This document shows, piece by piece, positions 1 to 64,000 of a DNA stretch of 64,000 nucleotides. The translations under genes and the position numbers were made by a program. The stretch's first letter is position 1. Every line of letters begins with the position of its first letter. Location: assembly GCA_948144175.1 (NCBI GenBank), contig CANXME010002051.1:248001-312000 (forward strand), given 5' to 3'. The DNA is from Closterium sp. NIES-65 (taxonomy: Eukaryota; Streptophyta; Zygnematophyceae; Desmidiales; Closteriaceae). The notes under the pieces were generated by a model. The model saw only the letters and a program-made list of their open reading frames with translations, did no database searches and was not told the DNA's origin.

Positions 1-1229
1 TCCCGCTACCGAGACGAGCAGCATCCCATCGCCGTCCTCTTGCAACTTCACACCGTGCTCCTTCTGCTGGTCGGACGATAGCAGGGCACACACGGAACGT
101 AGAGCACGTCAGGGATGAGCACCTGCTTCCCGGCCTCTCCTTGCAGGGCGAAGTGCCACGGCCCTGGACATCCTGCAGCGCCCCATTGAAGCTGCGCACG
201 TGCTTGATTGGGCCGATCGGCTGCAGGTCGACGAAGGCTTCCTTCGTCCCCATCAGGTGGTGCGAGCAGCCGCTGTCGAGCAAGACCACCGCCGGGTCCA
301 CCCTAAACCCTGGAAGTCCTCCCTGACCTCTAGCGCTAGTGAGACGGTCGGCTCCATGACGCCGACCAGCGAACACGACGCCGTCTTGTCGTCCCGCCCC
401 TTACCGCCTGCAGAGGAGTCGGCGTCCTTCGCCAAGGTCGATGTCCTCGACTGCTTCTCCTTGCGCGGCATATTTCCCCCTCGGCGAGGATGTCGACTGC
501 CAGACCTCCCGCGGCCTCCCTTGGCGTCGTCGTCTTCGGAGTCACTGCGGTCGGGGCATTCGAAGGAGAGGTGGTCGGGGTCGCCGCACAGCCAGCACTC
601 CCGACGTCGACCTCCTCCTCCCCGACCGCTGTCCTTGGTCGACTTCTTTTCGTGGACCTCCTTGGCCGGCTTCCAGCCACTGCTACCACCACCGCCAGAC
701 TGTCCGCGCTGCCCCGGTCGGCCACCTTGCTTCGCCGGGGCGACGAAGTTCGCCTGCGCCAAGAGCTCCTGGGACCGCTCGGCCTCCTGCATCGCCTCGT
801 CCTGCAGGATGTACGAGGTCAAGTTGTCCTCGTTGAGCGTCCTCCTCGTGCTCGGTGCCATCGACAGCCGCTTCAATAGGTTGTAGCTGCTCGAGAGTCC
901 CTGCATCACGTGGGAGACGTACGACGCCATCGAGTACTGCGCATCAGCCATCCTGATGGTGGCGAGAATTCGCCGAGCTCGGTTTCAGTAGTCGGTCGCC
1001 GTCTCCTCGTCGCCCATACGCAGGTGCGTCAGCTGTCCCTCCAGCTGGGCAATGAACAAGTCGTCGGTGACTTAGTAGGTCGACTCGATGAAGCTCCATG
1101 TCTGGTGGCCGGCGTCGAGGTACTCTCAGCACCACTTCAAGGCGATCTGCACGCCCGGCGAGCAGCACCGCAAGATGACCGTGAAGGTCGACAACTGCAC
1201 GGGGCGAAACTCCGCACGCAGGTCAGGGT
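1..1229 (-). mobile_element. Copia element G, gag-protease fragment (left piece)
   Basis: Minus-strand Ty1/copia coding sequence that runs off the left window edge. It shows a copia gag body, a CCHC knuckle (CWLCGDPDHLSFEC) and, near 190-300, a protease core reading LLDSGCSHHLMG. The other half of gag lies at 14035-14640, on the far side of gypsy element F. The flanks of F carry near-matching 5-bp repeats (agggt / ggggt), so G is most simply the target that F entered. Pol lies outside the window. The element is broken; its age cannot be estimated because no LTR pair is visible. Confidence 0.8.
253..951 (-). CDS. Copia G gag C-terminal part with zinc knuckle
   Basis: A 232-codon segment. The N-terminal third has the helical gag text typical of copia elements (SYVSHVMQGLSSSYNLLKRL). 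It is followed by a Gly/Arg/Lys-rich stretch and a canonical C-X2-C-X4-H-X4-C knuckle around residues 120-133, then an acidic and basic linker leading toward protease. In the family, gag forms the particle and the knuckle binds genomic RNA. Part of a fossil element; not a host gene. Confidence 0.75.
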   Translation of the reverse strand: MADAQYSMASYVSHVMQGLSSSYNLLKRLSMAPSTRRTLNEDNLTSYILQDEAMQEAERSQELLAQANFVAPAKQGGRPGQRGQSGGGGSSGWKPAKEVHEKKSTKDSGRGGGGRRRECWLCGDPDHLSFECPDRSDSEDDDAKGGRGRSGSRHPRRGGNMPRKEKQSRTSTLAKDADSSAGGKGRDDKTASCSLVGVMEPTVSLALEVREDFQGLGWTRRWSCSTAAARTT

Positions 1230-1602
1230 TGTGAGGATCTAGGATCGAGCTCAGAAAAGAGAGTTTGAATTGAATTGAACGATCACCTAGGTACAACACG
1301 AGGCTATATATACGCTCGACACAAGGCCCCGTAACCAGGTGTTACGCGAAGGTTCCGCGGATCGCGAAGCGTCCCGAATAGATCCTTCCCGAATTCGGTA
1401 GAAGGCAATTCGGTGGCAACCGAAAAGCCAGAATTCGGTGCACGCAACCTAGCTCGGTGCTATAACTATAATAAAATATAGGAATGCACCTAGCGTAGAA
1501 AATCAAGCGATTCATGCATGCATATAATTATCCTATGCTAGAAATAGCATGATAAAGTAAAGGCAAGCAAGCATAGCTGGCATGAGCCGTCGTACTCTCA
1601 CA
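1230..1602 (-). repeat. 3' LTR of gypsy F
   Basis: 373 bp, TG...CA on both strands, matching 13639-14034 end to end. The purine-rich tract at 1603-1619 (minus AACTTTGAGGTGGGGACG) directly precedes it and is the likely polypurine tract. Confidence 0.9.
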
Positions 1603-1612
1603 CGTCCCCACC

Positions 1613-2116
1613 TCAAAGTTGGGTGGCGTGAGAGACACTCTGCTTGACAAGATAGTCCTTGAGAACATGGCGTGCGTTGCCCATATCAGCTTCTGCAACC
1701 CAATTGTCCTCAGTGGGGTCGTATCCCGTCCAGCGTATCAGGAACTCGAGGGTCTTGCCGTCGCGGCGCCGATGAGTGAGAACACGCTCAATCTCGTACT
1801 CTGGTTCATCCTGCACAAGAACAGGTGGAGGTGGCGGTAGCTGCCGTCCCTGGAACTGTTGGTTGGGGTCCTTGTAGGGTTTCAATAGCGGCACATGGAA
1901 AGCATTGTGACGCCTCCACGTATCTGGTAAGCGCAAGCGGAATGTAACTGGTGTCACCAGAGCCTCCACGAGAAAAGGACCACAGAAGCGAGGCCGGAGC
2001 TTGGATGGTAGGTGAGACAGGTTCAAGTTGCGTGTGTCAAGAAGCACCTGATCTCCGACTGCTACTGTGTGATTACGTTGCTGTCGATCGGCATAATGCT
2101 TCTTGGAGTTCTGCAT
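1613..2116 (-). CDS. Gypsy F integrase C-terminus and chromodomain
   Basis: 167 codons. The N-terminal half is the integrase C-terminal region (AVGDQVLLDTRNL, LRPRFCGPFLV, AFHVPLLKPY). The C-terminal half is a chromodomain (YEIERVLTHRRRDG, FLIRWTGYDPTEDNWV) with the aromatic positions expected for methyl-lysine reading. In chromoviruses this module biases integration toward particular chromatin. It ends just before the PPT and 3' LTR, as expected. Confidence 0.85.
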   Translation of the reverse strand: MQNSKKHYADRQQRNHTVAVGDQVLLDTRNLNLSHLPSKLRPRFCGPFLVEALVTPVTFRLRLPDTWRRHNAFHVPLLKPYKDPNQQFQGRQLPPPPPVLVQDEPEYEIERVLTHRRRDGKTLEFLIRWTGYDPTEDNWVAEADMGNARHVLKDYLVKQSVSHATQL

Positions 2117-2152
2117 CGTGGTGAGACGCCGTTGAGTCTTCTCCCATAGCTA

Positions 2153-2791
2153 CTACATGGTGGTGACGAAGTCGTGTGACAGCGTGGTTGGCTGCTGTGG
2201 TGTAAGTGGTTCCCGTCGGTAACACAGGAAAAAACAAGTTTTCCGTGTGGCTCCATGTGATGCGTTGTTGTAAGTGAACTCTAGGGTAGGTAACTGTGTG
2301 TCCCAGTGGCTGACGTCATCCTTACAAGCTGTGCGCAGTAACTGTTCAACCACTTGATTGAGTCGCTCTGTCTGTCCGTCAGTTTGGGGGTGGTATGCTG
2401 AGGACATCGCAAGTTTGGTCCCCAATAGTCCCATGAGCTCCTTCCAGAACTTACAGATGAATTTTGGGTCTCTGTCTGAGATGAGTGTAGCGGGGATGCC
2501 GTGGATGGTGATGGTGCGCTCGAATAAGAGGCGAGCAGTGGCTTCAGCTGTAGCTGTGGCATTGGTCGGTATGAAGTGACCCATTTTGGAAAACTTATCG
2601 ATCACTACGAGGATAGAATCATGTCCCCGTGAGGTCGGAGGGAGTCCTGTGATGAAGTCGAGGCGAACGACCTGCCATGGCTGCTTCGGTACGGGTAGAG
2701 GCTGAAGTAACCCTGCTTTTTTCTGCTTGCAACTCTTCATCCGCTGACATGTGTCACATGAGGTGACGAACTGTTGCACGTCTGCTGCCAT
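2153..2791 (-). CDS. Gypsy F integrase catalytic core
   Basis: 212 codons. Shows the end of the HHCC zinc motif (CDTCQRMKSCKQKKAGLLQP) and the three DDE acidic positions in context: RLDFITGLP, LISDRDPKF and HPQTDGQTERLNQ. Integrase joins element cDNA to chromosomal DNA in the nucleus. Part of fossil element F. Confidence 0.85.
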   Translation of the reverse strand: MAADVQQFVTSCDTCQRMKSCKQKKAGLLQPLPVPKQPWQVVRLDFITGLPPTSRGHDSILVVIDKFSKMGHFIPTNATATAEATARLLFERTITIHGIPATLISDRDPKFICKFWKELMGLLGTKLAMSSAYHPQTDGQTERLNQVVEQLLRTACKDDVSHWDTQLPTLEFTYNNASHGATRKTCFFLCYRREPLTPQQPTTLSHDFVTTM

Positions 2792-2806
2792 CCCGGGCCA
2801 GTAATA

Positions 2807-3433
2807 CTACTTCGCTATCCCTGCTAACGTCTTGTTGCTCCCGAAATGTCCCGCGTAAGGAACGTCGTGAAACTCCTCCAATAGGATCTGCCGAAGCGGG
2901 TCATAATTTGGTACCCAAATCTTTCCTGAACCCTTCCTTACAGCTAAGTCCTTCTCCCACTGTAACAGCTTCTTGGTCTGTGCTGTAGCAATCTCTACGT
3001 CCATGGAGTACCCATGTTGGAATAGACCCTTGAGCAGAGGGTTCATCCCGTCGAGCTGGATGCCTGCTACATGTCCGGGGCGATTCAATGCGTCTGCTTT
3101 GTTGTGTAGCCCGGGCTTGTAGATGATGTCGTAGTGGAAGTGAGTTTCCAGGAAGTCCACCCACTGCACTTGTCGTCGTGAGAGCGTCGGCTGTGACTTC
3201 AGGTATTTGAGACTGCAGTGGTCAGTATATACTGTAGTCTTGGCTCCCTCTACGTAACACCTCCACGCCTTGAAGGCTATGACTATCTCTAAGGCTTCCT
3301 TCTCATGAATGGGGTAGTTTAGTTCTGCTCCGTGTAGCTTCTTACTGAGGTAGGCGATGGGTTGCAAACCACGTTCGTGATCGTGCATCAGTACTGCTCC
3401 GACTGCTTGGTCACTAGCGTCTTCTTCCACCAC
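2807..3433 (-). CDS. Gypsy F RNase H and integrase N-terminus
   Basis: 208 codons. RNase H text includes DASDQAVGAVLMHD, KEALEIVIAFKAWRCYVEG and the YTDHCSLKYL acidic position. The tail DVPYAGHFGSNKTLAG is the start of the integrase HHCC domain. RNase H removes the RNA template during reverse transcription. Confidence 0.85.
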   Translation of the reverse strand: MVEEDASDQAVGAVLMHDHERGLQPIAYLSKKLHGAELNYPIHEKEALEIVIAFKAWRCYVEGAKTTVYTDHCSLKYLKSQPTLSRRQVQWVDFLETHFHYDIIYKPGLHNKADALNRPGHVAGIQLDGMNPLLKGLFQHGYSMDVEIATAQTKKLLQWEKDLAVRKGSGKIWVPNYDPLRQILLEEFHDVPYAGHFGSNKTLAGIAK

Positions 3434-3487
3434 GTAGTCCTTGTTTGGATCCGGTAGGATGAGTACTGGCGCTGTAGTCAGTGCTGT

Positions 3488-5044
3488 CTATAGCTGCTCC
3501 ATGGCTTGCTGATGAGGAGTATCCCATTTGTAGGGCGTATCCTTTTTCAGTAGGTCGGTCAGTGGCGCTGCTATCTTAGCGTACTGCGGCACGAACCTGT
3601 TGTAGTAGTTGACGAAGCCTAGGAACTGCAGCAACTCCTTCACGTTCTCTCGTACTTTCCATTTCTTGACGACTTCGATCTTCCGCGGGTCCACGTATAC
3701 GCCCTCGGCACTCACCATGTACCCGAGAAACTGCGCCTTCTTCAGGTCGAAGTCGCTCTTCGACAGCTTCACGTAGAACTTGTTTTTCCGCAGGATCTCG
3801 AACACCTTCCGCAGATGCTCCACGTGCTCCTTCATGTTTTTGAAGTAGATAAGGATATCGTCCAGGTATACCACTACGCACTCGTCCAGCAGGGGCCGTA
3901 GGATGTGGTTCATCTCCGCTTGAAACGTTGCTGGTGCGTTGCAGAGTCCGAACGGCATCACTAAGTATTCGTAGGAGCCATATCTGGTACGGAACGCCGT
4001 CTTGTGGACCGAGTTGTCTGCCATCTTGATCTGCCAGTAACCCGACCGTAGGTCCAGCTTCGAAAAGACTGTTGCACCACGCAGTTGGTCTAGTATGTCG
4101 TATATGCGCGGTATGGGGTATTTGTTTTTAACTGTCCGTTTGTTCAGTGCGCGGTAGTCGATGCACATCCGTAAACTACCGTCTGGTTTTGGAGTCAAGA
4201 GGACTGGTGCACCATAGGGAGAGGTGGATGGGCGGACCAGTTGTCTGTCCAGTAAATACTCGATCTGTTTTTTCATGTCTGCCAGCTCGGTCGGACTCAG
4301 TCGGTATGGTGCACGTGAGACGGGTTTCGCACCTGGTTCCTCCACGATCTCGTGCTCGTGGGTGCGTGCTGGAGGTATGCCTGCGGGTAGATCGTCTGGC
4401 ATTATATCCTTGTACTGCTCCAAGGCCTCCTTCATTGCTGTAGGTAGCTCCGAACTCGGCTTCTCCTCCTCTGCTGCTGCCATAACCAGTGCTAAGTAAC
4501 CCGTGTTGCTCTCGTTCACCGTCCGTTCAAATCGTGCCAGTGTCGTTTCAGGAATACTCCCTGTATCTGTCCAACTTCGCAGCTCCACTCGTTTCCCGTT
4601 GTTATAGATGCACGCCTTCTGGTTGACCCCGTCGATCTCGGGGTTGAACCGCTTCAAGAAATCTCGCCCCAAGATGAAATCTGATTCCTTGATGTTCGTG
4701 ATCGGCAACGTCGGCTTCCACCTCAGCGCCCCTATGTGCAGCTGTAGTGATGCGTCGCCGTGGATGGGAAGTTTCGTACCGTCCACCATTGTTGCCGTGA
4801 ACTTGGTCTCCTCGGAAGGTTCCCCAATTTTCTCCAACGTCTCCCGGTCGCATACCGAGTGAGACGCAACGCTGTCCACCAGTTCCTGGAGGCGTCGCTC
4901 GTTGCAGATCACCTCGAGTAGTAGTGGTTGTTGCTGCTCTGAGTACTCGTAGATGGTCTCGCTTATAGGATCATAGGGTATGTCAAATGATGGAAAGCGA
5001 GCGAATCTGGAGAGTGTACAAGAGATTAAGTCCGCCGACTTCAA
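3488..5044 (-). CDS. Gypsy F protease-like and reverse transcriptase region
   Basis: 518 codons. Residues ~55-150 resemble a gypsy protease with the FILGRDFLKRFNP end motif. RT follows: YRLSPTELADMKKQIEYLL, CIDYRALNKRTVKNKYPIP, FSKLDLRSGYWQIKM, and the catalytic box VVYLDDILIY with both Asp present. It ends with the thumb and connection (FLGFVNYYNRFV). One of the best-preserved parts of F. Confidence 0.9.
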   Translation of the reverse strand: MKSADLISCTLSRFARFPSFDIPYDPISETIYEYSEQQQPLLLEVICNERRLQELVDSVASHSVCDRETLEKIGEPSEETKFTATMVDGTKLPIHGDASLQLHIGALRWKPTLPITNIKESDFILGRDFLKRFNPEIDGVNQKACIYNNGKRVELRSWTDTGSIPETTLARFERTVNESNTGYLALVMAAAEEEKPSSELPTAMKEALEQYKDIMPDDLPAGIPPARTHEHEIVEEPGAKPVSRAPYRLSPTELADMKKQIEYLLDRQLVRPSTSPYGAPVLLTPKPDGSLRMCIDYRALNKRTVKNKYPIPRIYDILDQLRGATVFSKLDLRSGYWQIKMADNSVHKTAFRTRYGSYEYLVMPFGLCNAPATFQAEMNHILRPLLDECVVVYLDDILIYFKNMKEHVEHLRKVFEILRKNKFYVKLSKSDFDLKKAQFLGYMVSAEGVYVDPRKIEVVKKWKVRENVKELLQFLGFVNYYNRFVPQYAKIAAPLTDLLKKDTPYKWDTPHQQAMEQL

Positions 5045-5583
5045 CGGGACATTGCGTGCAGCTCACGTAACCTTAAAGCTCCAGTATACATTTGTTAGCG
5101 AGGTTCAGGGTTTTACATTGTGCCTCACACTTTTGAGGCAACTTATCAAGTTCTTAAGGATTTTGAACCCCTACTTGCAAATGTATACCGGAGCTTTAAA
5201 CTATGAGCAGGTATGCGTTGGAAAGGTCGTAATCTCTACTTTCCAGAATGGTAAAGCACGCTTTCAACCAAGATCTAGGCCGATCGCTATCGCGATTAAA
5301 GTGCGACGGTATATCATGGCGGAATTAATAGGTGGCCATGGATTAGTTCAAGAAACTAGCTTTAGCAAGAGTTCAGATCTGAAAAGTGACGAGTTGTTCA
5401 AACTCTACCAACCCAACCCTCGCCCTACAACAATCCCCAACAACCCAAAGTGCTAAACTAGCAACACCAAAGGTGCTGTAGTGAATAGCAAAGGTTTGTT
5501 GGTGCTTGATGGGTGCGAGATCAATTCCAGCTCGCAACAAGTCTAACCGCTACATTTTGCCCAAACCCTTAGCCCACAACCAG
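5045..5583 (-). other. Gypsy F spacer between gag and pol
   Basis: About 540 bp with no convincing coding frame of its own, no LTR ends and no recognisable repeat. By position it is the gag-pol junction of element F. A plus-strand open frame here (about 158 codons) has no family resemblance and is not called. Confidence 0.5.
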
Positions 5584-6321
5584 CTAGAGCAAAATACCAC
5601 AACCACCTACACAATCAACATCAAATAGATCATCCATCGGTCCTGCGCTCGAAGCTTCTGACTCCATATCAGTTTCCAACGGAGTAGGGTTAGAAGGATT
5701 TATCCGAGGCCGATTCAGTTTCTTCTTGGCCTGGAACCTTCCCTTAAGCCTTTGCAGCTGTGTAGGCTTCACATGTGGGCAATTGGGAGCCTTAACACCG
5801 TGCTGCGGGGAGAGAATATGAACTCCTTGGAAAGCACGACCCTTTTCAACGCTCCGGAGTGGTTTGCCCAACTTCTCAGGTACCTGAATAATGGCTGAAG
5901 GCTTTTTCATGGCCTCAAAATCTCCCCTGAATTTTTTAAAGGCTTGAAAACCTCGAGAGGAAATATTCTTACTCTTGAGGGCGTTCGGCTGGAGTTTCCC
6001 GGTCGGTGCAGAGTCTTGGTTCGCGGAGCCTCCATTTCTCTCGGCCATTTCCCCTGTTGCCGGCTGGTCGTGGCGTTTTAAATTCGCGCCATCGTGTCCT
6101 CCTTTTTTCACCATCGTGGATGTTGCACTGTTGTTGCCCTGCAGCTCCGCTCGTGCCTTCTTCATTTTCCAACACGCCAAGAGTCGATGTCCTGCTGCGC
6201 CGCAAAATTCGCAGTTCTTATATTTTGTCGGCCGCTGCTTTGCGTCGATCTTGTCGATATCCTTTGGGTCGGCGGTCGTGGGTGGTGCTGATCGCTTTGT
6301 GCCAAATGATCGATTCGGCAC
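5584..6321 (-). CDS. Gypsy F gag C-terminal part with zinc knuckle
   Basis: 245 codons, basic. A C-X2-C-X4-H-X4-C knuckle (CEFCGAAGHRLLAC) sits at residues ~38-51, followed by a long Lys/Arg/Pro-rich tail. Nucleocapsid-type RNA binding is inferred from the family. Confidence 0.7.
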   Translation of the reverse strand: MPNRSFGTKRSAPPTTADPKDIDKIDAKQRPTKYKNCEFCGAAGHRLLACWKMKKARAELQGNNSATSTMVKKGGHDGANLKRHDQPATGEMAERNGGSANQDSAPTGKLQPNALKSKNISSRGFQAFKKFRGDFEAMKKPSAIIQVPEKLGKPLRSVEKGRAFQGVHILSPQHGVKAPNCPHVKPTQLQRLKGRFQAKKKLNRPRINPSNPTPLETDMESEASSAGPMDDLFDVDCVGGCGILL

Positions 6322-6605
6322 GTGGCGTCGTGTCTCGGGTTCACATCACATCAGCGCATCGAATCTCTCTGCCGCACACACCATGTCGCGGTAGTTGTTG
6401 TAGTTCGCGGCAATCACCTGACAGCGGACTTCCATTTTTAGCCCCTCAGTATACGCTTGGATTTTTTCCCCTTCGGTCAGGTCGGTAATTCGGTTGAAGA
6501 GGCTCTCCATCTGCTCCGTGTACTATGTTACACTGCCGAACTGTTTATGCAGATGAATCTGCTGCCGCGCCATGTAGCTGGAGTTGATTGGTTTGAAACG
6601 TTGAA

Positions 6606-7070
6606 TTAAAGCTTCCCAAACTGCGTCCATGACCCCTCTCCTCGGACCTTATTGCTGTTGTAAATCCACTCGAGCGCTGGGCCTCGTAAGAGTATCGCTG
6701 CGAGCCGAATCCGCATTGCATCGTGTGCCGGGGTCGTACAGCCAACGGCCTCGAAGTAAATTTTGAAGGTCGCAATGACTCGACAGACGTCGGTGTCTCT
6801 CGCATTCGGATTGAACGTTTCCAGTTGCCTCGGACGTGCCGCCTCAAGATTCACTGTAGCCACTGCCGCTGCTGCTGGGTGAAATGTCGGTGTCGCCGCC
6901 GCTGCTGCAGCCGTCGCTGCTGCATTTGCTGCTGCGTTTGCTGCTGCTATGGCGACTGCCGACTGGTTCGCAAGAAGGGCCTCTATTCGCTGGAGTGCCG
7001 CTCGTGTCTGGTCCAAGCCGGTGTGTAACTCCGTGATTTTTTGTACGGAATTATCACCATTTTCCTCCAT
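6606..7070 (-). CDS. Gypsy F gag N-terminal part
   Basis: 154 codons starting MEENGDNSVQKITEL. A coiled-coil-like N-terminus is followed by an Ala-rich low-complexity tract of GCN codons, then gag text (RQLETFNPNARDTDVCRVIATFKIYFEAVG). The ATG is the first in-frame one downstream of the leader. Confidence 0.75.
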   Translation of the reverse strand: MEENGDNSVQKITELHTGLDQTRAALQRIEALLANQSAVAIAAANAAANAAATAAAAAATPTFHPAAAAVATVNLEAARPRQLETFNPNARDTDVCRVIATFKIYFEAVGCTTPAHDAMRIRLAAILLRGPALEWIYNSNKVRGEGSWTQFGKL

Positions 7071-7460
7071 TTGGCGATTTACAGGAAAATGTGCGAAAAA
7101 AATGATTAAATTCTAGGCGCTGGTCATCTTACTGTGAGTCTAATCGACTGTAGAAATGACGAGCGCTGATTCTGTAGGTCGCGGGTTTTTTTTAGTTAAA
7201 ATTCGCATCCAATCTTGGCCTTTGAGAAGAAATTCGATCCGACGCTCCAAATTCCAACTTTTTTGGGCGAAATTCTCTGGGCCGTTGAGATTCGAATCGA
7301 TCCGACGGTTGAAATTCAAACTATTCTGGGCGAAATTCTCGGGGCCGTTGAGATTCGAATCGATCCGACGGTCAAAATTCCAACTTTTTCGTCACTGGAC
7401 CTGAGGAGTGTTCGAAAACCGGATTGAGGGGAACGTTAGAAAATAGCGAGGAGCTGGTTT
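7071..7460 (-). other. Gypsy F leader, part 1
   Basis: Non-coding 5' leader of F on the gag side of insertion B. It contains two imperfect tandem copies of a ~72-bp unit (attcgaatcgatccgacgg at about 7291 and 7350). The leader resumes at 13549-13638 beside the primer site. Confidence 0.6.
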
Positions 7461-7584
7461 TGTCAGAATATTATGCTCTAGCCTGTAGTGGGGTGCTCCA
7501 TAGCGAGTACAACCCTTCTAGGGTTTGCTATTTGTATCCCCATTCTTGCTAGTTCAACCCTCTTCTCTCTTCTAAACTTTAACA
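7461..7584 (+). repeat. 5' LTR of element B
   Basis: 124 bp, TGTCAGAATATT...CTTTAACA, near-identical to 13420-13543. Followed directly by the primer site TGCTATCAGAGCAGG (7585-7599), of initiator tRNA-Met type. Confidence 0.9.
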
Positions 7585-8271
7585 TGCTATCAGAGCAGGT
7601 CGATCCCCTTGGATCGATCCTGTGGGTGGGCTCACCACCTCGTTGCTTCCGCTGCAACTACTACTGCTACTCTCTGTGCCGCACGCCCCGTGGCGTGCGG
7701 CAGTTTTTTCTTCCCGCCGTGCGCCCCGAGGCGCGCGGCGATTTTCTGCCCACCGTGCGCCTCGAGGCGCGCGGCGGTTTTCTGCCCGCCGTGCGCCCCG
7801 AGGCGCGCGGCGGTTCTCTGCCCGCCGTGCTCCCCGAGGCGCGCGGCGGGTGTCGGCCCTGTCACGCCGCGCGTCGCTCTCGGGAGGCGCTGCGACGGTC
7901 GACGGGGACCCGCGCGTCGCTCTCGGGAGGCGCTGCGACGGGCGACAGGGACCCGCGCGTCGCCCCTCCCCCCCACCCCCCGTCGCCGCTCCTATCGGCC
8001 CCGTCGCCGCCGCCAACGGCCCCGTCGTCGCCGCCAGCGGCCCCGTCGCCGCCCTTGCACGGCCCCGGCCCCACCCCGGCCATTTCCCGTCGCCCGTCGC
8101 GGCTCCCGAGGGGCGACCTGGGGGAGGGGGGCGGGCGCCGCCCCTTCTGCCGCCTGTTTTGGCGCCCTAGGAGGCCGCGCATCGGTTCCCCCCCCCCCCC
8201 CCCCCCCCTCCCCCCCTCTCCCCCTCGTAACCTCCCTACCCGCCATCCCGCCCTGCCCTGTGTTAGGGTTT
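7585..8271 (+). other. GC-rich leader of element B with hairpin repeats
   Basis: Begins with the primer site and a perfect 7-bp stem hairpin (7600-7617). About five tandem ~33-36-bp units follow at 7690-7850, each carrying GCGCCCCGAGGCGC, itself a short hairpin. Then come GCGTCGC-rich and CCCC-rich tracts, including a long C run at 8189-8208. Open frames here are composition artefacts (Pro/Arg/Ala only). Confidence 0.75.
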
Positions 8272-8402
8272 TGTGAATAAGTGGACGATAATGGGATGAC
8301 TATGAATGAAGTGAGTACATATAGGAAACCCTAATCGGTTGTACCCCCTATGGGATACCCCACTATAGCCTACACAAATAAGTAAGCTATAATGTTATGA
8401 CA
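8272..8402 (-). repeat. 3' LTR of copia A
   Basis: 131 bp with the shared core CTATAGTGGGGTA (minus). Immediately before it in element sense is the PPT hairpin CCCCCACTTTGCCTATGGGG (minus, about 8404-8424). Confidence 0.9.
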
Positions 8403-8650
8403 CACCCCCATAGGCAAAGTGGGGGAGAACAAGGGGTCACAAGACCAGTCAAGCAAAGCAAGGCAAAGCTCAGGGTGGATCACAAAGTCACCACACAGTC
8501 CGAGGTAGGCCAAAAGGCCAGTTCACGTGCAAGAACACATATATATAGATATACACGAGGCTAAGCAAGCAAGAGCAAGAGTATATATAAGTGACAGTAC
8601 AAGCAAGGTCAAGAAGTGAGCAAGTGAGGCAAGACAGGCACAAGACCCAA

Positions 8651-9475
8651 CTAAGTGCAGAAGCGCTGATGATCACAAGGCGCAAGTGCCTTGGTGAAGA
8701 CATCAGCAGTGTTGGCCTCAGAGGCCACGTACGCAAGCCGCAACTGTCCACGCTGGTGTAGCTCACGAGCAAGAACGTAGCGGAGAGCAATGTGCTTTGT
8801 CATCTGCTCCAGTCGCTGCTCTCGAAACAAGGCCAGCATGGCCTTGTTGTCTACGTACAGGACTGGAGGAGAACGAGGCGGCTCTCCAAGGTCGGTCAGC
8901 AGGTAGGTGAGCCAGCGAAGCTCCTGGGCAGCCATAGCCCCGGCGTAGATCTCAGCCTCACATCTGGAGCCGAGAACAGAAGACGAGCGGGTAGCCAGCC
9001 ACGAAACAGAGCCGGAACCGAGGCTGAAGGTGTAACCCTGTGACGACCGCTGCGTAGCCTGGTCGTCAGCCCAAGAAGTGTCCGCGTGCCCAGTGAGGAC
9101 CACTGGACTCCGCCCTCCAAGCACTAGCCCCATGCCCGATGTACTGCACAAGTAGCGCAACACCCTCTTCGCTGCAGCCATGTGCTCTGGTCGGTGTCTC
9201 CCAGGAGCAACATAGCGTGCGAGAATGCTAAGAGGGTATGCAAGGTCAGGTCGAGTGCAGGTCATCAGGTACATGAGGCCGCCAACAAGCTCTGGATACG
9301 GGCCACTCGACTCTACGGACTCATCCGAAGGCAGAGCTGAGAGCGAGTGGCGAGTAGGCAGAGGAGTGGCCTGAGGCGAGGAGTACGTGAAGCCGAAGCG
9401 CTGAAGGACCTGCTGCACCATGTGTGACTGAGTCAAGGTAATGGTGCGGCGTGCTCTGTCCCGGGTGATCTGCAA
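8651..9475 (-). CDS. Copia A RNase H and RT C-terminus
   Basis: 274 codons. The C-terminal RT/connection part (GGLMYLMTCTRPDLAYPLSIL) is followed by copia-type RNase H: GHADTSWADDQATQRSS, SRCEAEIYAGAMAAQELRWL, LYVDNKAMLALF and TKHIALRY. Typical of Ty1/copia, where RNase H follows RT at the C-terminus. Confidence 0.85.
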   Translation of the reverse strand: MQITRDRARRTITLTQSHMVQQVLQRFGFTYSSPQATPLPTRHSLSALPSDESVESSGPYPELVGGLMYLMTCTRPDLAYPLSILARYVAPGRHRPEHMAAAKRVLRYLCSTSGMGLVLGGRSPVVLTGHADTSWADDQATQRSSQGYTFSLGSGSVSWLATRSSSVLGSRCEAEIYAGAMAAQELRWLTYLLTDLGEPPRSPPVLYVDNKAMLALFREQRLEQMTKHIALRYVLARELHQRGQLRLAYVASEANTADVFTKALAPCDHQRFCT

Positions 9476-9523
9476 GCCAAGGTAGCTGCGCAGTTCACCC
9501 AGGTCAGTGCACGTGTGTGTCTT

Positions 9524-11110
9524 CTACAGCTCGGACTTCACGTAGGCGAGTCCAGCAGTGTCAAGAAAGGCAAAGACCAAGTCGTCGACGTACACGAGGA
9601 TGTAGAACGGCGGCAGAGAAGTGTCGGTGCGTAGAATCAGCGACGGGTCGGCAGTAGAAGGAGCAAACCCAAGAGCCGCAAGCGTAGTCCTCAGTGTGTC
9701 GTGCCACTCACGGGGCGCCTGGCGGAGACCGTAGACTGGACGCCGGAGACTCCACTGGGTAACAGGAGGGAAAGACCCAGTGAAGCCAGGTGGCCGGCGC
9801 AGCCAGATCTCCTCGTGCAGGCTGCCCTGCAAGAACGGAGTGCTCAAGTCGAGAGAGTGCAGCTCGTAGTCACGGTGAGCAGCAACGTGCAGCAGTACCC
9901 GAAGAGTGGTCATCTTCGGGGTGGGGGAGAAGGTCTGAAAGTAGTCAACCCCCTGCCGCTGACTGAAGCCACGAGCCACGTAACGCGCCTTGAAGACAGG
10001 CGGAGAACCCGGCGGCCGCTTCACCCTGAAGATCCACATGCCACTGACGATGTTCGCCCCAGGAGGGGGGACAGCGTCAACGTAGGTGCCTGTGGACTTC
10101 CAGGAAGCCATCTCTGCATCCATAGCTGCCTGCCACTGAGAGGAGTAGGGGCCCTCTATCGCCTCCGCGTAAGAGCGCGGAGTCGGGATGTCAAGTGCAT
10201 CCGGGTCTCCCTCAGGGGTAAGCAGTACGGACAAGAGATGCGGTGAAGCGGCTGCCAGGCACTGGAACTCCTCCTGCCTGTCCTCGAGGACGTCCGTGCC
10301 AAGGGCACACTCACCCCCGACGGACGGAGGACAGACAGACTCAGACTCTGCGACAAGACTAGCAGCGTAGTCTAAGCGACAGCGAGCAGCAAAGTCGACG
10401 AGCTCAGTAACGAGGGCAGACGCAGCAGAAGACTCGAAAGAAGGGTCAGTGACGACAGTAGCAAGGAAACGCGTGACAGTAGGACTGGCAGCACGAAGAG
10501 AGTCCGACTCCGCGTCGGCAAGAGCATGAAGAGAGGACTCAGGAGGAGAAGGTAAAGGGGCACGCACAGGAGCAGTGGACGGGCGCAGTGACATCCGGTG
10601 CGTGCCAGGGACAGGAGGAGGACGCTGACGCGAACTGCGACCACTAGCGCGTGCAGGACGAACAGGTGACGCAGGACGAGACGCAGGCTCACGACGCTCA
10701 GTAAGACCTCCAGTAGGACCAGCGTAGGGATAAGGAGCAGGTAAGGGGGAAGCAGGCTGTAGCTGTGACTGGGACGGGACAGGCTGTAGAAGCTCTAAGA
10801 GAGGAGGAGAGCCAGGAGAAGGTGGAAGACCAAGAACCTGCTGCAGGAGTGGAACGAAGTACGGTCGAGGCCGCGCGGCGACACCAGACACAGCAGGGAC
10901 AGCACCAGTACCCCCAGCAGGAGCACTCGCTCCAGTAGCACCTCCAGCAGCACCCCCAGCAGCTCCAGAACCCCCAGCAGCACCAGGAGCACCGCCAGCA
11001 GGACCGCCAGCGGTAGTCTCAGCGCCAACACCCTCAGCAGCACCAGCTCCAGTCGAACCCGCAGGCCCAGCAGCTCCAGTACTCACAGTACGAGCACCTC
11101 CGGGACCCAC
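9524..11110 (-). CDS. Copia A linker and reverse transcriptase
   Basis: 528 codons. The first ~250 residues are a Gly/Ala- then Pro/Ser-rich linker. RT follows: EMASWKSTGTYVDAVPPPGA, WIFRVKRPPGSPPVFKARYV, GVDYFQTFSPTPKMTTLRVL, and the YVDDLVFA catalytic box. Close to the equivalent parts of J and L. Confidence 0.85.
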   Translation of the reverse strand: MGPGGARTVSTGAAGPAGSTGAGAAEGVGAETTAGGPAGGAPGAAGGSGAAGGAAGGATGASAPAGGTGAVPAVSGVAARPRPYFVPLLQQVLGLPPSPGSPPLLELLQPVPSQSQLQPASPLPAPYPYAGPTGGLTERREPASRPASPVRPARASGRSSRQRPPPVPGTHRMSLRPSTAPVRAPLPSPPESSLHALADAESDSLRAASPTVTRFLATVVTDPSFESSAASALVTELVDFAARCRLDYAASLVAESESVCPPSVGGECALGTDVLEDRQEEFQCLAAASPHLLSVLLTPEGDPDALDIPTPRSYAEAIEGPYSSQWQAAMDAEMASWKSTGTYVDAVPPPGANIVSGMWIFRVKRPPGSPPVFKARYVARGFSQRQGVDYFQTFSPTPKMTTLRVLLHVAAHRDYELHSLDLSTPFLQGSLHEEIWLRRPPGFTGSFPPVTQWSLRRPVYGLRQAPREWHDTLRTTLAALGFAPSTADPSLILRTDTSLPPFYILVYVDDLVFAFLDTAGLAYVKSEL

Positions 11111-11197
11111 GAGAGTAGCACCCTCAGCAGTCGAAGAACCTCCAGCACCAGCAGAAGTGGTCCCGGACTACACGAAGGGAGTCAGGGAGGCGGGTGA

Positions 11198-11698
11198 CTA
11201 GAAAGTAGAGAGTGATGTACATGGGGGGGGGGGGTTCTTGGCGCAGAAGTCAGCAGGAAGCGCAGCGCGGTAGCGGGTGTCACTAGTGCGGAGGTGCGTA
11301 ATGAGATCAGCGACTGTGGGAAAGGCGGCAAGGTCAGGGAAGAGGAAGGGTAGCATGAGGCGGCTCAGTGCAGCAGTGGCAGGGGAAGAGTAGCGTGCAA
11401 CTACAGCGTCGTACAAGGTCTAAGCACTCTTGTACTGACTAAAGTGCGCGCGCTCAGCGGTAGGCAGGTGGCAAAACACAGCAAGACGTGCAGCTGCATC
11501 GCGGGTGGCCCACTGAGAGCGAACAGTGGGGTCAGCATCAGCAGCAGGGGCAGGAGAGGCGCCAGAGGTGAGGTCAAAAAGAGAAAGACCGTCCGCCCTA
11601 CCACACTGTAAAAACAGCTGCAGATTGTCGACCCAGACCTCAAAGTCAATGGCTCGACCCTCAGCGTCAAAAGCGAGGACACTAGGGGTAGCCATCAC
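11198..11698 (-). pseudogene. Copia A gag N-terminal region
   Basis: Two adjacent open segments, one starting MMATPSVLAFDAEGRAIDFEVWV. They match the gag start of J (around 24370) and L (around 46471). Text such as SQWATRDAAARLAVFCHL and PFLFPDLAAFPTVADLITHL is the UBN2-like gag core of copia elements. A C-tract (G on the plus strand, 11223-11234) lies here and differs in length between A, J and L. Confidence 0.7.
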
Positions 11699-11709
11699 GA
11701 CAGACTAGC

Positions 11710-12648
11710 AGTGCAAGCAGTGGGGGAAGGGCACGCAGTAGTAGTGGGCTCGGCAGTAGTGTGGCTCGGCTGCGGGGCGGCTCGGCGGTACTGCGGCTCG
11801 GCGGCCCGGCGGCTCGGCGGCTGCTGCTGGGCGGCTCGGCTATACTGCGGCTCGGCGGCCCGGCGGCTCGGCGGCTGCTGCTGGGCGGCTCGGCTGGACT
11901 GTGGATCGGCGGGTCGGCTGCTCCGGTACCGGGCGGCGTGGCGGGCGGCTGCTCGGGCGGCTCGGCAGGAGGGGAGACCGGTGGGGCCGCGAAAGTGAAG
12001 GCGGCGGGGCCGCGTAGGCACGGGCGGCGAGGCCGAGAAGGTGAGGGCGACGGGGCCGCGTAGGTGAGGGCGGCGTGGCCGCGAAGGTGAGGGCGGCGGG
12101 GCCGCGAAGGTGAGGGCGGTGGGGCCGCGTAAGTGAGGGCGACGAGGCCGCGGAGGTGAGGGCGGCGGCGCCGCGTAGGTGAGGGCGGCGGGGCCGCGAC
12201 GTGAGGGCGGCGGGGCCGCGACGTAAGGGCGACGGGGCCGCGTAGGTAAGGGCGGCGGGGCCGCGTAGGTAAGGGCGGCGAGGCTGCGTAGGTGAGGCGG
12301 CGGGGCCGCAACGTGAGGGCAGCGGGGCCGCGACGTAAGGGCGGCGGGGCCGCGCAGGTAAGGGCGGCGGGGCCGCGACGTGAGGGCGGCGGGGCCGCGA
12401 CGTAAGGGCGGCGGGGCTGCGTAGGTAAGGGCGGCGGGGCCGCGACGTAAGGGCTGCGGGGCCGCGACGTGAGGGCGACGGGGCCGCGACGTAAGGGCGG
12501 CGGGGCCGCGTAGGTAAGGGCGGCGGGGTCGCGCATGTAAGGGCGGCGTAACGGGCCGCTAGGGGCGACACGAAGGGTCGCTAAAAAAAAGGAACGCGCG
12601 CCTCGGGGCGCGCTTCGGTGGGCCCTAGGAACAGTCCCTAGGAGGGGA
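11710..12648 (-). repeat. GC-rich tandem-repeat leader of copia A
   Basis: Two arrays. 11760-11960 has ~24-27-bp units around cggctcggcggcccggcggc. 12000-12560 has 20-24-bp units of ggcggcggggccgcg followed by a variable tail (acgtgag, taggtaa). This is the transcribed leader between primer site and gag; long open frames in it contain only Pro/Arg/Ala/Ser and are not genes. Confidence 0.8.
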
Positions 12649-12663
12649 CCTGCTCTGATTCCA

Positions 12664-12794
12664 TGTGAATAAGTGAACGAGAATGGGATGACTATGAATG
12701 AAGTGAGTACATATAGGAAACCCTAATCGGTTGTACCCCCTATGGGATACCCCACTATAGCCTACACAAATAAGTAAGCTATAATGTTCTGATA
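12664..12794 (-). repeat. 5' LTR of copia A
   Basis: 131 bp matching 8272-8402. On its left, in element sense downstream, lie primer site TGGAATCAGAGCAGG and a stem-loop (12634-12649). Confidence 0.9.
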
Positions 12795-12799
12795 GGTTT

Positions 12800-13419
12800 G
12801 GGGGTGGCGAGTAGGGGGTGGCGGGTGTGTAGTCTCTCCTGCTCCTCCTCCTCCTCTGTCTCCCACTGCTGCAGCTGCTGCTGAGGGGGGTGGGTGTGTG
12901 GGAGTCAACGGAGTGGTGCTAGGGGGTGGGGTGTGAGTGACCCTAGGGGTGCAGTAGGGGGTGTGTGTCAGGGGGGGTGAGAATGTTTGGGAAGCTGAAC
13001 GGGGGTTGCCTTCGTGTCGCCAGCAGCACCTGTAGTCCGGGGAGTTGCTCCGGTAGCCCAGTCGTAGCCACCTGTGCCAGTCGCCCGTGGGTCCGTTGCT
13101 CGTCTGCCGCTACTTTAGCCGCGGAGCCAGTTACTCCAGTAGTCCGGAGAGTTGCTCTGGTAGCCACTGTGCCAGTGTGCCTCTTGTTGCCCGAGTGTCT
13201 GCAGCTTCAGCGGTCGCCTCCTATCTCCTCTCCTCTCACTCTCGCCTCCTCCTCCTCACTTGCCCTCTGCGATAGCCTCTAGCTTTGCTCATAATTGTTA
13301 ACTTTAAACTATTGCTTCTTGAACTTGTGCTCAGAATGTGTGGTGACATTGTGATCCACCCTGAGCTTGTACTGCTTTGCTTGCTCTGCTGATTACACCC
13401 CACTTTGGCTATGGGGGTG
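12800..13419 (+). other. Element B internal 3' part and PPT
   Basis: Non-coding. Begins with GGGGGTGGCG-type repeats, then a Cys/Ser-codon-like tract (TGCCAGT/CTCCGGTAGCC motifs). It ends with a segment shared with the coding copia family: gtggtgacattgtgatcc, ctgagcttg, then the PPT hairpin ccccactttggctatggggg just before the LTR. Confidence 0.7.
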
Positions 13420-13543
13420 TGTCAGAATATTATGCTCTAGCCTGTAGTGGGGTGCTCCATAGCGAGTACAACCCTTGTAGGGTTTGCTATTTGTATCCCC
13501 ATTCTTGCTAGTTCAACCCTCTTCTCTCTTCTAAACTTTAACA
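13420..13543 (+). repeat. 3' LTR of element B
   Basis: 124 bp, near-identical to 7461-7584 (about one difference); followed by the target duplication ggttt. Confidence 0.9.
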
Positions 13544-13620
13544 GGTTTACGTACCCGAAATCGGCGCTTTCCGTCGTCGCCTAAGCTAGGTTTTAGCGGT
13601 CGAAAAACTTCGCTTGCAAA

Positions 13621-13637
13621 CAGGCTCAGATTACCAA
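13621..13637 (-). promoter_or_regulatory. Primer-binding site of gypsy F
   Basis: Minus strand reads TTGGTAATCTGAGCCTG one base inside the 5' LTR end. It resembles a tRNA-Met-type primer site but is not the TGGTATCAGAGC form used by the copia elements here. Confidence 0.6.
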
Positions 13638-13638
13638 G

Positions 13639-14034
13639 TGTGAGGATCTAGGATCGAGCTCAGAAAAGAGAGTTTGAATTGAATTGAATGATCACCTGGG
13701 TACAACATGAGGCTGTATATAGGCTTGACACAGGGCCCCATAACCAGGTGTTACGCGAAGGTTTAACCAGGTGTTACGCGAAGGTTCCGCGGGTCTCGAA
13801 GCGTCCCGAACAGATCCTTCCCGAATTCGGTAGAAGGCAATTCGGTGGCAACCGAAAAGCCAGAATTCGGTGCACGCAACCTAGCTTGGTGCTATAACTA
13901 TAATAATATATAGGAAAGCACCTAGCGTAGGAAATCAAGCAATTCATGCATGCATATAATTATCCTATGCTAGAAATAGCATGATAAAGTAAACGCAAGC
14001 AAGCATTGCTGGCATAAGCCGTCGTACTCTCACA
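13639..14034 (-). repeat. 5' LTR of gypsy F
   Basis: 396 bp, aligned with 1230-1602 along its full length. It is longer because a 23-bp piece (taaccaggtgttacgcgaag...) is tandemly duplicated at about 13740-13785. Confidence 0.9.
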
Positions 14035-14640
14035 GGGGTGGTGCTCCCCCGGCATCGCCACGGTCCCTGGGGCAAAGCCAATCAGCCCGCCCATCTCTAG
14101 CTGGGGCTCGATGGCTTCTTTCCAGGTGAGAATGTCTTGTCGACCTACGAGCTGCGGGGTGACCAAGATCCTGTCCGGCGTGAACTTGAAGTAGCCGTAG
14201 CTCGGTGCTATCACGCCCGCCATCACTTGGGTCGCTGACATCGGAGACAATCCGCTTCGTCGTCCTCCTACGTCGACCTGCGAGAAGCCTGCAGCCGCCG
14301 ACGACTGCACCCCTCCCGTCTGAACGCCGCCGACTTCGTCCGCGCGAATCACACCTCTCTGCTCGACGTGCCTCCTGCACTGCTGCCGACTTGGCCACCT
14401 TCGGCGTGGACGCCCACGTCGACGCCACCTTCGTTGGTCACTGGTCGAGGAGAAGTCGGTCGAGAAGGGAGATGCTCTGTAGCCCACATGGTCACCTTCG
14501 TCGCCCACATGATATGGAGTCCAGCCTCGACGACTGCCCAGGGTATCACCCCGTACTCCTGGGCCTCATGGCGTCTCCTCGCATCCTCCAGCCGTCCCTC
14601 CAGGGTGTCCATCACCTTGGCGTCTCCTACGCGCACGTTA
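14035..14640 (-). pseudogene. Copia G gag N-terminal part (right piece)
   Basis: Minus-strand text includes a coiled-coil-like start (DTLEGRLEDARRRHE, about 14600) and the copia gag core (YGYFKFTPDRILVTPQLVG, LTWKEAIEPQLEMGGLIG) running up to the edge of gypsy F at 14034. It continues conceptually in the left window fragment. Broken fossil. Confidence 0.7.
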
Positions 14641-15690
14641 GGGATCTGTACGGCTGCCGGCCTACGAGCAACTTAGGTATGTGACCTCTATGTCGACCTA
14701 ACGGAAAAGTAAGTCGTGTGCCGTCCACGCTCACCACACCATGCGGAGATAACTACTACAACGGGAGCTAGACTACGGGCTCAGCACGGGTGCTCGTGTG
14801 ATCTCTGCGTTTGCTAGTCCTTAGTCGTTTTCCTAGTGCACATACAGCTTGCTAGTTCACAGGGAGAATTGGCAAGAGTTCACTAGAGAAAGTTGACAAC
14901 AATGGTACAATGAAATTGGCATGGCAAGACTACATCAGAGCTAGCATTCAGGTCGGTCGACTGCCAGCGCAGCATGGTCGACCGCGTTCCAGCACGACTT
15001 GGTCGACCTCGCTCTAGCAGTGCAAAGTCGATGGCGTGCCAACATCGCAGGTTGACGGCATGCCAGCGCTGCTCACGCACAACAGCAGCACACCCTCTTC
15101 GCAAGTGCTCGCAGATGATTGGTGGGCAGAGCCTCGTCACCTGCACAACGCACACACCAAGTCAACCTGGCGCTGATAACTGCTTCTGATCAGCCACGTC
15201 GCCCTTGGGATACCACTACCAAAGTCGGGCTCGCGAACTTCGCCTGGGCGACCGTCACACTCCTCCGTAGAACCTCGTCACCCAGGTAACTTGGTCGACG
15301 AGGCAACCACGTCGACCAGCTGCTCCCGTGGGTGCCCGTCGACCTCCCAAGTCGACGACCACCTCCAAGTCGACCTCACCAGGTCGATCACGCCCCTGGT
15401 CGACCAGCTCCAGGTCGACGTCACTTCTGATCGATCAGCTCCACGTCGACGAGCAGTCCTTGTCGACCAGCTCCTCGTCGACCAGCGCTGTTGTCAGACG
15501 ACCTCCCATGTCGACTACCCAAAGTCGGCGTCAGTGCAGTGGCCCCCGTGCACGTCGACCTCCTCATAAACCAGCTCGCCCACTACTGCAGGTCGGCTGC
15601 TCCCCTCACACCCGACCACGAAGTCGGCTCCGCCCAAGCGAGGACGGGGTCAACGCACAACTCCCGTTGACAGGTAACAGTCACCCTTAG
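14641..15690. repeat. GTCGAC-dense non-coding stretch
   Basis: No convincing gene. About fifteen GTCGAC hexamers fall between ~14950 and 15565, at irregular 15-80-bp spacing and usually as gGTCGACc or aGTCGACg. Chance would give far fewer than one. Probably the leader or LTR-proximal part of copia G, whose coding pieces are also GTCGAC-rich. No LTR end could be fixed. A breakpoint with element H lies near 15690. Confidence 0.55.
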
Positions 15691-15703
15691 CACGTCTCTG
15701 AGA

Positions 15704-16133
15704 CGCCCAACGCCGAGCAAACTACTCACGAAGCTGCTGGGCATAAGGGTCTCACGTGGACGTCGCTGCAGCTGCACCGGGCCACCTCCAAAAACTCCCA
15801 GCTGAGTAGCTGCACCGCGACTGCCACTACGGCTACTATGCTTAGATGCCCAACGCTGAGCAAACCACTCACGAAGCTGCTGGGGTGTAAGGGTCTCACG
15901 CGGACGCTGCTGCAGCTGCATGTGGCCACCGCTAGAACCTTCCAACGGAGTAGCTATACCGCGACTGCCACTACAGCCACTACGCTAAGACGCCCAACGC
16001 TGAGCAAACCACTCACGAAGTTGCTGGGGTGTAAGGGTCGCACGCGGACGCCGCTGCAGCTGCATCTAGCTACCGTAAAAAACTCCCCACCAAACAGCTC
16101 CACAGCGACTGCTACGACGGCCACCTTCACTTC
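15704..16133 (-). repeat. Three tandem ~144-bp gag repeats of copia H
   Basis: Units start at 15704, 15847 and 15991 (period 143-144 bp, 48 residues). Each minus-strand unit carries LTPQQLREWFAQRWAS followed by a Ser/Gly-rich tail and QLQRRPRETL. The same LTPQQLREWY motif occurs twice in element E (~61575 and ~61695) and once or more in J and L upstream of the zinc-binding segment. Confidence 0.8.
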
Positions 16134-16239
16134 CACTGCCGCCGCCACCGTCGCCACCACTCCCACCGCTGCCGTGAAGAGAAGGCATGCGACCAGCAGG
16201 GCAGCACGTAGGGAAGAAAGGGCGGCGAGGAGGCACTAG

Positions 16240-17400
16240 GGTAGGTCGGGGCGGTGCACGGTCAGGGAAAGGCGGTGCGCGGCCAGAGCAGGGCTGCGCG
16301 TTGCTAGAGCAAGGCGGCGCGCGGCCTGCGGAGGGCGGCGTGCGGCCAGAGCAGGGCGGTGTGCGGCCAGAGCAGAGCTAAGCGCGGCTAGACCAGGGCA
16401 GCACGCGGCTAGAGCAGGGCGGCGTGCGGCCAGAGCAGGGTGGTGCACGGCTTGTAGTAGGTAGTAGCTCCTAGGGCAGAAGCACCAAGGGCTTTTATTT
16501 TTTCCTTTATTAAAATTTTATTTATTTATTTATTTTAGGGTTTAGCAGGGCGGACAGGGCGCTGAAGAGGCGGCTCGGGCAGGGCAGAGTAGGGCGCCAG
16601 CGCGCGCAGGGCAGGGCGCTGGCGCGGGCAGCAGCCCGCACAGGCAGGGCGGCACTGGGCAGCGAGTGCCGGCCCGCGGCGGGCGCAAAACACAGGCATG
16701 GCGGGGGCAAGGGGCGGGCCCGCGGCGGGCGTAGCGGACAGGTGCGGGAGGGGCGAACCGGCGGGCCCGTGAGGGGGCGAGGCGGCGCGAAGGCAGGGCC
16801 CGCGGCAGGCCTAACGGGCGGGCGCGGCTGCGGGCATAACGGGCAGGCGCAGCGGCGCGAAGGGAGGGTCCGCGGCGGGCCTAACGGGCAGGCTGTAGGG
16901 CGCGATGCGCAGGGCAGCAGGGCGCTACGCGCGGGCTGCAGTAGAGCGCGATGCACGGGGCAGCAGGGCGTGACACGCGCGCTGCAGCAGGGCGCGACGC
17001 CCAGGGCAGCAGGGCACGGGGCAGGGCAGGGCGTGCGCGAGGCAGCGCGAAGCGGGGTAGGGCAGGGCGTGCGCGATGCAGCGCAACATGGGACGGGGTA
17101 GGGCGTGCGCAATGCAGCGCGACGCGGGGCAGGGCAGGGCGTGCGCGGGGCAGGGCAGTGCGTGCGCGAGGCAGCGCAAGGTGGGGCAGGCCAGGGCGTG
17201 TGCGAGGCAGTGCGACGCAGAGCAGGGTAGGGCGTGCGCGGAGCAGCGCGACGCAGGGCTGGGCCTACACAGGTAGTGTGACGCAAGGCAGGGCAGGGCA
17301 CGGCACGCGCTGACGGCGCAGCGCAGCGCAGGGCATGGGGTAACACGGTAACCGTAGTCGGTCACTAAGTAATTGTGGGCCCGAAAAAAAAAAAAAAAAA
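16240..17400 (-). repeat. GC-rich repeat leader of copia H
   Basis: Arrays of 18-24-bp units (gcggccagagcagggcggtg at 16270-16450; gcagggcagggcgtgcgcga at 16960-17260), interrupted by an A/T-rich patch at 16490-16535. Open frames on both strands are low-complexity Pro/Cys/Ala/Arg text and not genes. Confidence 0.75.
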
Positions 17401-17434
17401 GAACGGTCATAGGCTAGGACCTGCTCTAAAACCA

Positions 17435-17564
17435 TGTCAGAATAACGAACAGGAATGGATGAACTAGCAGCAGGATGGGTACAAGTAGGAAACCCTAATT
17501 GGGTTGTACCCCATATGGGCAACCACACTATAGCCTACAAAATAAGCAGCATATGAGTTTGACA
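17435..17564 (-). repeat. 5' LTR of copia H
   Basis: 130 bp, TG...CA, sharing the core CTATAGTGTGGTTG... (minus) with the other copia LTRs. Only copy of this LTR in the window. Confidence 0.75.
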
Positions 17565-18140
17565 TGGAGCTCCACAGCTGCTTCTAGAAGTTGACATTCC
17601 CCAACCGCCTCCAAGAGCGGCTCCTTCCACTGGTGTTGAACGACTCCCCACGCATCGACTGTGGTACTGGGATTGGCCCAGCTGGGTGAGACCGGTCTTG
17701 TTACTTCCCATCCTCCATTGTCAGCTTGTTCTGCAATTACTGACTTCCCGTTGTCTTCTTCCTGTTCCATTGTTTTGTCGGTACGATATCTCCGGGAGTA
17801 GAGGTTGAAGCAGTTGGGATGACCTACAGGCGAAGAAGTCCGTCTGAAGCGGGGCGTTCGAGGATCATCTCCTCGGGGTGCGACCAAACCGGTGTCTCAG
17901 AGTTTTGTCCGAGTCGCCAGTGTTGCCTTGTGAGGCGAAGTTAAATACGAAGAAGCCGTCTTCGTCGATCGCCTCGCCGATGCAAGTGTTTTTTAGAAAT
18001 AATTCGAAGGTTTTGTCTTCACAACCGCTTCAAATGTCAACTCCATACTTCATCAATTGAGCAGCAGAGAGAAAGTTGAAGTGAAGGTCGACAACGACGA
18101 GCACATCTCCGATGTCAATGGTGAAGTTGGTGTCGTTCAA
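17565..18140 (-). mobile_element. Copia element I, post-protease fragment
   Basis: Minus-strand text between the LTR of H and the LTR of J. FNFLSAAQLMKYGVDI and the following CEDKTFELFLKNTCIGEA resemble the protease-to-integrase region of copia pol. It abuts J, whose target duplication ttcaa (18136-18140 / 26815-26819) links it to the protease piece at 26815-27238. Broken and partial; integrase, RT and RNase H of I are not in the window. Confidence 0.7.
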
Positions 18141-18266
18141 TGTTGAAGTGAACAATAATGTTTGCATTGAGCAGCATGAGGAGTACAAGTACCAAACCCT
18201 AAAGTGTTGTACCCCATATAAGCTACCCAACTATAGCCTACACAGACTATAGTATATGAGTTTGAC
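18141..18266 (-). repeat. 3' LTR of copia J
   Basis: 126 bp, near-identical to 26689-26814, flanked outside by ttcaa. The PPT hairpin (CCCCCA...TGGGGG, minus) lies at about 18268-18288. Confidence 0.9.
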
Positions 18267-18610
18267 ACACCCCCATAGGCAAAGTGGGGGAGAGCAAGGG
18301 GTCACAAGACCAGTCAAGCAAAGCAAGGCAAAGCAAGCTCAGGGTGGATCACAACGTCACCACACATTCTGAGCACAAGTTCAAGGCCACAAGGCCAGTT
18401 CACATGCAAGATTACATATGTATATAAGGCTAAACAAACAAGGGCAGGTATATATATGTAACAGTACAAGCAGGGTCAAGAAGTGAGCAAGTGAGGCAAG
18501 GTAGGCACAAGACCCAACTGAGTACAGAAGCGCTGATGATCACAAGGCGCGAGTGCCTTGGTGAAAATATTAGCAGTGTTGGCCTCAGAGGCCACATACG
18601 CAAGCCGCAA

Positions 18611-19288
18611 CTATCCACGCTGCTGTAGCTCACGAGCAAGGAAGTAGCGGAGAGCAATGTGCTTTGTTCTGTGCTCCAGTCGCTGCTCTCGACACAAGGC
18701 CAGCATGGCCTTGTTGTCTACGTCCAGAACTGGAGGAGAACGAGGCGGCTCTCCGAGGTCAGTCAGCAGGTAGGTGAGCCAGCGAAGCTCCTGTGCAGCC
18801 ATGGCCCCAGCGTAGATCTCAGCCTCACAACTGGAGCCGAGAACAGAAGACGAGCGAGTAGCCCGCCACGAGACAGAGCCAGAACCAAGGCTGAAGGTGT
18901 AACCCTGTGACGACCGCTGCGTAGCCTGGTCGTCAGCCCAAGAAGCGTCTGCGTGCCCAGTGAGGACCACTGGACTGCGCCCTACAAGCACTAGCCCCAT
19001 GCCCGACGTACTGCACAAGTAGCGCAACACCCTCTTCGCTGCAGCCATATGCTCTGGTCGGTGTCTCCCAGGAGCAACATAGCGTGCGAGAATGCTGAGA
19101 GGGTATGCAAGGTCAGGTCGTGTGCAGGTCATCAGGTACATGAGGCAGCCAACAAGCTGTGCATACGGGCCACTTGACTCTACGGACTCATCCGAAGGCA
19201 GAGCTGAGAGCGAGTGGCGAGTAGGCAGAGGAGTGGCCTGAGGCGAGGAGTACGTGAAGCCGAAGCGCTGAAGGACCTGCTGCACCAT
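18611..19288 (-). CDS. Copia J RNase H region
   Basis: 225 codons: the RT tail (VGCLMYLMTCTRPDLAYPLS) and copia RNase H (TGHADASWADDQ, SSCEAEIYAGAMAAQELRWL, LDVDNKAMLALC, HRTKHIALRYFLA). Highly similar to A and L. Confidence 0.85.
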   Translation of the reverse strand: MVQQVLQRFGFTYSSPQATPLPTRHSLSALPSDESVESSGPYAQLVGCLMYLMTCTRPDLAYPLSILARYVAPGRHRPEHMAAAKRVLRYLCSTSGMGLVLVGRSPVVLTGHADASWADDQATQRSSQGYTFSLGSGSVSWRATRSSSVLGSSCEAEIYAGAMAAQELRWLTYLLTDLGEPPRSPPVLDVDNKAMLALCREQRLEHRTKHIALRYFLARELQQRG

Positions 19289-19336
19289 GTGTGACTGAGT
19301 CAGGGTAATGGTGCGGCGTGCTCTGTCCCGGGTGAT

Positions 19337-20101
19337 CTACAAGCCAAGGTAGCTGCGCAGTTCACCCAGGTCTGTGCACGTGTGTCTCTTCTGCAGCTCG
19401 GACTTCACGTAGGCGAGTCCAGCAGTGTCAGCTGTGGCAAAGACCAAGTCGTTGACGTACACGAGGATGTAGAGCGGCGGCAAAGAGGTGTCGGTGTGCA
19501 GAAACAGCGACGGGTCGGCAGTAGAAGGAGCAAACCCAAGAGCCACAAGCGTAGTCCTCAGTGTGTCGTGCCACTCACGTGGCGCCTGGTGGAGACGGTA
19601 GACTGGACGCCGGAGACTCCACTGGGTACCAGGAGGAAACGACCCAGTGAAGCCTGGTGGGCGGCGCAGCCAGATCTCCTCGTGCAGGCTGCCCTGCAAG
19701 AAAGCTGTGCTGAAGTCGAGAGAGTGCAGCTCGTAGTCACGGTGAGCAGCTATGTGCAGCAGTACCCGAAGAGTGGTCATCTTCGGGGTGGGAGAGAAGG
19801 TCTGAAAGTAGTCAACTCCCTGCCACTGACTGAAGCCACGAGCCACGTACCGTGCCTTGAAGAGAGGCGGAGAGCCCGGCGGCCGCTTCACACTGAAGAT
19901 CCACATGCCACTGACGATGTTCGCCAAAGGCGGGGGAACCTCGTCAACGTAGGTGCCTGTGGACTTCCAGGAAGCCATCTCTGTGTCCATAGCTGTCAGC
20001 CACTTAGAGGAGTAGGGACCCTCTATCGCCTCCGCGTAGGAGCGCGGAGTCGGGATGTCAAGTGCATCCGGGTCTCCCTCAGGGGTAAGTAGTACGGACA
20101 C
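19337..20101 (-). CDS. Copia J reverse transcriptase
   Basis: 254 codons from SVLLTPEGDPDALDIPTPRS through RT: EMASWKSTGTYVDEVPPP, FKARYVARGFSQWQGVDYFQ, LDFSTAFLQGSLHEEIWLRR. The usual copia catalytic YVDD reads YVNDLVFA in this copy and in L. Confidence 0.85.
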   Translation of the reverse strand: MSVLLTPEGDPDALDIPTPRSYAEAIEGPYSSKWLTAMDTEMASWKSTGTYVDEVPPPLANIVSGMWIFSVKRPPGSPPLFKARYVARGFSQWQGVDYFQTFSPTPKMTTLRVLLHIAAHRDYELHSLDFSTAFLQGSLHEEIWLRRPPGFTGSFPPGTQWSLRRPVYRLHQAPREWHDTLRTTLVALGFAPSTADPSLFLHTDTSLPPLYILVYVNDLVFATADTAGLAYVKSELQKRHTCTDLGELRSYLGL

Positions 20102-20276
20102 GGGATGAGGTGAAGCAGCTGCCAGACACTGGAACTCCTCCTACCTGTCCTCAAGGACGTCCGTGCCAAGGCACACTCACCCCCGACGGACTGAGGACAG
20201 ACAGACTCAGACTCAGCGACAAGACTAGCAGCGTAGTCTAGGCGACAGCGAGCAGCAAAGTCGACGAGCTCAGCAA

Positions 20277-23042
20277 CTAGGGTAGATGCTGTAGTGGACT
20301 CGAAAGAAGGGCCAGTGACGACAGTAGCCAGGAGACGCATGACGGTAGGACTGGAAGCATGAAGAGAGTCCGACTCTGGGTCGGGAAGAGCAGGAAGAGA
20401 GGACTCAGGAGGAGAAGGCAAAGGGGCACGCAGAGGAGCAGTGGACGGACGCAGAGACATCCTGTGCGTGGGACAGGAGGAGGACGCTGACGCGAACTGC
20501 GACCACTAGCGCGAGCAGCACGGACAGGCGACGTAGGGCAAGACACAGGCTCACGACGCTCAGGAAGACCTCCAGTAGGACTTGTGTAGGGGGAAGGAGC
20601 AGGCATAGGGGAGGTAGGCTGCAACTGTAACTGTGACAGGACAGGCTGTGGACACTCTAAGGGAGGAGGAGGACCAGTAGAAGGCGGAAGACCAAGAACG
20701 TGCTGCAGGAGTGGAAGGAAGTACGGTCGAGGCCGCGTGGCGACGCCAGACACAGCATTGACAGCACCAGTACCCCCATTAGGAGCACCCGCTCCAGCAG
20801 CACCTCCAGCAGCTCTCGAACCTCCTGCAGCACCAGGAGTACCCCTAGCAGGACCGCCAGCGGTAGTCTCAGCGCCAACACCCTCAGCAGCTCCAGTCGA
20901 ACCCGCAGGCCCAGCAGCTCCAGTACTTCCAGTACGAGCACCTCCGGGACCCACGACAGCAGCACCCTCAGTAGCCGAAGAACCTCTAGCACTAGCAGCA
21001 CGGCTCCAGCGCCGGGCAAACCACTCGCGCAGCTCCTGTGGAGAGAGTGGCTCCCGACAAGACCAAGCATCCAGAGAATCTCCAGGCGGAGCACCTCCAA
21101 GCTCAGCACCCCCAGGTACAGCACCCCCAGGCGTAGCACCCCCAGGCTCAGCACCCCCAGGATCAGCACCCCCAGGCGTAGCACCCCCAGGCTCAGCACC
21201 CCCAGGCCTAGCACCCCCAGGCTCAGCACCCCCAGAGTTAGCACCCCCAAGCTCAGCACCCCCAGGCCCAGCACCCCCAGGCTCAGCACCCCCATAGTCA
21301 GCACCCCAAGGCTCAGCACCCCCATAGTCAGCACCCCCAGGCTCAGCACCAGAGTCACCAGTGACCTCGACAGGCTCGACTGCGTCTACCTGGGACACAC
21401 CTGAAGGGGACGGACCCTGAGGGGGGAGGGGGTCTACCGAAGGGGGACCTAGTACAAGGAAGAGCGGCGGCGGGGGGAGGGACGGGGTGCGGTAGGGGAA
21501 GAGGCGGTAGTAGGGGACTGACTCGTCAATCGTGACGTCCTGGGAGGATAGAACACGGCGAGAGGTGGGGTGGTAGAACTGCCACCCAGGCGCGTCAGGG
21601 GGGAACCCCAGGAAGATGCAAGGAGCAGCACAAGGGGACAGCTTGTGCGCAGACAAGTCGCGGACAAACGCCTGAGATCCCCAGACCCGGAACGCCGACG
21701 CATCGCCAACCTTCCCCGTCCACAGCAAGGCTGGGGAGGTCTCCGGCCTGGAGACTCTGGGGTGTAGGTTGATCTGATGCGCCGCGTACCTCACCGCAAA
21801 CGGCCACAGAAAATGGGGAGCAACCGCATGCATCATAGACGTACGAGCGACGTCCATGACCATGCCAATGCGACGCTCAGCAATCCCATTTTGCTGCGGG
21901 GAGTTCGGAAGCGTGAAGGTCTGACGGATGCCTCGTGCGCGACAGTAGGCTCTCAGAAGTCCGGAGGAAAACTCTCCGCCTCTGTCCGAGTGCAGACGCA
22001 GAACAGGAAGGTCCGAGCCAAAGCCTTGCCTGAGCTGAAGACGAGCTGCGCGGATCCAGGGGAAGACTGCGGTGTAACGCGAGTAGTCGTCAACAACGAG
22101 CAGGAAGTAGCGCTCGTGACCCTCTCCACGGACGCGGGCTGGGCCCCACACGTCCATGTGAAGCGTCTGCAATGGGGCCTCTGTCAGAGGAAACAAGGAG
22201 GAGTGAGGGGCAGCACGCTGGCGCCCCTCGACACAGGGGACACAGGTAGGGCCAGGGCCTTGAGGAAGGGGAGGGAGGGACCGGGGGAGACCAGAAACTA
22301 GAAGACGGGAGGCCATGCCTCTAAGCCGAAGCAGAGAGGGGTGACCAGGGCGGTGGTGCCAGAGGAGAGTCTCGTGAGACAGGAGACGACACGAACAGGG
22401 GGCAGACTCAGGACCAGACCTGGACGCTGCAGAAAACACCTGACCCGACGCAGCTACCCTACCAGACTTAGCAACTGGAGGAGACGCAGTGGTCAGTGTG
22501 TACAGGCTCGACCCCGGCTGACGGGTGAACGTAAACAGGTGTCGGCTTGTGCTAGCCTCTGTGCAGTGCGTCACCCGCTGACGGGCAGGAGTGAACAAGT
22601 AGACTCCCCCATCCTGTAGGTCAGCACCACTCACCAGGTTCGTAGAGAACGAGGGGAGGTAGAGACCACACAGGGTGCCAGAGGGAGCCGCTGGACACGG
22701 GAGGACTGTGGAGAAGTGAGACAGGACAGGACCCCCAGAGGGGTCAGCCAGAGACACCGCAACCGGCCGACTAAGCGGCGTGAGTGTGGTGCGGTCCCGA
22801 AAGAAGGAGCGAGAAGCCCCAGAGTCAAGGGTGAAGGTGAGGGAGGCCGAAGCCGGCGCAGTACCTGAGAGCGTAGACTCACCAGTACCTGAGGACGCAG
22901 ACGCACTAGCACCTAGAGCAGCAGCGTCGCAAGCACCTAGGGCAGCCGCCTCACCAGTTCCTAGAGCAGCAGTCTCAATGCCCGGATCGGGCGGAAAACA
23001 CCGGTAACAGTCACCCTCATCACTAATAGACACAGCATACAT
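20277..23042 (-). CDS. Copia J protease, integrase and linker
   Basis: 921 codons. Protease: TFTLDSGASRSFFRDRTTLT (residues ~70-95). Integrase zinc domain: LLWHHRPGHPSLLRL...CVPCVEGRQ. Integrase core: HMDVWGPARVRG, LRLHSDRGGEFSS, NSPQQNGIAERRIGM, giving all three DDE residues. Then the copia integrase C-terminus (FRVWGSQAFVRDLS), the GGAEP pentapeptide array, and a Pro/Ser-rich linker toward RT. Confidence 0.9.
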   Translation of the reverse strand: MYAVSISDEGDCYRCFPPDPGIETAALGTGEAAALGACDAAALGASASASSGTGESTLSGTAPASASLTFTLDSGASRSFFRDRTTLTPLSRPVAVSLADPSGGPVLSHFSTVLPCPAAPSGTLCGLYLPSFSTNLVSGADLQDGGVYLFTPARQRVTHCTEASTSRHLFTFTRQPGSSLYTLTTASPPVAKSGRVAASGQVFSAASRSGPESAPCSCRLLSHETLLWHHRPGHPSLLRLRGMASRLLVSGLPRSLPPLPQGPGPTCVPCVEGRQRAAPHSSLFPLTEAPLQTLHMDVWGPARVRGEGHERYFLLVVDDYSRYTAVFPWIRAARLQLRQGFGSDLPVLRLHSDRGGEFSSGLLRAYCRARGIRQTFTLPNSPQQNGIAERRIGMVMDVARTSMMHAVAPHFLWPFAVRYAAHQINLHPRVSRPETSPALLWTGKVGDASAFRVWGSQAFVRDLSAHKLSPCAAPCIFLGFPPDAPGWQFYHPTSRRVLSSQDVTIDESVPYYRLFPYRTPSLPPPPLFLVLGPPSVDPLPPQGPSPSGVSQVDAVEPVEVTGDSGAEPGGADYGGAEPWGADYGGAEPGGAGPGGAELGGANSGGAEPGGARPGGAEPGGATPGGADPGGAEPGGATPGGAVPGGAELGGAPPGDSLDAWSCREPLSPQELREWFARRWSRAASARGSSATEGAAVVGPGGARTGSTGAAGPAGSTGAAEGVGAETTAGGPARGTPGAAGGSRAAGGAAGAGAPNGGTGAVNAVSGVATRPRPYFLPLLQHVLGLPPSTGPPPPLECPQPVLSQLQLQPTSPMPAPSPYTSPTGGLPERREPVSCPTSPVRAARASGRSSRQRPPPVPRTGCLCVRPLLLCVPLCLLLLSPLFLLFPTQSRTLFMLPVLPSCVSWLLSSLALLSSPLQHLP
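21105..21350 (-). repeat. Pentapeptide (GGAEP) coding minisatellite in copia J
   Basis: About sixteen 15-bp units (plus strand gcacccccaggctca) encoding Gly-Gly-Ala-Glu-Pro with variants (GGADP, GGATP, GGANS). Equivalent arrays sit at 43170-43400 in L and from 63720 to the end of the window in E. Confidence 0.9.
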
Positions 23043-23318
23043 GGCAGAAAGAATAGCATCAAAGTCAAGATCATAGATGGCAACTCCCGCCCTAGACAGC
23101 TCGCCCCAGCAAGGGATCTCTGTGGCCTCAGGGAACTGGCGACGCCATGCGTCCGTCAGGCGACCAAAGCAGCGCTGGGTGGGGTGCGCACCCCCACACT
23201 GCTCACGCGCACGGTCGCCGGTGCGCAGGACGTAGGTGCACTGACCAAAACCCCCACCCCGCTGGCGTGTAGTGTACCACTCACGGAGCTGCTGAGGGGA
23301 CAGGGTCTCACGACCGCG

Positions 23319-23909
23319 CTACTGCTGCTGGCGCGGACCACCACCGGAGCCACTCCTCTGCGTAGACCCGCGACCAGCTCCACCGCCACCTCCGCCGCCT
23401 CCGCCGCCTCCGCCACCACCGCCGCCTCCGCTACCACCGCCTCCTCCGCTCCCTCCGCCACTGCCGCCGCCTCTGCCCCCACTGCTGCCACTGGTACCCC
23501 CACCTCCTCCACCACTCCCACCACCACTCCCGCTCCCTCCGCCGCCTCCACCACCACCTCCACCGCCCCCGCCAGCTCCTCCAGCGCCCTTACCCCCCTT
23601 GCCCTTGCCTGAGCGGCGCTTCCCCGAAGGGGCAGACGCAGCACCGACCGAGTCAAAACCAACGAGGTCAGCCGCAGCAGCAGAAGCAACAGAGGGCAAG
23701 AGGGGGGAGGGAGAACACCCCTCGAAGACAGGGGTGCGGGGGTCACCACGAGAGGCTCCTACAGCGACTATGCTCTTCTCCGCCGCTAGGACGGCCTTCT
23801 CAAGGAGGTCAATGGTGAGAGTGGTGGGGCACACTGCTAGGAAGTGGTCCCTGACTACCTTAAGGGAGTCAGGGAGGCGAGTGACTAAGAAGTAGAGGGT
23901 GATGTACAT
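23319..23909 (-). CDS. Copia J gag middle part with Gly-rich tract
   Basis: 196 codons: MYITLYFLVTRLPDSLKVVR and LLEKAVLAAEKSIVAVGASR (gag core), then a basic patch (GKRRSGKGKGGKG) and ~90 residues that are mostly Gly with some Ser, ending before the LREWY and zinc-binding segment at about 23160-23290. A Gly-rich RNA-binding-like tail is unusual for copia gag but is shared by L. Confidence 0.75.
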   Translation of the reverse strand: MYITLYFLVTRLPDSLKVVRDHFLAVCPTTLTIDLLEKAVLAAEKSIVAVGASRGDPRTPVFEGCSPSPLLPSVASAAAADLVGFDSVGAASAPSGKRRSGKGKGGKGAGGAGGGGGGGGGGGGGSGSGGGSGGGGGGTSGSSGGRGGGSGGGSGGGGGSGGGGGGGGGGGGGGGGGAGRGSTQRSGSGGGPRQQQ

Positions 23910-24057
23910 GGGGGGGGGGGGGGGGGGTTCTTGGCACAGAAGTCAGCAGGAAGTGCAGCGCGGTAGCGAGCGTCACTAGTGCAGAGGTGCGTAATGAGGT
24001 CAGCTACTGTGGGAAAGGCAGCAAGGTCAGGGAAGAGGTACGGCAGCATGAGACGGC

Positions 24058-24390
24058 TCAGTGCAGCAGTGGCAGGGGAGGAGTAGCGTGCAACGACAGC
24101 GTCGTACAAGGTCTGAGCACTCTTGTACTGACTAAAGTGCGCACGCTCGGAGGTAAGGAGGTGGCGACGCACAGCAAGACGTGCAGCAGCGTCGCGCGTG
24201 GCCCACTGGGAGCGAACAGTGGCGTCAGCATCAGCAGCAGGGGCAGGGGAAGCGCCAAATGTGAGGTCAAAGAGAGAGAGGCTGTCTGCCCTATCGCACT
24301 GTAAGAACAGCTGCAGGTCATCTACCTAGACCTCGAAGTCAATGGCCCGACCCTCAGCGTCAAAAGCAAGGACAATAGGGGTAGCCATGA
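24058..24390 (-). pseudogene. Copia J gag N-terminal part
   Basis: Minus text begins near 24388 (MATPIVLAFDAEGRAID) and continues with the gag core seen in A and L (SQWATRDAAARLAVRRHLL). The start is chosen by homology with MATPSVL in A and L. Confidence 0.65.
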
Positions 24391-24429
24391 CCACAGTAGA
24401 ATAGCAGTGCAGACAGTAGGGTGAGGGCA

Positions 24430-25558
24430 GTGCAGTGAAAGAGGCGATGTGCTCACCGGACGGGGCAGCTCGGGCGGCTCGGCAGCAGGGCGGCTCGGCT
24501 GCTGGGTGGCTCGGCTGCCTGGCGGCTCAGCAGCTCGGCGGTAGTGCGGCTCGGCGGCTGGGCGGCTCGGGTGGAGTGCGGCTCGGCTGCCCGGCGGCTC
24601 GACTGTACGGCGGCTCGGCTGCTGGGCGGCTCGGCTGCAGGGCGGCTCGGCTGCTCGGCTGTTGGGCGGCTCGGCGGCCGGCTGTCCGGCTGCTCGGTTG
24701 CCCGGGCGGCTCGGCGGTGCTGCTGTAGGGCGGCGCGGCGGTCGGCTGCTCGGCTGGGTGGGTCGGGTCGGGCAGCTCGGGTGGTGGGCGGCGCTGCAGC
24801 AGGTGACGGGGCCGCAGATGAGAGCGGCGGAGCCACCAGTGAGAGCGGCGGGGCCACAGGTAAGAGCGGCGGGCCCGCAGAAGAGGGCGGCGGGGCCGCA
24901 GGTGAAATCGGCGGGGCCGCAGGTGAGAGCGGCGGGGCCGGCAGTTGATGGCGGCGTGGCCGCAGCAGAGGGCGGCGAGGCCGCAGCTGAGAGCGGCGGG
25001 GCCGCAGTAGTTGAGGGCGGCGGGGCCACAGGTGAGAGCAGCGGGGCCGCCGCAAAGGGCGGCGGGGCCAGCAGTTGAGGGCGGCGCGGCCGCAGCAGAG
25101 GGCGGCGGGGCCGCAGCAGAGGGCGGCGGGGCCGCAGTTGAGGGTGGCGGAGCCGCAGCAGAGGGCGGCGGGGCCGTAGCTGAGAGCGGCGGGGCCGCAG
25201 TAGTTGAGGGCGGCGTGGCCGCAGTTGAGAGCGGCGGGGCCGCAGTAGTTGAGGGCGGCGGGGCCGCAGTTGAGAGCGGCGGGCCGCAGTTGAGGGCGGC
25301 GGGGCCGTGTAGCGAGACGGCGGGGCAGTGAGAAGGGCGGCGACGGGCTGCTGCTTGGGCGGCGACGTGGCCGCTGGTGAAAGGGCGGCGTGACGCGGCC
25401 GTTAGGGCTGCGCGACGCGACCGTAAGGGCGGCGCGACGGGCCGCTAAGGGCGACACGACGGGCCGCTAAGGGGACGCGACGGGGCCGCTAAGAAGGGCA
25501 CGACCCTAGGTGCGCTTCGGGCAGGAAAAAAAAAAGGGATCGGTGGGCCCTAGGAACA
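24430..25558 (-). repeat. GC-rich repeat leader associated with LTR K
   Basis: Plus-strand arrays: cggctcggc units at 24470-24780 and ggcggcggggccgcag followed by cagaggg/ttgaggg units (period ~21-27 bp) at 24800-25320. A CCGGTGAGCAC (minus) splice-donor-like site lies at about 24450-24460, close to gag. The open frames are low-complexity. Confidence 0.75.
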
Positions 25559-25587
25559 GTTCCCACGAGGGAACCTGCTCGATACCA

Positions 25588-25718
25588 TGAGAAAATGTGA
25601 ACGAGGATGAATGAACTATGAATGAACTGAGTACAAATACTCACCCTAATTGGGTTGTACCCCTTATCGGCTACCCCACTATAGCCTACACAATAAGTAC
25701 AAGCTATATGTTCTGACA
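25588..25718 (-). repeat. Lone LTR of element K inside J
   Basis: 131 bp, TG...CA, more like the LTR of E (60164-60293) than of J. A primer site (TGGTATCGAGCAGG, 25574-25587) and the post-primer hairpin (25559-25574) lie on its left, so it acts as a 5' LTR on the minus strand. No second K LTR and no target duplication partner are visible. Confidence 0.8.
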
Positions 25719-26658
25719 AGAGGTGCTGCTCTTACCGGGCAGGCGAGAAGGACCAAGGCGGCTCGGGCGGCTCGGCTGCTCGGCGGCTCGGCAGCAACAG
25801 CAGCTCGGCAGCTTGGCGGCTCGGGCGGTTCGGGCGGCTCGGCTGCTCGGCGGCTCGGCAGCAACAGCAACTCGGCGGCTCGGCGACTCGGCGGCTCGGC
25901 GGCAACGGCGGCTCGGGCGACTGGGCGACAACGGCGGGTCGGGCGGCTCGGCTGCTGCAGGGACAGCGGCAGCTGCTGCTCAAGGGACGTTAGCGGCCTC
26001 TGCTGCAGGGACGGCAGCAGCCGCTCGTGCAGGGTCGGCGGTGGCGGCCGCTGCTGCAGGGACGGCGGCGGCCGCTGCTGAAGGGAGGGCTGGGCCGCAG
26101 GGTCGCGAGGGTAGGGCGACGGGGCCAGAAAGGGGCGGCGCCGGGGCCGGTAAGAGCGGCGCCGGGGTCGCGAGGGTGGCGCGAAGAGGCTGCGAGGGCG
26201 GCTCGAAGAGGCCGCTAGGGAGGCGCGAAGGGGCCGCGAAAGCGGCGCGAAGGGGCCACGAGGGCGATGCAAAGGGGCCGCGAGGGCGGCGCGAAGGTGG
26301 GGGCCGCGAGGGCGGTGCGAAGGGGCCGTAAGGGCGGCGTGACGGGGCCGCGAGGGCGGCGCGACGCGACAGGGCCGTACGGGCGGCGCGACGAGGCCGC
26401 TAGGGCAGCGCGACGGGGCCGCGAGGGCGGCGCGACGCGACGGGGCCGGGAAGGCGGCGCGACGGGGCCGTAAGGGCAGCGCGACGGGGCCGCAAGGGCG
26501 GCGCGACGCGACGGGGCCGCAAATGCGGCGCGACGGGGCCGTAAGGGCGGCGCGACGGGGCCACTAGGGGCCGTGAGAGGGGAGCGCAACTTGGGCAGAG
26601 GCTGAGGGCGCTCCGGGCAGGAAAAAAAAAAAAAAGGAAATGGTGGGCCCTAGGAACA
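25719..26658 (-). repeat. GC-rich repeat leader of copia J
   Basis: cggctcggcagcaacagcag units at 25755-25930 and ggcgcgacggggccgcgag units (period ~18-24 bp) at 26090-26580. A GGTAAGAG (minus) donor-like site is at about 25730-25740. No genes. Confidence 0.75.
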
Positions 26659-26688
26659 GTTCCCACGAGGGAACCTGCTCGATACCAT

Positions 26689-26814
26689 GTTGAAGTGAAC
26701 AAGAATGATTGCATTGAGCAGCATGAGGAGTACAAGTACCAAACCCTCAAGTATTGTACCCCATATAAGCTACCCCACTATAGCCTACACAGACTATAGT
26801 ATATGAGTTTGACA
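26689..26814 (-). repeat. 5' LTR of copia J
   Basis: 126 bp; primer site TGGTATCGAGCAGG immediately inside (26675-26688); target duplication ttcaa outside (26815-26819). Confidence 0.9.
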
Positions 26815-27238
26815 TTCAACTGCAGGTAAATCTTGTCGATGTTGTAAGCTTGGAGTTGATTGTTGTTTGCGACAGTAATTTCGCACGGTCGTTGCATGTG
26901 CTTGGAGTTACTCATGAATGTCGGTGATACCACCATGTGTTGTCTGCAGCAGCTATCAAGATACCACGTGTTGAAGTGGTCGCGTCTTCGTCGCGCGACA
27001 ATGGCAATCTTAGGAGTGAGGATGCGGTCGACGTAAATACAGTAAGGCGAGATATCATTTTCATGCCTTGCAGGAAAGCTGGGGGGAGACTCCGGCGTGC
27101 TCGGAGGTAGCTCGAAATCAGGTGGGATATTGGTCGGCTTGTCGATCCAGGGACTGAGTGTAGGGTCGTTGTTTGGGCTTTGTGTGACTGGGTGGATTGG
27201 TGCGATTGGCGGAAATTCAATTTCGTCGTAGTAGCGAA
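26815..27238 (-). mobile_element. Copia I, protease fragment
   Basis: Minus-strand text with the copia protease signature WYLDSCCRQHMV followed by FMSNSKHMQRPCEITVANNN. It lies between insertions J and M, and both flanking target duplications (ttcaa, gcgaa) belong to it. Fossil. Confidence 0.7.
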
Positions 27239-27479
27239 TGTGAGAATGAACGAGAATGGCTAGAGTGTAGTAAGCTTAGGAGCCATGGTAGTTTAGGAGT
27301 GAGTTAGGTGATCGAGTTCGAGTTTGAGGAAAAGTGTCGAGAGGAATGGGGTTTCACTAATGAGAATGGCAAGTACAAATAGGTTAACAGCAACATAAGG
27401 AGGTGCACCACCAAACATGATGCAATATCTACACTACAACTCCAAACGATTATATAAAATATGTAAACATATTTTGACA
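27239..27479 (-). repeat. 3' LTR of element M
   Basis: 241 bp, TG...CA, near-identical to 28171-28411. GCCCCCAT (plus) follows at 27482, a PPT-like purine tract in element sense. Confidence 0.9.
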
Positions 27480-28155
27480 CGCCCCCATAATTGATTGCAG
27501 GAGTAAGTGTAAAACGCACTGGGGGGGGGCCGAGCGTCGCAGCCGCAACGGGTGACGGGAAAAAGAGGGGGGGGCGGTGCACGTGCCCCCAGTGCGCCGC
27601 GACAGGCGACGGAGCATGGCCGGGGCGGGGCCGGGGCAGGGTCGAGGCAGGGTCGGTGCATAGCAGGGGGAGGGTCGCGATGGGGCCGCGACAGGGTCAG
27701 GGCAGGGCCGGGGTCGGGGCAGGTCCGGGACGGGGCCGCGACAGGGTCGGGGCAGGGCCGCGCCGAGGGGCCGCGATAGGGTCAGGGCAGGGCCAGGGTC
27801 GGGGCAGGTCCGGGACGGGGCCGCGACAGGGTCGGGGCAGGGCCGAAAGGGGCAGCGACGGGGCCGCAAGGGGCGGCGACGGGGCCGATAGGGGCGGCGA
27901 CGGGGCCGCAAGGGGCGGCGACGGGGCCGATAGGGGCGGCGACGGGGCCGCCAAGGGGCCGCGAGGGGCAGGAAAGGTTGGCGAAGGGGCCGATAGGGGC
28001 GGCGACGGGGCCGCGAAGGGGTCGCGAAGGGCCTGGAAGGGCGGCGACGGGGCCGCGAAGGGGGCCGCGAGGGGCCATTGAGGGTCTCGCGAGGGGCACG
28101 CCACGGGGCGTGCAGTACACAGAGTAGCAGCGGAAGCAATAGGCAAGGAACGTTG
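27480..28155 (-). repeat. GC-rich internal array of element M
   Basis: Units of ggggcagggccggggtcggg (27620-27850) and ggcgacggggccgcaaggggc / ggcgacggggccgatagggg (27850-28070). The apparent long open frames on both strands are repeats of Gly/Arg/Pro and are not genes. Confidence 0.8.
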
Positions 28156-28170
28156 GTAGCTCTGATAGCA

Positions 28171-28411
28171 TGTGAGAATGAACGAGAATGGCTAGAGTGT
28201 AGTAGGCTTAGGAGCCATGGTAGTTTAGGAGTGAGTTAGGTGATCGAGTTCGAGTTTGAGGAAAAGTGTCGAGAGGAATGGGGTTTCACTAATGAGAATG
28301 GCAAGTACAAATAGGTAAACAGCAACATAAGGAGGTGCACCACCAAACATGATGCAATATCTACACTACAACTGCAAACGATTATATAAAATATGTAAAC
28401 ATATTTTGACA
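28171..28411 (-). repeat. 5' LTR of element M
   Basis: 241 bp; primer site directly left; gcgaa target duplication directly right. Confidence 0.9.
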
Positions 28412-29107
28412 GCGAAAGGCTCTACGACACACCATGGAGCTCAAGACTTATTCTTTTCCCTTGTCCTTGGATGAGATGCGTGTAGGAGTTTGCAAAGTGC
28501 TTGCGACGGAGGGTGGCGACAACGTCTCTGTCGAGTGCTGAGGTTGCTGAGGGTTGTTGACCATGTGAGTTGTTGCCGCATCTTTCGTTAGCAGCTTTGC
28601 GCTTGTAGCATCGGTCCATGGTGTGACCTGGTTTCTTGCAGTATTTGCAAAAGACATTGATCCAGGGAAGAACACTCATTTTCCCCGCTTGATGTTCTTC
28701 TCATTGTACAGATCGATCTCTTTCTGCTCGGAGAGGAGTGTGGCGCAAAAAACGGACTCGGGGATGGTTGCTCGAGCGCGGAGCAATGAGCGGCATTGAT
28801 GCCAGTTGGGTGCTAGTCTGGAGAGGACCATCGAGACGAACGTGTCGTTAGGGATGGTTCCGCCTCACTTCTTGATGTGGTCGCGCATATTGTGGCACCG
28901 ATTGATATACGGTCTCTCCCCTCGATGCATTTTGACTGATGTCAGTTGATTGAGCAGGCGCCTCATGGTAACCGAATCTGTTGCCATGTATGAATTGGGC
29001 AGGTGCTCCCAAGACACTTGCGGAGGTGCCCACTCCGATTTGTAGAGCGGATGCCAAGCTGCTCGACGAGGGAGAGATTTCGGAGAAGAGCAGTGTATAC
29101 GAGAAGG
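28412..29107 (-). mobile_element. Copia I, gag fragment with zinc knuckle
   Basis: Minus-strand gag of element I between insertions M and N. The segment 28422-28679 carries the C-X2-C-X4-H-X4-C knuckle CKYCKKPGHTMDRC, and the part to its right reads as gag helices. It abuts the gaagg target duplication of N (29103-29107 / 34879-34883). Confidence 0.75.
28422..28679 (-). CDS. Copia I gag zinc-knuckle segment
   Basis: 85 codons, MSVLPWINVFCKYCKKPGHT and onward; the knuckle lies at residues 11-24, followed by a basic, Gln/Ser-rich tail. RNA binding is inferred from the family. Confidence 0.65.
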   Translation of the reverse strand: MSVLPWINVFCKYCKKPGHTMDRCYKRKAANERCGNNSHGQQPSATSALDRDVVATLRRKHFANSYTHLIQGQGKRISLELHGVS

Positions 29108-29403
29108 TGTTAGAATGGACTAAGCTACTAGCGGAAGCTTTAGTGGTCTTAGAACTTCCTCCTAAAGCCTAGGAACCTTAGGAGCCCACTTGGGCATGAA
29201 CCATGCTAAAACCAAAGTGGTTTCCAAGAAGTGAAGTTCCAACTAGAAAGAACCCTAACCTATAGGGTTTGGGAGGTGGTCCACTCTATAGAGTGTACAC
29301 CACAAGTTCTCCCAACCCAACCAGTGTATTCTACACTACTATAGTGTAGATGTATCACTACATATGTTTATTGGAGCAACCCGAATTAACCTTAATTCCA
29401 ACA
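29108..29403 (-). repeat. 3' LTR of copia N
   Basis: 296 bp, TGTTAG...CCAACA, matched by 34583-34878. A C-run on the plus strand (29404-29410) is the PPT in element sense. Confidence 0.9.
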
Positions 29404-29410
29404 CCCCCCC

Positions 29411-31951
29411 TTGCTCCAATAAACATTGAATTTCACCCATAAATAAAAACACAACCCCTCCAGCGAATGAAGCCTTGGCCTTCGCAGCCATCACTCGCAT
29501 GCCGATGCGCTCCAGGTTCTTATGCAGCTGCAAGCTTGAAAGAGCTTTGGTGAGCATGTCGGCATCCTGGAGGTGGGAGCGTACTGAGTGCACCTCGACC
29601 TCCTGCTGGCGCACCGCATCCCATACAAAGTGCCATGCCACCTTAATGTGCTTGGTGCGCTGATGGAGAATGGGATTGTGGGCAAGGGAGACAGCAGCCT
29701 CATTATCACAGAGCAATGGAATAGCCCCCCCATCCCCCACATGCATCTCTTCCAACAAACTCCTCAACCAAATGGCCTCCTTGGCCCCCTCCGATTGAGC
29801 TTTGTACTCAGCTTCAGAAACGCTTGCTGCAATGCTGTCTTGCTTTTTGTTATACCAGCTGATTGCTCCTCCTCCCAGCTTAAAGTTGTAGGCAGAGCGA
29901 CTCTTGCCATCAGTCTCACCACCCCAATCCGAGTATGTGTACCCAACAACCTGCTCACCACCTTGGCGCTCATACCTGATGACACGATCAGCTGTGTCGA
30001 CCAAGTACCTGAGTGCTCTCAGTGCAGCGCGCATGTGAATGCATCTTGGTGCCACGCGGGACTGTGCAAGGGTGTTGACAGTGAAAGATATGTCAAGACG
30101 GGTGGTCACAGCAGCATACATCAAGCTGCCAATGAGACTCTGGTACACATTGACATCAGCTGCAACACCTTCCTCAGTCAACCTAGTACCTTTCCTGATC
30201 TTAGAGAGATAATTGGGTGACATTGGAGTATGCACCCTATGGGTCTCCTTCAGCAGATCACCAAACCTTCCCTGGAGACCACGGACATACTTCTCCTTAC
30301 CAATCTCCAACCACCCATCCTTGACCGACCTGCGAACCTCCACACCAAGGTACGTCGATACCTCACCTAGATCCTTCATCTGGTACCTCTGAGCAAGCAC
30401 CTCCTTGACCTGACGGATCAGCTCCAAGCGTGGAGACACAAGCAAGAGGTCATCCACATACACCAATACATACACTAGCTCTTCATCCACAAACCTGATG
30501 TACAGAGCCTCATCACATGCAGTGTGGTCAAACCCTGCTGCAATCAGGGTGGTACCAATCTCCTCATTCCAAGCACGAGGCGCTTGCTTGAGTCCATAGA
30601 GACCTTTGCGCAAGTGATACACCCTACCTATACCATCATCAAATCTCTCAGGTTGCCTCACATACACCTCCTCTTGAATGACTGCATTGAGGTAAGCATG
30701 ATCAACATCCTCCTGTTGTTCATGCCACCCTTTTACCGTGGCTTCTCCAAGAAGCACCCGACCTGAGGTGAGCTTGCCCACAGGGGCAAATACCTTATCA
30801 TGGTCCTTCTCAGGCTCTTGAGTGTACCCCTTAGCAACAAGGCGAACCTTGTGCTGTAACACCTTATCCTCCATGTCAGTTTTCCTGTAGAAAACGTACC
30901 TGACCCCAATGGCCTTCTTATCTAGAGGTAAGTCGACCGGCTCTGGATCCCATACACCCATAGTGCGCATTGCATTTACCTTCTTCTCAGCGCCTGCCTT
31001 CCACGTAGGGCCCTCAGGGCCACTCAGAGCCTCAGCAAGTGTGCGTGGGACATCACCGGTGCTCACACCTGCCAATGCAACACCTTCCACCTCCCTAGCC
31101 AAACACAGCATTCCCTCAACCACACCAGCATCCCCCCCTACCTCCTCACCACCTGTACCAGACTGGATACCAGACACCTGCAAACCCATAACCGGTGGTG
31201 GGGAGGTAGTCGCCGGTGACGTAGGGGCACCCGTAGAGAGAGGGACAGAGCGCTGACCAGAGGAGGAGGAAGGGGAAGTAGCCTGTGTAGCGGATCTCTG
31301 CTGAATGACCGAGGGGCCACTTAGCTGCTGCTGCACCGACACAATCAGCGGTGCTGGTGGCAGTGATGAAGGTGGCATCTCAACGTCGTCAGCCGTTGCT
31401 GAGGGTGGCGAGAGTGGAAGAGGGAGGAGTTGGGAAATCGCAGCTGCATCCTGCAGAAGCTCCCCAAATCCCTTTGCCTTGTCCCAGTTCTTCCACATCA
31501 CATTCTCAAGAAAATCAACATCCCGAGCAATGCGAATGCGCATGAGAGAAGGGTCCAGCATGCGCCAACCCTTGCTCTCCATGTCCACCCCAACACAGAC
31601 ACACATGACAGCCCGTGCATCAAGCTTGCCACCCTTCTCATGCCCATGCAGCATGACACTCCTCATGCAACAACAAATCCGAGCCATGCCCACATGCAGC
31701 TTCTGGCCGGACCACACCTCCATTGGTATGATGGAGGCAGGCAAAGCACTGTGGGTGACCCTGTTCTTAACCCACACGACCCACATCAATGCTTTGCCCC
31801 ACAAGAGAGCAGGGAGACCACTGTCGACCAACAATGTATGAATCCCCTCTGCCATCGTCCTGTGCCACCTCTCCACGACCCCATTCTGCTGCGGTGTATC
31901 TGCGACACTCAATTGGGTTTTGATGCCAAACTCCGCTTTCCATGCTTTCAC
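29411..31951 (-). CDS. Copia N integrase C-terminus, RT and RNase H
   Basis: About 850 codons. It begins within the integrase core (DTPQQNGVVERWHRT, the DDE glutamate) and the copia integrase tail, then a Ser/Pro-rich linker. RT: NAMRTMGVWDPEPVDLPLDK, VRLVAKGYTQEPEKDHDKVF, VLVYVDDLLLVS with the catalytic YVDD. RNase H: YNKKQDSIAASVSEAEYKAQ, LLCDNEAAVSLAHNP, HQRTKHIKVAWHF. Text beyond the RNase H near 29411 runs into LTR sequence. Confidence 0.9.
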
Positions 31952-31960
31952 AGCGTCCCC

Positions 31961-32599
31961 CTAGAACTCGCCACCCCTGTCGAAGCGAACAGCCTTCAGC
32001 TTCCGCCCACACTCCAACTCCACGTCCTTATGCCACTGGCGAAGGACTTTTGCGACTTTGGCCGATTCCTTGTTGGGGAGTGGGAACGACCAAACTCGTC
32101 TGGTGAAGTCGTCAATGAGACTGGGGACATACACCGCTCCTCCCAGTGACGGTGTGCGCACTGGCCCCCACAAATCCATGTGGACCTCATCCAAAGGCCC
32201 AAGTGCCCGAGACGCCTCGTGAGGAAACGGCTTCCGAGCCGACTTTCCCAATAAGCAAGGCTCATATGGGGAGCAATCAGTGCTCCCCCCCCCCCCGATC
32301 TCCAAGCCCAGTATACTGTTCCCCCGAGCCATCTGTTGCAATGTTGTGGGGGCGATGAGCAAGGGTAAATGGGAAAAATGAGGAGGAGGACCGAGCTGCA
32401 AGAGCACTGCCTTGTGTGCCCCGAGCAAGAGGAAGAGACATCCGCACCAATCCATGGTCCCTGCCCCTCTCCTTTTCTCCAATCGCCAACACCCTCTCCC
32501 CCCGTTTAAGAACACATTTCTTCCCCTTGAATGTGACAATGACATCTCAAGAGGTGAGGTGTGGGACTGACAGCAGACGCGTGTGCATCTCAGGCACAA
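31961..32599 (-). CDS. Copia N integrase N-terminal part
   Basis: 212 codons. The tail has DEVHMDLWGPVRTPSLGGAV, IDDFTRRVWSFPLPNKES and KAVRFDRGGEF, giving the first two integrase acidic positions. Upstream is the zinc-domain region (SPYEPCLLGKSARKPFPHE). Confidence 0.8.
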   Translation of the reverse strand: MCLRCTRVCCQSHTSPLEMSLSHSRGRNVFLNGGRGCWRLEKRRGAGTMDWCGCLFLLLGAHKAVLLQLGPPPHFSHLPLLIAPTTLQQMARGNSILGLEIGGGGSTDCSPYEPCLLGKSARKPFPHEASRALGPLDEVHMDLWGPVRTPSLGGAVYVPSLIDDFTRRVWSFPLPNKESAKVAKVLRQWHKDVELECGRKLKAVRFDRGGEF

Positions 32600-33674
32600 G
32601 GTGGACCTTTTGAATCCTCATCAGCTGACCTCCAGCACCAACCAATGGCACCTCACCCATGCCAATAGCTTTCACCACCCGTCCATCTCCCAATCTAACT
32701 CCCCAAACCTCTGGTGGCTGAAGCTTACTTTTGAACTCCGATGCATAAGGAGTAAAGTTGTGGCTGGCCCCACTGTCAATCCACCACCCCTCTCGCAACT
32801 GCTCCTCTCCCACTGCTGCAACTGCCTCTCCAACCACTGCCTCTGCCTTATCATCCTGCTCCTCCTCATCCGCCACCTGTGTCTTGCAGTTGGATCCACG
32901 ACCCCCCCGCTTTAAGAATGTCGGAATGCCTCCCTTAGGTCGATGAGGACATCGCTGCCATGCATGTCCCTCATCCCAACAGCCATGACACAACCCCCGA
33001 GGAGCCATGCCCTTGGACCCCCAGGGGAAATCAAGCACTCCCGCTTTGCCTTTTCCTTGACCCCTTCTGCCCGAGTTGGTGCCACTGCTGCTACCGCTGC
33101 CTCCATGCTTTCCGCCCTTGTCCCAATTTCCCCTGCCGCTGCTGCCCACTTTCGTACCCGCTCCAAAAGTGGATACACCATCCGATCTTGGTTCGACACC
33201 AATCCGCATCTCCTCGCTCCTCAAGGAGGTAAGCAGCTGATCCTTAGTAAGCGATGGTGATTGGTTGTTCAGCACTACCTTCAGCATCTCAAAGTGAGGA
33301 GGTAGTCCTTTGCGTACCCTCATTATCCACTCTTCAACCTCCTCCTTCCCTCCTGCAGCCAAGTACTTGGACCTCAAGTCCTCGGCACGCGCCCAGTATG
33401 CAGCCACTCCCTCCCCTTCCTTCATCTTCAAGGAAGAGAGTTCCTCAGAGAGTCCCATCCAGTTACACAATCTACGCTGAAGATAGAACTCCTTCACTCG
33501 TGCGTATGCCGCTGCTGTGCCTGCAGGAACTCGGGTGACCGCTCTTGCTCCGCCATCAACAGGTGCGTTTCCCAACTCGGTCTTGCCGCCGAACTCCCGT
33601 ACCAAGCGAATCAACTCATCTGGCACCAAGGCATTGCAGAATTGGGCAAATGCCTTCTGATTTCTCCTCTCCAC
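32547..33674 (-). CDS. Copia N gag and protease
   Basis: 375 codons. The gag core (FYLQRRLCNWMGLSEELSSL, KGLPPHFEMLKVVLNNQSP) is followed by a Gly/Ser-rich basic stretch, knuckle CHGCWDEGHAWQRC (residues ~240-253), then protease WWIDSGASHNFTPYASEF and the usual LLSVPHLTS end. A typical single copia gag-PR arrangement. Confidence 0.9.
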   Translation of the reverse strand: MERRNQKAFAQFCNALVPDELIRLVREFGGKTELGNAPVDGGARAVTRVPAGTAAAYARVKEFYLQRRLCNWMGLSEELSSLKMKEGEGVAAYWARAEDLRSKYLAAGGKEEVEEWIMRVRKGLPPHFEMLKVVLNNQSPSLTKDQLLTSLRSEEMRIGVEPRSDGVSTFGAGTKVGSSGRGNWDKGGKHGGSGSSSGTNSGRRGQGKGKAGVLDFPWGSKGMAPRGLCHGCWDEGHAWQRCPHRPKGGIPTFLKRGGRGSNCKTQVADEEEQDDKAEAVVGEAVAAVGEEQLREGWWIDSGASHNFTPYASEFKSKLQPPEVWGVRLGDGRVVKAIGMGEVPLVGAGGQLMRIQKVHLVPEMHTRLLSVPHLTS

Positions 33675-34159
33675 TTTATCCGTGCGTCACCCGATACAGG
33701 CCGCTCCTCCGAACCATCAATGTACCCCCATAGATCGTGTGCCTCTGCCCATTGCTCGAATCGGAAGCTCCAAGTCCAATAGTCGCTCCCGTCGTACTTT
33801 GGCGCTCTCTCCAGCTTCCCTTTGCCTGAGTCATGATCCATTTGCGGCAAGAGCACTGAAGATTGACATTGAGGTGGTGGTGGAGGCAACGGCGGTGACG
33901 GTGAAGATGATGCAGGCAGATTCACACCCTCTTGGTTATTAGAGCGTAACTCCATGCTCAAACGTCCGAATGATGAGCTGTTTCGCTCAGATGAATCCTT
34001 GCTCCAAGACCGTTCCGATGATGTGTCGCGCTCCTGGATCCCGTGCCCGAGCTGGCTGCTTAAACTCGTCGAAGTTGGCCGATTTCCCGTCAACGAAGAC
34101 TCGACCGTTTCTCCCGATTTTTGGCTTGTTGGATGCGCCCTAGCCTCCTCTGTCGGCAT
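33611..34159 (-). CDS. Copia N gag N-terminal part
   Basis: 182 codons. A Ser-rich start is followed by the copia gag N-terminal motif APKYDGSDYWTWSFRFEQW, cognate to copia I (FEGNDFYTWSFEFELL). The leader between 34160 and 34582 has no other gene. Confidence 0.75.
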   Translation of the reverse strand: MPTEEARAHPTSQKSGETVESSLTGNRPTSTSLSSQLGHGIQERDTSSERSWSKDSSERNSSSFGRLSMELRSNNQEGVNLPASSSPSPPLPPPPPQCQSSVLLPQMDHDSGKGKLERAPKYDGSDYWTWSFRFEQWAEAHDLWGYIDGSEERPVSGDARIKWRGEIRRHLPNSAMPWCQMS

Positions 34160-34582
34160 CTGCCCTCCAATCTTTTTTCTGCGATTTAAATCTTCACCGA
34201 TTCGCGATTTTCCAATCCGTCCACCGACTGTATTTCGCGAATTACGTCTGATCTGCTCGTCGGTTGGTAACGACCCCGAGGCAATGTTGTAGATTGTGTC
34301 AAGGCCTTTCCAGCGTAATGCTGCACGTGTTGATCAGCCAAAGTTGACTGAGCGCCTCCGTGAATGGATATCGCTATTCTCGTCCTCCCGAACGGATCCA
34401 CACGATTTCCAGCAGTTTTCTTCTCTCCTCCTCCCCTCCCACGTCCAGAGTCCGACACGGTGCAATTTCGGCAGCCCTTCGGGAGGGATGGAAGCTATTT
34501 AGCTTCCACCAAGGTGTTATGATCAAATTTCTTGAGTAGCTCCTATTCCAACAGATTGCTAGGCTTCCTAGCTCTGATACCA

Positions 34583-34878
34583 TGTTACAATAGACTAAGC
34601 TACTAGCGGAAGCTTTAGTAGTCTTAGAACTTCCTCTTAAAGCCTAGGAACTTTAGGAGCCCACTTGGGCATGAACCATGCTAGAACCAAAGTGGTTTCC
34701 AAGAAGTGAAGTTCCAACAAGAGAGAACCCTAACCTATAGGGTTTGGGAGGTGGTCCACTCTATAGAGTATACACCACAAGTTCTCCCAACCCAACCAAT
34801 GTATTCTACACTACTATAGTGTAGATATATCACTATATATATTTATTGGAGCAACCCAAATTAACCTTAATTCCAACA
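34583..34878 (-). repeat. 5' LTR of copia N
   Basis: 296 bp; primer site left, gaagg target duplication right (34879-34883). Confidence 0.9.
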
Positions 34879-35401
34879 GAAGGGACTCGTGGTAGTACTG
34901 ATTCTTCTCCTGGATGGTTCCTTCCGACGGAAACGGTAAGCTCCCGTCGTAGTACATCCAGATCCGCGCGGTTGTTGCGAGGAGCTCAAACTCAAAGCTC
35001 CACGTGTAGAAATCATTGCCTTCAAATTGAGTTGAAGTTTTCAGCTTTGAGGTCAAAGCGAACTTCGTTCGCATGGTTGTGATTGCCTCTGCTTGTGCGC
35101 GTTGTTGACTGTCGTGCGCAGGAGCTGAAGCCCGATGGTTGTCACAGGTAAATGATCTCTCCGAGTTGACGCGACGGTCTTCTCCCTGGAGAGGCAGTCC
35201 AGCAACTCCTCTTGCGTGGCTTGAGCCGTCAATTCTCATGTCTTGATGGCTCTCAAGGGCGTTTCTGCGAGCGACGGACTACTTAACAAGGGCGGCGCTT
35301 ACGGAAGTCACTGCTGATGACGCATTAGCAGCCGTTGCTGGTGGTGGGCCCGAAGAGTCTGCAGTATATTTCCCCTCAGGAGCCATAGTGATGCAGACTT
35401 G
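34879..35401 (-). mobile_element. Copia I, gag N-terminus and leader
   Basis: Minus-strand coding text from a start codon at 35384-35386 (MAPEGKYTADSSGPPPATAA) through TSKLKTSTQFEGNDFYTWSF and ARIWMYYDGSLPFPSEGT, the typical copia gag N-terminus. Bounded by insertions N (left) and O (right); O sits just upstream of the gag start. Confidence 0.75.
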
Positions 35402-35539
35402 TGTCAGAATCCCAACCACTAGACCATTGGGATAAAAGGGCTTGTTAAGTAGCGGGTCAGTGCGCCCATAACCCCCCAGGCCAACGTGCCTGTAACCCTT
35501 CCCTAGGATCAATCGGGGATCACCAGTGGACCTCTGACA
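35402..35539 (-). repeat. 3' LTR of element O
   Basis: 138 bp, TGTCAGAGG...TTCTGACA in element sense; carries its own copy of the A-box-like motif near its 3' end (plus 35416-35426). Confidence 0.9.
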
Positions 35540-35575
35540 CCCCCCCGCACTGGGATGCCCGAAGTGCATACACCG

Positions 35576-35585
35576 GGATTCGAAC
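35576..35585 (-). promoter_or_regulatory. Pol III B-box-like motif in element O
   Basis: Minus strand GTTCGAATCC fits the tRNA B-box consensus (GWTCRANNC) exactly and sits in a T-arm-like context, TCGAGTTCGAATCCCGG. It is 37 nt downstream of the A box, a normal tRNA spacing. Confidence 0.7.
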
Positions 35586-35608
35586 TCGAGACCTTCGCTC
35601 TGATACCA

Positions 35609-35747
35609 TGTCAGAATCCCAACCACTAGACCATTGGGATAAAAGGGCTTGTTTCAGTAGCGGGTCAGTGCGCCCATAACCCCCCAGGCCAACGTGTCTG
35701 TAACCCTTCCCTAGGATCAATCGGGGATCACCAGTGGACCTCTGACA
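35609..35747 (-). repeat. 5' LTR of element O
   Basis: 139 bp, matching 35402-35539. Its 3' end in element sense contains the A box and abuts the primer site. Confidence 0.9.
35623..35633 (-). promoter_or_regulatory. Pol III A-box-like motif in element O LTR
   Basis: Minus strand TGGTCTAGTGG fits TRGYNNARNNG exactly. The wider text TGGTCTAGTGGTTGGGATTC matches the D-arm region of tRNA-Glu genes as I remember them, at 19 of 20 positions in the animal form. Confidence 0.7.
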
Positions 35748-35846
35748 ACTTGTAACAGGTATTCAATGAGTAATTTTGTAAAGAGTTTTTTTTTAGGAAG
35801 AACAAGAACTTGGCAGATCTTATCATCCACTCTGGCTCTCATACCA
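35748..35846 (-). other. Copia I leader and primer site
   Basis: Short non-coding leader of element I. At 35834-35846 the minus strand reads TGGTATGAGAGCC, a tRNA-iMet-type primer site, touching the 5' LTR that starts at 35847. Confidence 0.65.
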
Positions 35847-36088
35847 TGTTGATACAACTGAGAATCGTAGTGGATACGGTATGATAAGAATTGCTAAGTT
35901 GTAGGAAGACAATGAAGTATTGTAGTGACCTTGTTAATAATGGTTGAAAGAGAAAATGACTATTTTTAGATAGAGGTACAAGTTTATAAATAGCAATCTA
36001 GCTAGCCATGTAATATGAGGGGTAGATTCCCTTGTTGCATGTATTGCATTGCTATAATAACCACGACTATTACTCTACTCGACTGTTA

Positions 36089-36107
36089 CCGTCACCCCCC
36101 GGATATA
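36089..36107 (+). repeat. Left terminal inverted repeat of P
   Basis: ccgtcaccccccggatata; its inverse complement forms the right end at 39144-39162 with one mismatch at the second base. Confidence 0.9.
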
Positions 36108-36377
36108 AGCGCCACCCTAGGATAAGTGTCTGGCGCTTCTAATTGGCATATGGAGCTTATATCCCCTCCTTGATTATAAGCGCATACCCTAGAGTCTTAC
36201 GGATCATAGCCGCATACCTTTGCCTCACACATTATAATCGCCCCCCCTTTTTTTTTCATTTTGATGATCTTCTAACCTATACAACTAGTTATACTTTCAC
36301 CTAAATAACTTCATACGGTAATTTATCTACGGCTTCTTGAAATTACAGTAGCACTACCATAGGTCTACCTACAAGCC

Positions 36378-38586
36378 TCACAGGCTACAGCAATTTCTAC
36401 ATCTAATCTCCTCATCAGCTGCGGTGGGGTCATGTGGGTCGGCCTCAGAGTCCGACTCGGGTTCCTCTACATTGTTGCAGAAAAAGCCATCTGCTGCAAT
36501 GTCATCGTCGATGTCAATTTCGTCGCCTTCGAGGTCGTCGCGCCTGTGTTGCAGGCAGATCTTTGTCCTGGGACCCATCCAGGGCGTTACTGATGCCACA
36601 AGTGAGGAAAGCTTGTTGAATCAAGTCCTTGGGCACGGCCTTCCAAGACGCTGATATCCACTTAAGCGTTAGCTCGGATGGAGGCTTCTTGATGTTGCCT
36701 GCCATGAAACTAAACAATCAAAGTCAGCCAGGTCTACAAAGCAATAAAACAACACACGCATGGCCTGCTTGTCTCACCTTTCTTTGTCAAGGTGTTGACC
36801 CACTCGCTCTCGAACCACTCCTGGTAGAGCTGGCGAACGGCTGCCTTGAAGGAGCGATTCACCGCGACGTCTAGAGGTTGAATCTCCGAGGTGCAGCCAG
36901 CTGGGATAACGGCATGGACGATGTTCAGCTCCCCGAACTTCTTCTTCACCTCCGCAGTCAGGTGCCCGCGGTACGAATCCAGGACGAGCATCGCTTTGAG
37001 GGGCCTCACTCCGAACTTGGGGTTGACATACGGCTTTACTGCCCCGTCGAGCTACGCGGTGACACCGCCCGCGTCCATCCAACCGTTGGGATGGACGGAC
37101 ACCGTGATATCAGCACAGCCACAAACGCACATACAACATCAGTATAAAGTAAACCAATAAACATGCAGCAGTAGGCGGTAATGCTTACTTGAAGGGAAAT
37201 CCCCTTTGGGGACGGTCTTCTGTTTGAAGAAGACCGACGGCTTTAGCTTCTCACCGGTGGCAGTGCAGGCGAGCATCGCCGTAACTCGCTCCTTCTGATA
37301 GCGGCCGCTGCGGATGGGCACAGAGCGCAGGCCCACCTCCTCGACTATGCGTTCGGCAGGCATCTCGAGCCACAGTGGAGTCTGGTTCGCGTTTATTATC
37401 CACTAAGAGTCGATCTTCTATTGGCAGCGGGTGTGACGCACAAACTTCCAGAAGTTCCTGACATCAGTCTCGCAGTCTGGGAGTATGGATGGGAGGAAAC
37501 GAGAGAACACAGGATTAGTGATGCGTTGGGATACAACCGTCAGACATTAAGAGACAAACCACACAAACAAGTAAACATTGAACGGCCAACAAAAAAAAAA
37601 ACAACTCACTCGCCACAAGCTTCTGGCCGACCCGGGTCTTCTGTCGGGTTGTCAGATTCCAACGGCGGCGAAACCGCTCAGTCCACCGCTGCGAGCCGGA
37701 CCACTTTACCCCTGGGTGCAATTCTTTCATCACCTCATGCGACCACTTATGCAGGCGTGCGATCGAGACTGCGAGACATTTTTTACGGTGGGTAGGGAAC
37801 CTCTTGTAGACTTCTGCTTCCATGTTGCAATACCACGAGCTCCTTCCGCGCCCATGAAGACGCTTACGAGCAGCATACGCGCCCTCCAGCTCTACCTTCC
37901 GGGTCTTCCATTCTGCGAGTGACCTTCGGGAGATGCCGGTTTCGCGAGACATCTGCCGCACGCTCATCTGCCCACTCCTGCTTGAGAATCCACTGCAGTT
38001 TCACCTGCGATGTGTACGAGTGCCGCTTGTGACTTGTAGGCTTGTGCCTGGGGGACGGAGGACGGGCATCGCGATTCTTGCGAGAAGGGTGGGGCCATTT
38101 CTTATTGGGAGGGGGAAAGGTGGGAATAGGCCGGTGCTCTGGAAGACCGTTGGCAGCCCAAAACTCCACGTCGTCCTCCGCACCGGTCACGGATTTGTCC
38201 AACGGGCAATCAGCCGGGGTTCCCCAGCGTGGCGACGGTGCGGAGGAAGACGATGCGCCACCAGTGCGGTCGGGCTCGGACAAGTAATCATCAAACGCCG
38301 AGTAGCGAGGAGGGAGGAGAAGCTGCAGAACCCCCTGACGTGGAGCACAAAACACAGGCGGCTCAGGAGGGGACGAAGGAGCGGGAGGAACCGGAGGCGC
38401 CGGGGGAGCGGAAGGGGTAGGAGGCGTTGGAGGAGTGGGAGGAACGGGAGGGACTACTTGATGTGGTGGAGGGATGGGCGCAGGGCGCGTCTGCCATTGA
38501 GAATAGTCATAGGTGTCTCGGCGGGTATTTTCTCTAGCAGCAGGTTGGCGGCGGAACAAGAAATGCGTGCCTAGAAGGCCCGCCAT
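36378..38586 (-). pseudogene. Pogo-like transposase gene of P (spliced, damaged)
   Basis: ATG at 38584-38586 (MAGLLGTHFLFRRQPAAREN), then a Pro-rich N-terminal region. A pipsqueak-type HTH follows (YTSQVKLQWILKQEWADE, then MSVRQMSRETGISRRSLAEW in the next frame, so there is a 1-nt frameshift at about 37970) and a CENP-B-like second HTH (RFPTHRKKCLAVSIARLHKW). Likely introns: donor GTGAGT at 37604-37609 with acceptor CCCAG near 37477; donor GTAAGC at 37183-37188 with no clear acceptor; donor GTGAGA near 36772-36777 with acceptor GGCAG near 36699. DDE_1 text: NANQTPLWLEM (37371-37393), LVLDSYRGHL (Asp at ~36978), GCTSEIQPLDV (Asp at ~36870). The first catalytic Asp is replaced by Asn. Two in-frame stops precede it at about 37400-37420, and one lies near 37053. 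The acidic tail reads LEGDEIDIDDDIAADGFF. Inactive as it stands. Confidence 0.75.
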
Positions 38587-38715
38587 GGCCACGGTAGGCC
38601 AAACGAACGAAGAAACTGAACAAAAAAATGAAAATGAGGGCCGTATGAAGCCCTCGCCCGAGACCCCTTCAGTTACGCGGCCCGGCCTCCTTTGCAGGAA
38701 AAGGGTGGCCACAGT

Positions 38716-38947
38716 CAAGATTCCCCGCAGAGGAGCTGAGCTGGGCAGCTCATTACCTCGGTGGCGGGGAATCTTGCTGTTGATGGGCACGTCGTGGCTG
38801 AATCACGACGTGCCCACGATCGCATGCAACCCTGATTGGGCCGCTGTGATGCGAAGTACGTGTGCGCTGGCATGGGCCAGGTTCACGTTCGATGAATTTG
38901 GCCTGGCCAACAAGGCGTGGAAGGCGAAAGGCCACGCCTTGTTGGCC
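38716..38947. repeat. Three perfect inverted repeats upstream of the P transposase
   Basis: 38716-38728 with 38764-38776 (13 bp, CAAGATTCCCCGC, loop 35); 38785-38796 with 38804-38815 (12 bp, GGGCACGTCGTG, loop 7); 38905-38920 with 38932-38947 (16 bp, GGCCAACAAGGCGTGG, loop 11). All lie between the transposase start and the right terminal repeat. Confidence 0.85.
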
Positions 38948-39143
38948 GTTTCACGCACAAAGCATACATATTTTCGAACGTTCTCGACTCAGGTGAATCC
39001 GCCTTTGAGAATGCTTCGATTTGGTCTATTTAAAAACAAGTTTTATTTTTGAGAAAACATAAACGCCGGCGCTTATAAATTTACGATATTATAAGCCCAG
39101 CCCCTCAAAAAAAACATGTTTTATTATACCCCCCCCATAGGGG

Positions 39144-39162
39144 TATATCCGGGGGGTGACAG
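39144..39162 (-). repeat. Right terminal inverted repeat of P
   Basis: tatatccggggggtgacag, complement of the left end with one mismatch; TA duplication follows at 39163-39164. Confidence 0.9.
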
Positions 39163-39212
39163 TACCATGTTGCAGCGTGTAACCTCCGAGTGCGGTTACT
39201 GGATGGTCAACA

Positions 39213-40180
39213 GTCGCGACCGTTGACTAACTGCGACTACTGACTTTCGAGTGTCTCTCGAGCTGCCACGTGCTCTGTATGAGTTATTGCGATACTGGTA
39301 CAGTGGCGCTGCTTTGTTGTGCAGTGGCCCGCTAGGAGAGAACCTTCGGGAATGTTATCATAATATTTCGGTTAATCCAACACTTATGAATAATGTTTTC
39401 TTGGCAGCACAAGTGCTCAAGTGTCATGCAATGCAAGTATGGCATTCCTTGTAGTATTCAGCTTGTCGTGCTTAATGTGATTCCATTACTTTTGAAGTTT
39501 AGATCTTTTAGTCAACGATGAATCAAAGAGGTGCGACTGTGCAACTTTGAGAATGTCGGTCCGTTTGACAGTTGCATCTTTGATACGATTGGCTGACTCC
39601 GGGCAGTGATAAATGACGACTTCCACCAGTCATTTCGGCGAGACCGGTAACTCGCTCGAAAGTGTAACTTCGAGGGTTGAACAACCTGCGGTGCAGAACT
39701 GAACTGAATTTGTCCCTCTCCACCTCTCCTCCCCATCCTATATTCTCCGCAACCCCTATCTGGCACTCAAGGGATTCCTCCGAGCTGTATGATGTGACTG
39801 CTTGAGATCACGGGGCGTGACGAAGGACTGTCATCTGCTCGCGACTGACGGCCCTGGCGCTAGACGAGAACCGGCTTTCAGGATGACGCAACTGCTGCGC
39901 GCAACCAGATCAAGAGTGAGGAAATTAATACGCGAAGCACGTCGCATCAATATCATTCTATACTTAGAGATCAATTTCTGCTTCACCCCACGAATACGTT
40001 ACGGATGCGACGCCGCGTGGAGATCCGCCATGGCGTCCCGTCGCATGGAATCGCGCGGCCAGATTTCTGCAGCTGGCGTGACGGACGTCGTGCAGCTGCT
40101 TATCCTCAAAATCGTTGCTCCTAAGGGACAGCGCAATTGAGATCGTCGAAAGAGAAAGCTAGCTGGTTTGGGGCGCGTCT
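39213..40180. other. Apparent host sequence upstream of the secreted-protein gene
   Basis: No LTR, domain or tandem repeat recognised. It holds short plant cis-element-like words, such as G-box CACGTG at 39267-39272 and TTGAC near 39221-39226, which occur often by chance. A plus-strand open frame of about 113 codons at 39802-40140 has no recognisable family and is not called. It ends at the cgtct target duplication of copia L, so before L inserted it was contiguous with 47476 onward. Confidence 0.5.
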
Positions 40181-40312
40181 TGAGAAGAGTTGAACGAGAA
40201 TGAAATGACTATGAATGAAGTGAGTACATATAGGAAACCCTAATCGGGTTATACCCCCTATGGGATACCCCACTATAGCCTACACAAATAAGTAAGCTAT
40301 AATGTTCTGACA
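40181..40312 (-). repeat. 3' LTR of copia L
   Basis: 132 bp; the PPT hairpin (CCCCCACTTTGCCTATGGGG, minus) lies at about 40314-40334. Confidence 0.9.
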
Positions 40313-40512
40313 CACCCCCATAGGCAAAGTGGGGGAGAACAAGGGGTCACAAGACCAGTCAAGCAAAGCAAGGCAAAGCTCAGGGTGGATCACAAAGTCA
40401 CCACAAATTCCGAGCACAGGTTCAAAGGCCAAAAGGCCAGTTCACATGCAAGAACACATAAATATAGATATAGAAGAGGCTAAGCAAGCAAGAGCAAGAG
40501 TATATATAAGTG

Positions 40513-41514
40513 TCAGTACAAGCAAGGTCTAGAAGTGAGCAAGTAAGGCAAGACAGGCACAAGACCCAACTGAGTGCAGAAGCGCTGATGATCACAAGGC
40601 GCAAGTGCCTTGGTGAAGACATCAGCAGTGTTGGCCTCAGAGGCCACGTATGCAAGCCGCAACAGTCCATGCTGGTGTAACTCACGAGCAAGAAAGTAGC
40701 GGAGAGCAATGTGCTTTGTCCTGTGCTCCAGTCGCTGCTCTCGACACAAGGCCAGCATGGCCTTGTTGTCTACGTACAGGACTGGAGGAGAACGAGGCGG
40801 CTCTCCAAGGTCAGTCAGCAGGTAGGTGAGCCAGCGAAGCTCCTGGGCAGCCATAGCCCCGGCGTAGATCTCAGCCTCACAACTGGAGCCGAGAACAGAA
40901 GACGAGCGGGTAGCCCGCCACGAAACAGAGCCGGAACCGAGGCTGAAGGTGTAACCCTGTGACGACCGCAGCGTAGCCTGGTCATCAGCCCAAGAAGCGT
41001 CCGCGTGCCGAGTGAGGACCACTGGACTCCGCCCTCCAAGCACTAGCCCCATGCCCGACGTACTGCACAAGTAGCGCAACACCCTCTTCGCTGCAGCCAT
41101 GTGCTCTGGTCGGTGTCTCCCAGGAGCAACATAGCGTGCGAGAATGCTAAGAGGGTATGCAAGGTCAGGTCGAGTGCAGGTCATCAGGTACATGAGGCAA
41201 CCAACAAGCTCTCGATATGGGCCACTCGACTCTACGAACTCATCCGAAGGCAGAGCTGAGAGCGAGTGGCGAGTAGGCAGAGGAGTGGCCTGAGGCGAGG
41301 AGTACGTGAAGCCGAAGCGCTGAAGGACCTGCTGCACCAAATGTGACTGAGTCAAGGTAATGGTACGGCGTGCTCTATCCCGGGTGATCTGCAAGCCAAG
41401 GTAGCTGCGCAGTTCACCCAGGTCAGTGCACGTGTGTCTCTTCTGCAGCTCGGACTTCACGTAGGCGAGTCCAGCAGTGTCAGCTGTGGCAAAGACCAAG
41501 TCGTTGACGTACAC
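40513..41514 (-). CDS. Copia L RT C-terminus and RNase H
   Basis: 333 codons: VNDLVFATADTAGLAYVKSE and RSYLGLQITRDRARRTITLT (RT), VGCLMYLMTCTRPDLAYPLS (connection), then RNase H with HADASWADDQATLRSS, SSCEAEIYAGAMAAQELRWL, LYVDNKAMLALCREQRLEHR and EANTADVFTKALAPCDHQRF. Confidence 0.9.
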   Translation of the reverse strand: MYVNDLVFATADTAGLAYVKSELQKRHTCTDLGELRSYLGLQITRDRARRTITLTQSHLVQQVLQRFGFTYSSPQATPLPTRHSLSALPSDEFVESSGPYRELVGCLMYLMTCTRPDLAYPLSILARYVAPGRHRPEHMAAAKRVLRYLCSTSGMGLVLGGRSPVVLTRHADASWADDQATLRSSQGYTFSLGSGSVSWRATRSSSVLGSSCEAEIYAGAMAAQELRWLTYLLTDLGEPPRSPPVLYVDNKAMLALCREQRLEHRTKHIALRYFLARELHQHGLLRLAYVASEANTADVFTKALAPCDHQRFCTQLGLVPVLPYLLTSRPCLY

Positions 41515-41673
41515 GAGGATGTAGAACGGCGGCAGAGAAGTGTCGGTGCGCAGAAACAGCGACGGGTCGGCAGTAGAAGGAGCAAACCCAAGAGTTGCAA
41601 GCGTAGTCCTAAGTGTGTCGTGCCACTCACGGGGCGCCTGGCAGAGACCGTAGACTGGACGCCGGAGACTCCA

Positions 41674-42042
41674 CTAGGTACCAGGAGGGAAAGACCCAGT
41701 GAAGCCAGGTGGGCGGCGCAGCCAGATCTCCTCGTGCAGGCTGCCCTGCAAGAACGCAGTGCTGAAGTCGAGGGAGTGCAGCTCGTAGTCACGGTGAGCA
41801 GCAACGTGCAGCAGTACCCAAAGAGTGGTCATCTTTGGGGTGGGGGAGAAGGTCTGAAAGTAGTCAACCCCCTGCCACTGACTGAAGCCACGAGCCACGT
41901 AACGCGCCTTGAAGACAGGCGGAGAACCCGGCGGCCGCTTCACCCTGAAGATCCACATGCCACTGACGATGTTCGCCCCAGGAGGGGGGACAGCGTCAAC
42001 GTAGGTGCCTGTGGACTTCCAGGAAGCCATCTCTGCATCCAT
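41674..42042 (-). CDS. Copia L reverse transcriptase N-terminal part
   Basis: 122 codons: DAEMASWKSTGTYVDAVPPP, NIVSGMWIFRVKRPPGSPPV, FKARYVARGFSQWQGVDYFQ, LDFSTAFLQGSLHEEIWLRR, the palm/fingers start of copia RT. Confidence 0.9.
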   Translation of the reverse strand: MDAEMASWKSTGTYVDAVPPPGANIVSGMWIFRVKRPPGSPPVFKARYVARGFSQWQGVDYFQTFSPTPKMTTLWVLLHVAAHRDYELHSLDFSTAFLQGSLHEEIWLRRPPGFTGSFPPGT

Positions 42043-42054
42043 AGCTGCCTGCCA

Positions 42055-43005
42055 CTAAGAGGAGTAGGGACGCTCTATTGCCTCCGTGTAAGAGCGCGGA
42101 GTCGGGATGTCAAGTGCATCCGGGTCTCCCTCAGGGGTAAGCAGTACGGACAAGAGATGCGGTGAAGCGGCTGCCAGGCACTGGAACTCCTCCTGCCTGT
42201 CCTCGAGGACGTCCGTGCCAAGGGCACACTCACCCCCGACGGACGGAGGACAGACAGACTCAGACTCTGCGACAAGACTAGTAGCGTAGTCTAAGCGACA
42301 GCGAGCAGCAAAGTGGACGAGCTCAGTAACGAGGGCAGACGCAGCAGAAGACTCGAAAGAAGGGTCAGTGGCGATAGTAGCAAGGAAACGCGTGACAGTA
42401 GGACTGGCAGCACGAAGAGAGTCCGACTCCGGGTCGGCAAGAGCACGAAGAGAGGACTCAGAAGGAGAAGGTAAAGGGGCACGCAGAGGAGCAGTAGACG
42501 GACGCAGTGACATCCGGTGCGTGCCAGGGAAAGGAGGAGGACGCTGACGCGAACTGCGACCACTAGCGCGTGCAGGACGAACAGGTGACGCAGGACGAGA
42601 CGCAGGCTCACGACGCTCAGTAAGACCTCCAGTAGGACCAGTGTAGGGAGAAGGAGCAGGTAAGGGGGAAGGAGGCTGTAGCTGTGACTGGGACGGGACA
42701 GGCTGTAGACGCTCTAAGAGAGGAGGAGAGCAAGGAGAAGGTGGAAGACCAAGAACCTGCTGCAGGAGTGGAACGAAGTACGGTCGAGGGCGCGCAACGA
42801 CACCAGACATAGCAGGGACAGCACCAGTACCCCCCGCAGGAGCACCCGCTCCAGTAGCACCTCCAGCAGCACCCCCAGCAGCTCCAGAACCCCCAGCAGC
42901 ACCAGGAGCACCGCCAACAGGACCGCCAGTGGTAGTCTCAGCGCCAACACCCTCAGCAGCACCAGCTCCATTCGAACCCAAAGGCCCAGCAGCTCCAGTA
43001 CTCAC
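42055..43005 (-). CDS. Copia L Pro/Ser-rich linker before RT
   Basis: 316 codons, mainly Gly/Ala then Pro/Ser/Arg-rich low complexity (integrase-RT spacer), with a conserved segment FAARCRLDYATSLVAESESV and LDIPTPRSYTEAIERPYSS leading into RT. Confidence 0.8.
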   Translation of the reverse strand: MSTGAAGPLGSNGAGAAEGVGAETTTGGPVGGAPGAAGGSGAAGGAAGGATGAGAPAGGTGAVPAMSGVVARPRPYFVPLLQQVLGLPPSPCSPPLLERLQPVPSQSQLQPPSPLPAPSPYTGPTGGLTERREPASRPASPVRPARASGRSSRQRPPPFPGTHRMSLRPSTAPLRAPLPSPSESSLRALADPESDSLRAASPTVTRFLATIATDPSFESSAASALVTELVHFAARCRLDYATSLVAESESVCPPSVGGECALGTDVLEDRQEEFQCLAAASPHLLSVLLTPEGDPDALDIPTPRSYTEAIERPYSS

Positions 43006-43110
43006 AGTACGAGCACCTCCGGGACCCGCGACAGTAGCACCCTCAGCAGTCGAAGAACCTCCAGCACCAGCAGGACGCCTCCAGCGCCGGGCAAACCACT
43101 CACGTAGCTC

Positions 43111-46107
43111 CTATGGGGAGAGTGGATCTCGGCGAGACGAAGCACCCGGCGAACCTCTAGGCGAAGAAACTTCAGGCTCAGCACCCCCATGCAAAGCACC
43201 TCCAGGCTCTGCACCCCTAGGCTCAGCACCCCCAGACTCATTACCCCCAGGCACAACACCCCCAGGCTCAGCACCCCTAGGCTCAGCACCCCCAGGCTCC
43301 GCACCCCCAGGCTCCGCACCCCCAGGCTCAGCACCCCCAGGCGCAGCACCTCTAGGCTCAGCACCCCCAGTCTCAGCACCCCTAGGCTCAGCACCCGCAG
43401 CAGCACCAGAGTCACCAGTGACCTCGACAGGCTCGACCGCGTCTAGCTGGGACACACCTGAAGGGGCAGGACCCTGAGGGGGAAGGGGGTCTACCGGGGG
43501 GGGACCTGGTACCAAGAAGAGCGGGGGTGGGGGGAGGGACGGAGTGCGGTAGGGGAAGAGGCGGTAGTAGGGTACCGACTCATCGAACGTGACGTCCTGG
43601 GAGGACAGAACACGGCGAGAGGTGGGGTGGTAGAACTGCCACCCAGGGGCGTCGGTGGGGAACCCCATGAAGACACAGGGAGCAGCTCGAGGGGACAGCT
43701 TGTCCGCAGACAAGTTGTGGACAAACGCCCGAGATCCCCAGACCCGGAACGCCAACGCATCGCCAACCTTCCCCGTGTACAGCAGGGTTGGGGAGGTCTC
43801 CGGCCGGGAGACCCTGGGGTGAAGGTTGATCTGGTGCGCCGCGTACCTCACCGCAAACGGCCACAGAAAATGGGGGGCAGCCGCATGCATCATGGACGTA
43901 CGAGCGACGTCCATGACCATGCCAATGCAACGCTCAGCGATCCCATTTTGCTGTGGAGAGTCCGGAAGCGTGAAGGTCAAACGAATGCCCCGTGCGCGAT
44001 AGTAGGCTGTCAGAAGGCCAGAGGAGAACTCTCCGCCTCTGTCCGAGTGCAGTCGCAGAACAGGAAAGTCCGAGCCAAAGCTCTGCCTGAGCTGGAGACG
44101 AGCTGCGCGGATCCAGTCGATCAGCACCTCAGTGACATCACCCTTGCTGCGCAAGGGGAAGACTGTGGTGTAACGCGAGTAGTCGTCAACAACAAGCAGG
44201 AAGTAGCGCTCGTGACCCTGTCCACGGACGCGGGCTGGGCCCCACACGTCCATGTGAAGCGTCTGCAACGGGGCCTCTGTCGGAGGAAACTGGGAGGAGT
44301 GAGGGGCAGCATGCTGGCGCCCCTCAACACAGGGGATACAGGTAGGGCCAGGGCCCTGAGGAAGGGGAGGGAGGGACCGGGGGAGACCAGACACAAGACG
44401 ACGGGAGGCCATACCTCTGAGCCGAAGCAGAGAGGGGTGACCTAGGCGGTGGTGCCAGAGGAGAGTCTCGTGAGACAGGAGACGACACGAACAAGGGGCA
44501 GACTCAGGACCAGACCTGGACGCTGCAGCAAACACCTGACCAGACGCAGGGACCCTACCAGACTCAGTAACTGGGGGAGACGCAGTGGTCAGTGTGTACA
44601 GGCTCGACCCTGGCTGACGCGTAAACGTAGCCAGGTGTCGACCTGTGCTAGCCTCTGTGCAGTGCGTCACCCGCTGACGAGCAGGGGTGAACTGGTGGAC
44701 TCCCGCATCCTGTAGGTCAGCACCACTCACCAAGTTCATAGAGAACGAGGGGAGGTAGAGACCAGACAGGGTGCCAGAGGGAGCCGCCAGACACGGGAGG
44801 ACATTGGAGAAGCGATACAGGACAGGACCCCCGGAGGGGTCAGCCAGGGAAACCGCAACCGGCCGACTAAGCGGCGTGAGTGTGGTGCGATCCCGAAGGA
44901 AGGAGCGAGACGCCCCAGAGTCAAGGGTGAAGGTGTGGGAGGCCGAAGCCGACGTAGTACCTGAGAGCGCAGACTCACCAGTACCCGAGGACGCAGACAC
45001 ACTAGCACCTAGAGCAGCAGCGTCGCAAGCACCTAGGGCAGCAGCCTCACCAGTACCTAGAGCAGCAGTCTCAATGCCCGGGTCGGGCGGAAAACACCGG
45101 TAACAGTCACCCTCATCACTAATGGTCACAGCATACATGGCAGCAAGGATAGCATCAAAGTCAAGATCAAAGATAGCTACACCAACCCTAGACAGCTCTC
45201 CCCAGCGGGGGATCTCCGTGGCCTCCGGAAACTGCAGACGCCAAGCGTCCGTCAGGCGGCCAAAACAGCGCTGGGTGGAGTGGGCACCCCCACACTGCTC
45301 ACCCGCGCGGTCGCCGTTGCGAAGGACATAGGTGCAGGGACCAAGTCCCCCACCACGCTGACGCTGCGTGTACCACTCACGGAGCTGCTGAGGGGTGGGG
45401 ACGTCGCGAGAACGCTGCTGCTGCTGTTGCTGGCGCTGACCACCCCCAGTGCCGCTCTGCTGCGACGTGCCACTCCGACCACCTCCACCACCTCCACCTC
45501 CACCTCCCCCACCTCCGCCACCGCCGCCACCCCCGCCAGTACCGCCGCCGCCGACGCCGCCTCCGCCTCCACTGCTACCACTAGTACCCCCACCCCCACC
45601 ACCTCCTCCACGGCCACCCCCACTCCCTCCGCCGCCTCCACCTCCACCTCCACCGCCCCCGCTAACCCCACCTGCTTCCTTGCCCCCCTTGCCCTTGCCA
45701 GGGCGACGTCTCCCGCTAGGGGCAGACGCCGCACCGACCGACTCAAGACCAACGAGGTCGGCCGCAGCGGCAGAGGTGACAGAGGGCAAGAGAGGGGAAG
45801 GAGAACACCCCTCAAAGATGGGGGCGCGGGGGTCACCTCGAGAGGCACCTACAGCGACGATGCTCTTTTCCGCCGCTAGGAGGGCCTTCTCTAGGCTGTC
45901 GACTGTGAGAGTGGTGGGACAGACCGCAAGGAAGTGGTCCCGGACTACACGAAGGGAGTCAGGGAGGCGGGTGACTAGAAAGTAGAGAGTGATGTACATG
46001 GGGGGGGGGGTTCTTGGCGCAGAAGTCAGCAGGAAGCGCAGCGCGGTAGCGGGTGTCACTAGTGCGGAGGTGCGTAATGAGATCAGTGACTGTGGGAAAG
46101 GCGGCAA
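43111..46107 (-). CDS. Copia L gag (mid/C), protease and integrase
   Basis: 998 codons. Gag core MYITLYFLVTRLPDSLRVVR, Gly-rich tract (residues ~105-215), PTPQQLREWYTQRQRGG, then a variant zinc motif GPCTYVLRNGDRAGEQCGGA and HSTQRCF (C-X13-C-X3-H-X4-C). Protease TFTLDSGASRSFLRDRTTLT. Integrase: LLWHHRLGHPSLLRL with CIPCVEG, MDVWGPARVRGQGHERYFLL, LRLHSDRGGEFSSGL, DSPQQNGIAERCIGM. C-terminal GGAEP/GGAVP array. The longest open segment in the window. Confidence 0.9.
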   Translation of the reverse strand: MPPFPQSLISLRTSALVTPATALRFLLTSAPRTPPPMYITLYFLVTRLPDSLRVVRDHFLAVCPTTLTVDSLEKALLAAEKSIVAVGASRGDPRAPIFEGCSPSPLLPSVTSAAAADLVGLESVGAASAPSGRRRPGKGKGGKEAGGVSGGGGGGGGGGGGSGGGRGGGGGGGGTSGSSGGGGGVGGGGTGGGGGGGGGGGGGGGGGGGGRSGTSQQSGTGGGQRQQQQQQRSRDVPTPQQLREWYTQRQRGGGLGPCTYVLRNGDRAGEQCGGAHSTQRCFGRLTDAWRLQFPEATEIPRWGELSRVGVAIFDLDFDAILAAMYAVTISDEGDCYRCFPPDPGIETAALGTGEAAALGACDAAALGASVSASSGTGESALSGTTSASASHTFTLDSGASRSFLRDRTTLTPLSRPVAVSLADPSGGPVLYRFSNVLPCLAAPSGTLSGLYLPSFSMNLVSGADLQDAGVHQFTPARQRVTHCTEASTGRHLATFTRQPGSSLYTLTTASPPVTESGRVPASGQVFAAASRSGPESAPCSCRLLSHETLLWHHRLGHPSLLRLRGMASRRLVSGLPRSLPPLPQGPGPTCIPCVEGRQHAAPHSSQFPPTEAPLQTLHMDVWGPARVRGQGHERYFLLVVDDYSRYTTVFPLRSKGDVTEVLIDWIRAARLQLRQSFGSDFPVLRLHSDRGGEFSSGLLTAYYRARGIRLTFTLPDSPQQNGIAERCIGMVMDVARTSMMHAAAPHFLWPFAVRYAAHQINLHPRVSRPETSPTLLYTGKVGDALAFRVWGSRAFVHNLSADKLSPRAAPCVFMGFPTDAPGWQFYHPTSRRVLSSQDVTFDESVPYYRLFPYRTPSLPPPPLFLVPGPPPVDPLPPQGPAPSGVSQLDAVEPVEVTGDSGAAAGAEPRGAETGGAEPRGAAPGGAEPGGAEPGGAEPGGAEPRGAEPGGVVPGGNESGGAEPRGAEPGGALHGGAEPEVSSPRGSPGASSRRDPLSP
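43165..43400 (-). repeat. Pentapeptide (GGAEP) coding minisatellite in copia L
   Basis: About fifteen 15-bp units gcacccccaggctca (plus) encoding GGAEP with drift (RGAEP, GGVVP, GGNES). Lies between integrase and the RT linker, as in J and E. Confidence 0.9.
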
Positions 46108-46471
46108 GGTCAGGGAAGAGGAAGGGTAGCATGAGGCGGCTCAGTGCAGCAGTGGCAGGGGAAGAGTAGCGCGCAACTACAGCGTCGTACAAGGTCTGAG
46201 CACTCTTGTACTGACTAAAGTGCGCGCGCTCAGCGGTAGGCAGGTGGCGACGCACAGCAAGACGTGCAGCTGCATCGCGGGTGGCCCACTGAGAGCGAAC
46301 AGTGGGGTCAGCATCAGCAGCAGGGGCAGGAGAGGCGCCAGAGGTGAGGTCAAAGAGAGAAAGGCCGTCCGCCCTATGGCACTGTAAAAACAGCAGCAGG
46401 TCGTCGACCGAGACCTCAACGTCAATGGCTCGACCCTCAGCGTCAAAAGTGAGGACACTAGGGGTAGCCAT
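45959..46471 (-). CDS. Copia L gag N-terminal part
   Basis: 170 codons starting MATPSVLTFDAEGRAIDVEV; UBN2-like gag core SQWATRDAAARLAVRRHLPT, YSSPATAALSRLMLPFLFPD, TVTDLITHLRTSDTRYRAAL. The start agrees with siblings A and J. Confidence 0.85.
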   Translation of the reverse strand: MATPSVLTFDAEGRAIDVEVSVDDLLLFLQCHRADGLSLFDLTSGASPAPAADADPTVRSQWATRDAAARLAVRRHLPTAERAHFSQYKSAQTLYDAVVARYSSPATAALSRLMLPFLFPDLAAFPTVTDLITHLRTSDTRYRAALPADFCAKNPPPHVHHSLLSSHPPP

Positions 46472-46529
46472 GACGACGAGAGACTAGCAGTGCAAGCATT
46501 AGGGGAAGGGCACGCAGTGACAGTGGGGC

Positions 46530-47310
46530 TGTGCTCACCGGACAGGGCAGGTCGAGCGGCTCGGCAGACGGGCGGATCGGCTGGTGGGCGGCACGGCGGC
46601 TCGGCGGCTCGGCTGCTTGGCGGCGCGGCGGCTCGGTTGCTCGGCGGCTCGGCTGCTGGGCGGCTCGGCTGCTGGGCGGCTCGGCTGCTCTCCTCGTCGG
46701 CGCGGCTGTCGGCTGCTCGGGTGGCGCGGCAGGAGAGGAGAGCGGCAGGGCCGCAGCAGACGGGCGGCGGGGCCCCAGGTGTAGGGCGGCGGGGCCGCAG
46801 CAGAGTCGGGCGGCGAGGCCGCGAAGCGCAGGGCCGCGAAGCGCAGGGCGGCGGGGCCGTTGAAGCGGGGCGGCGAGGCCGCGAAGCGTAGGGCAGCGGG
46901 GCCGCGAAGTGCAGGGCGGCGGGGCCGCGAAGCGTAGGGCGGCGGGGCCGCGAAGTATAGGGCGGCGGGGCCGCGAAGCGTAGGGCGGCGGGGCCGCTAA
47001 AACAGGGCGGCGGGGCCGCGAAGTGCAGGGCGGCGGGGCCGCGAAGTGCAGGGCGGCGGGGCCGCGAAGCGTAGGGCGGCGGGGCCGCTAAAGCAGGGCG
47101 GCGGGGCCGCGATCGTAGGGCGGCGGGGCCGCGAAATCAAGGCGGCGGGGCCGCGAAAGCAGGGGCGGCGGGGCCGCGACAGTAGGGCGGCAGGGCCGCT
47201 AGGGGAGGGACTGCCGCTGGGGCGGCTGTTTGAGTGAATAGCCCGAGGCGCGACTCGCGATGAGCGCGCTTCGGGCAGAAAAAAAAAGGTTCGTAGTGGT
47301 GGGCCCTAGG
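46530..47310 (-). repeat. GC-rich tandem-repeat leader of copia L
   Basis: cggctcggc units (46560-46700), then ~24-bp units ggcggcggggccgcgaagtg with variable last bases (46780-47210). A CCGGTGAGC (minus) donor-like site lies at 46534-46543, near the gag end. Non-coding. Confidence 0.8.
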
Positions 47311-47314
47311 CGCA

Positions 47315-47330
47315 GTTCCCACAGGGGAAC
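47315..47330 (-). promoter_or_regulatory. Post-primer-site hairpin of copia L
   Basis: Minus strand GTTCCCCTGTGGGAAC: 6-bp perfect stem, 4-nt loop, directly after primer site TGGTATCGAGCAGG (47330-47343). Equivalents occur in J, K, E, A, B and C. Confidence 0.7.
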
Positions 47331-47343
47331 CTGCTCGATACCA

Positions 47344-47475
47344 TGAGAAGAGTTGAACGAGAATGAAATGACTATGAATGAAGTGAGTACATATAGGAAA
47401 CCCTAATCGGGTTGTACCCCCTATGGGATACCCCACTATAGCCTACACAAATAAGTAAGCTATAATGTTCTGACA
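47344..47475 (-). repeat. 5' LTR of copia L
   Basis: 132 bp, one difference from 40181-40312; cgtct follows. Confidence 0.9.
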
Positions 47476-47621
47476 CGTCTCTCAACTACAAATTGAAGGA
47501 CTCGGTCTTCGTTCAATTCAGGTCAGCTCAGTTGGCGATAGAACCAAATTTTTGTAGCTGAAAATCTTGTCATTCGAGCTTCACTTCAGTCAAATTGAGC
47601 TCTTGGTCTCAGAGTACCGCC
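47476..47621 (+). promoter_or_regulatory. 5' UTR/proximal promoter remnant of the host gene
   Basis: 146 bp between copia L and the ATG, AT-richer than the elements. No TATA box is convincing. The original distal promoter (39213-40180) is now 7.3 kb away because of L. Confidence 0.4.
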
Positions 47622-48579
47622 ATGACTGTCGCTGCATCGTCCAACCTGCCTCTGCGCTTCGTCTGGTTGTTTCTGATGCTGTTTTTCGCGCTGGTTCTCT
47701 CGGGTGAGTCTTCTCTAATCTACCTTAACTGTCTACGCATCAATTTGGAATATCTCAGCGGAAATGGGTCGTCAAGCCTGACGACCCTCTGACGACTTGA
47801 CGACATGCTGCCCCAGGCAGAAAAAAACTAAAACCCTATTGGATGGCATGCCATCCGAGGGAGGCATCAACCCTAAATCCATGCCTCCCTGTGTCTAGGG
47901 TTGATGCCTCCCTGACCGGATGCATGCTCTTCTGGGGTTTATTTTTTTTTGCCCGCGGGCAGCGAGCTCCCCTGGGCGGACTCGCTTGTCCGCTGAGATA
48001 TATTCGGCGGTATGCGATTCGTTTCTCTTCTGGGTCTCTATTGCATGTTAAGGCTGATTTCGTGTTAAGATTTCCCATAATTGTGTAAGAGCTTTCATCA
48101 GCTACACCTGAGTCATCTCTAACGCTACCAACACTACCCTTACAGGAACATCCCTGGCGGTGGCATCTCATGACAATCCGCTGGGGATAGCTGCAAGTGA
48201 AACCATAGTGTCTGAAGCTGCAAGCGGCGCCATGGGAACCCCCTCGCTCATTTTCAGGCATCGCAGCCTGCTGAGCTCGACCACCACCACACCCCAGCCC
48301 TTGCCCACCATAGCTGAGCCCTTGCCTGTTGACCCTCTCGCCTCTCTGTCCACTACCACCAGCGTTGGGGGCACTGGCGATTTGGTTGTAGGCAGTACTC
48401 TCCTAGCTTTAGTACTTCCTCGCCATGGCGACCCCTACTCCCTACAGTTCGAGGGCGAAATCTGCCCGGGAAAAAGTTTTTTCCTGCCCGCCCAGCGTAT
48501 TTTAGCGTATCAGCAGTACGCCAGCCATGGCGTATGGCGTATATACCCAGCGTATAATACGCTAGCGTATTATACGTGA
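47622..48579 (+). CDS. Putative host secreted protein, two exons
   Basis: Exon 1 47622-47703 encodes MTVAASSNLPLRFVWLFLML and FFALVLSG, a strong signal peptide with a basic residue then a ~16-residue hydrophobic core. Donor GTGAGT at 47704-47709 is consensus, and acceptor TTACAG ends at 48145. The phase-1 junction keeps the frame (Gly). Exon 2 continues SLAVASHDNPLGIAASETIV, a Ser/Thr/Pro-rich region (SSTTTTPQPLPTIAEPLP), then ends at the TGA at 48577-48579, inside a GCGTAT-rich palindrome. About 172 residues in all. The last ~60 residues may be read-through into intron or foreign sequence (a GTTGTAG follows GGTGDL at 48393). No family recognised. Alternative: the first exons of a longer gene cut by copia R. 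Start chosen as the ATG giving the signal peptide. Confidence 0.45.
47841..47913 (+). repeat. Palindrome and 18-bp hairpin in the host intron
   Basis: 47841-47856 is a perfect 16-bp palindrome (GGATGGCATGCCATCC). 47858-47875 (AGGGAGGCATCAACCCTA) is perfectly inverted at 47896-47913 with a 20-nt loop. Possibly a remnant of a small inverted-repeat element. Confidence 0.8.
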
Positions 48580-48600
48580 TACGCGTATCTGCCAACGTAT
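48485..48600. repeat. GCGTAT-rich segment with 26-bp perfect palindrome
   Basis: About eight GCGTAT/ATACGC hexamers in ~115 bp. 48551-48576 is a perfect 26-bp palindrome centred on GCTAGC with arms CGTATAATAC. Confidence 0.85.
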
Positions 48601-48607
48601 AACAGAA

Positions 48608-48720
48608 ATGGCATGGGAACGGGGATGGCGATGGCAACAGCATTGGGAACGGCAATGGGAACGGCAATGGGAATGGCAATGGGAACGGCGATGGGAAGGG
48701 CGATGGCAATGGCAATGGGA
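48608..48720 (+). repeat. Hexamer-based repeat GGCAATGGGAAC
   Basis: About nine imperfect 12-bp units (ggcaatgggaac, ggcgatgggaag). Low complexity, directly left of copia R. Confidence 0.85.
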
Positions 48721-48939
48721 GTGTGGTGACTTTGTGATCCACTCTGAGCTTGCTTTGCTTTGCTTGACTGGTCTTGTGACCCCTTGTTCTCCCCCACTTT
48801 GCCTATGGGGGTGTGTCAGATTTATATGACATAGCTACTGTAGGCTATAGTGGGGTAGCACATATGGGGTACAGCTTTCTAGGGTTTGTACTTGTACCCA
48901 ACTTTCCCTTAGTCATTCTCATTCTCGTTCATTTTCACA
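48721..48939 (+). mobile_element. Copia element R, 3' terminal fragment
   Basis: Plus-strand tail of the A/J/L family: gtggtgactttgtgatccac, ctgagcttg, PPT hairpin cccccactttgcctatgggg, then an LTR at 48814-48939 (126 bp). No 5' LTR or coding part remains and the left edge runs into the hexamer repeat. Five bases after the LTR are cggcg. Confidence 0.8.
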
Positions 48940-49475
48940 CGGCGATCGTCACTTGTCGGCCAAAGAGTTACGATGGCGAACAATGTCTTTCGCGACCAAC
49001 ATCGCAGGCACAAACGGTCACGGGCAGGTTCGTTGGAGCACAGTTTTCACGGTCAGGTGGGCGCGGAATTGTGAGCGGCTGGCCTTGTCGTATGCGGCGG
49101 AGCCTTCCGCCCAAGCCTTTCGGAATCCGGAGCACACGGATGCAAGGCCTCGGATCATGAGGCAAAAGCATTCGGAACTCCGCCACAACGTTATCAGAGT
49201 CCCCCAAGATTCACCCGCAAATGCTCAGATGGTGGAAAGCCGTCGGGGGCGACCACGGACCACCTCTAACTGCATTTTGGTTGCGTGCACCAGCTTTGAA
49301 TGCCTAAAGCAGGCCCCTAGATTCGTTTTGAGGTAGTCTGACGCCTCGGAGTACACCCCTCTTCCTAGTCTGGCTGTTAGAGTTACCTATTTTTTCTAGT
49401 CTGGAAATTCAGACAACACTACGTTTTTTCCGCTGAACGTTCAGAGTTAAACAAAATTTCTGTTCAGAGTTAAAC
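48940..49475. other. Unassigned sequence
   Basis: No domain or element end recognised. Open frames on both strands (48953-49336 plus, ~127 codons; 48968-49207 minus) lack family text. From 49340 the sequence becomes rich in TCAGA/TCTGA words (gttcagagttaaac twice near 49439 and 49461). Confidence 0.4.
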
Positions 49476-49479
49476 ACGT

Positions 49480-49692
49480 TCAGAGACAAGGCGAATCTCT
49501 ACTCTGACAAGGCGAATCTCTACCCTGACAAGGCAAATCTCTGCCTAGGCGGGGCGAATCTTCGCCCTGACAGTTAGAATCTTCACCCTGACAGGGCGAA
49601 TTTTCGCACTTCGCTCTGTACAAGGCGAACCTTCGCACTTCGCCCTAGGCAGGGCGAATCTCTTCCTTGACAGGGCGGATTTTTGCCCTGAC
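49480..49692 (+). repeat. Degenerate minisatellite, ~20-26-bp unit
   Basis: About nine units of ctgacaaggcgaatctctac / ccctgacagggcgaatcttc drifting along 210 bp. A minus-strand open frame across it is a repeat translation, not a gene. Confidence 0.8.
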
Positions 49693-50400
49693 TGGTTGAC
49701 TCTTCGGTGTGATAGAGGGCAAAAGTGGTGTGACAAAGCAAGCGTGTGCCCGATGGGCCCATCTGACGCATCAGGGGGGTTCAAAACCTAGCAAGGACCC
49801 TGCTCGGGAGTTTGCGGTGCCGCGCTCGGGAAATTTTGGTTTCCCGCCCGTGATCGACAGTGAGTGTTACACGCCACCAGGCTGGCGGAAACCGCTGTAT
49901 TACGGGTTTCAGGGGGCACCCCCGATACAAGTATGAGGCTCAGCCTACACTAATAAAATTAGGCTGAAATTTCAGACAACTCATAAAGGAAAACTCTGAA
50001 AAATCAGACAAGGTACATAAAGATATTCTTAGACTTCAGACTAGGCACAAAAAAAAAGTCTGAACGGACTCTGAATCAGACTACAAAGTTTGGTATCTAG
50101 GGCCCTGGCCTGAATTCGATGACAGGTGTACAAATATTTTGTTCAGTAAGGCAAATATAGATTGATCAGATTTAGAAATTAGACAGAAACATGAAAGGGC
50201 CTTTCCCCTTTTCACCTTACCTAACTGATCAGCTTGTCACACTTCTCCTAGCATCATCATTGCATCCAATAAAAAATATTTACCATTTGGGATGCATGAA
50301 ACTGGAAATGTTTGCTCGCTGGGTTCAAAGCAAGTGAGTCACAAAAAATTTAACAATTTCGCTCATTTTTAGCGACCAGAGCGGGAGAGGTAGGCGGAGC
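49693..50400. other. Non-coding, AT-richer stretch
   Basis: Contains scattered TCAGAC/TCTGAA words (49970-50090) similar to those at 49340-49480, suggesting one ancient repeat block. No gene, LTR end or RNA gene seen. Confidence 0.4.
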
Positions 50401-50449
50401 AAGAGGAACAGGTGGAGATAGGACGAAATGGAGAGGGCGAGGGGAAAAG

Positions 50450-50878
50450 GTGATGGATGGTGTGGAGGACACGGGTTGTTTATACACAAACAAGCGTGGG
50501 GAGAAGTTCTATGGACGGTGGTCAAACCGCGTTATGGCCGACTCGCATATCGAGGAAGAACGACTACCATGGGTACGTGATTATGGACGAAGGCTCTCTT
50601 CCTCAGGTATATACAACGCTACGAAGTTGAGTGATGGTCGTTACCTGGTGAGGATTTCGGGGGAAAAGTCTAGACCATCATTTGGTTTGATCGCACGGCG
50701 CTACCGGTACAAAGCTGGAGTGATTTCCGAGATAGCACATATTCTCTTCAGGCGGCCATTTCCATACGAGCTTGTGTTTATCACACAAGAACAGGCAGCT
50801 GAAGTGAATGTGGACGAGGTGGATTGTTGGGACACTCTGATTTGTAAGCTATGCCGGATAAGGAGGAGGCGAGAATGA
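50450..50878 (+). CDS. Hypothetical small protein, 142 codons
   Basis: Reads MMDGVEDTGCLYTNKRGEKF, then HIEEERLPWVRDYGRRLSSS, SDGRYLVRISGEKSRPSFGL, and a Cys/Arg-rich end. Mixed composition without low complexity and not antisense to a known domain, so a real exon is plausible. The core (SGIYNATKLSDGRYLVRI, GLIARRYRYKAGVISEIAHI) vaguely resembles small beta-sheet DNA-binding folds such as AP2, but the diagnostic residues are not convincing. No family assigned. ATG ATG start; a second in-frame ATG follows immediately. Confidence 0.4.
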   Translation: MMDGVEDTGCLYTNKRGEKFYGRWSNRVMADSHIEEERLPWVRDYGRRLSSSGIYNATKLSDGRYLVRISGEKSRPSFGLIARRYRYKAGVISEIAHILFRRPFPYELVFITQEQAAEVNVDEVDCWDTLICKLCRIRRRRE

Positions 50879-51092
50879 GCGAAAGGGGTTGCCAGTGGAG
50901 TGGGGTAGAGGAGGGGAGATGAAGGGCGAGGAGGGTTGAATAAAGAAGGGGGATGGGAGTGGTTACCGGTGCGTGTGGAAGGGGGAGAAGGGAGAGTGGA
51001 CGAAAAGGAAGGGAGGCGAGGAGCTGAAAGACCCCGCGGTCGAGTTGGGATTGGCTGCCAGGTGGAGGAGTGGGGTGAGTAGGCAGACCCCT

Positions 51093-51094
<2 letters not shown>

Positions 51095-51174
<80 letters not shown>
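51095..51174 (+). repeat. (CT)40 microsatellite
   Basis: Uninterrupted CT dinucleotide run of about 80 bp. It creates long spurious open frames (Leu-Ser / Arg-Glu repeats) on both strands. Confidence 0.98.
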
Positions 51175-51176
<2 letters not shown>

Positions 51177-52016
51177 CGCTCGTCGTCTCGGCATTCACCA
51201 TGCCACGTCACGACCCCCGTCATGCGGTCACAGCAGCCCTGTTGCATCGCGTTGATCGTAGAAGCGGGATGCGGGAGGGGGGGGAAGACAGGCGGAAGAG
51301 CGGCCGAGACAGACGCACCCACGGGTTCGACAAGCCGTCGCCCCTAAGCCGCTGTGTTCCCTCCGCGCCTTCCACCTTGCCCAACCCCCTTTTCCCCATC
51401 CACCGTTTCCCCGCACCCTGACCCTCCCCTCCCCCCAACTTCCCATCAAACGACACGTCATCGTGGCCGTTGAATCCTACGATGCTCCGCAAGGACGAAC
51501 ATCGGCTCTTTCCCCGTACCGCGCCGCACTTTTCTCGTCCTTCCGAATGACGTAATTAAAAATCGTCGAGGCTCGGGAAGTGACTCTGTTGCCTTTGTTG
51601 GAAGCTGGCGCGTGGCCAGTCATTGCACTGGTGCTGCTAATCCCGTGGGGAACTGTAACTGGCTGACCACGAGCGGGGAAATCGAGGGAACAAGCGCCTC
51701 TTGCGGCTGATTGTACATCGTGACAAACAACAGGGCTGATCGAATTTATGAACTGTATCCGCAACATGATGAATCTCGTTATCCACGACTTATTCGCCTA
51801 GTCCGTGAAAGCCTCCCAAACTCACCCAGTAAACCATATATTGTCCATAATTGTCTAGGTCATAAAAGCACTTCGATTCGGAAATCTTATCCTTGTGTTG
51901 CAAAACATATCCCTGCATTTGCTTTATTAACATACAAAGTACCTGTCAAATTGTGTTTATATCTGTGTTAGACATGTAAGGGTGCAGTGAGATGCATAGT
52001 ATAGGATATAACACTA
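51175..52016. other. Unassigned sequence
   Basis: Mostly non-coding to my reading. 51711-51971 (plus) has an 86-codon open frame with mixed composition (RADRIYELYPQHDESRYPRL), but no ATG context or family support it. No element ends recognised. Confidence 0.35.
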
Positions 52017-52345
52017 TGTCAGGGCGCACACCAGCTAGCCAGATCGCATGCGCGCATATTACCCCGCAGCGGACGCGCACGCGACTGTAACCACTCACGC
52101 ACGCAAAGGCAGCGCGCGAGCAGCTGCAGCTACGCACGCAGCAGCGCACACACCGCGACCAACCACGCACACGACAGCAGCTGCGCACGCACAGCAGTAG
52201 CCACGCACGCTGCAGCCTCAGCCGCATGCATATTATAGCAGCAGCGCACACGCGGCAGCAGCCACGCATGCAGCGCTGCGAATGCGCAGCATCGACTGCA
52301 CACACAGCAGTACGCTGCTGCAACAGCCCACACCCGCTGTAATGT
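52017..52345. repeat. CACGCA/GCAGC-rich degenerate repeat
   Basis: Irregular repeats of cacgcac, gcagcagc and cgcacac over ~320 bp, purine-pyrimidine alternating in parts. Translates as Cys/Val/Arg low complexity on the minus strand; not a gene. Confidence 0.7.
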
Positions 52346-52566
52346 ATTACCCTAACTACCGAGCTAACAACCATCGATCTCTCTCTAAGTCAATTGTTGA
52401 GAACTTCTCTCGACAAAGGAAGAGTTGGAGAAGATGGTTGAGTTGGTTGGGATGAAACTTGGTTTGGGTTTGCCAAGCCTCAACTTTGGAGGTTTGGAAC
52501 ATTTCCAACTCAACCAAGAGAATGTTGAAGGTTGGAATTCCAACCAATCAGAAACTGCCAAACAAG

Positions 52567-52966
52567 TGTTACAATCTACTCTATCCTAAACACAACCATT
52601 GAATGGTTCTAAGTTGGGTTTTCCAACCCAACACAATTGCCACATAGGCTCCAAGCCTAGGAACCATCCCACCATGGAAACCATGGTTGGGATAGTTCCC
52701 CAAGGGGTGTGTTGAGGGGGTCTGAGCTAAGCAAGCTCATTCTCAACCTCCCACTCCAACTAAACAATTGGAAATGGGATTGTTTTGCCTAAGTCATTGA
52801 GAGCTCTCTCACGAGCCTTCCTACACAATTCTCTCAAGCATTTTCAACAACTCCTTCAAGAAGATTGACACCTCCAAGGCTATTGGGAGCTAGTTAGAGC
52901 TTCAACTTGTATTGAGATTTATTATAAAAGCATTGTAACTCCATTATAATAGCCTTGGGTGTTACA
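52567..52966 (+). repeat. 5' LTR of gypsy D
   Basis: 400 bp with matching TGTTAC ends, followed one base later by a tRNA-iMet-type primer site. Recognised from this structure because the second LTR is outside. Confidence 0.75.
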
Positions 52967-53482
52967 TTGGTATCTAGAGCAAGGTTCTTCCTTGGCCTTG
53001 TGTGGCCATTTGCTCCTTGGATTATTTTTTTAAGAGGATCCTGGCTTGTGGATCTAGGATTTCATCTAAGGAGCTATCAAGATCTTGAAGATATTGAAGA
53101 AATTTCAAGATCTACAAAACCATCTTCAACATCTACATCTTCTACTTCAATTTCTTCAAACCACCATTGGAGCTACAAGATCTACAAGGAGCTCCCCTTC
53201 TTCATCAACATTGTGAAGAAATTTGAAGAGATTCATTTCTCTTACCCACCTTTGGTGGAAGACTCTAATCTACCTTTGGTAGAAGAGTGTATCTTCAGAT
53301 CCACAAGGACTTGTTGAGGATTACTCTTTTGAGTATATCTTGCTCTACCATTGAGGTGATAGAGAGATTTGGCAAACAAATCAATCTTAAGAGATTCTGT
53401 ATTGGATTATTCTATAAGGGTAATCAGATTTCTTAACGATTATTATAAGATCTGTTGAGATCTCCTCTCCTTAACCTGTTTC

Positions 53483-54712
53483 ATGGCTTCTGGTCAAGAG
53501 ATGGATGGTACTAAGGAGGTGCCCGTTGCTGGCAATGAGGGAGATAATGCTGCTGCTGCTGACATTGATCTAAACCTTGAGGACTTTGTGGTTGACATGG
53601 AGATTAATGGAAGTGAAGCTGACCTTGAGGCTGATGCTGAAAATGAGGATGAGGCTGGCTCTGATAAGGGTGTTTCCAATGAAGCTCAGAACATTGCTGT
53701 CAAGCTCCAGACTCAACTCACGGAGCAGAATATTCTCATTGGAGTGCAACAGTGCCGCATCCAGAACTTGGAGGCTGATTCTGTTAAGCTTCAGGCCTTG
53801 ATTGAGCAGCTGACCAGGGAGGTGCAGTCGATCCCTAAGGAGAACGACACCTCCAGCTTCATTCAGGACCTGCAGACTACTCTCCTGTTCGTGCAGGATC
53901 AGCTCAAGAAGCAAGAGAAACACATCTCTGTGCTTCAGGCCCAGTACAGGGAGATCCCGCGTGGAAACCTCTACCAGCCTGCTCCTGCAGCAGAGCGAGT
54001 TGCCAACGCCGCTAACAGCCGGGCTGCACCTGCTGATGCTCCTTCTGCTGTTCCCCCTCCTACTGGAGCACGTGTTGAGCCTCCTACTACAGCAGCAACT
54101 GCTTTTGGCTCCTGCCCTTCGGCCCTGCCTCGTTTTGTCCATGGCAAAACTGACGTTGAGACTTTTCTCTCCATTGCGGAGGACTTTATGTCCATCCACA
54201 ACGTGCGTAGCGAGGCTCGCGTGGTCGCTGCGACCCTTGCCCTGGACGACACTGCGAGCAAGTTGGTGTATGCCAACAAGTGCCACGCAGAGGCTAATGG
54301 CCATCCTTTTGGCTGGGAGGAGTTCAAAGCTGCCATGCTGGCGGCATTCCTGAGTCAGCCCCCGGCGCTTGAGGTGCGTAGCCGCCTGGAGAACATCCAG
54401 TGCGGTGACCAGCCTGTACGCGAGTACGCCAAGGAGTTTGAGAAAACTCTGTCGCTGCTGAAGACGGCTCTTCCTGAGAGCGAGGTCATCCACCAGTTCT
54501 TCAAGGGACTCCCTGAACATATCAAGCGTGTGCATGTTGTGCGTGGGGAGCACCAGTGGAGGACCTACAAGGAGTGCAAGGAGCAGGTCATTGACACGGA
54601 TGTGAATTTCCGTGCGTACATGACTCACGCTCGTGCTCAGCAGCAGCCTAGTGCCGAAGGCCCTAGGGGGGGTGGTAACAGGACTCAGGCACACAGGGGC
54701 AGTGGCTCTTGG
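53483..54712 (+). CDS. Gypsy D gag
   Basis: About 410 codons from MASGQEMDGTKEVPVAGNEG. An acidic N-terminus is followed by a coiled coil (residues ~65-155), an Ala/Pro linker, then the retrotransposon gag domain (ETFLSIAEDFMSIHNVRSEA, GWEEFKAAMLAAFLSQPPAL, LENIQCGDQPVREYAKEFEK, HQFFKGLPEHIKRVHVVRGE). The insertion of C falls after this domain. The zinc knuckle lies on the other side, at 56243-56284. Confidence 0.85.
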
Positions 54713-54835
54713 TGTAAATTTTAGAAGAGAGAAGAGGGTTTGACTAGCAGCAGTTGGGATACATATAGCAAACCCTAACAGGGTTGTACTCGCTATAGAG
54801 CACCCCACTACAAGCTAGATAAGAACATTCTGACA
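54713..54835 (-). repeat. 3' LTR of element C
   Basis: 123 bp; PPT hairpin (CCCCACTTTGGCTATGGGGG, minus) at about 54837-54857. Confidence 0.9.
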
Positions 54836-54859
54836 CACCCCCATAGCCAAAGTGGGGTG

Positions 54860-55995
54860 TAATCAGCAGAGCAAGCAGGCATAGAACAAGCTCAGGGTGG
54901 ATCACAATGTCACCACACATTCTGAGCACAAGTACAAGAAGCAACAGTTTAAAGTTCAGAAATGTAAGCAAAGCTAGAGCTAATCACAGCGGACAAGTGA
55001 GGAGGAGGAGGAGCTGTGGGGGATAGAAGATGGGAGGCGACTGCTGACGCTGCAGACACACAGACGAGCTGCTGGCTCAGTGGCTACCGGAACAGCGCTC
55101 TGGAATACTGGAGTAACTGGCCCCGCGGCTAAAAGTAGCGGCAGACGAGCAACGGATCCACGGGCGACTGGCGACTACCGGAGATTGTAGCCTCCAGACT
55201 GCTGCTGCTGCTGCTGACGACAAGACTGGTGCCTCCACTCAACCTCCCCCAACTGCCCCACACTCTCAGCACACGCCCACTGCCCAAACCCTAGCTCCAC
55301 TCACACGCACCCCCCTTAAACCCTAAACCCCAGTCTCCCACTCATCCACCCCCCTCAGCGACAGCTGCACCAGTGGGAGACGAACGAGGAGGAGGAGCAA
55401 AGGGAGGAATGCACAACTGCCACCCCCATACTCGCCACCCCCAAACCCTAACACATGGCAGGGCGGGATGGCGGGTAGGGAGGTCACGGGGGGGGGGGGG
55501 TGCACGTGCCCCCGGTGCGCCGCGGCTGACGACGAGGCGTGGCGGGAGCGGGGCCGGGGCAGCAAGTGACGGCGACGGGGCCGCTGGCGACGACGACGGG
55601 GCCGATAGGAGCGGCGACGGGGGGCGACGCGCGGGTCCCCGTCGCCCGTCGCAGCGCCTCCCGAGGGCGACGCGCGGGTCCCCGTCGCCCGTCCCAGCAC
55701 CTCCCGAGGGCGACGCGCGGGTCCCCGTCGCCCGTCGCAGTGCCTCCTGAGGGCGACGCGCCGAGTGACGGGGCAGAAGCCCGCCGCACGCCTCGGGGCG
55801 CACAGCGGGCAGAGAACCGCCGCGCGCCTCGGGGCGCACGGCGAGCAGAAAACCGCCGCGCGCCTCGGGGCGCACGGCGGGAAGAAAAAACTGCCGCACG
55901 CCTCGGGGCGTGCGGCACAGAGAGTAGCAGTAGGAGTTGCAGCGGAAGCAACGAGGTGGTGATCCTACCCACAGGATCGATCCAAGGGGATCGAC
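54860..55995 (-). other. Element C internal region
   Basis: Non-coding. In element sense: post-primer hairpin TCGATCCCCTTGGATCGA (55977-55994), hairpin-rich GC units (55780-55920), GCGTCGC-rich tract, a C run, then a CTG/CCGG-rich 3' part. Apparent frames on both strands are low-complexity. Confidence 0.75.
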
Positions 55996-56009
55996 CTGCT
56001 CTGATAGCA

Positions 56010-56132
56010 TGAAAATTTTAGAAGAGAGAAGAGGGTTTGACTAGCAGCAGTTGGGATACATATAGCAAACCCTAACAGGGTTGTACTCGCTATAGAGCAC
56101 CCCACTACAGGCTAGATAAGAACATTCTGACA
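56010..56132 (-). repeat. 5' LTR of element C
   Basis: 123 bp, nearly identical to 54713-54835; cttgg follows. Confidence 0.9.
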
Positions 56133-56137
56133 CTTGG

Positions 56138-56385
56138 AAGAGGCCCTATCAGCAGAAGGGGGAATCCTCTGGGACTCAGTCCAAGAGGGCCCATGCTGGG
56201 CCTGCCAAGGATCCTCAGGATGAGGATAAGCCCCCGGCGGGCTGCCGCATCTGTGGCAAGCTCGGGCACAAATCCTATCACTGCCGTTGGAGGAAGTCCG
56301 TCAAGAACTCCAGCAAGCCCAACCAGGGCAAGAAGCCGGATGGTTCTAACCCTTCGGGCCCGAAGGATTTTCCGAAGTCCAACTA
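56138..56385 (+). CDS. Gypsy D gag C-terminal segment with zinc knuckle
   Basis: Basic segment with CRICGKLGHKSYHC (C-X2-C-X4-H-X4-C) encoded at 56243-56284, then a Lys/Ser/Pro-rich tail. Separated from the rest of gag by element C. Confidence 0.8.
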
Positions 56386-56892
56386 GGGGGTGGGTACCTG
56401 GTTGGTGAGCGAGATCGAGTAGATGAGGCTTATGTCCTTCGTGATGAGGATTTGCTAAAGCTAGAGAAGCTTGCATCATGCAAAATCGCTTGTTTGTATG
56501 CCTCTTCTATTAATGAAAAATCTGTTTTTCAAACTCGATCGTACCCACTTGAAAAAAATTCAATTGAATTTTTGAGAGATAAATTTTCAATCATCTCTTG
56601 CTCGTTCAAAGAGTTGCCAGCAATCATGGATATTGTGGACCGTTGTGTCCAAGAGCATCCGCTCACGTGAGTGGGATTAGAGACTCGAATCGTGAAAGGA
56701 GAGTTGTTCCGCCGATTTCATGAATGGCATATCCTGGCAACATGAGACAAAGGGCACCATGTTTGGTGGACCACATCCCAAAGGTTTGGACGTGCTCACA
56801 ACAAATTTAGGGTGTACTATCGACCTCCTAAAGTTGTTGTCGCTTGTCCCATCCGTCCAAGATTCCAATAGAATCTACTGTTATCTGGACGC

Positions 56893-57225
56893 ATGAATGG
56901 AGACGAAGCAAGGATTCTCGTCGATACAGGCGCGTCGGTCTCCCTTGTTGATGAAACTTGGGTTACGACACGCAACGTCCTCGTTGTAGGACCGTCATGT
57001 CCCATCCGCTTGGGTGACGATCGTGTCATTCCAAGTAAAGGACAAACACATATCGACATGAATGTACAGGACTACAGCGAAGTAGTTCGCGTGTATGTCC
57101 TACCACTTTTGTCAGGTGTCAACCTCATCCTGGGCATGGATTGGTTGCGAGCCAACGAAGTCATTCTGGACTTCCAGTACAACATTGCCTCGTTCAACAA
57201 GAACGGAAAGGCAATCCAGTGGTAA
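56893..57225 (+). CDS. Gypsy D protease
   Basis: 110 codons, MNGDEARILVDTGASVSLVD: retroviral-type aspartic protease with catalytic LVDTGAS, and the second motif VNLILGMDWLRANEVILDF (flap and dimer end). It matures the polyprotein in the particle. Confidence 0.9.
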   Translation: MNGDEARILVDTGASVSLVDETWVTTRNVLVVGPSCPIRLGDDRVIPSKGQTHIDMNVQDYSEVVRVYVLPLLSGVNLILGMDWLRANEVILDFQYNIASFNKNGKAIQW

Positions 57226-57237
57226 GTCAATGATACT

Positions 57238-59952
57238 TTGCCCACTGAAACACAGACGCCTGAACGTCCCAGCGTGCTGTGTGTGTTGGCCAACCAGTCC
57301 GGGCATTCTGTTAAGTCGGCTGATACACTGTTCGTGGTACAGCTTGAGAATGCTGAGGCCTCGGAGCCAACAATTGAGAATTTCCCTCCTCAGATGCAAA
57401 TTCTGGCAGAGGAATTTAAGGAAGTGTTTGAAACCATCCCTGATGGACTTCCGCCTGACCGCGCAGTGGGTCACACCATCCCTGTTGAACCAGGAAAGGT
57501 TCCACCCTTTCGACCTCTGTATCGCCTCAGTCCAGCTGAGTACGGAGGGGCCAAACAACAGATCGAGGAATACCTCAGAAAAGGATGGATTGAACCCAGT
57601 GCATCCCCTTACGGAGCACCAATTTTGTTCGTTAACAAGAAGGGCGGAGGATTACGCATATGCGTAGATTATCGTGCCTTGAACAAGATTACGGTGAAGA
57701 ACAGATACCTTCTACCACGAATTGAGGATCTGTTCGATCGGCTCCAAGGAGCTCAGTGGTTCAGTGCGCTGGACTTAGCTCAGGGGTATCATCAGCTACG
57801 AATCACCGAAGAAGATGTTCCAAAAACGGCTTTCAGAACGCCGTTCGGACATTTTCAGTGGCGTGTGTTAAGTTTTGGCTTGACAAATGTTCCCGCGTCA
57901 TTTCAGCGAGCAATGAATGATGTGTTTCGGGAAGCAATTGGCCAATTTGTCCGGGTATACTTGGATGACATCCTCGTGTACTCGAAGACTGAAGAAGAAC
58001 ACACGCAACACATGAAATGGGTGTTAGGAAAACTGCGAGAGCGTAAATTCTTTGCTCGATTGTGGAAGTGTCACTTCTACAAACGCGAGTTGGAATACCT
58101 TGGTCACTTGGTAGGCAACGATGGCCTCAAAGTCGATCCAAAGAAAGTGGCGGCAGTCCAACAATGGCCCGTTCCACAGGACGTGGGACAGGTCAGATCA
58201 TTTCTTGGACTTGCGAACTATTTTCGCCGTTTCTTGGAAAATTATTCCTCCGTAGTCGCTCCACTGACTGCCCTCACTCGTAAGGGTAATGCTTGGCAGT
58301 GGACCGATCAATGCCAGAAGGCATTTGAGGAGGTGAAAACCATGCTGACCAATGCTCCAGTGCTGGCTTTGCCAGACCCGTCCAAGCCCTACGAGGTGGT
58401 AACTGATGCCTCGAGAGTAGGGATTGGAGCAGTTCTTTTGCAAGAAGGACGCCCCGTGGCATTTGAGAGTAGAAAGCTTTCACCAGCTGAACAGCGCTAT
58501 GCAACTTCCGAACAAGAATTGTTGGCAGTTGTGCATGCGCTACAAACATGGAGATGTTATCTCGAAGGTGTTGACTTTGTGGTCACGACCGACCACTGTC
58601 CGAACACCTATTTTGCCACTCAAGCCACACTCACCCGTCGTCAAGCTCGATGGGCTGAACTCCTTAGTGGGTTCACCTATGATATTCGATATCGAGCGGG
58701 CTCGACGAACATGGCTGATCCTCTGAGCAGACAACCGATTGGTGCAACAACGGGTGTTGATAATACTGAACATGAAGCAGTGTTTGCTGCTTGTTTCAAC
58801 ATCCTCGCAGCTGCTCGAGTGAGTGAGATTGCCTTTGGTGGTTTTCTGAAACGCGTTCGCGCAGGGTATGATATTGACCCTTGGTTTCGGAACCCGCAGA
58901 ATACAAAGGATCTCTTGTGGGAGCATGAGCTCTGGTGGCACAAGAAAGAAATTGTTGTCCCACATGTGGGAAACCTGCGGAATGATATTCTAGCAGAGGT
59001 GCACGCCACTAAGTATGGAGGACACCTGGGTGTCAAGAAAACCCGGTGGGCCCTCAGTGATGTATACTGGTGGCCGGGATTGGGCATTGAGGTCCAGCAT
59101 TTTGTAACTCGCTGTGACACGTGTGCACAGCACAAGCCAAGCACACAGAAGCCTGGTGGTTTGCTTCAACCACTCGAGATTCCCGATGAACCTTGGGAGA
59201 GTGTATCGATGGATTTTATCACCAATCTCCCCAAGACGCGAGATGGTCATACAGCGATACTAGTGTTTGTAGATCGCTTGACCAAAATGGTGCACTTCGT
59301 GCCCACGACGACTGACGTGTCCGCAGAGGATACTGCAAAGTTGTTCGTGACGCATGTTTTTTGCTTACACGGTTTGCCTCGTGTGATGGTGTCTGACCGA
59401 GACCCGTGCTTCACAAGCCGGTTCTGGCAAGAGGTCATTAAGACACTCGGAACGAAACTCAAGATGTCGTCTGCGTTCCACCCGCAAACGGATGGACACA
59501 CAGAGCGGACCAACCGCACTCTTGAGCAAATGCTTCATTCTTTCATAGGCCCAACTCAGGACGATTGGGATGAATTGTTGCCAATCGTGGAATTCGCTGT
59601 AAACAACTCTGTGCATGAAAGCACCCATGAGAAACCCTTTGTCCTGAACTGTGGTCGGCACCCCACAACCCCCGCGACGCATGGGATTAAGAACCTAAAA
59701 ATCCATGCCGCAAAGGACTTTATTGAAAATCAGCAAGCGGCATTGAAGTCCGCTCGCCATTGGCTGCAGCTTGCCCAACAGTGGCAAAAGTCCTATGCTG
59801 ACATGAAACGCCGGGAAGTCGTTTTTGCAGTTGGCGACAAAGTATTACTGAGTATGAAGAACATTCCTCTCAAGATCCCGGGAGCACGAAAGCTTTTCCC
59901 TCGTTGGATTGGGCCCTTCGAGGTGATCACGCGTGTTGGTGAGGTCGCATAA
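57238..59952 (+). CDS. Gypsy D RT, RNase H and integrase
   Basis: 904 codons, open throughout. RT: YRLSPAEYGGAKQQIEEYLR, LRICVDYRALNKITVKNRYL, FSALDLAQGYHQLRIT, FVRVYLDDILVYSK (catalytic YLDD). RNase H: VTDASRVGIGAVLLQ, EQELLAVVHALQTWRCYLEG, TTDHCPNTYF, GSTNMADPLSRQ. Integrase: HHCC (HATKYGGHLGVKKTR, CDTCAQHKPS), DDE positions in VSMDFITNLP, VMVSDRDPCF, HPQTDGHTERTNRTLEQ. The C-terminal region DKVLLSMKNIPLKIPGARKL leads to the chromodomain. The best-kept pol in the window. Confidence 0.95.
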   Translation: MPTETQTPERPSVLCVLANQSGHSVKSADTLFVVQLENAEASEPTIENFPPQMQILAEEFKEVFETIPDGLPPDRAVGHTIPVEPGKVPPFRPLYRLSPAEYGGAKQQIEEYLRKGWIEPSASPYGAPILFVNKKGGGLRICVDYRALNKITVKNRYLLPRIEDLFDRLQGAQWFSALDLAQGYHQLRITEEDVPKTAFRTPFGHFQWRVLSFGLTNVPASFQRAMNDVFREAIGQFVRVYLDDILVYSKTEEEHTQHMKWVLGKLRERKFFARLWKCHFYKRELEYLGHLVGNDGLKVDPKKVAAVQQWPVPQDVGQVRSFLGLANYFRRFLENYSSVVAPLTALTRKGNAWQWTDQCQKAFEEVKTMLTNAPVLALPDPSKPYEVVTDASRVGIGAVLLQEGRPVAFESRKLSPAEQRYATSEQELLAVVHALQTWRCYLEGVDFVVTTDHCPNTYFATQATLTRRQARWAELLSGFTYDIRYRAGSTNMADPLSRQPIGATTGVDNTEHEAVFAACFNILAAARVSEIAFGGFLKRVRAGYDIDPWFRNPQNTKDLLWEHELWWHKKEIVVPHVGNLRNDILAEVHATKYGGHLGVKKTRWALSDVYWWPGLGIEVQHFVTRCDTCAQHKPSTQKPGGLLQPLEIPDEPWESVSMDFITNLPKTRDGHTAILVFVDRLTKMVHFVPTTTDVSAEDTAKLFVTHVFCLHGLPRVMVSDRDPCFTSRFWQEVIKTLGTKLKMSSAFHPQTDGHTERTNRTLEQMLHSFIGPTQDDWDELLPIVEFAVNNSVHESTHEKPFVLNCGRHPTTPATHGIKNLKIHAAKDFIENQQAALKSARHWLQLAQQWQKSYADMKRREVVFAVGDKVLLSMKNIPLKIPGARKLFPRWIGPFEVITRVGEVA

Positions 59953-59961
59953 AGGCTCAAA

Positions 59962-60163
59962 TTGCCTGCGAAATTGCAGATTCACAATGTCTTCCACGTG
60001 TCTCTGTTGAATAAGTACGTTGCAGAAGGCAAGTACTTACCGCCACTCACCATCGCTCTCGAGGAGGAACTCTTTTACGAAGTCGAGCGTGTGCTAACGC
60101 ACCGTGATCGACAACACGACCGCAAAACTGTTCGTGAGTTCCTAATTCAGTGGAAAGGCTTTG
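59962..60163 (+). CDS. Gypsy D integrase tail and interrupted chromodomain
   Basis: LQIHNVFHVSLLNKYVAEGK followed by chromodomain text YEVERVLTHRDRQH and REFLIQWKGF up to the insertion point of copia E. The remaining chromodomain lies beyond E, outside the window. Confidence 0.8.
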
Positions 60164-60293
60164 TGTCAGAACATATAGCTTATACATTTGTGTAGGCTAT
60201 AGTGGGGTAGCCCATATGGGGTACAACCCAATTAGGATTAGTACTTGTACCCAACTCTTTCATAGTTGAATCATTCTCGTTTCAGTTTTCTCA
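60164..60293 (+). repeat. 5' LTR of copia E
   Basis: 130 bp, TGTCAGAACATATAGC...TTTTCTCA, followed directly by the primer site. Confidence 0.85.
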
Positions 60294-60379
60294 TGGTATC
60301 GAGCAGGTTCCCTCGTGGGAACTGTTCCTAAGGCCCTACTACTGCTTCCGCTGCTACTCGATCTGTCGCACGCCCCGCG

Positions 60380-61440
60380 GTGTGCGACCTATTTGGCGCG
60401 CGGCGATTTTCTTTCTGGCGCGCGCCCCGAGGCGCGCGGCCCCGCTACCCCGTCGCGCCGCCCTCGCGGCCCCGATCCGCCGCCCTAGTGGCCCCGTCAC
60501 CTACCCCTGCGGCCTCAGCGCCGCCCTTCCTAGCCCCGGCTCCGCCCTTCCCGGCCCCGGCGCCACCTCGGCTGGCCCCGTCGCCTGCCCCTGCGGCCCT
60601 GGCTCCGCCCTTCCCGGCCCCGGCGCCACCTCGGCTGGCCCCGTCGCCTACCCCGGCGACCCCAACGCCGACCTTCCCGACCCGGCCCCGCCTCTGCTGG
60701 CCCCGTCGCCTGCCCCTGCGGCCCCGGCTCCGCCCTTCCCGGCCCCGGCGCCACCTCGGCTGGCCCCGTCGCCTACCCCGGCGACCCCGACGCCGACCTT
60801 CCCGACCCGGCCCCGCCTCTGCTGGCCCCGTCGCCTGCCCCTGCGGCCCCGGCTCCACCCTTCCCGGCCCCGGCGCCACCTCGGCTGGCCCCGTCGCCTA
60901 CCCTGGCGACCCCGACGCCGCTCTTCCCGACCCGGCCCCGCCTCTGCTGGCCACGTCGCCTACCCCTGCGGCCCCGGCGCTGCCCTTTCCGGCCCCGGCG
61001 CCACCTCTGCCGGCCCCGACGCTGCCCTTCCCGGCCCTGGCGCCGCCCTTCTCGGCCCCAGCGCCGCCTCTGCTAGCCCGGTCGCCTACCCTGCGGCCCC
61101 GACGCCGCCTCTGCTGGCCCCGTCGCCGCTCCAACCGGCCCCGCCGCCGTCCCCAAGCGGCCCCGCCGTCACCACCGAGCCGCCAGCGCCGCCGAGCTAG
61201 TGCCGAGCCACCCGAGCCGCCTGAGCCGCCCGAGCCGCAGCACCACCTCAGCCGTCCGAGCCGCCGGGTCGCCGAGCCGCCGAGCTGCAGTTGCTGCCGA
61301 GCAGCCGTACCGCCGAGCCGCCGAGCCACCCGAGTCGCCCGAGCCGCCAAGCCGCTCGAGTCGCCCGAGCCCCCGAGCCGCAGTTGCTGCAGTGCCGCCG
61401 TGCCGCCGAGTCGCCGAGTCGTCGAGCCTGCTCTTCCCAC
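60380..61440 (+). repeat. GC-rich tandem-repeat leader of copia E
   Basis: A ~120-bp higher-order unit (ggccccgtcgcctaccccggcgacc...gacgccgaccttccc) repeats about four times at 60560-60960, built from ~36-bp sub-units. A ccgccgagccgcc array follows at 61190-61420. The long open frames here are only Pro/Ala/Arg/Ser and are not considered genes. Confidence 0.8.
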
Positions 61441-61540
61441 CACTGGTGAGCCCCTGCCTTACTAGTGCGTTGCCTGCCGCTTGCTTGGCTGCCTGCCTTA
61501 CTGCTGCTACTCCTGCTCCTGCTTCTACTGACGGAGCCGG

Positions 61541-63520
61541 ATGCAGCCCCAGCAACGTCAGCGTGAGTCCCTCACGCCCCAGCAGCTGCGTGAGTGGTAC
61601 GCTGGTTGGGGTTGTAGGGGTGGCGCCGCTACTACTGCTACTACTACTGGCAGGGGCCAGATGCCGCTCCAACGACGCCCACGCGCGTCTCTCACGCCCC
61701 AGCAGCTTCGTGAGTGGTACGCTCAGAGTAGAGGGTCTCTCAGTTCTGTTCGCTGCTCTTACGTGATTCGCACTGGTGCTCGGACTGGTCAGCCTTGTGG
61801 GACGCCTAGTCACACACCGTCCCGCTGCTTCGCCCGTCTGAGCGACGCCTGGCGTACCGAGTTTGGCGACAAGGCTGAGCTCCCCGACTGGGTGGAGTTG
61901 CTTAGGCAGAGGGTAGATATATTTGCTCTTGACTATGATGCTATTCTCACTGCCATGTATGCATTGCCTACTAGTGCTGACCGTGCCGGTCACCTGTGCG
62001 TACCGCCTGACCCGGGTATAGAGCTTGCTGCTCTAGCTGCTGGTGCGGCTGCTGCTCTGGGTGCTAGTGTGTCTCCTGCTCCAGGTACAGGTGCGGCTGC
62101 TGCTCTAGGTGCTAGTGAGTCTGCTTCCTCAGGTGCGGGTGAGTCTGCTCTCTCAGGTACCGCGTCGGCTCCGGCCTCCCACACCTTCACCCTTGACTCG
62201 GGGGCTTCCGGCTCCTTCTTTCGAGACCGCACCACACTCACGCCGCTTGGTCAGCCAGTTGCAGTCTCTCTGGCAGACCCCTCTGGGGTCCCTATCCTTG
62301 CTCACTTCTCCACTGTCCTCCCGTGTTCGGCGGCCCCCTCTGGCACCCTGTCTGGTCTTTACCTCCCCTCATTCTCTACGAACTTGGTGAGTGGTGCTGA
62401 CCTGCAGGATGCGGGGGTTCACCAGTTTACTCCTGCGAGTCAGCGGGTGACCCACTGCACAGATGCTCGGACAGGCCGACACCTCGCCACGTTTACTCGT
62501 CGGCCGGGGTCGAGCCTGTACACACTGACCACTGCGTCTCCTCCAGTTGCTGAGTCTGGTAGGGTAGCTGCGTTGGGTCAGGTGTTTGCTGCGGCGTCCA
62601 GGTCTGGTCCTGAGTCTGCCCCCTATTCGTGTCGTCTCCTGTCTCACGAGACTCTCCTCTGGCACCACCGCCTTGGTCACCCCTCTCTGCTTCGGCTCAC
62701 AGGCATGGCCTCTCGTCTTCTTGTTTCTGGTCTCCCCCGGTCCCTCCCTCCCCTTCCTCAGGGCCCTGGCCTTACCTGTGTCCCCTGTGTCGAGGGGCGC
62801 CAGCGTGCTGCCCCTCACTCCTCCAAGTTTCCTCCGACAGAGGCCCCGTTGCAGACGCTTCACATGGACGTGTGGGGCCCAGCCCGCGTCCGTGGACAGG
62901 GTCACGAGGGCTACTTCCTGCTCGTTGTTGACGACTACTCGCGTTACACCGCAGTCTTCCCCTTGCGCAGCAAGGGTGATGTCACTGAGGTGCTGATTGA
63001 CTGGATCCGCGCAGCTCGTCTCCAGCTCAGGCAGAGCTTTGGCTCGGACTTTCCTGTTCTGCGTCTGCACTCGGACAGAGGCGGAGAGTTCTCCTCTGGC
63101 CTTCTGCGAGCCTACTGTCGTGCACGAGGCATCCGTCAGACCTTCACGCTTCCGGAATCTCCGCAGCAAAATGGGATTGCTGAGCGCCGCATTGGCATGG
63201 TCATGGACGCCGCTCGTACGTCTATGATGCATGCGGCTGCCCCCCATTTTCTGTGGCCGTTTGCGGTGAGGTACGCGGCGCATCAAATCAACCTTCACCA
63301 CAGGGTCTCCAGGCCGGAGACCTCCCCAGCCTTGCTGTGGACGTGGAAGGTTGGCGATGCGTCGGCGTTCCGGGTCTGGGGATCTCGGGCGTTTGTCCGC
63401 GACTTGTCTGCGGACAAGCTGTCCCCTCGCGCTGCTCCTTGCGTCTTCCTGGGGTTCCCCCCTGACGCGCCTGGGTGGCAGTTCTACCACCCCACCTCTC
63501 GCCGTGTTCTGTCCTCCTAG
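61541..63520 (+). CDS. Copia E gag C-terminal part, protease and integrase
   Basis: 659 codons. Two LTPQQLREWY units, then a variant zinc motif CSYVIRTGARTGQPCGTPSH with SRC (C-X13-C-X4-H-X4-C). Then DAWRTEFGDKAELPDWVELL. Protease TFTLDSGASGSFFRDRTTLT. Integrase LLWHHRLGHPSLLRL, CVPCVEGRQ, HMDVWGPARVRGQGHEGYFL, LRLHSDRGGEFSSGLL, ESPQQNGIAERRIGM, and tail FRVWGSRAFVRDLSADKLSP. Closely matches J and L. Confidence 0.9.
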   Translation: MQPQQRQRESLTPQQLREWYAGWGCRGGAATTATTTGRGQMPLQRRPRASLTPQQLREWYAQSRGSLSSVRCSYVIRTGARTGQPCGTPSHTPSRCFARLSDAWRTEFGDKAELPDWVELLRQRVDIFALDYDAILTAMYALPTSADRAGHLCVPPDPGIELAALAAGAAAALGASVSPAPGTGAAAALGASESASSGAGESALSGTASAPASHTFTLDSGASGSFFRDRTTLTPLGQPVAVSLADPSGVPILAHFSTVLPCSAAPSGTLSGLYLPSFSTNLVSGADLQDAGVHQFTPASQRVTHCTDARTGRHLATFTRRPGSSLYTLTTASPPVAESGRVAALGQVFAAASRSGPESAPYSCRLLSHETLLWHHRLGHPSLLRLTGMASRLLVSGLPRSLPPLPQGPGLTCVPCVEGRQRAAPHSSKFPPTEAPLQTLHMDVWGPARVRGQGHEGYFLLVVDDYSRYTAVFPLRSKGDVTEVLIDWIRAARLQLRQSFGSDFPVLRLHSDRGGEFSSGLLRAYCRARGIRQTFTLPESPQQNGIAERRIGMVMDAARTSMMHAAAPHFLWPFAVRYAAHQINLHHRVSRPETSPALLWTWKVGDASAFRVWGSRAFVRDLSADKLSPRAAPCVFLGFPPDAPGWQFYHPTSRRVLSS

Positions 63521-63714
63521 GACGTCACGTTTGACGAGTCGGTCCCCTACTACCGCCTCTTCCCCTACCGCACTCCGTCCCTCCCCCCGCCCCCGCTCTT
63601 CCTTGTACCAGGTCCCCCCCAGGTAGAACCCCTCCCCACTCAGGGTCCTGCACCTTCAGGTGTGTCCCAGGTAGATGCAGTCGAGCCTGTCGAGGTCACT
63701 GGTGACTCTGGTGC

Positions 63715-64000
63715 TGCTGAGGGTGCTGAGCCTGGGGGTGCTGAGCCTGGGGGTGCTGAGCCTGGGGGTGCTGGGCCTGGGGGTGCTGAGCCTGGAGGTG
63801 CTCCGCCTGGAGGTTCTACGGGTGCTTCGTCTCGCCGGGAGCCACTCTCTCCACAGGAGCTGCGCTAGTGGTTTGCACGGCGCTAAAGCCGTGCTGCTGG
63901 TGCTGGAGGTTCTTCGGCTACTGGGGGTGCTGAGCCTAGGGGTGCTGAGCCTGGGGTTGCTGAGCCTGGGGGTGCTACGCTTGGGGGTGCTGAGCCTGGG
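63715..64000 (+). repeat. Pentapeptide (GGAEP) coding minisatellite in copia E
   Basis: 15-bp units cctgggggtgctgag encode PGGAE repeats at 63724-63800 and again from about 63925 to the window edge, separated by SRREPLSPQELR-type text. The array continues beyond the window. Confidence 0.85.

What the first reader, a model, noticed from the sequence alone, without database searches (positions are those of the whole stretch)
35402..35747. A 346-bp complete LTR element whose LTR/primer-site junction reads as a tRNA-like Pol III promoter
Seen: matched 138/139-bp LTRs, acttg target duplications, iMet-type primer site and purine run, with only 69 bp between the LTRs. Also seen: an exact A-box match (TGGTCTAGTGG) at the 3' end of the LTR, an exact B-box match (GTTCGAATCC) 37 nt downstream inside the element, and TCTGA-CATGGTA-TCAGA between them. 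That last piece is a 5-bp stem with a 7-nt loop, the geometry of an anticodon arm, and it straddles the LTR end and primer site. The D-arm-like text matches tRNA-Glu closely. Known: SMART/TRIM elements are non-coding LTR elements, and Cassandra TRIMs carry a 5S-type Pol III promoter in the LTR. Inference: O is a tRNA-flavoured analogue, a SINE/LTR hybrid that could be transcribed by Pol III and primed from inside its own tRNA-like fold. I do not know of a described family with this layout.
Basis: partly seen in the sequence, partly recalled or inferred. Interest (0 to 1): 0.75.

Follow-up and report, generated by a model that had tools for sequence, protein, structure and literature searches.

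The report
Mini LTR element with tRNA-like promoter
This is a 346-base, protein-less jumping element whose sequence around the reverse-transcription primer site looks like part of a tRNA gene; elements of this general kind were described in 2024, but here the tRNA-like promoter is split across the end of the terminal repeat.

Summary
Window 35402-35747 (sense = minus strand) is a complete 346-bp LTR element: LTRs of 139/138 bp, ACTTG duplications, a 12-nt iMet-type primer site, a G7 run, 69 bp inside. An A box ends the LTR; a B box lies 37 nt on, inside the element. Likeness to a human-type tRNA-Glu (letters recalled) scores 55; the best of 300 shuffled windows is 47. The strict A/B pair arises in 1 of 60,000 shuffles of the 208-nt unit. 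The only TTTT of each LTR lies 7 nt upstream of the A box, where a Cassandra-like Pol III scheme would need it.

The cloverleaf reading fails: nothing from ARAGORN or Rfam, ordinary folding. The 'anticodon arm' is the LTR tip facing the primer site.

The kind is known: Kojima 2024 named tRNA-promoter TRIMs Helenus (TRIMp3). Possibly new is the layout: A box in the LTR, primer site in the middle, B box outside the LTR. Pol III use and conservation are untested; the genome is not held and no second copy was found.

In passing: several Copia elements here carry antisense tRNA-iMet behind their primer sites.

The parts
35609..35747 (-). 5' LTR (139 bp), TGTCAGA...TCTGACA
   Evidence: LTR pair 97.8% alike, ends and coordinates
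35402..35539 (-). 3' LTR (138 bp)
35748..35752 (.). target site duplication ACTTG, copy beside the 5' LTR
   Evidence: flanks
35397..35401 (.). target site duplication ACTTG, copy beside the 3' LTR
   Evidence: flanks
35597..35608 (-). primer binding site TGGTATCAGAGC, iMet type; the same PBS is given for Cassandra and for nine Jatropha Copia families
   Evidence: passages
35623..35633 (-). A box TGGTCTAGTGG near the 3' end of the 5' LTR
35576..35585 (-). B box GTTCGAATCC in the internal part, outside the LTR
35416..35426 (-). A box copy in the 3' LTR, with no B box behind it
35641..35644 (-). TTTT in the 5' LTR, 7 nt upstream of the A box (putative R, with AACAAG just upstream)
   Evidence: role inferred
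35434..35437 (-). TTTT in the 3' LTR, putative Pol III terminator
   Evidence: role inferred
35540..35546 (-). G7 run, putative polypurine tract, next to the 3' LTR
   Evidence: role inferred
35599..35615 (-). LTR tip/primer-site hairpin TCTGA-CATGGTA-TCAGA

Best explanation
It is a TRIM: a protein-less LTR element moved by the enzymes of a Copia-type element, carrying a tRNA-derived (SINE-head-like) internal Pol III promoter that lies across the LTR/primer-site border. Shown: the anatomy, the tRNA likeness, one TTTT per LTR just upstream of the A box. Inferred: Pol III starts in the 5' LTR near AACAAG, directed by the A box (U5) and the B box (internal part), reads about 215 nt and stops at the TTTT of the 3' LTR. 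This leaves about 10 nt repeated at both RNA ends for the first strand transfer, as in Cassandra. tRNA-iMet primes between the two boxes, the G7 run primes the second strand, and a Copia integrase inserts the copy with 5-bp duplications. Because the B box is outside the LTR, the 3' LTR and any solo LTR carry half a promoter only.
For: Complete LTR anatomy. tRNA likeness above all 300 shuffled windows for Glu (human type) and Gly-GCC, recalled letters. Strict A/B pair in 1 of 60,000 shuffles. Both halves like a tRNA on their own: LTR against human-type Glu 0 of 500 shuffles, post-PBS part against Gly-GCC 1 of 500. One TTTT per LTR, at the place the scheme needs, in 519 of 20,000 shuffles. Precedents: Helenus and Cassandra (PMC10886601). 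Copia-type coding elements lie all around.
Against: One copy only; no conservation test. No RNA data. tRNA letters recalled and the panel chosen after the match had been noticed; plant Glu-CTC (43) is within the window-wide shuffle range (best 52). The post-PBS half is weaker against Glu (16 and 14 of 500) and Asp (81 of 500), the LTR half against plant Glu, Gly and Asp (22, 10, 14 of 500). No tRNA fold. The A-B gap is 37 nt against 33 in the human-type tRNA-Glu used. The first TTTT would lie within a few nt of the proposed start and must be read through. T4 may be a weak terminator in plants (recalled).
Confidence: 0.5

Rival explanations
1. An ordinary Pol II-transcribed TRIM/SMART in which the tRNA-like stretch is a relic of a captured SINE or tRNA piece without promoter function now.
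For: TRIMs and SMARTs without Pol III promoters are the common sort in plants (PMC3281118 and PMC4717578: the searched text has no occurrence of 'polymerase III'). No evidence of transcription here.
Against: Both boxes are intact in the younger-looking insertion (LTRs 97.8% alike), correctly ordered and spaced, with a well-placed TTTT.
Confidence: 0.35
2. The boxes are a coincidence picked out of 64 kb.
Against: 0 of 300 shuffled windows reach 55 with three tRNAs (best 52); 0 of 20 with six tRNAs (best 48).
Confidence: 0.1
3. The B-box half is antisense sequence of the primer tRNA-iMet, as found behind primer sites of neighbouring Copia elements, and serves extended primer pairing as in Ty1.
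For: 6 of 13 junctions show antisense tRNA-iMet; Ty1 pairs with the T and D hairpins of tRNA-iMet (PMC5454406, passages); the LTR holds GGGTTATGGGC, like the antisense anticodon arm (7 of 500 shuffles plant, 5 of 500 human).
Against: Behind this element's own primer site 797 of 1,000 shuffles score as well, 269 of 500.
Confidence: 0.05

Closest known systems
Helenus (TRIMp3; Kojima 2024, PMC10886601)
   Same: Short protein-less LTR element, PBS and PPT, 5-bp duplications in plants and fungi, tRNA-like A and B boxes, no convincing functional tRNA; the one plant family has LTR 120 and internal part 85 bp
   Different: Helenus carries the tRNA-derived sequence in its LTRs; here the B box lies in the internal part and the primer site lies between the boxes. 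Box A differs at one base from TRGCY, box B has AGTTC for GGTTC
Cassandra (5S-type TRIM)
   Same: LTR element with a Pol III promoter and the same 12-nt primer site; scheme of start in one LTR and stop in the other
   Different: 5S boxes, absent here
SMART/TRIM (FRetro129, PMC3281118)
   Same: 292-bp class, TGT...ACA ends, 5-bp duplications, Copia partner proposed
   Different: No tRNA or Pol III feature told: 'tRNA' and 'polymerase III' do not occur in its text
tRNA-derived SINEs
   Same: A box and B box of tRNA type without a tRNA fold (general knowledge, and PMC10886601 introduction)
   Different: SINEs have no LTRs, primer site or integrase-type 5-bp duplication

Membership tests
TRIM | Under 1000 bp, two LTRs, PBS and PPT, no coding | tested here: met
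   346 bp; no ORF of 150 aa or more overlaps the element
TRIM | Target site duplication of 4-6 bp | tested here: met
   ACTTG both sides
Helenus | tRNA-derived sequence with A and B boxes in the LTRs | tested here: not met
   A box in the LTR, B box in the internal part
Helenus | Box A with TRGCY and YGG, box B with GGTTC ('most' families) | tested here: not met
   TGGTC and TGG; AGTTC (sequence; motif)
Helenus | Sequence relationship to a Helenus consensus | not testable with these tools
   Consensus letters are in a supplement and Repbase, not held
TRIMp3 | Transcription by Pol III | not testable with these tools
   No RNA or ChIP data; motif evidence only
Cassandra | 5S-type box A and box C | tested here: not met
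   No match with up to 1 mismatch inside 35402-35747
SMART (FRetro129) | Homology to FRetro129 | not testable with these tools
   No plant genome or FRetro129 letters held
tRNA gene | Cloverleaf recognised by ARAGORN or Rfam | tested here: not met

The most novel reading that the evidence does not exclude
A class of LTR elements whose two-part Pol III promoter is split by the primer site, A box in U5 and B box in the leader. Only the full LTR+internal unit can then be transcribed, solo and 3' LTRs are silent, and the LTR end is simply where tRNA-iMet primes inside a former SINE head: a direct SINE-to-LTR-element conversion.
Probability: 0.25. Interest if true: 0.7.

Novelty: new variant of a known kind. 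Interest (0 to 1): 0.45.

Why it matters
It would extend tRNA-promoter TRIMs (only one plant species in the 2024 paper) to another layout, and would show how an LTR element can keep its promoter from reading out of its 3' or solo LTRs. It also makes a testable case for how a SINE-like transcript could become an LTR element by gaining a primer site.

Tried and rejected
Tried without result: the window's own genome is not held. Exact or gapped patterns of the junction found nothing in viral contigs or genome contigs, collections in which plant DNA is hardly to be expected. blastn found nothing in plasmids or phages. Searches for plant SINE strings gave 0 papers; a search for initiator tRNA strings listed 9 papers, none opened.

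Rejected: a tRNA cloverleaf; antisense tRNA-iMet as the source of the B box; Cassandra membership. The anticodon-arm reading is unsupported. Errors of mine in the controls: the 17.4-kb junction was placed about 11 nt off and one base off; the junction of 18140-26814 was one base off; the 48.8-kb LTR has no recognisable primer site.

Absence from print: the split layout was not seen in parts 1-5 of 6 of PMC10886601 or its passages. The searches that bear on it were made, all in an open-access library; no supplement, Repbase entry or genome was seen.

Full report
What was checked. The element at 35402-35747 reads in sense on the minus strand: a 139-bp 5' LTR (35609-35747), a 69-bp internal part (35540-35608) and a 138-bp 3' LTR (35402-35539), with ACTTG on both sides. 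The LTRs are 97.8% alike and differ by two substitutions and one 1-nt indel, so the insertion is probably young. The primer site is TGGTATCAGAGC, and a G7 run abuts the 3' LTR.

Setting. The window is a nest of LTR retrotransposons. I gave Pfam ten of the 74 ORFs of 150 aa or more; all ten have retroelement domains, seven of Copia type and three of Gypsy type. Many LTR pairs are seen. The element sits about 90 nt behind the primer site (35835-35846) of an older Copia-like leader and about 15 nt before an ATG whose short frame is ended by a stop. The organism is unknown. The primer site is the one given for Cassandra and for nine Jatropha Copia families (passages), which suggests a plant; this is inference.

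Is the tRNA likeness more than chance? Pattern test: of 60,000 dinucleotide shuffles of the 208-nt LTR+internal unit, 146 have the relaxed A/B pair, 4 the tighter and 1 the strict. Alignment test with recalled tRNA letters: the junction scores 55 for a human-type tRNA-Glu and 52 for plant Gly-GCC; the best scores in 300 shuffled windows are 47 and 49, and 52 over the three tRNAs tried. Plant Glu-CTC, at 43, lies within the shuffle range (best 52), although no shuffle of the junction alone reaches it (0 of 500). The halves apart: LTR against human-type Glu 0 of 500, but against plant Glu, Gly and Asp 22, 10 and 14 of 500; post-PBS part against Gly 1 of 500, against the two Glu 16 and 14 of 500, against Asp 81 of 500. 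The panel was small and chosen after the match was noticed, which softens the numbers. The likeness is in primary sequence only: ARAGORN and Rfam find no tRNA, and folding is ordinary (z -0.43; 58 of 200 shuffles as stable). This is what a SINE-type head looks like.

Mechanism. Each LTR holds one TTTT, 7 nt upstream of the A box, and the sense strand has no other. A single TTTT placed within 25 nt upstream of the A box arises in 519 of 20,000 shuffles. With a start near AACAAG, just before the first TTTT, and a stop at the second TTTT, Pol III would make an RNA of about 215 nt with about 10 nt repeated at both ends. That is the scheme told for Cassandra, with 18 bp (PMC10886601). The primer site and G7 run would then serve ordinary LTR reverse transcription by a Copia partner. 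All steps after the anatomy are inferred. Because the B box lies outside the LTR, a solo LTR or the 3' LTR would carry half a promoter only.

The anticodon arm. TCTGA/TCAGA pairs the LTR tip with the primer site. In 11 other junctions the same positions pair 4 of 5 in three cases (G-U counted). A further one (17.4 kb) was set one base off there; read it pairs 5 of 5 with one G-U. No tRNA explanation is needed.

Antisense primer tRNA as a rival. Copia elements of the window do carry antisense tRNA-iMet behind the primer site, so I asked whether the B box could be such a piece. Behind this element's primer site 797 of 1,000 shuffles score as well; the rival fails there. A weak antisense match around GGGTTATGGGC lies in the LTR (7 of 500 shuffles for plant, 5 of 500 for human iMet) and is unexplained.

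What is known. Kojima 2024 (PMC10886601; parts 1-5 of 6 read; passages) describes Helenus: TRIMs whose LTRs contain tRNA-derived A and B boxes, in fungi, animals and one plant species, Selaginella moellendorffii. He groups them with Cassandra and Ajax as TRIMp3. So the kind is known. In this element the tRNA-like stretch runs over the LTR end, through the primer site, into the internal part. It therefore fails a defining feature of Helenus as worded there, while it would work like one. Cassandra boxes are absent from the element. SMARTs (PMC3281118; parts 1-2 of 8 and passages) share the size class and a proposed Copia partner.

Side finding. Of 13 junctions examined, 6 show sequence colinear with antisense plant tRNA-iMet (recalled letters) behind the primer site, at 9 or fewer of 1,000 shuffles: 7461-13543, 54713-56133, 60.2 kb, 18140-26814, 25.6 kb and 40181-47476. 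Two are weak (30 and 51 of 1,000). Five show none: this element, 29108-34878, 35.8 kb, 17.4 kb (misplaced by me) and 48.8 kb (no primer site seen). In the best case the match runs over nearly the whole tRNA. In the window-wide scan with six tRNAs these antisense iMet matches score up to 70, above this element's 55. Several of these LTRs are related, so the cases are not independent. Ty1 is known to pair with the T and D hairpins of tRNA-iMet through short boxes (passages of PMC5454406); a near-complete antisense copy may instead mean that reverse transcription once copied the primer itself. That is inference.

Limits. One copy, no genome, no RNA data, recalled tRNA letters.

Noticed in passing
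behind the primer sites at 7585 (+), 60294 (+), 56009, 47343, 26687 and 25587 (-): Copia-type elements carry, directly behind an iMet-type primer site, sequence colinear with antisense tRNA-iMet (recalled letters), in the best case nearly the whole tRNA: 6 of 13 junctions at 9 or fewer of 1,000 shuffles. Captured primer copy or Ty1-like extended primer pairing.
   Followed up: partly
35616-35640 (-), and 35409-35433 (-): A perfect 7-bp inverted repeat ATCCCAA/TTGGGAT exactly flanks the A box in each LTR.
   Followed up: no
35672-35682 (-), and 35464-35474 (-): GGGTTATGGGC in each LTR, like the antisense anticodon arm of tRNA-iMet; weak (7 of 500 shuffles).
   Followed up: partly
54713-56133 (-): A 1.4-kb element with 124-bp LTRs 98.4% alike, probably a non-autonomous relative of the element at 7461-13543, with which it shares LTR and leader.
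   Followed up: no
11900-12600, 24500-25500, 26100-26600, 46700-47200, 60400-61400: Long G+C-rich GGGCGGC-type degenerate repeats inside several Copia-type elements.
   Followed up: no
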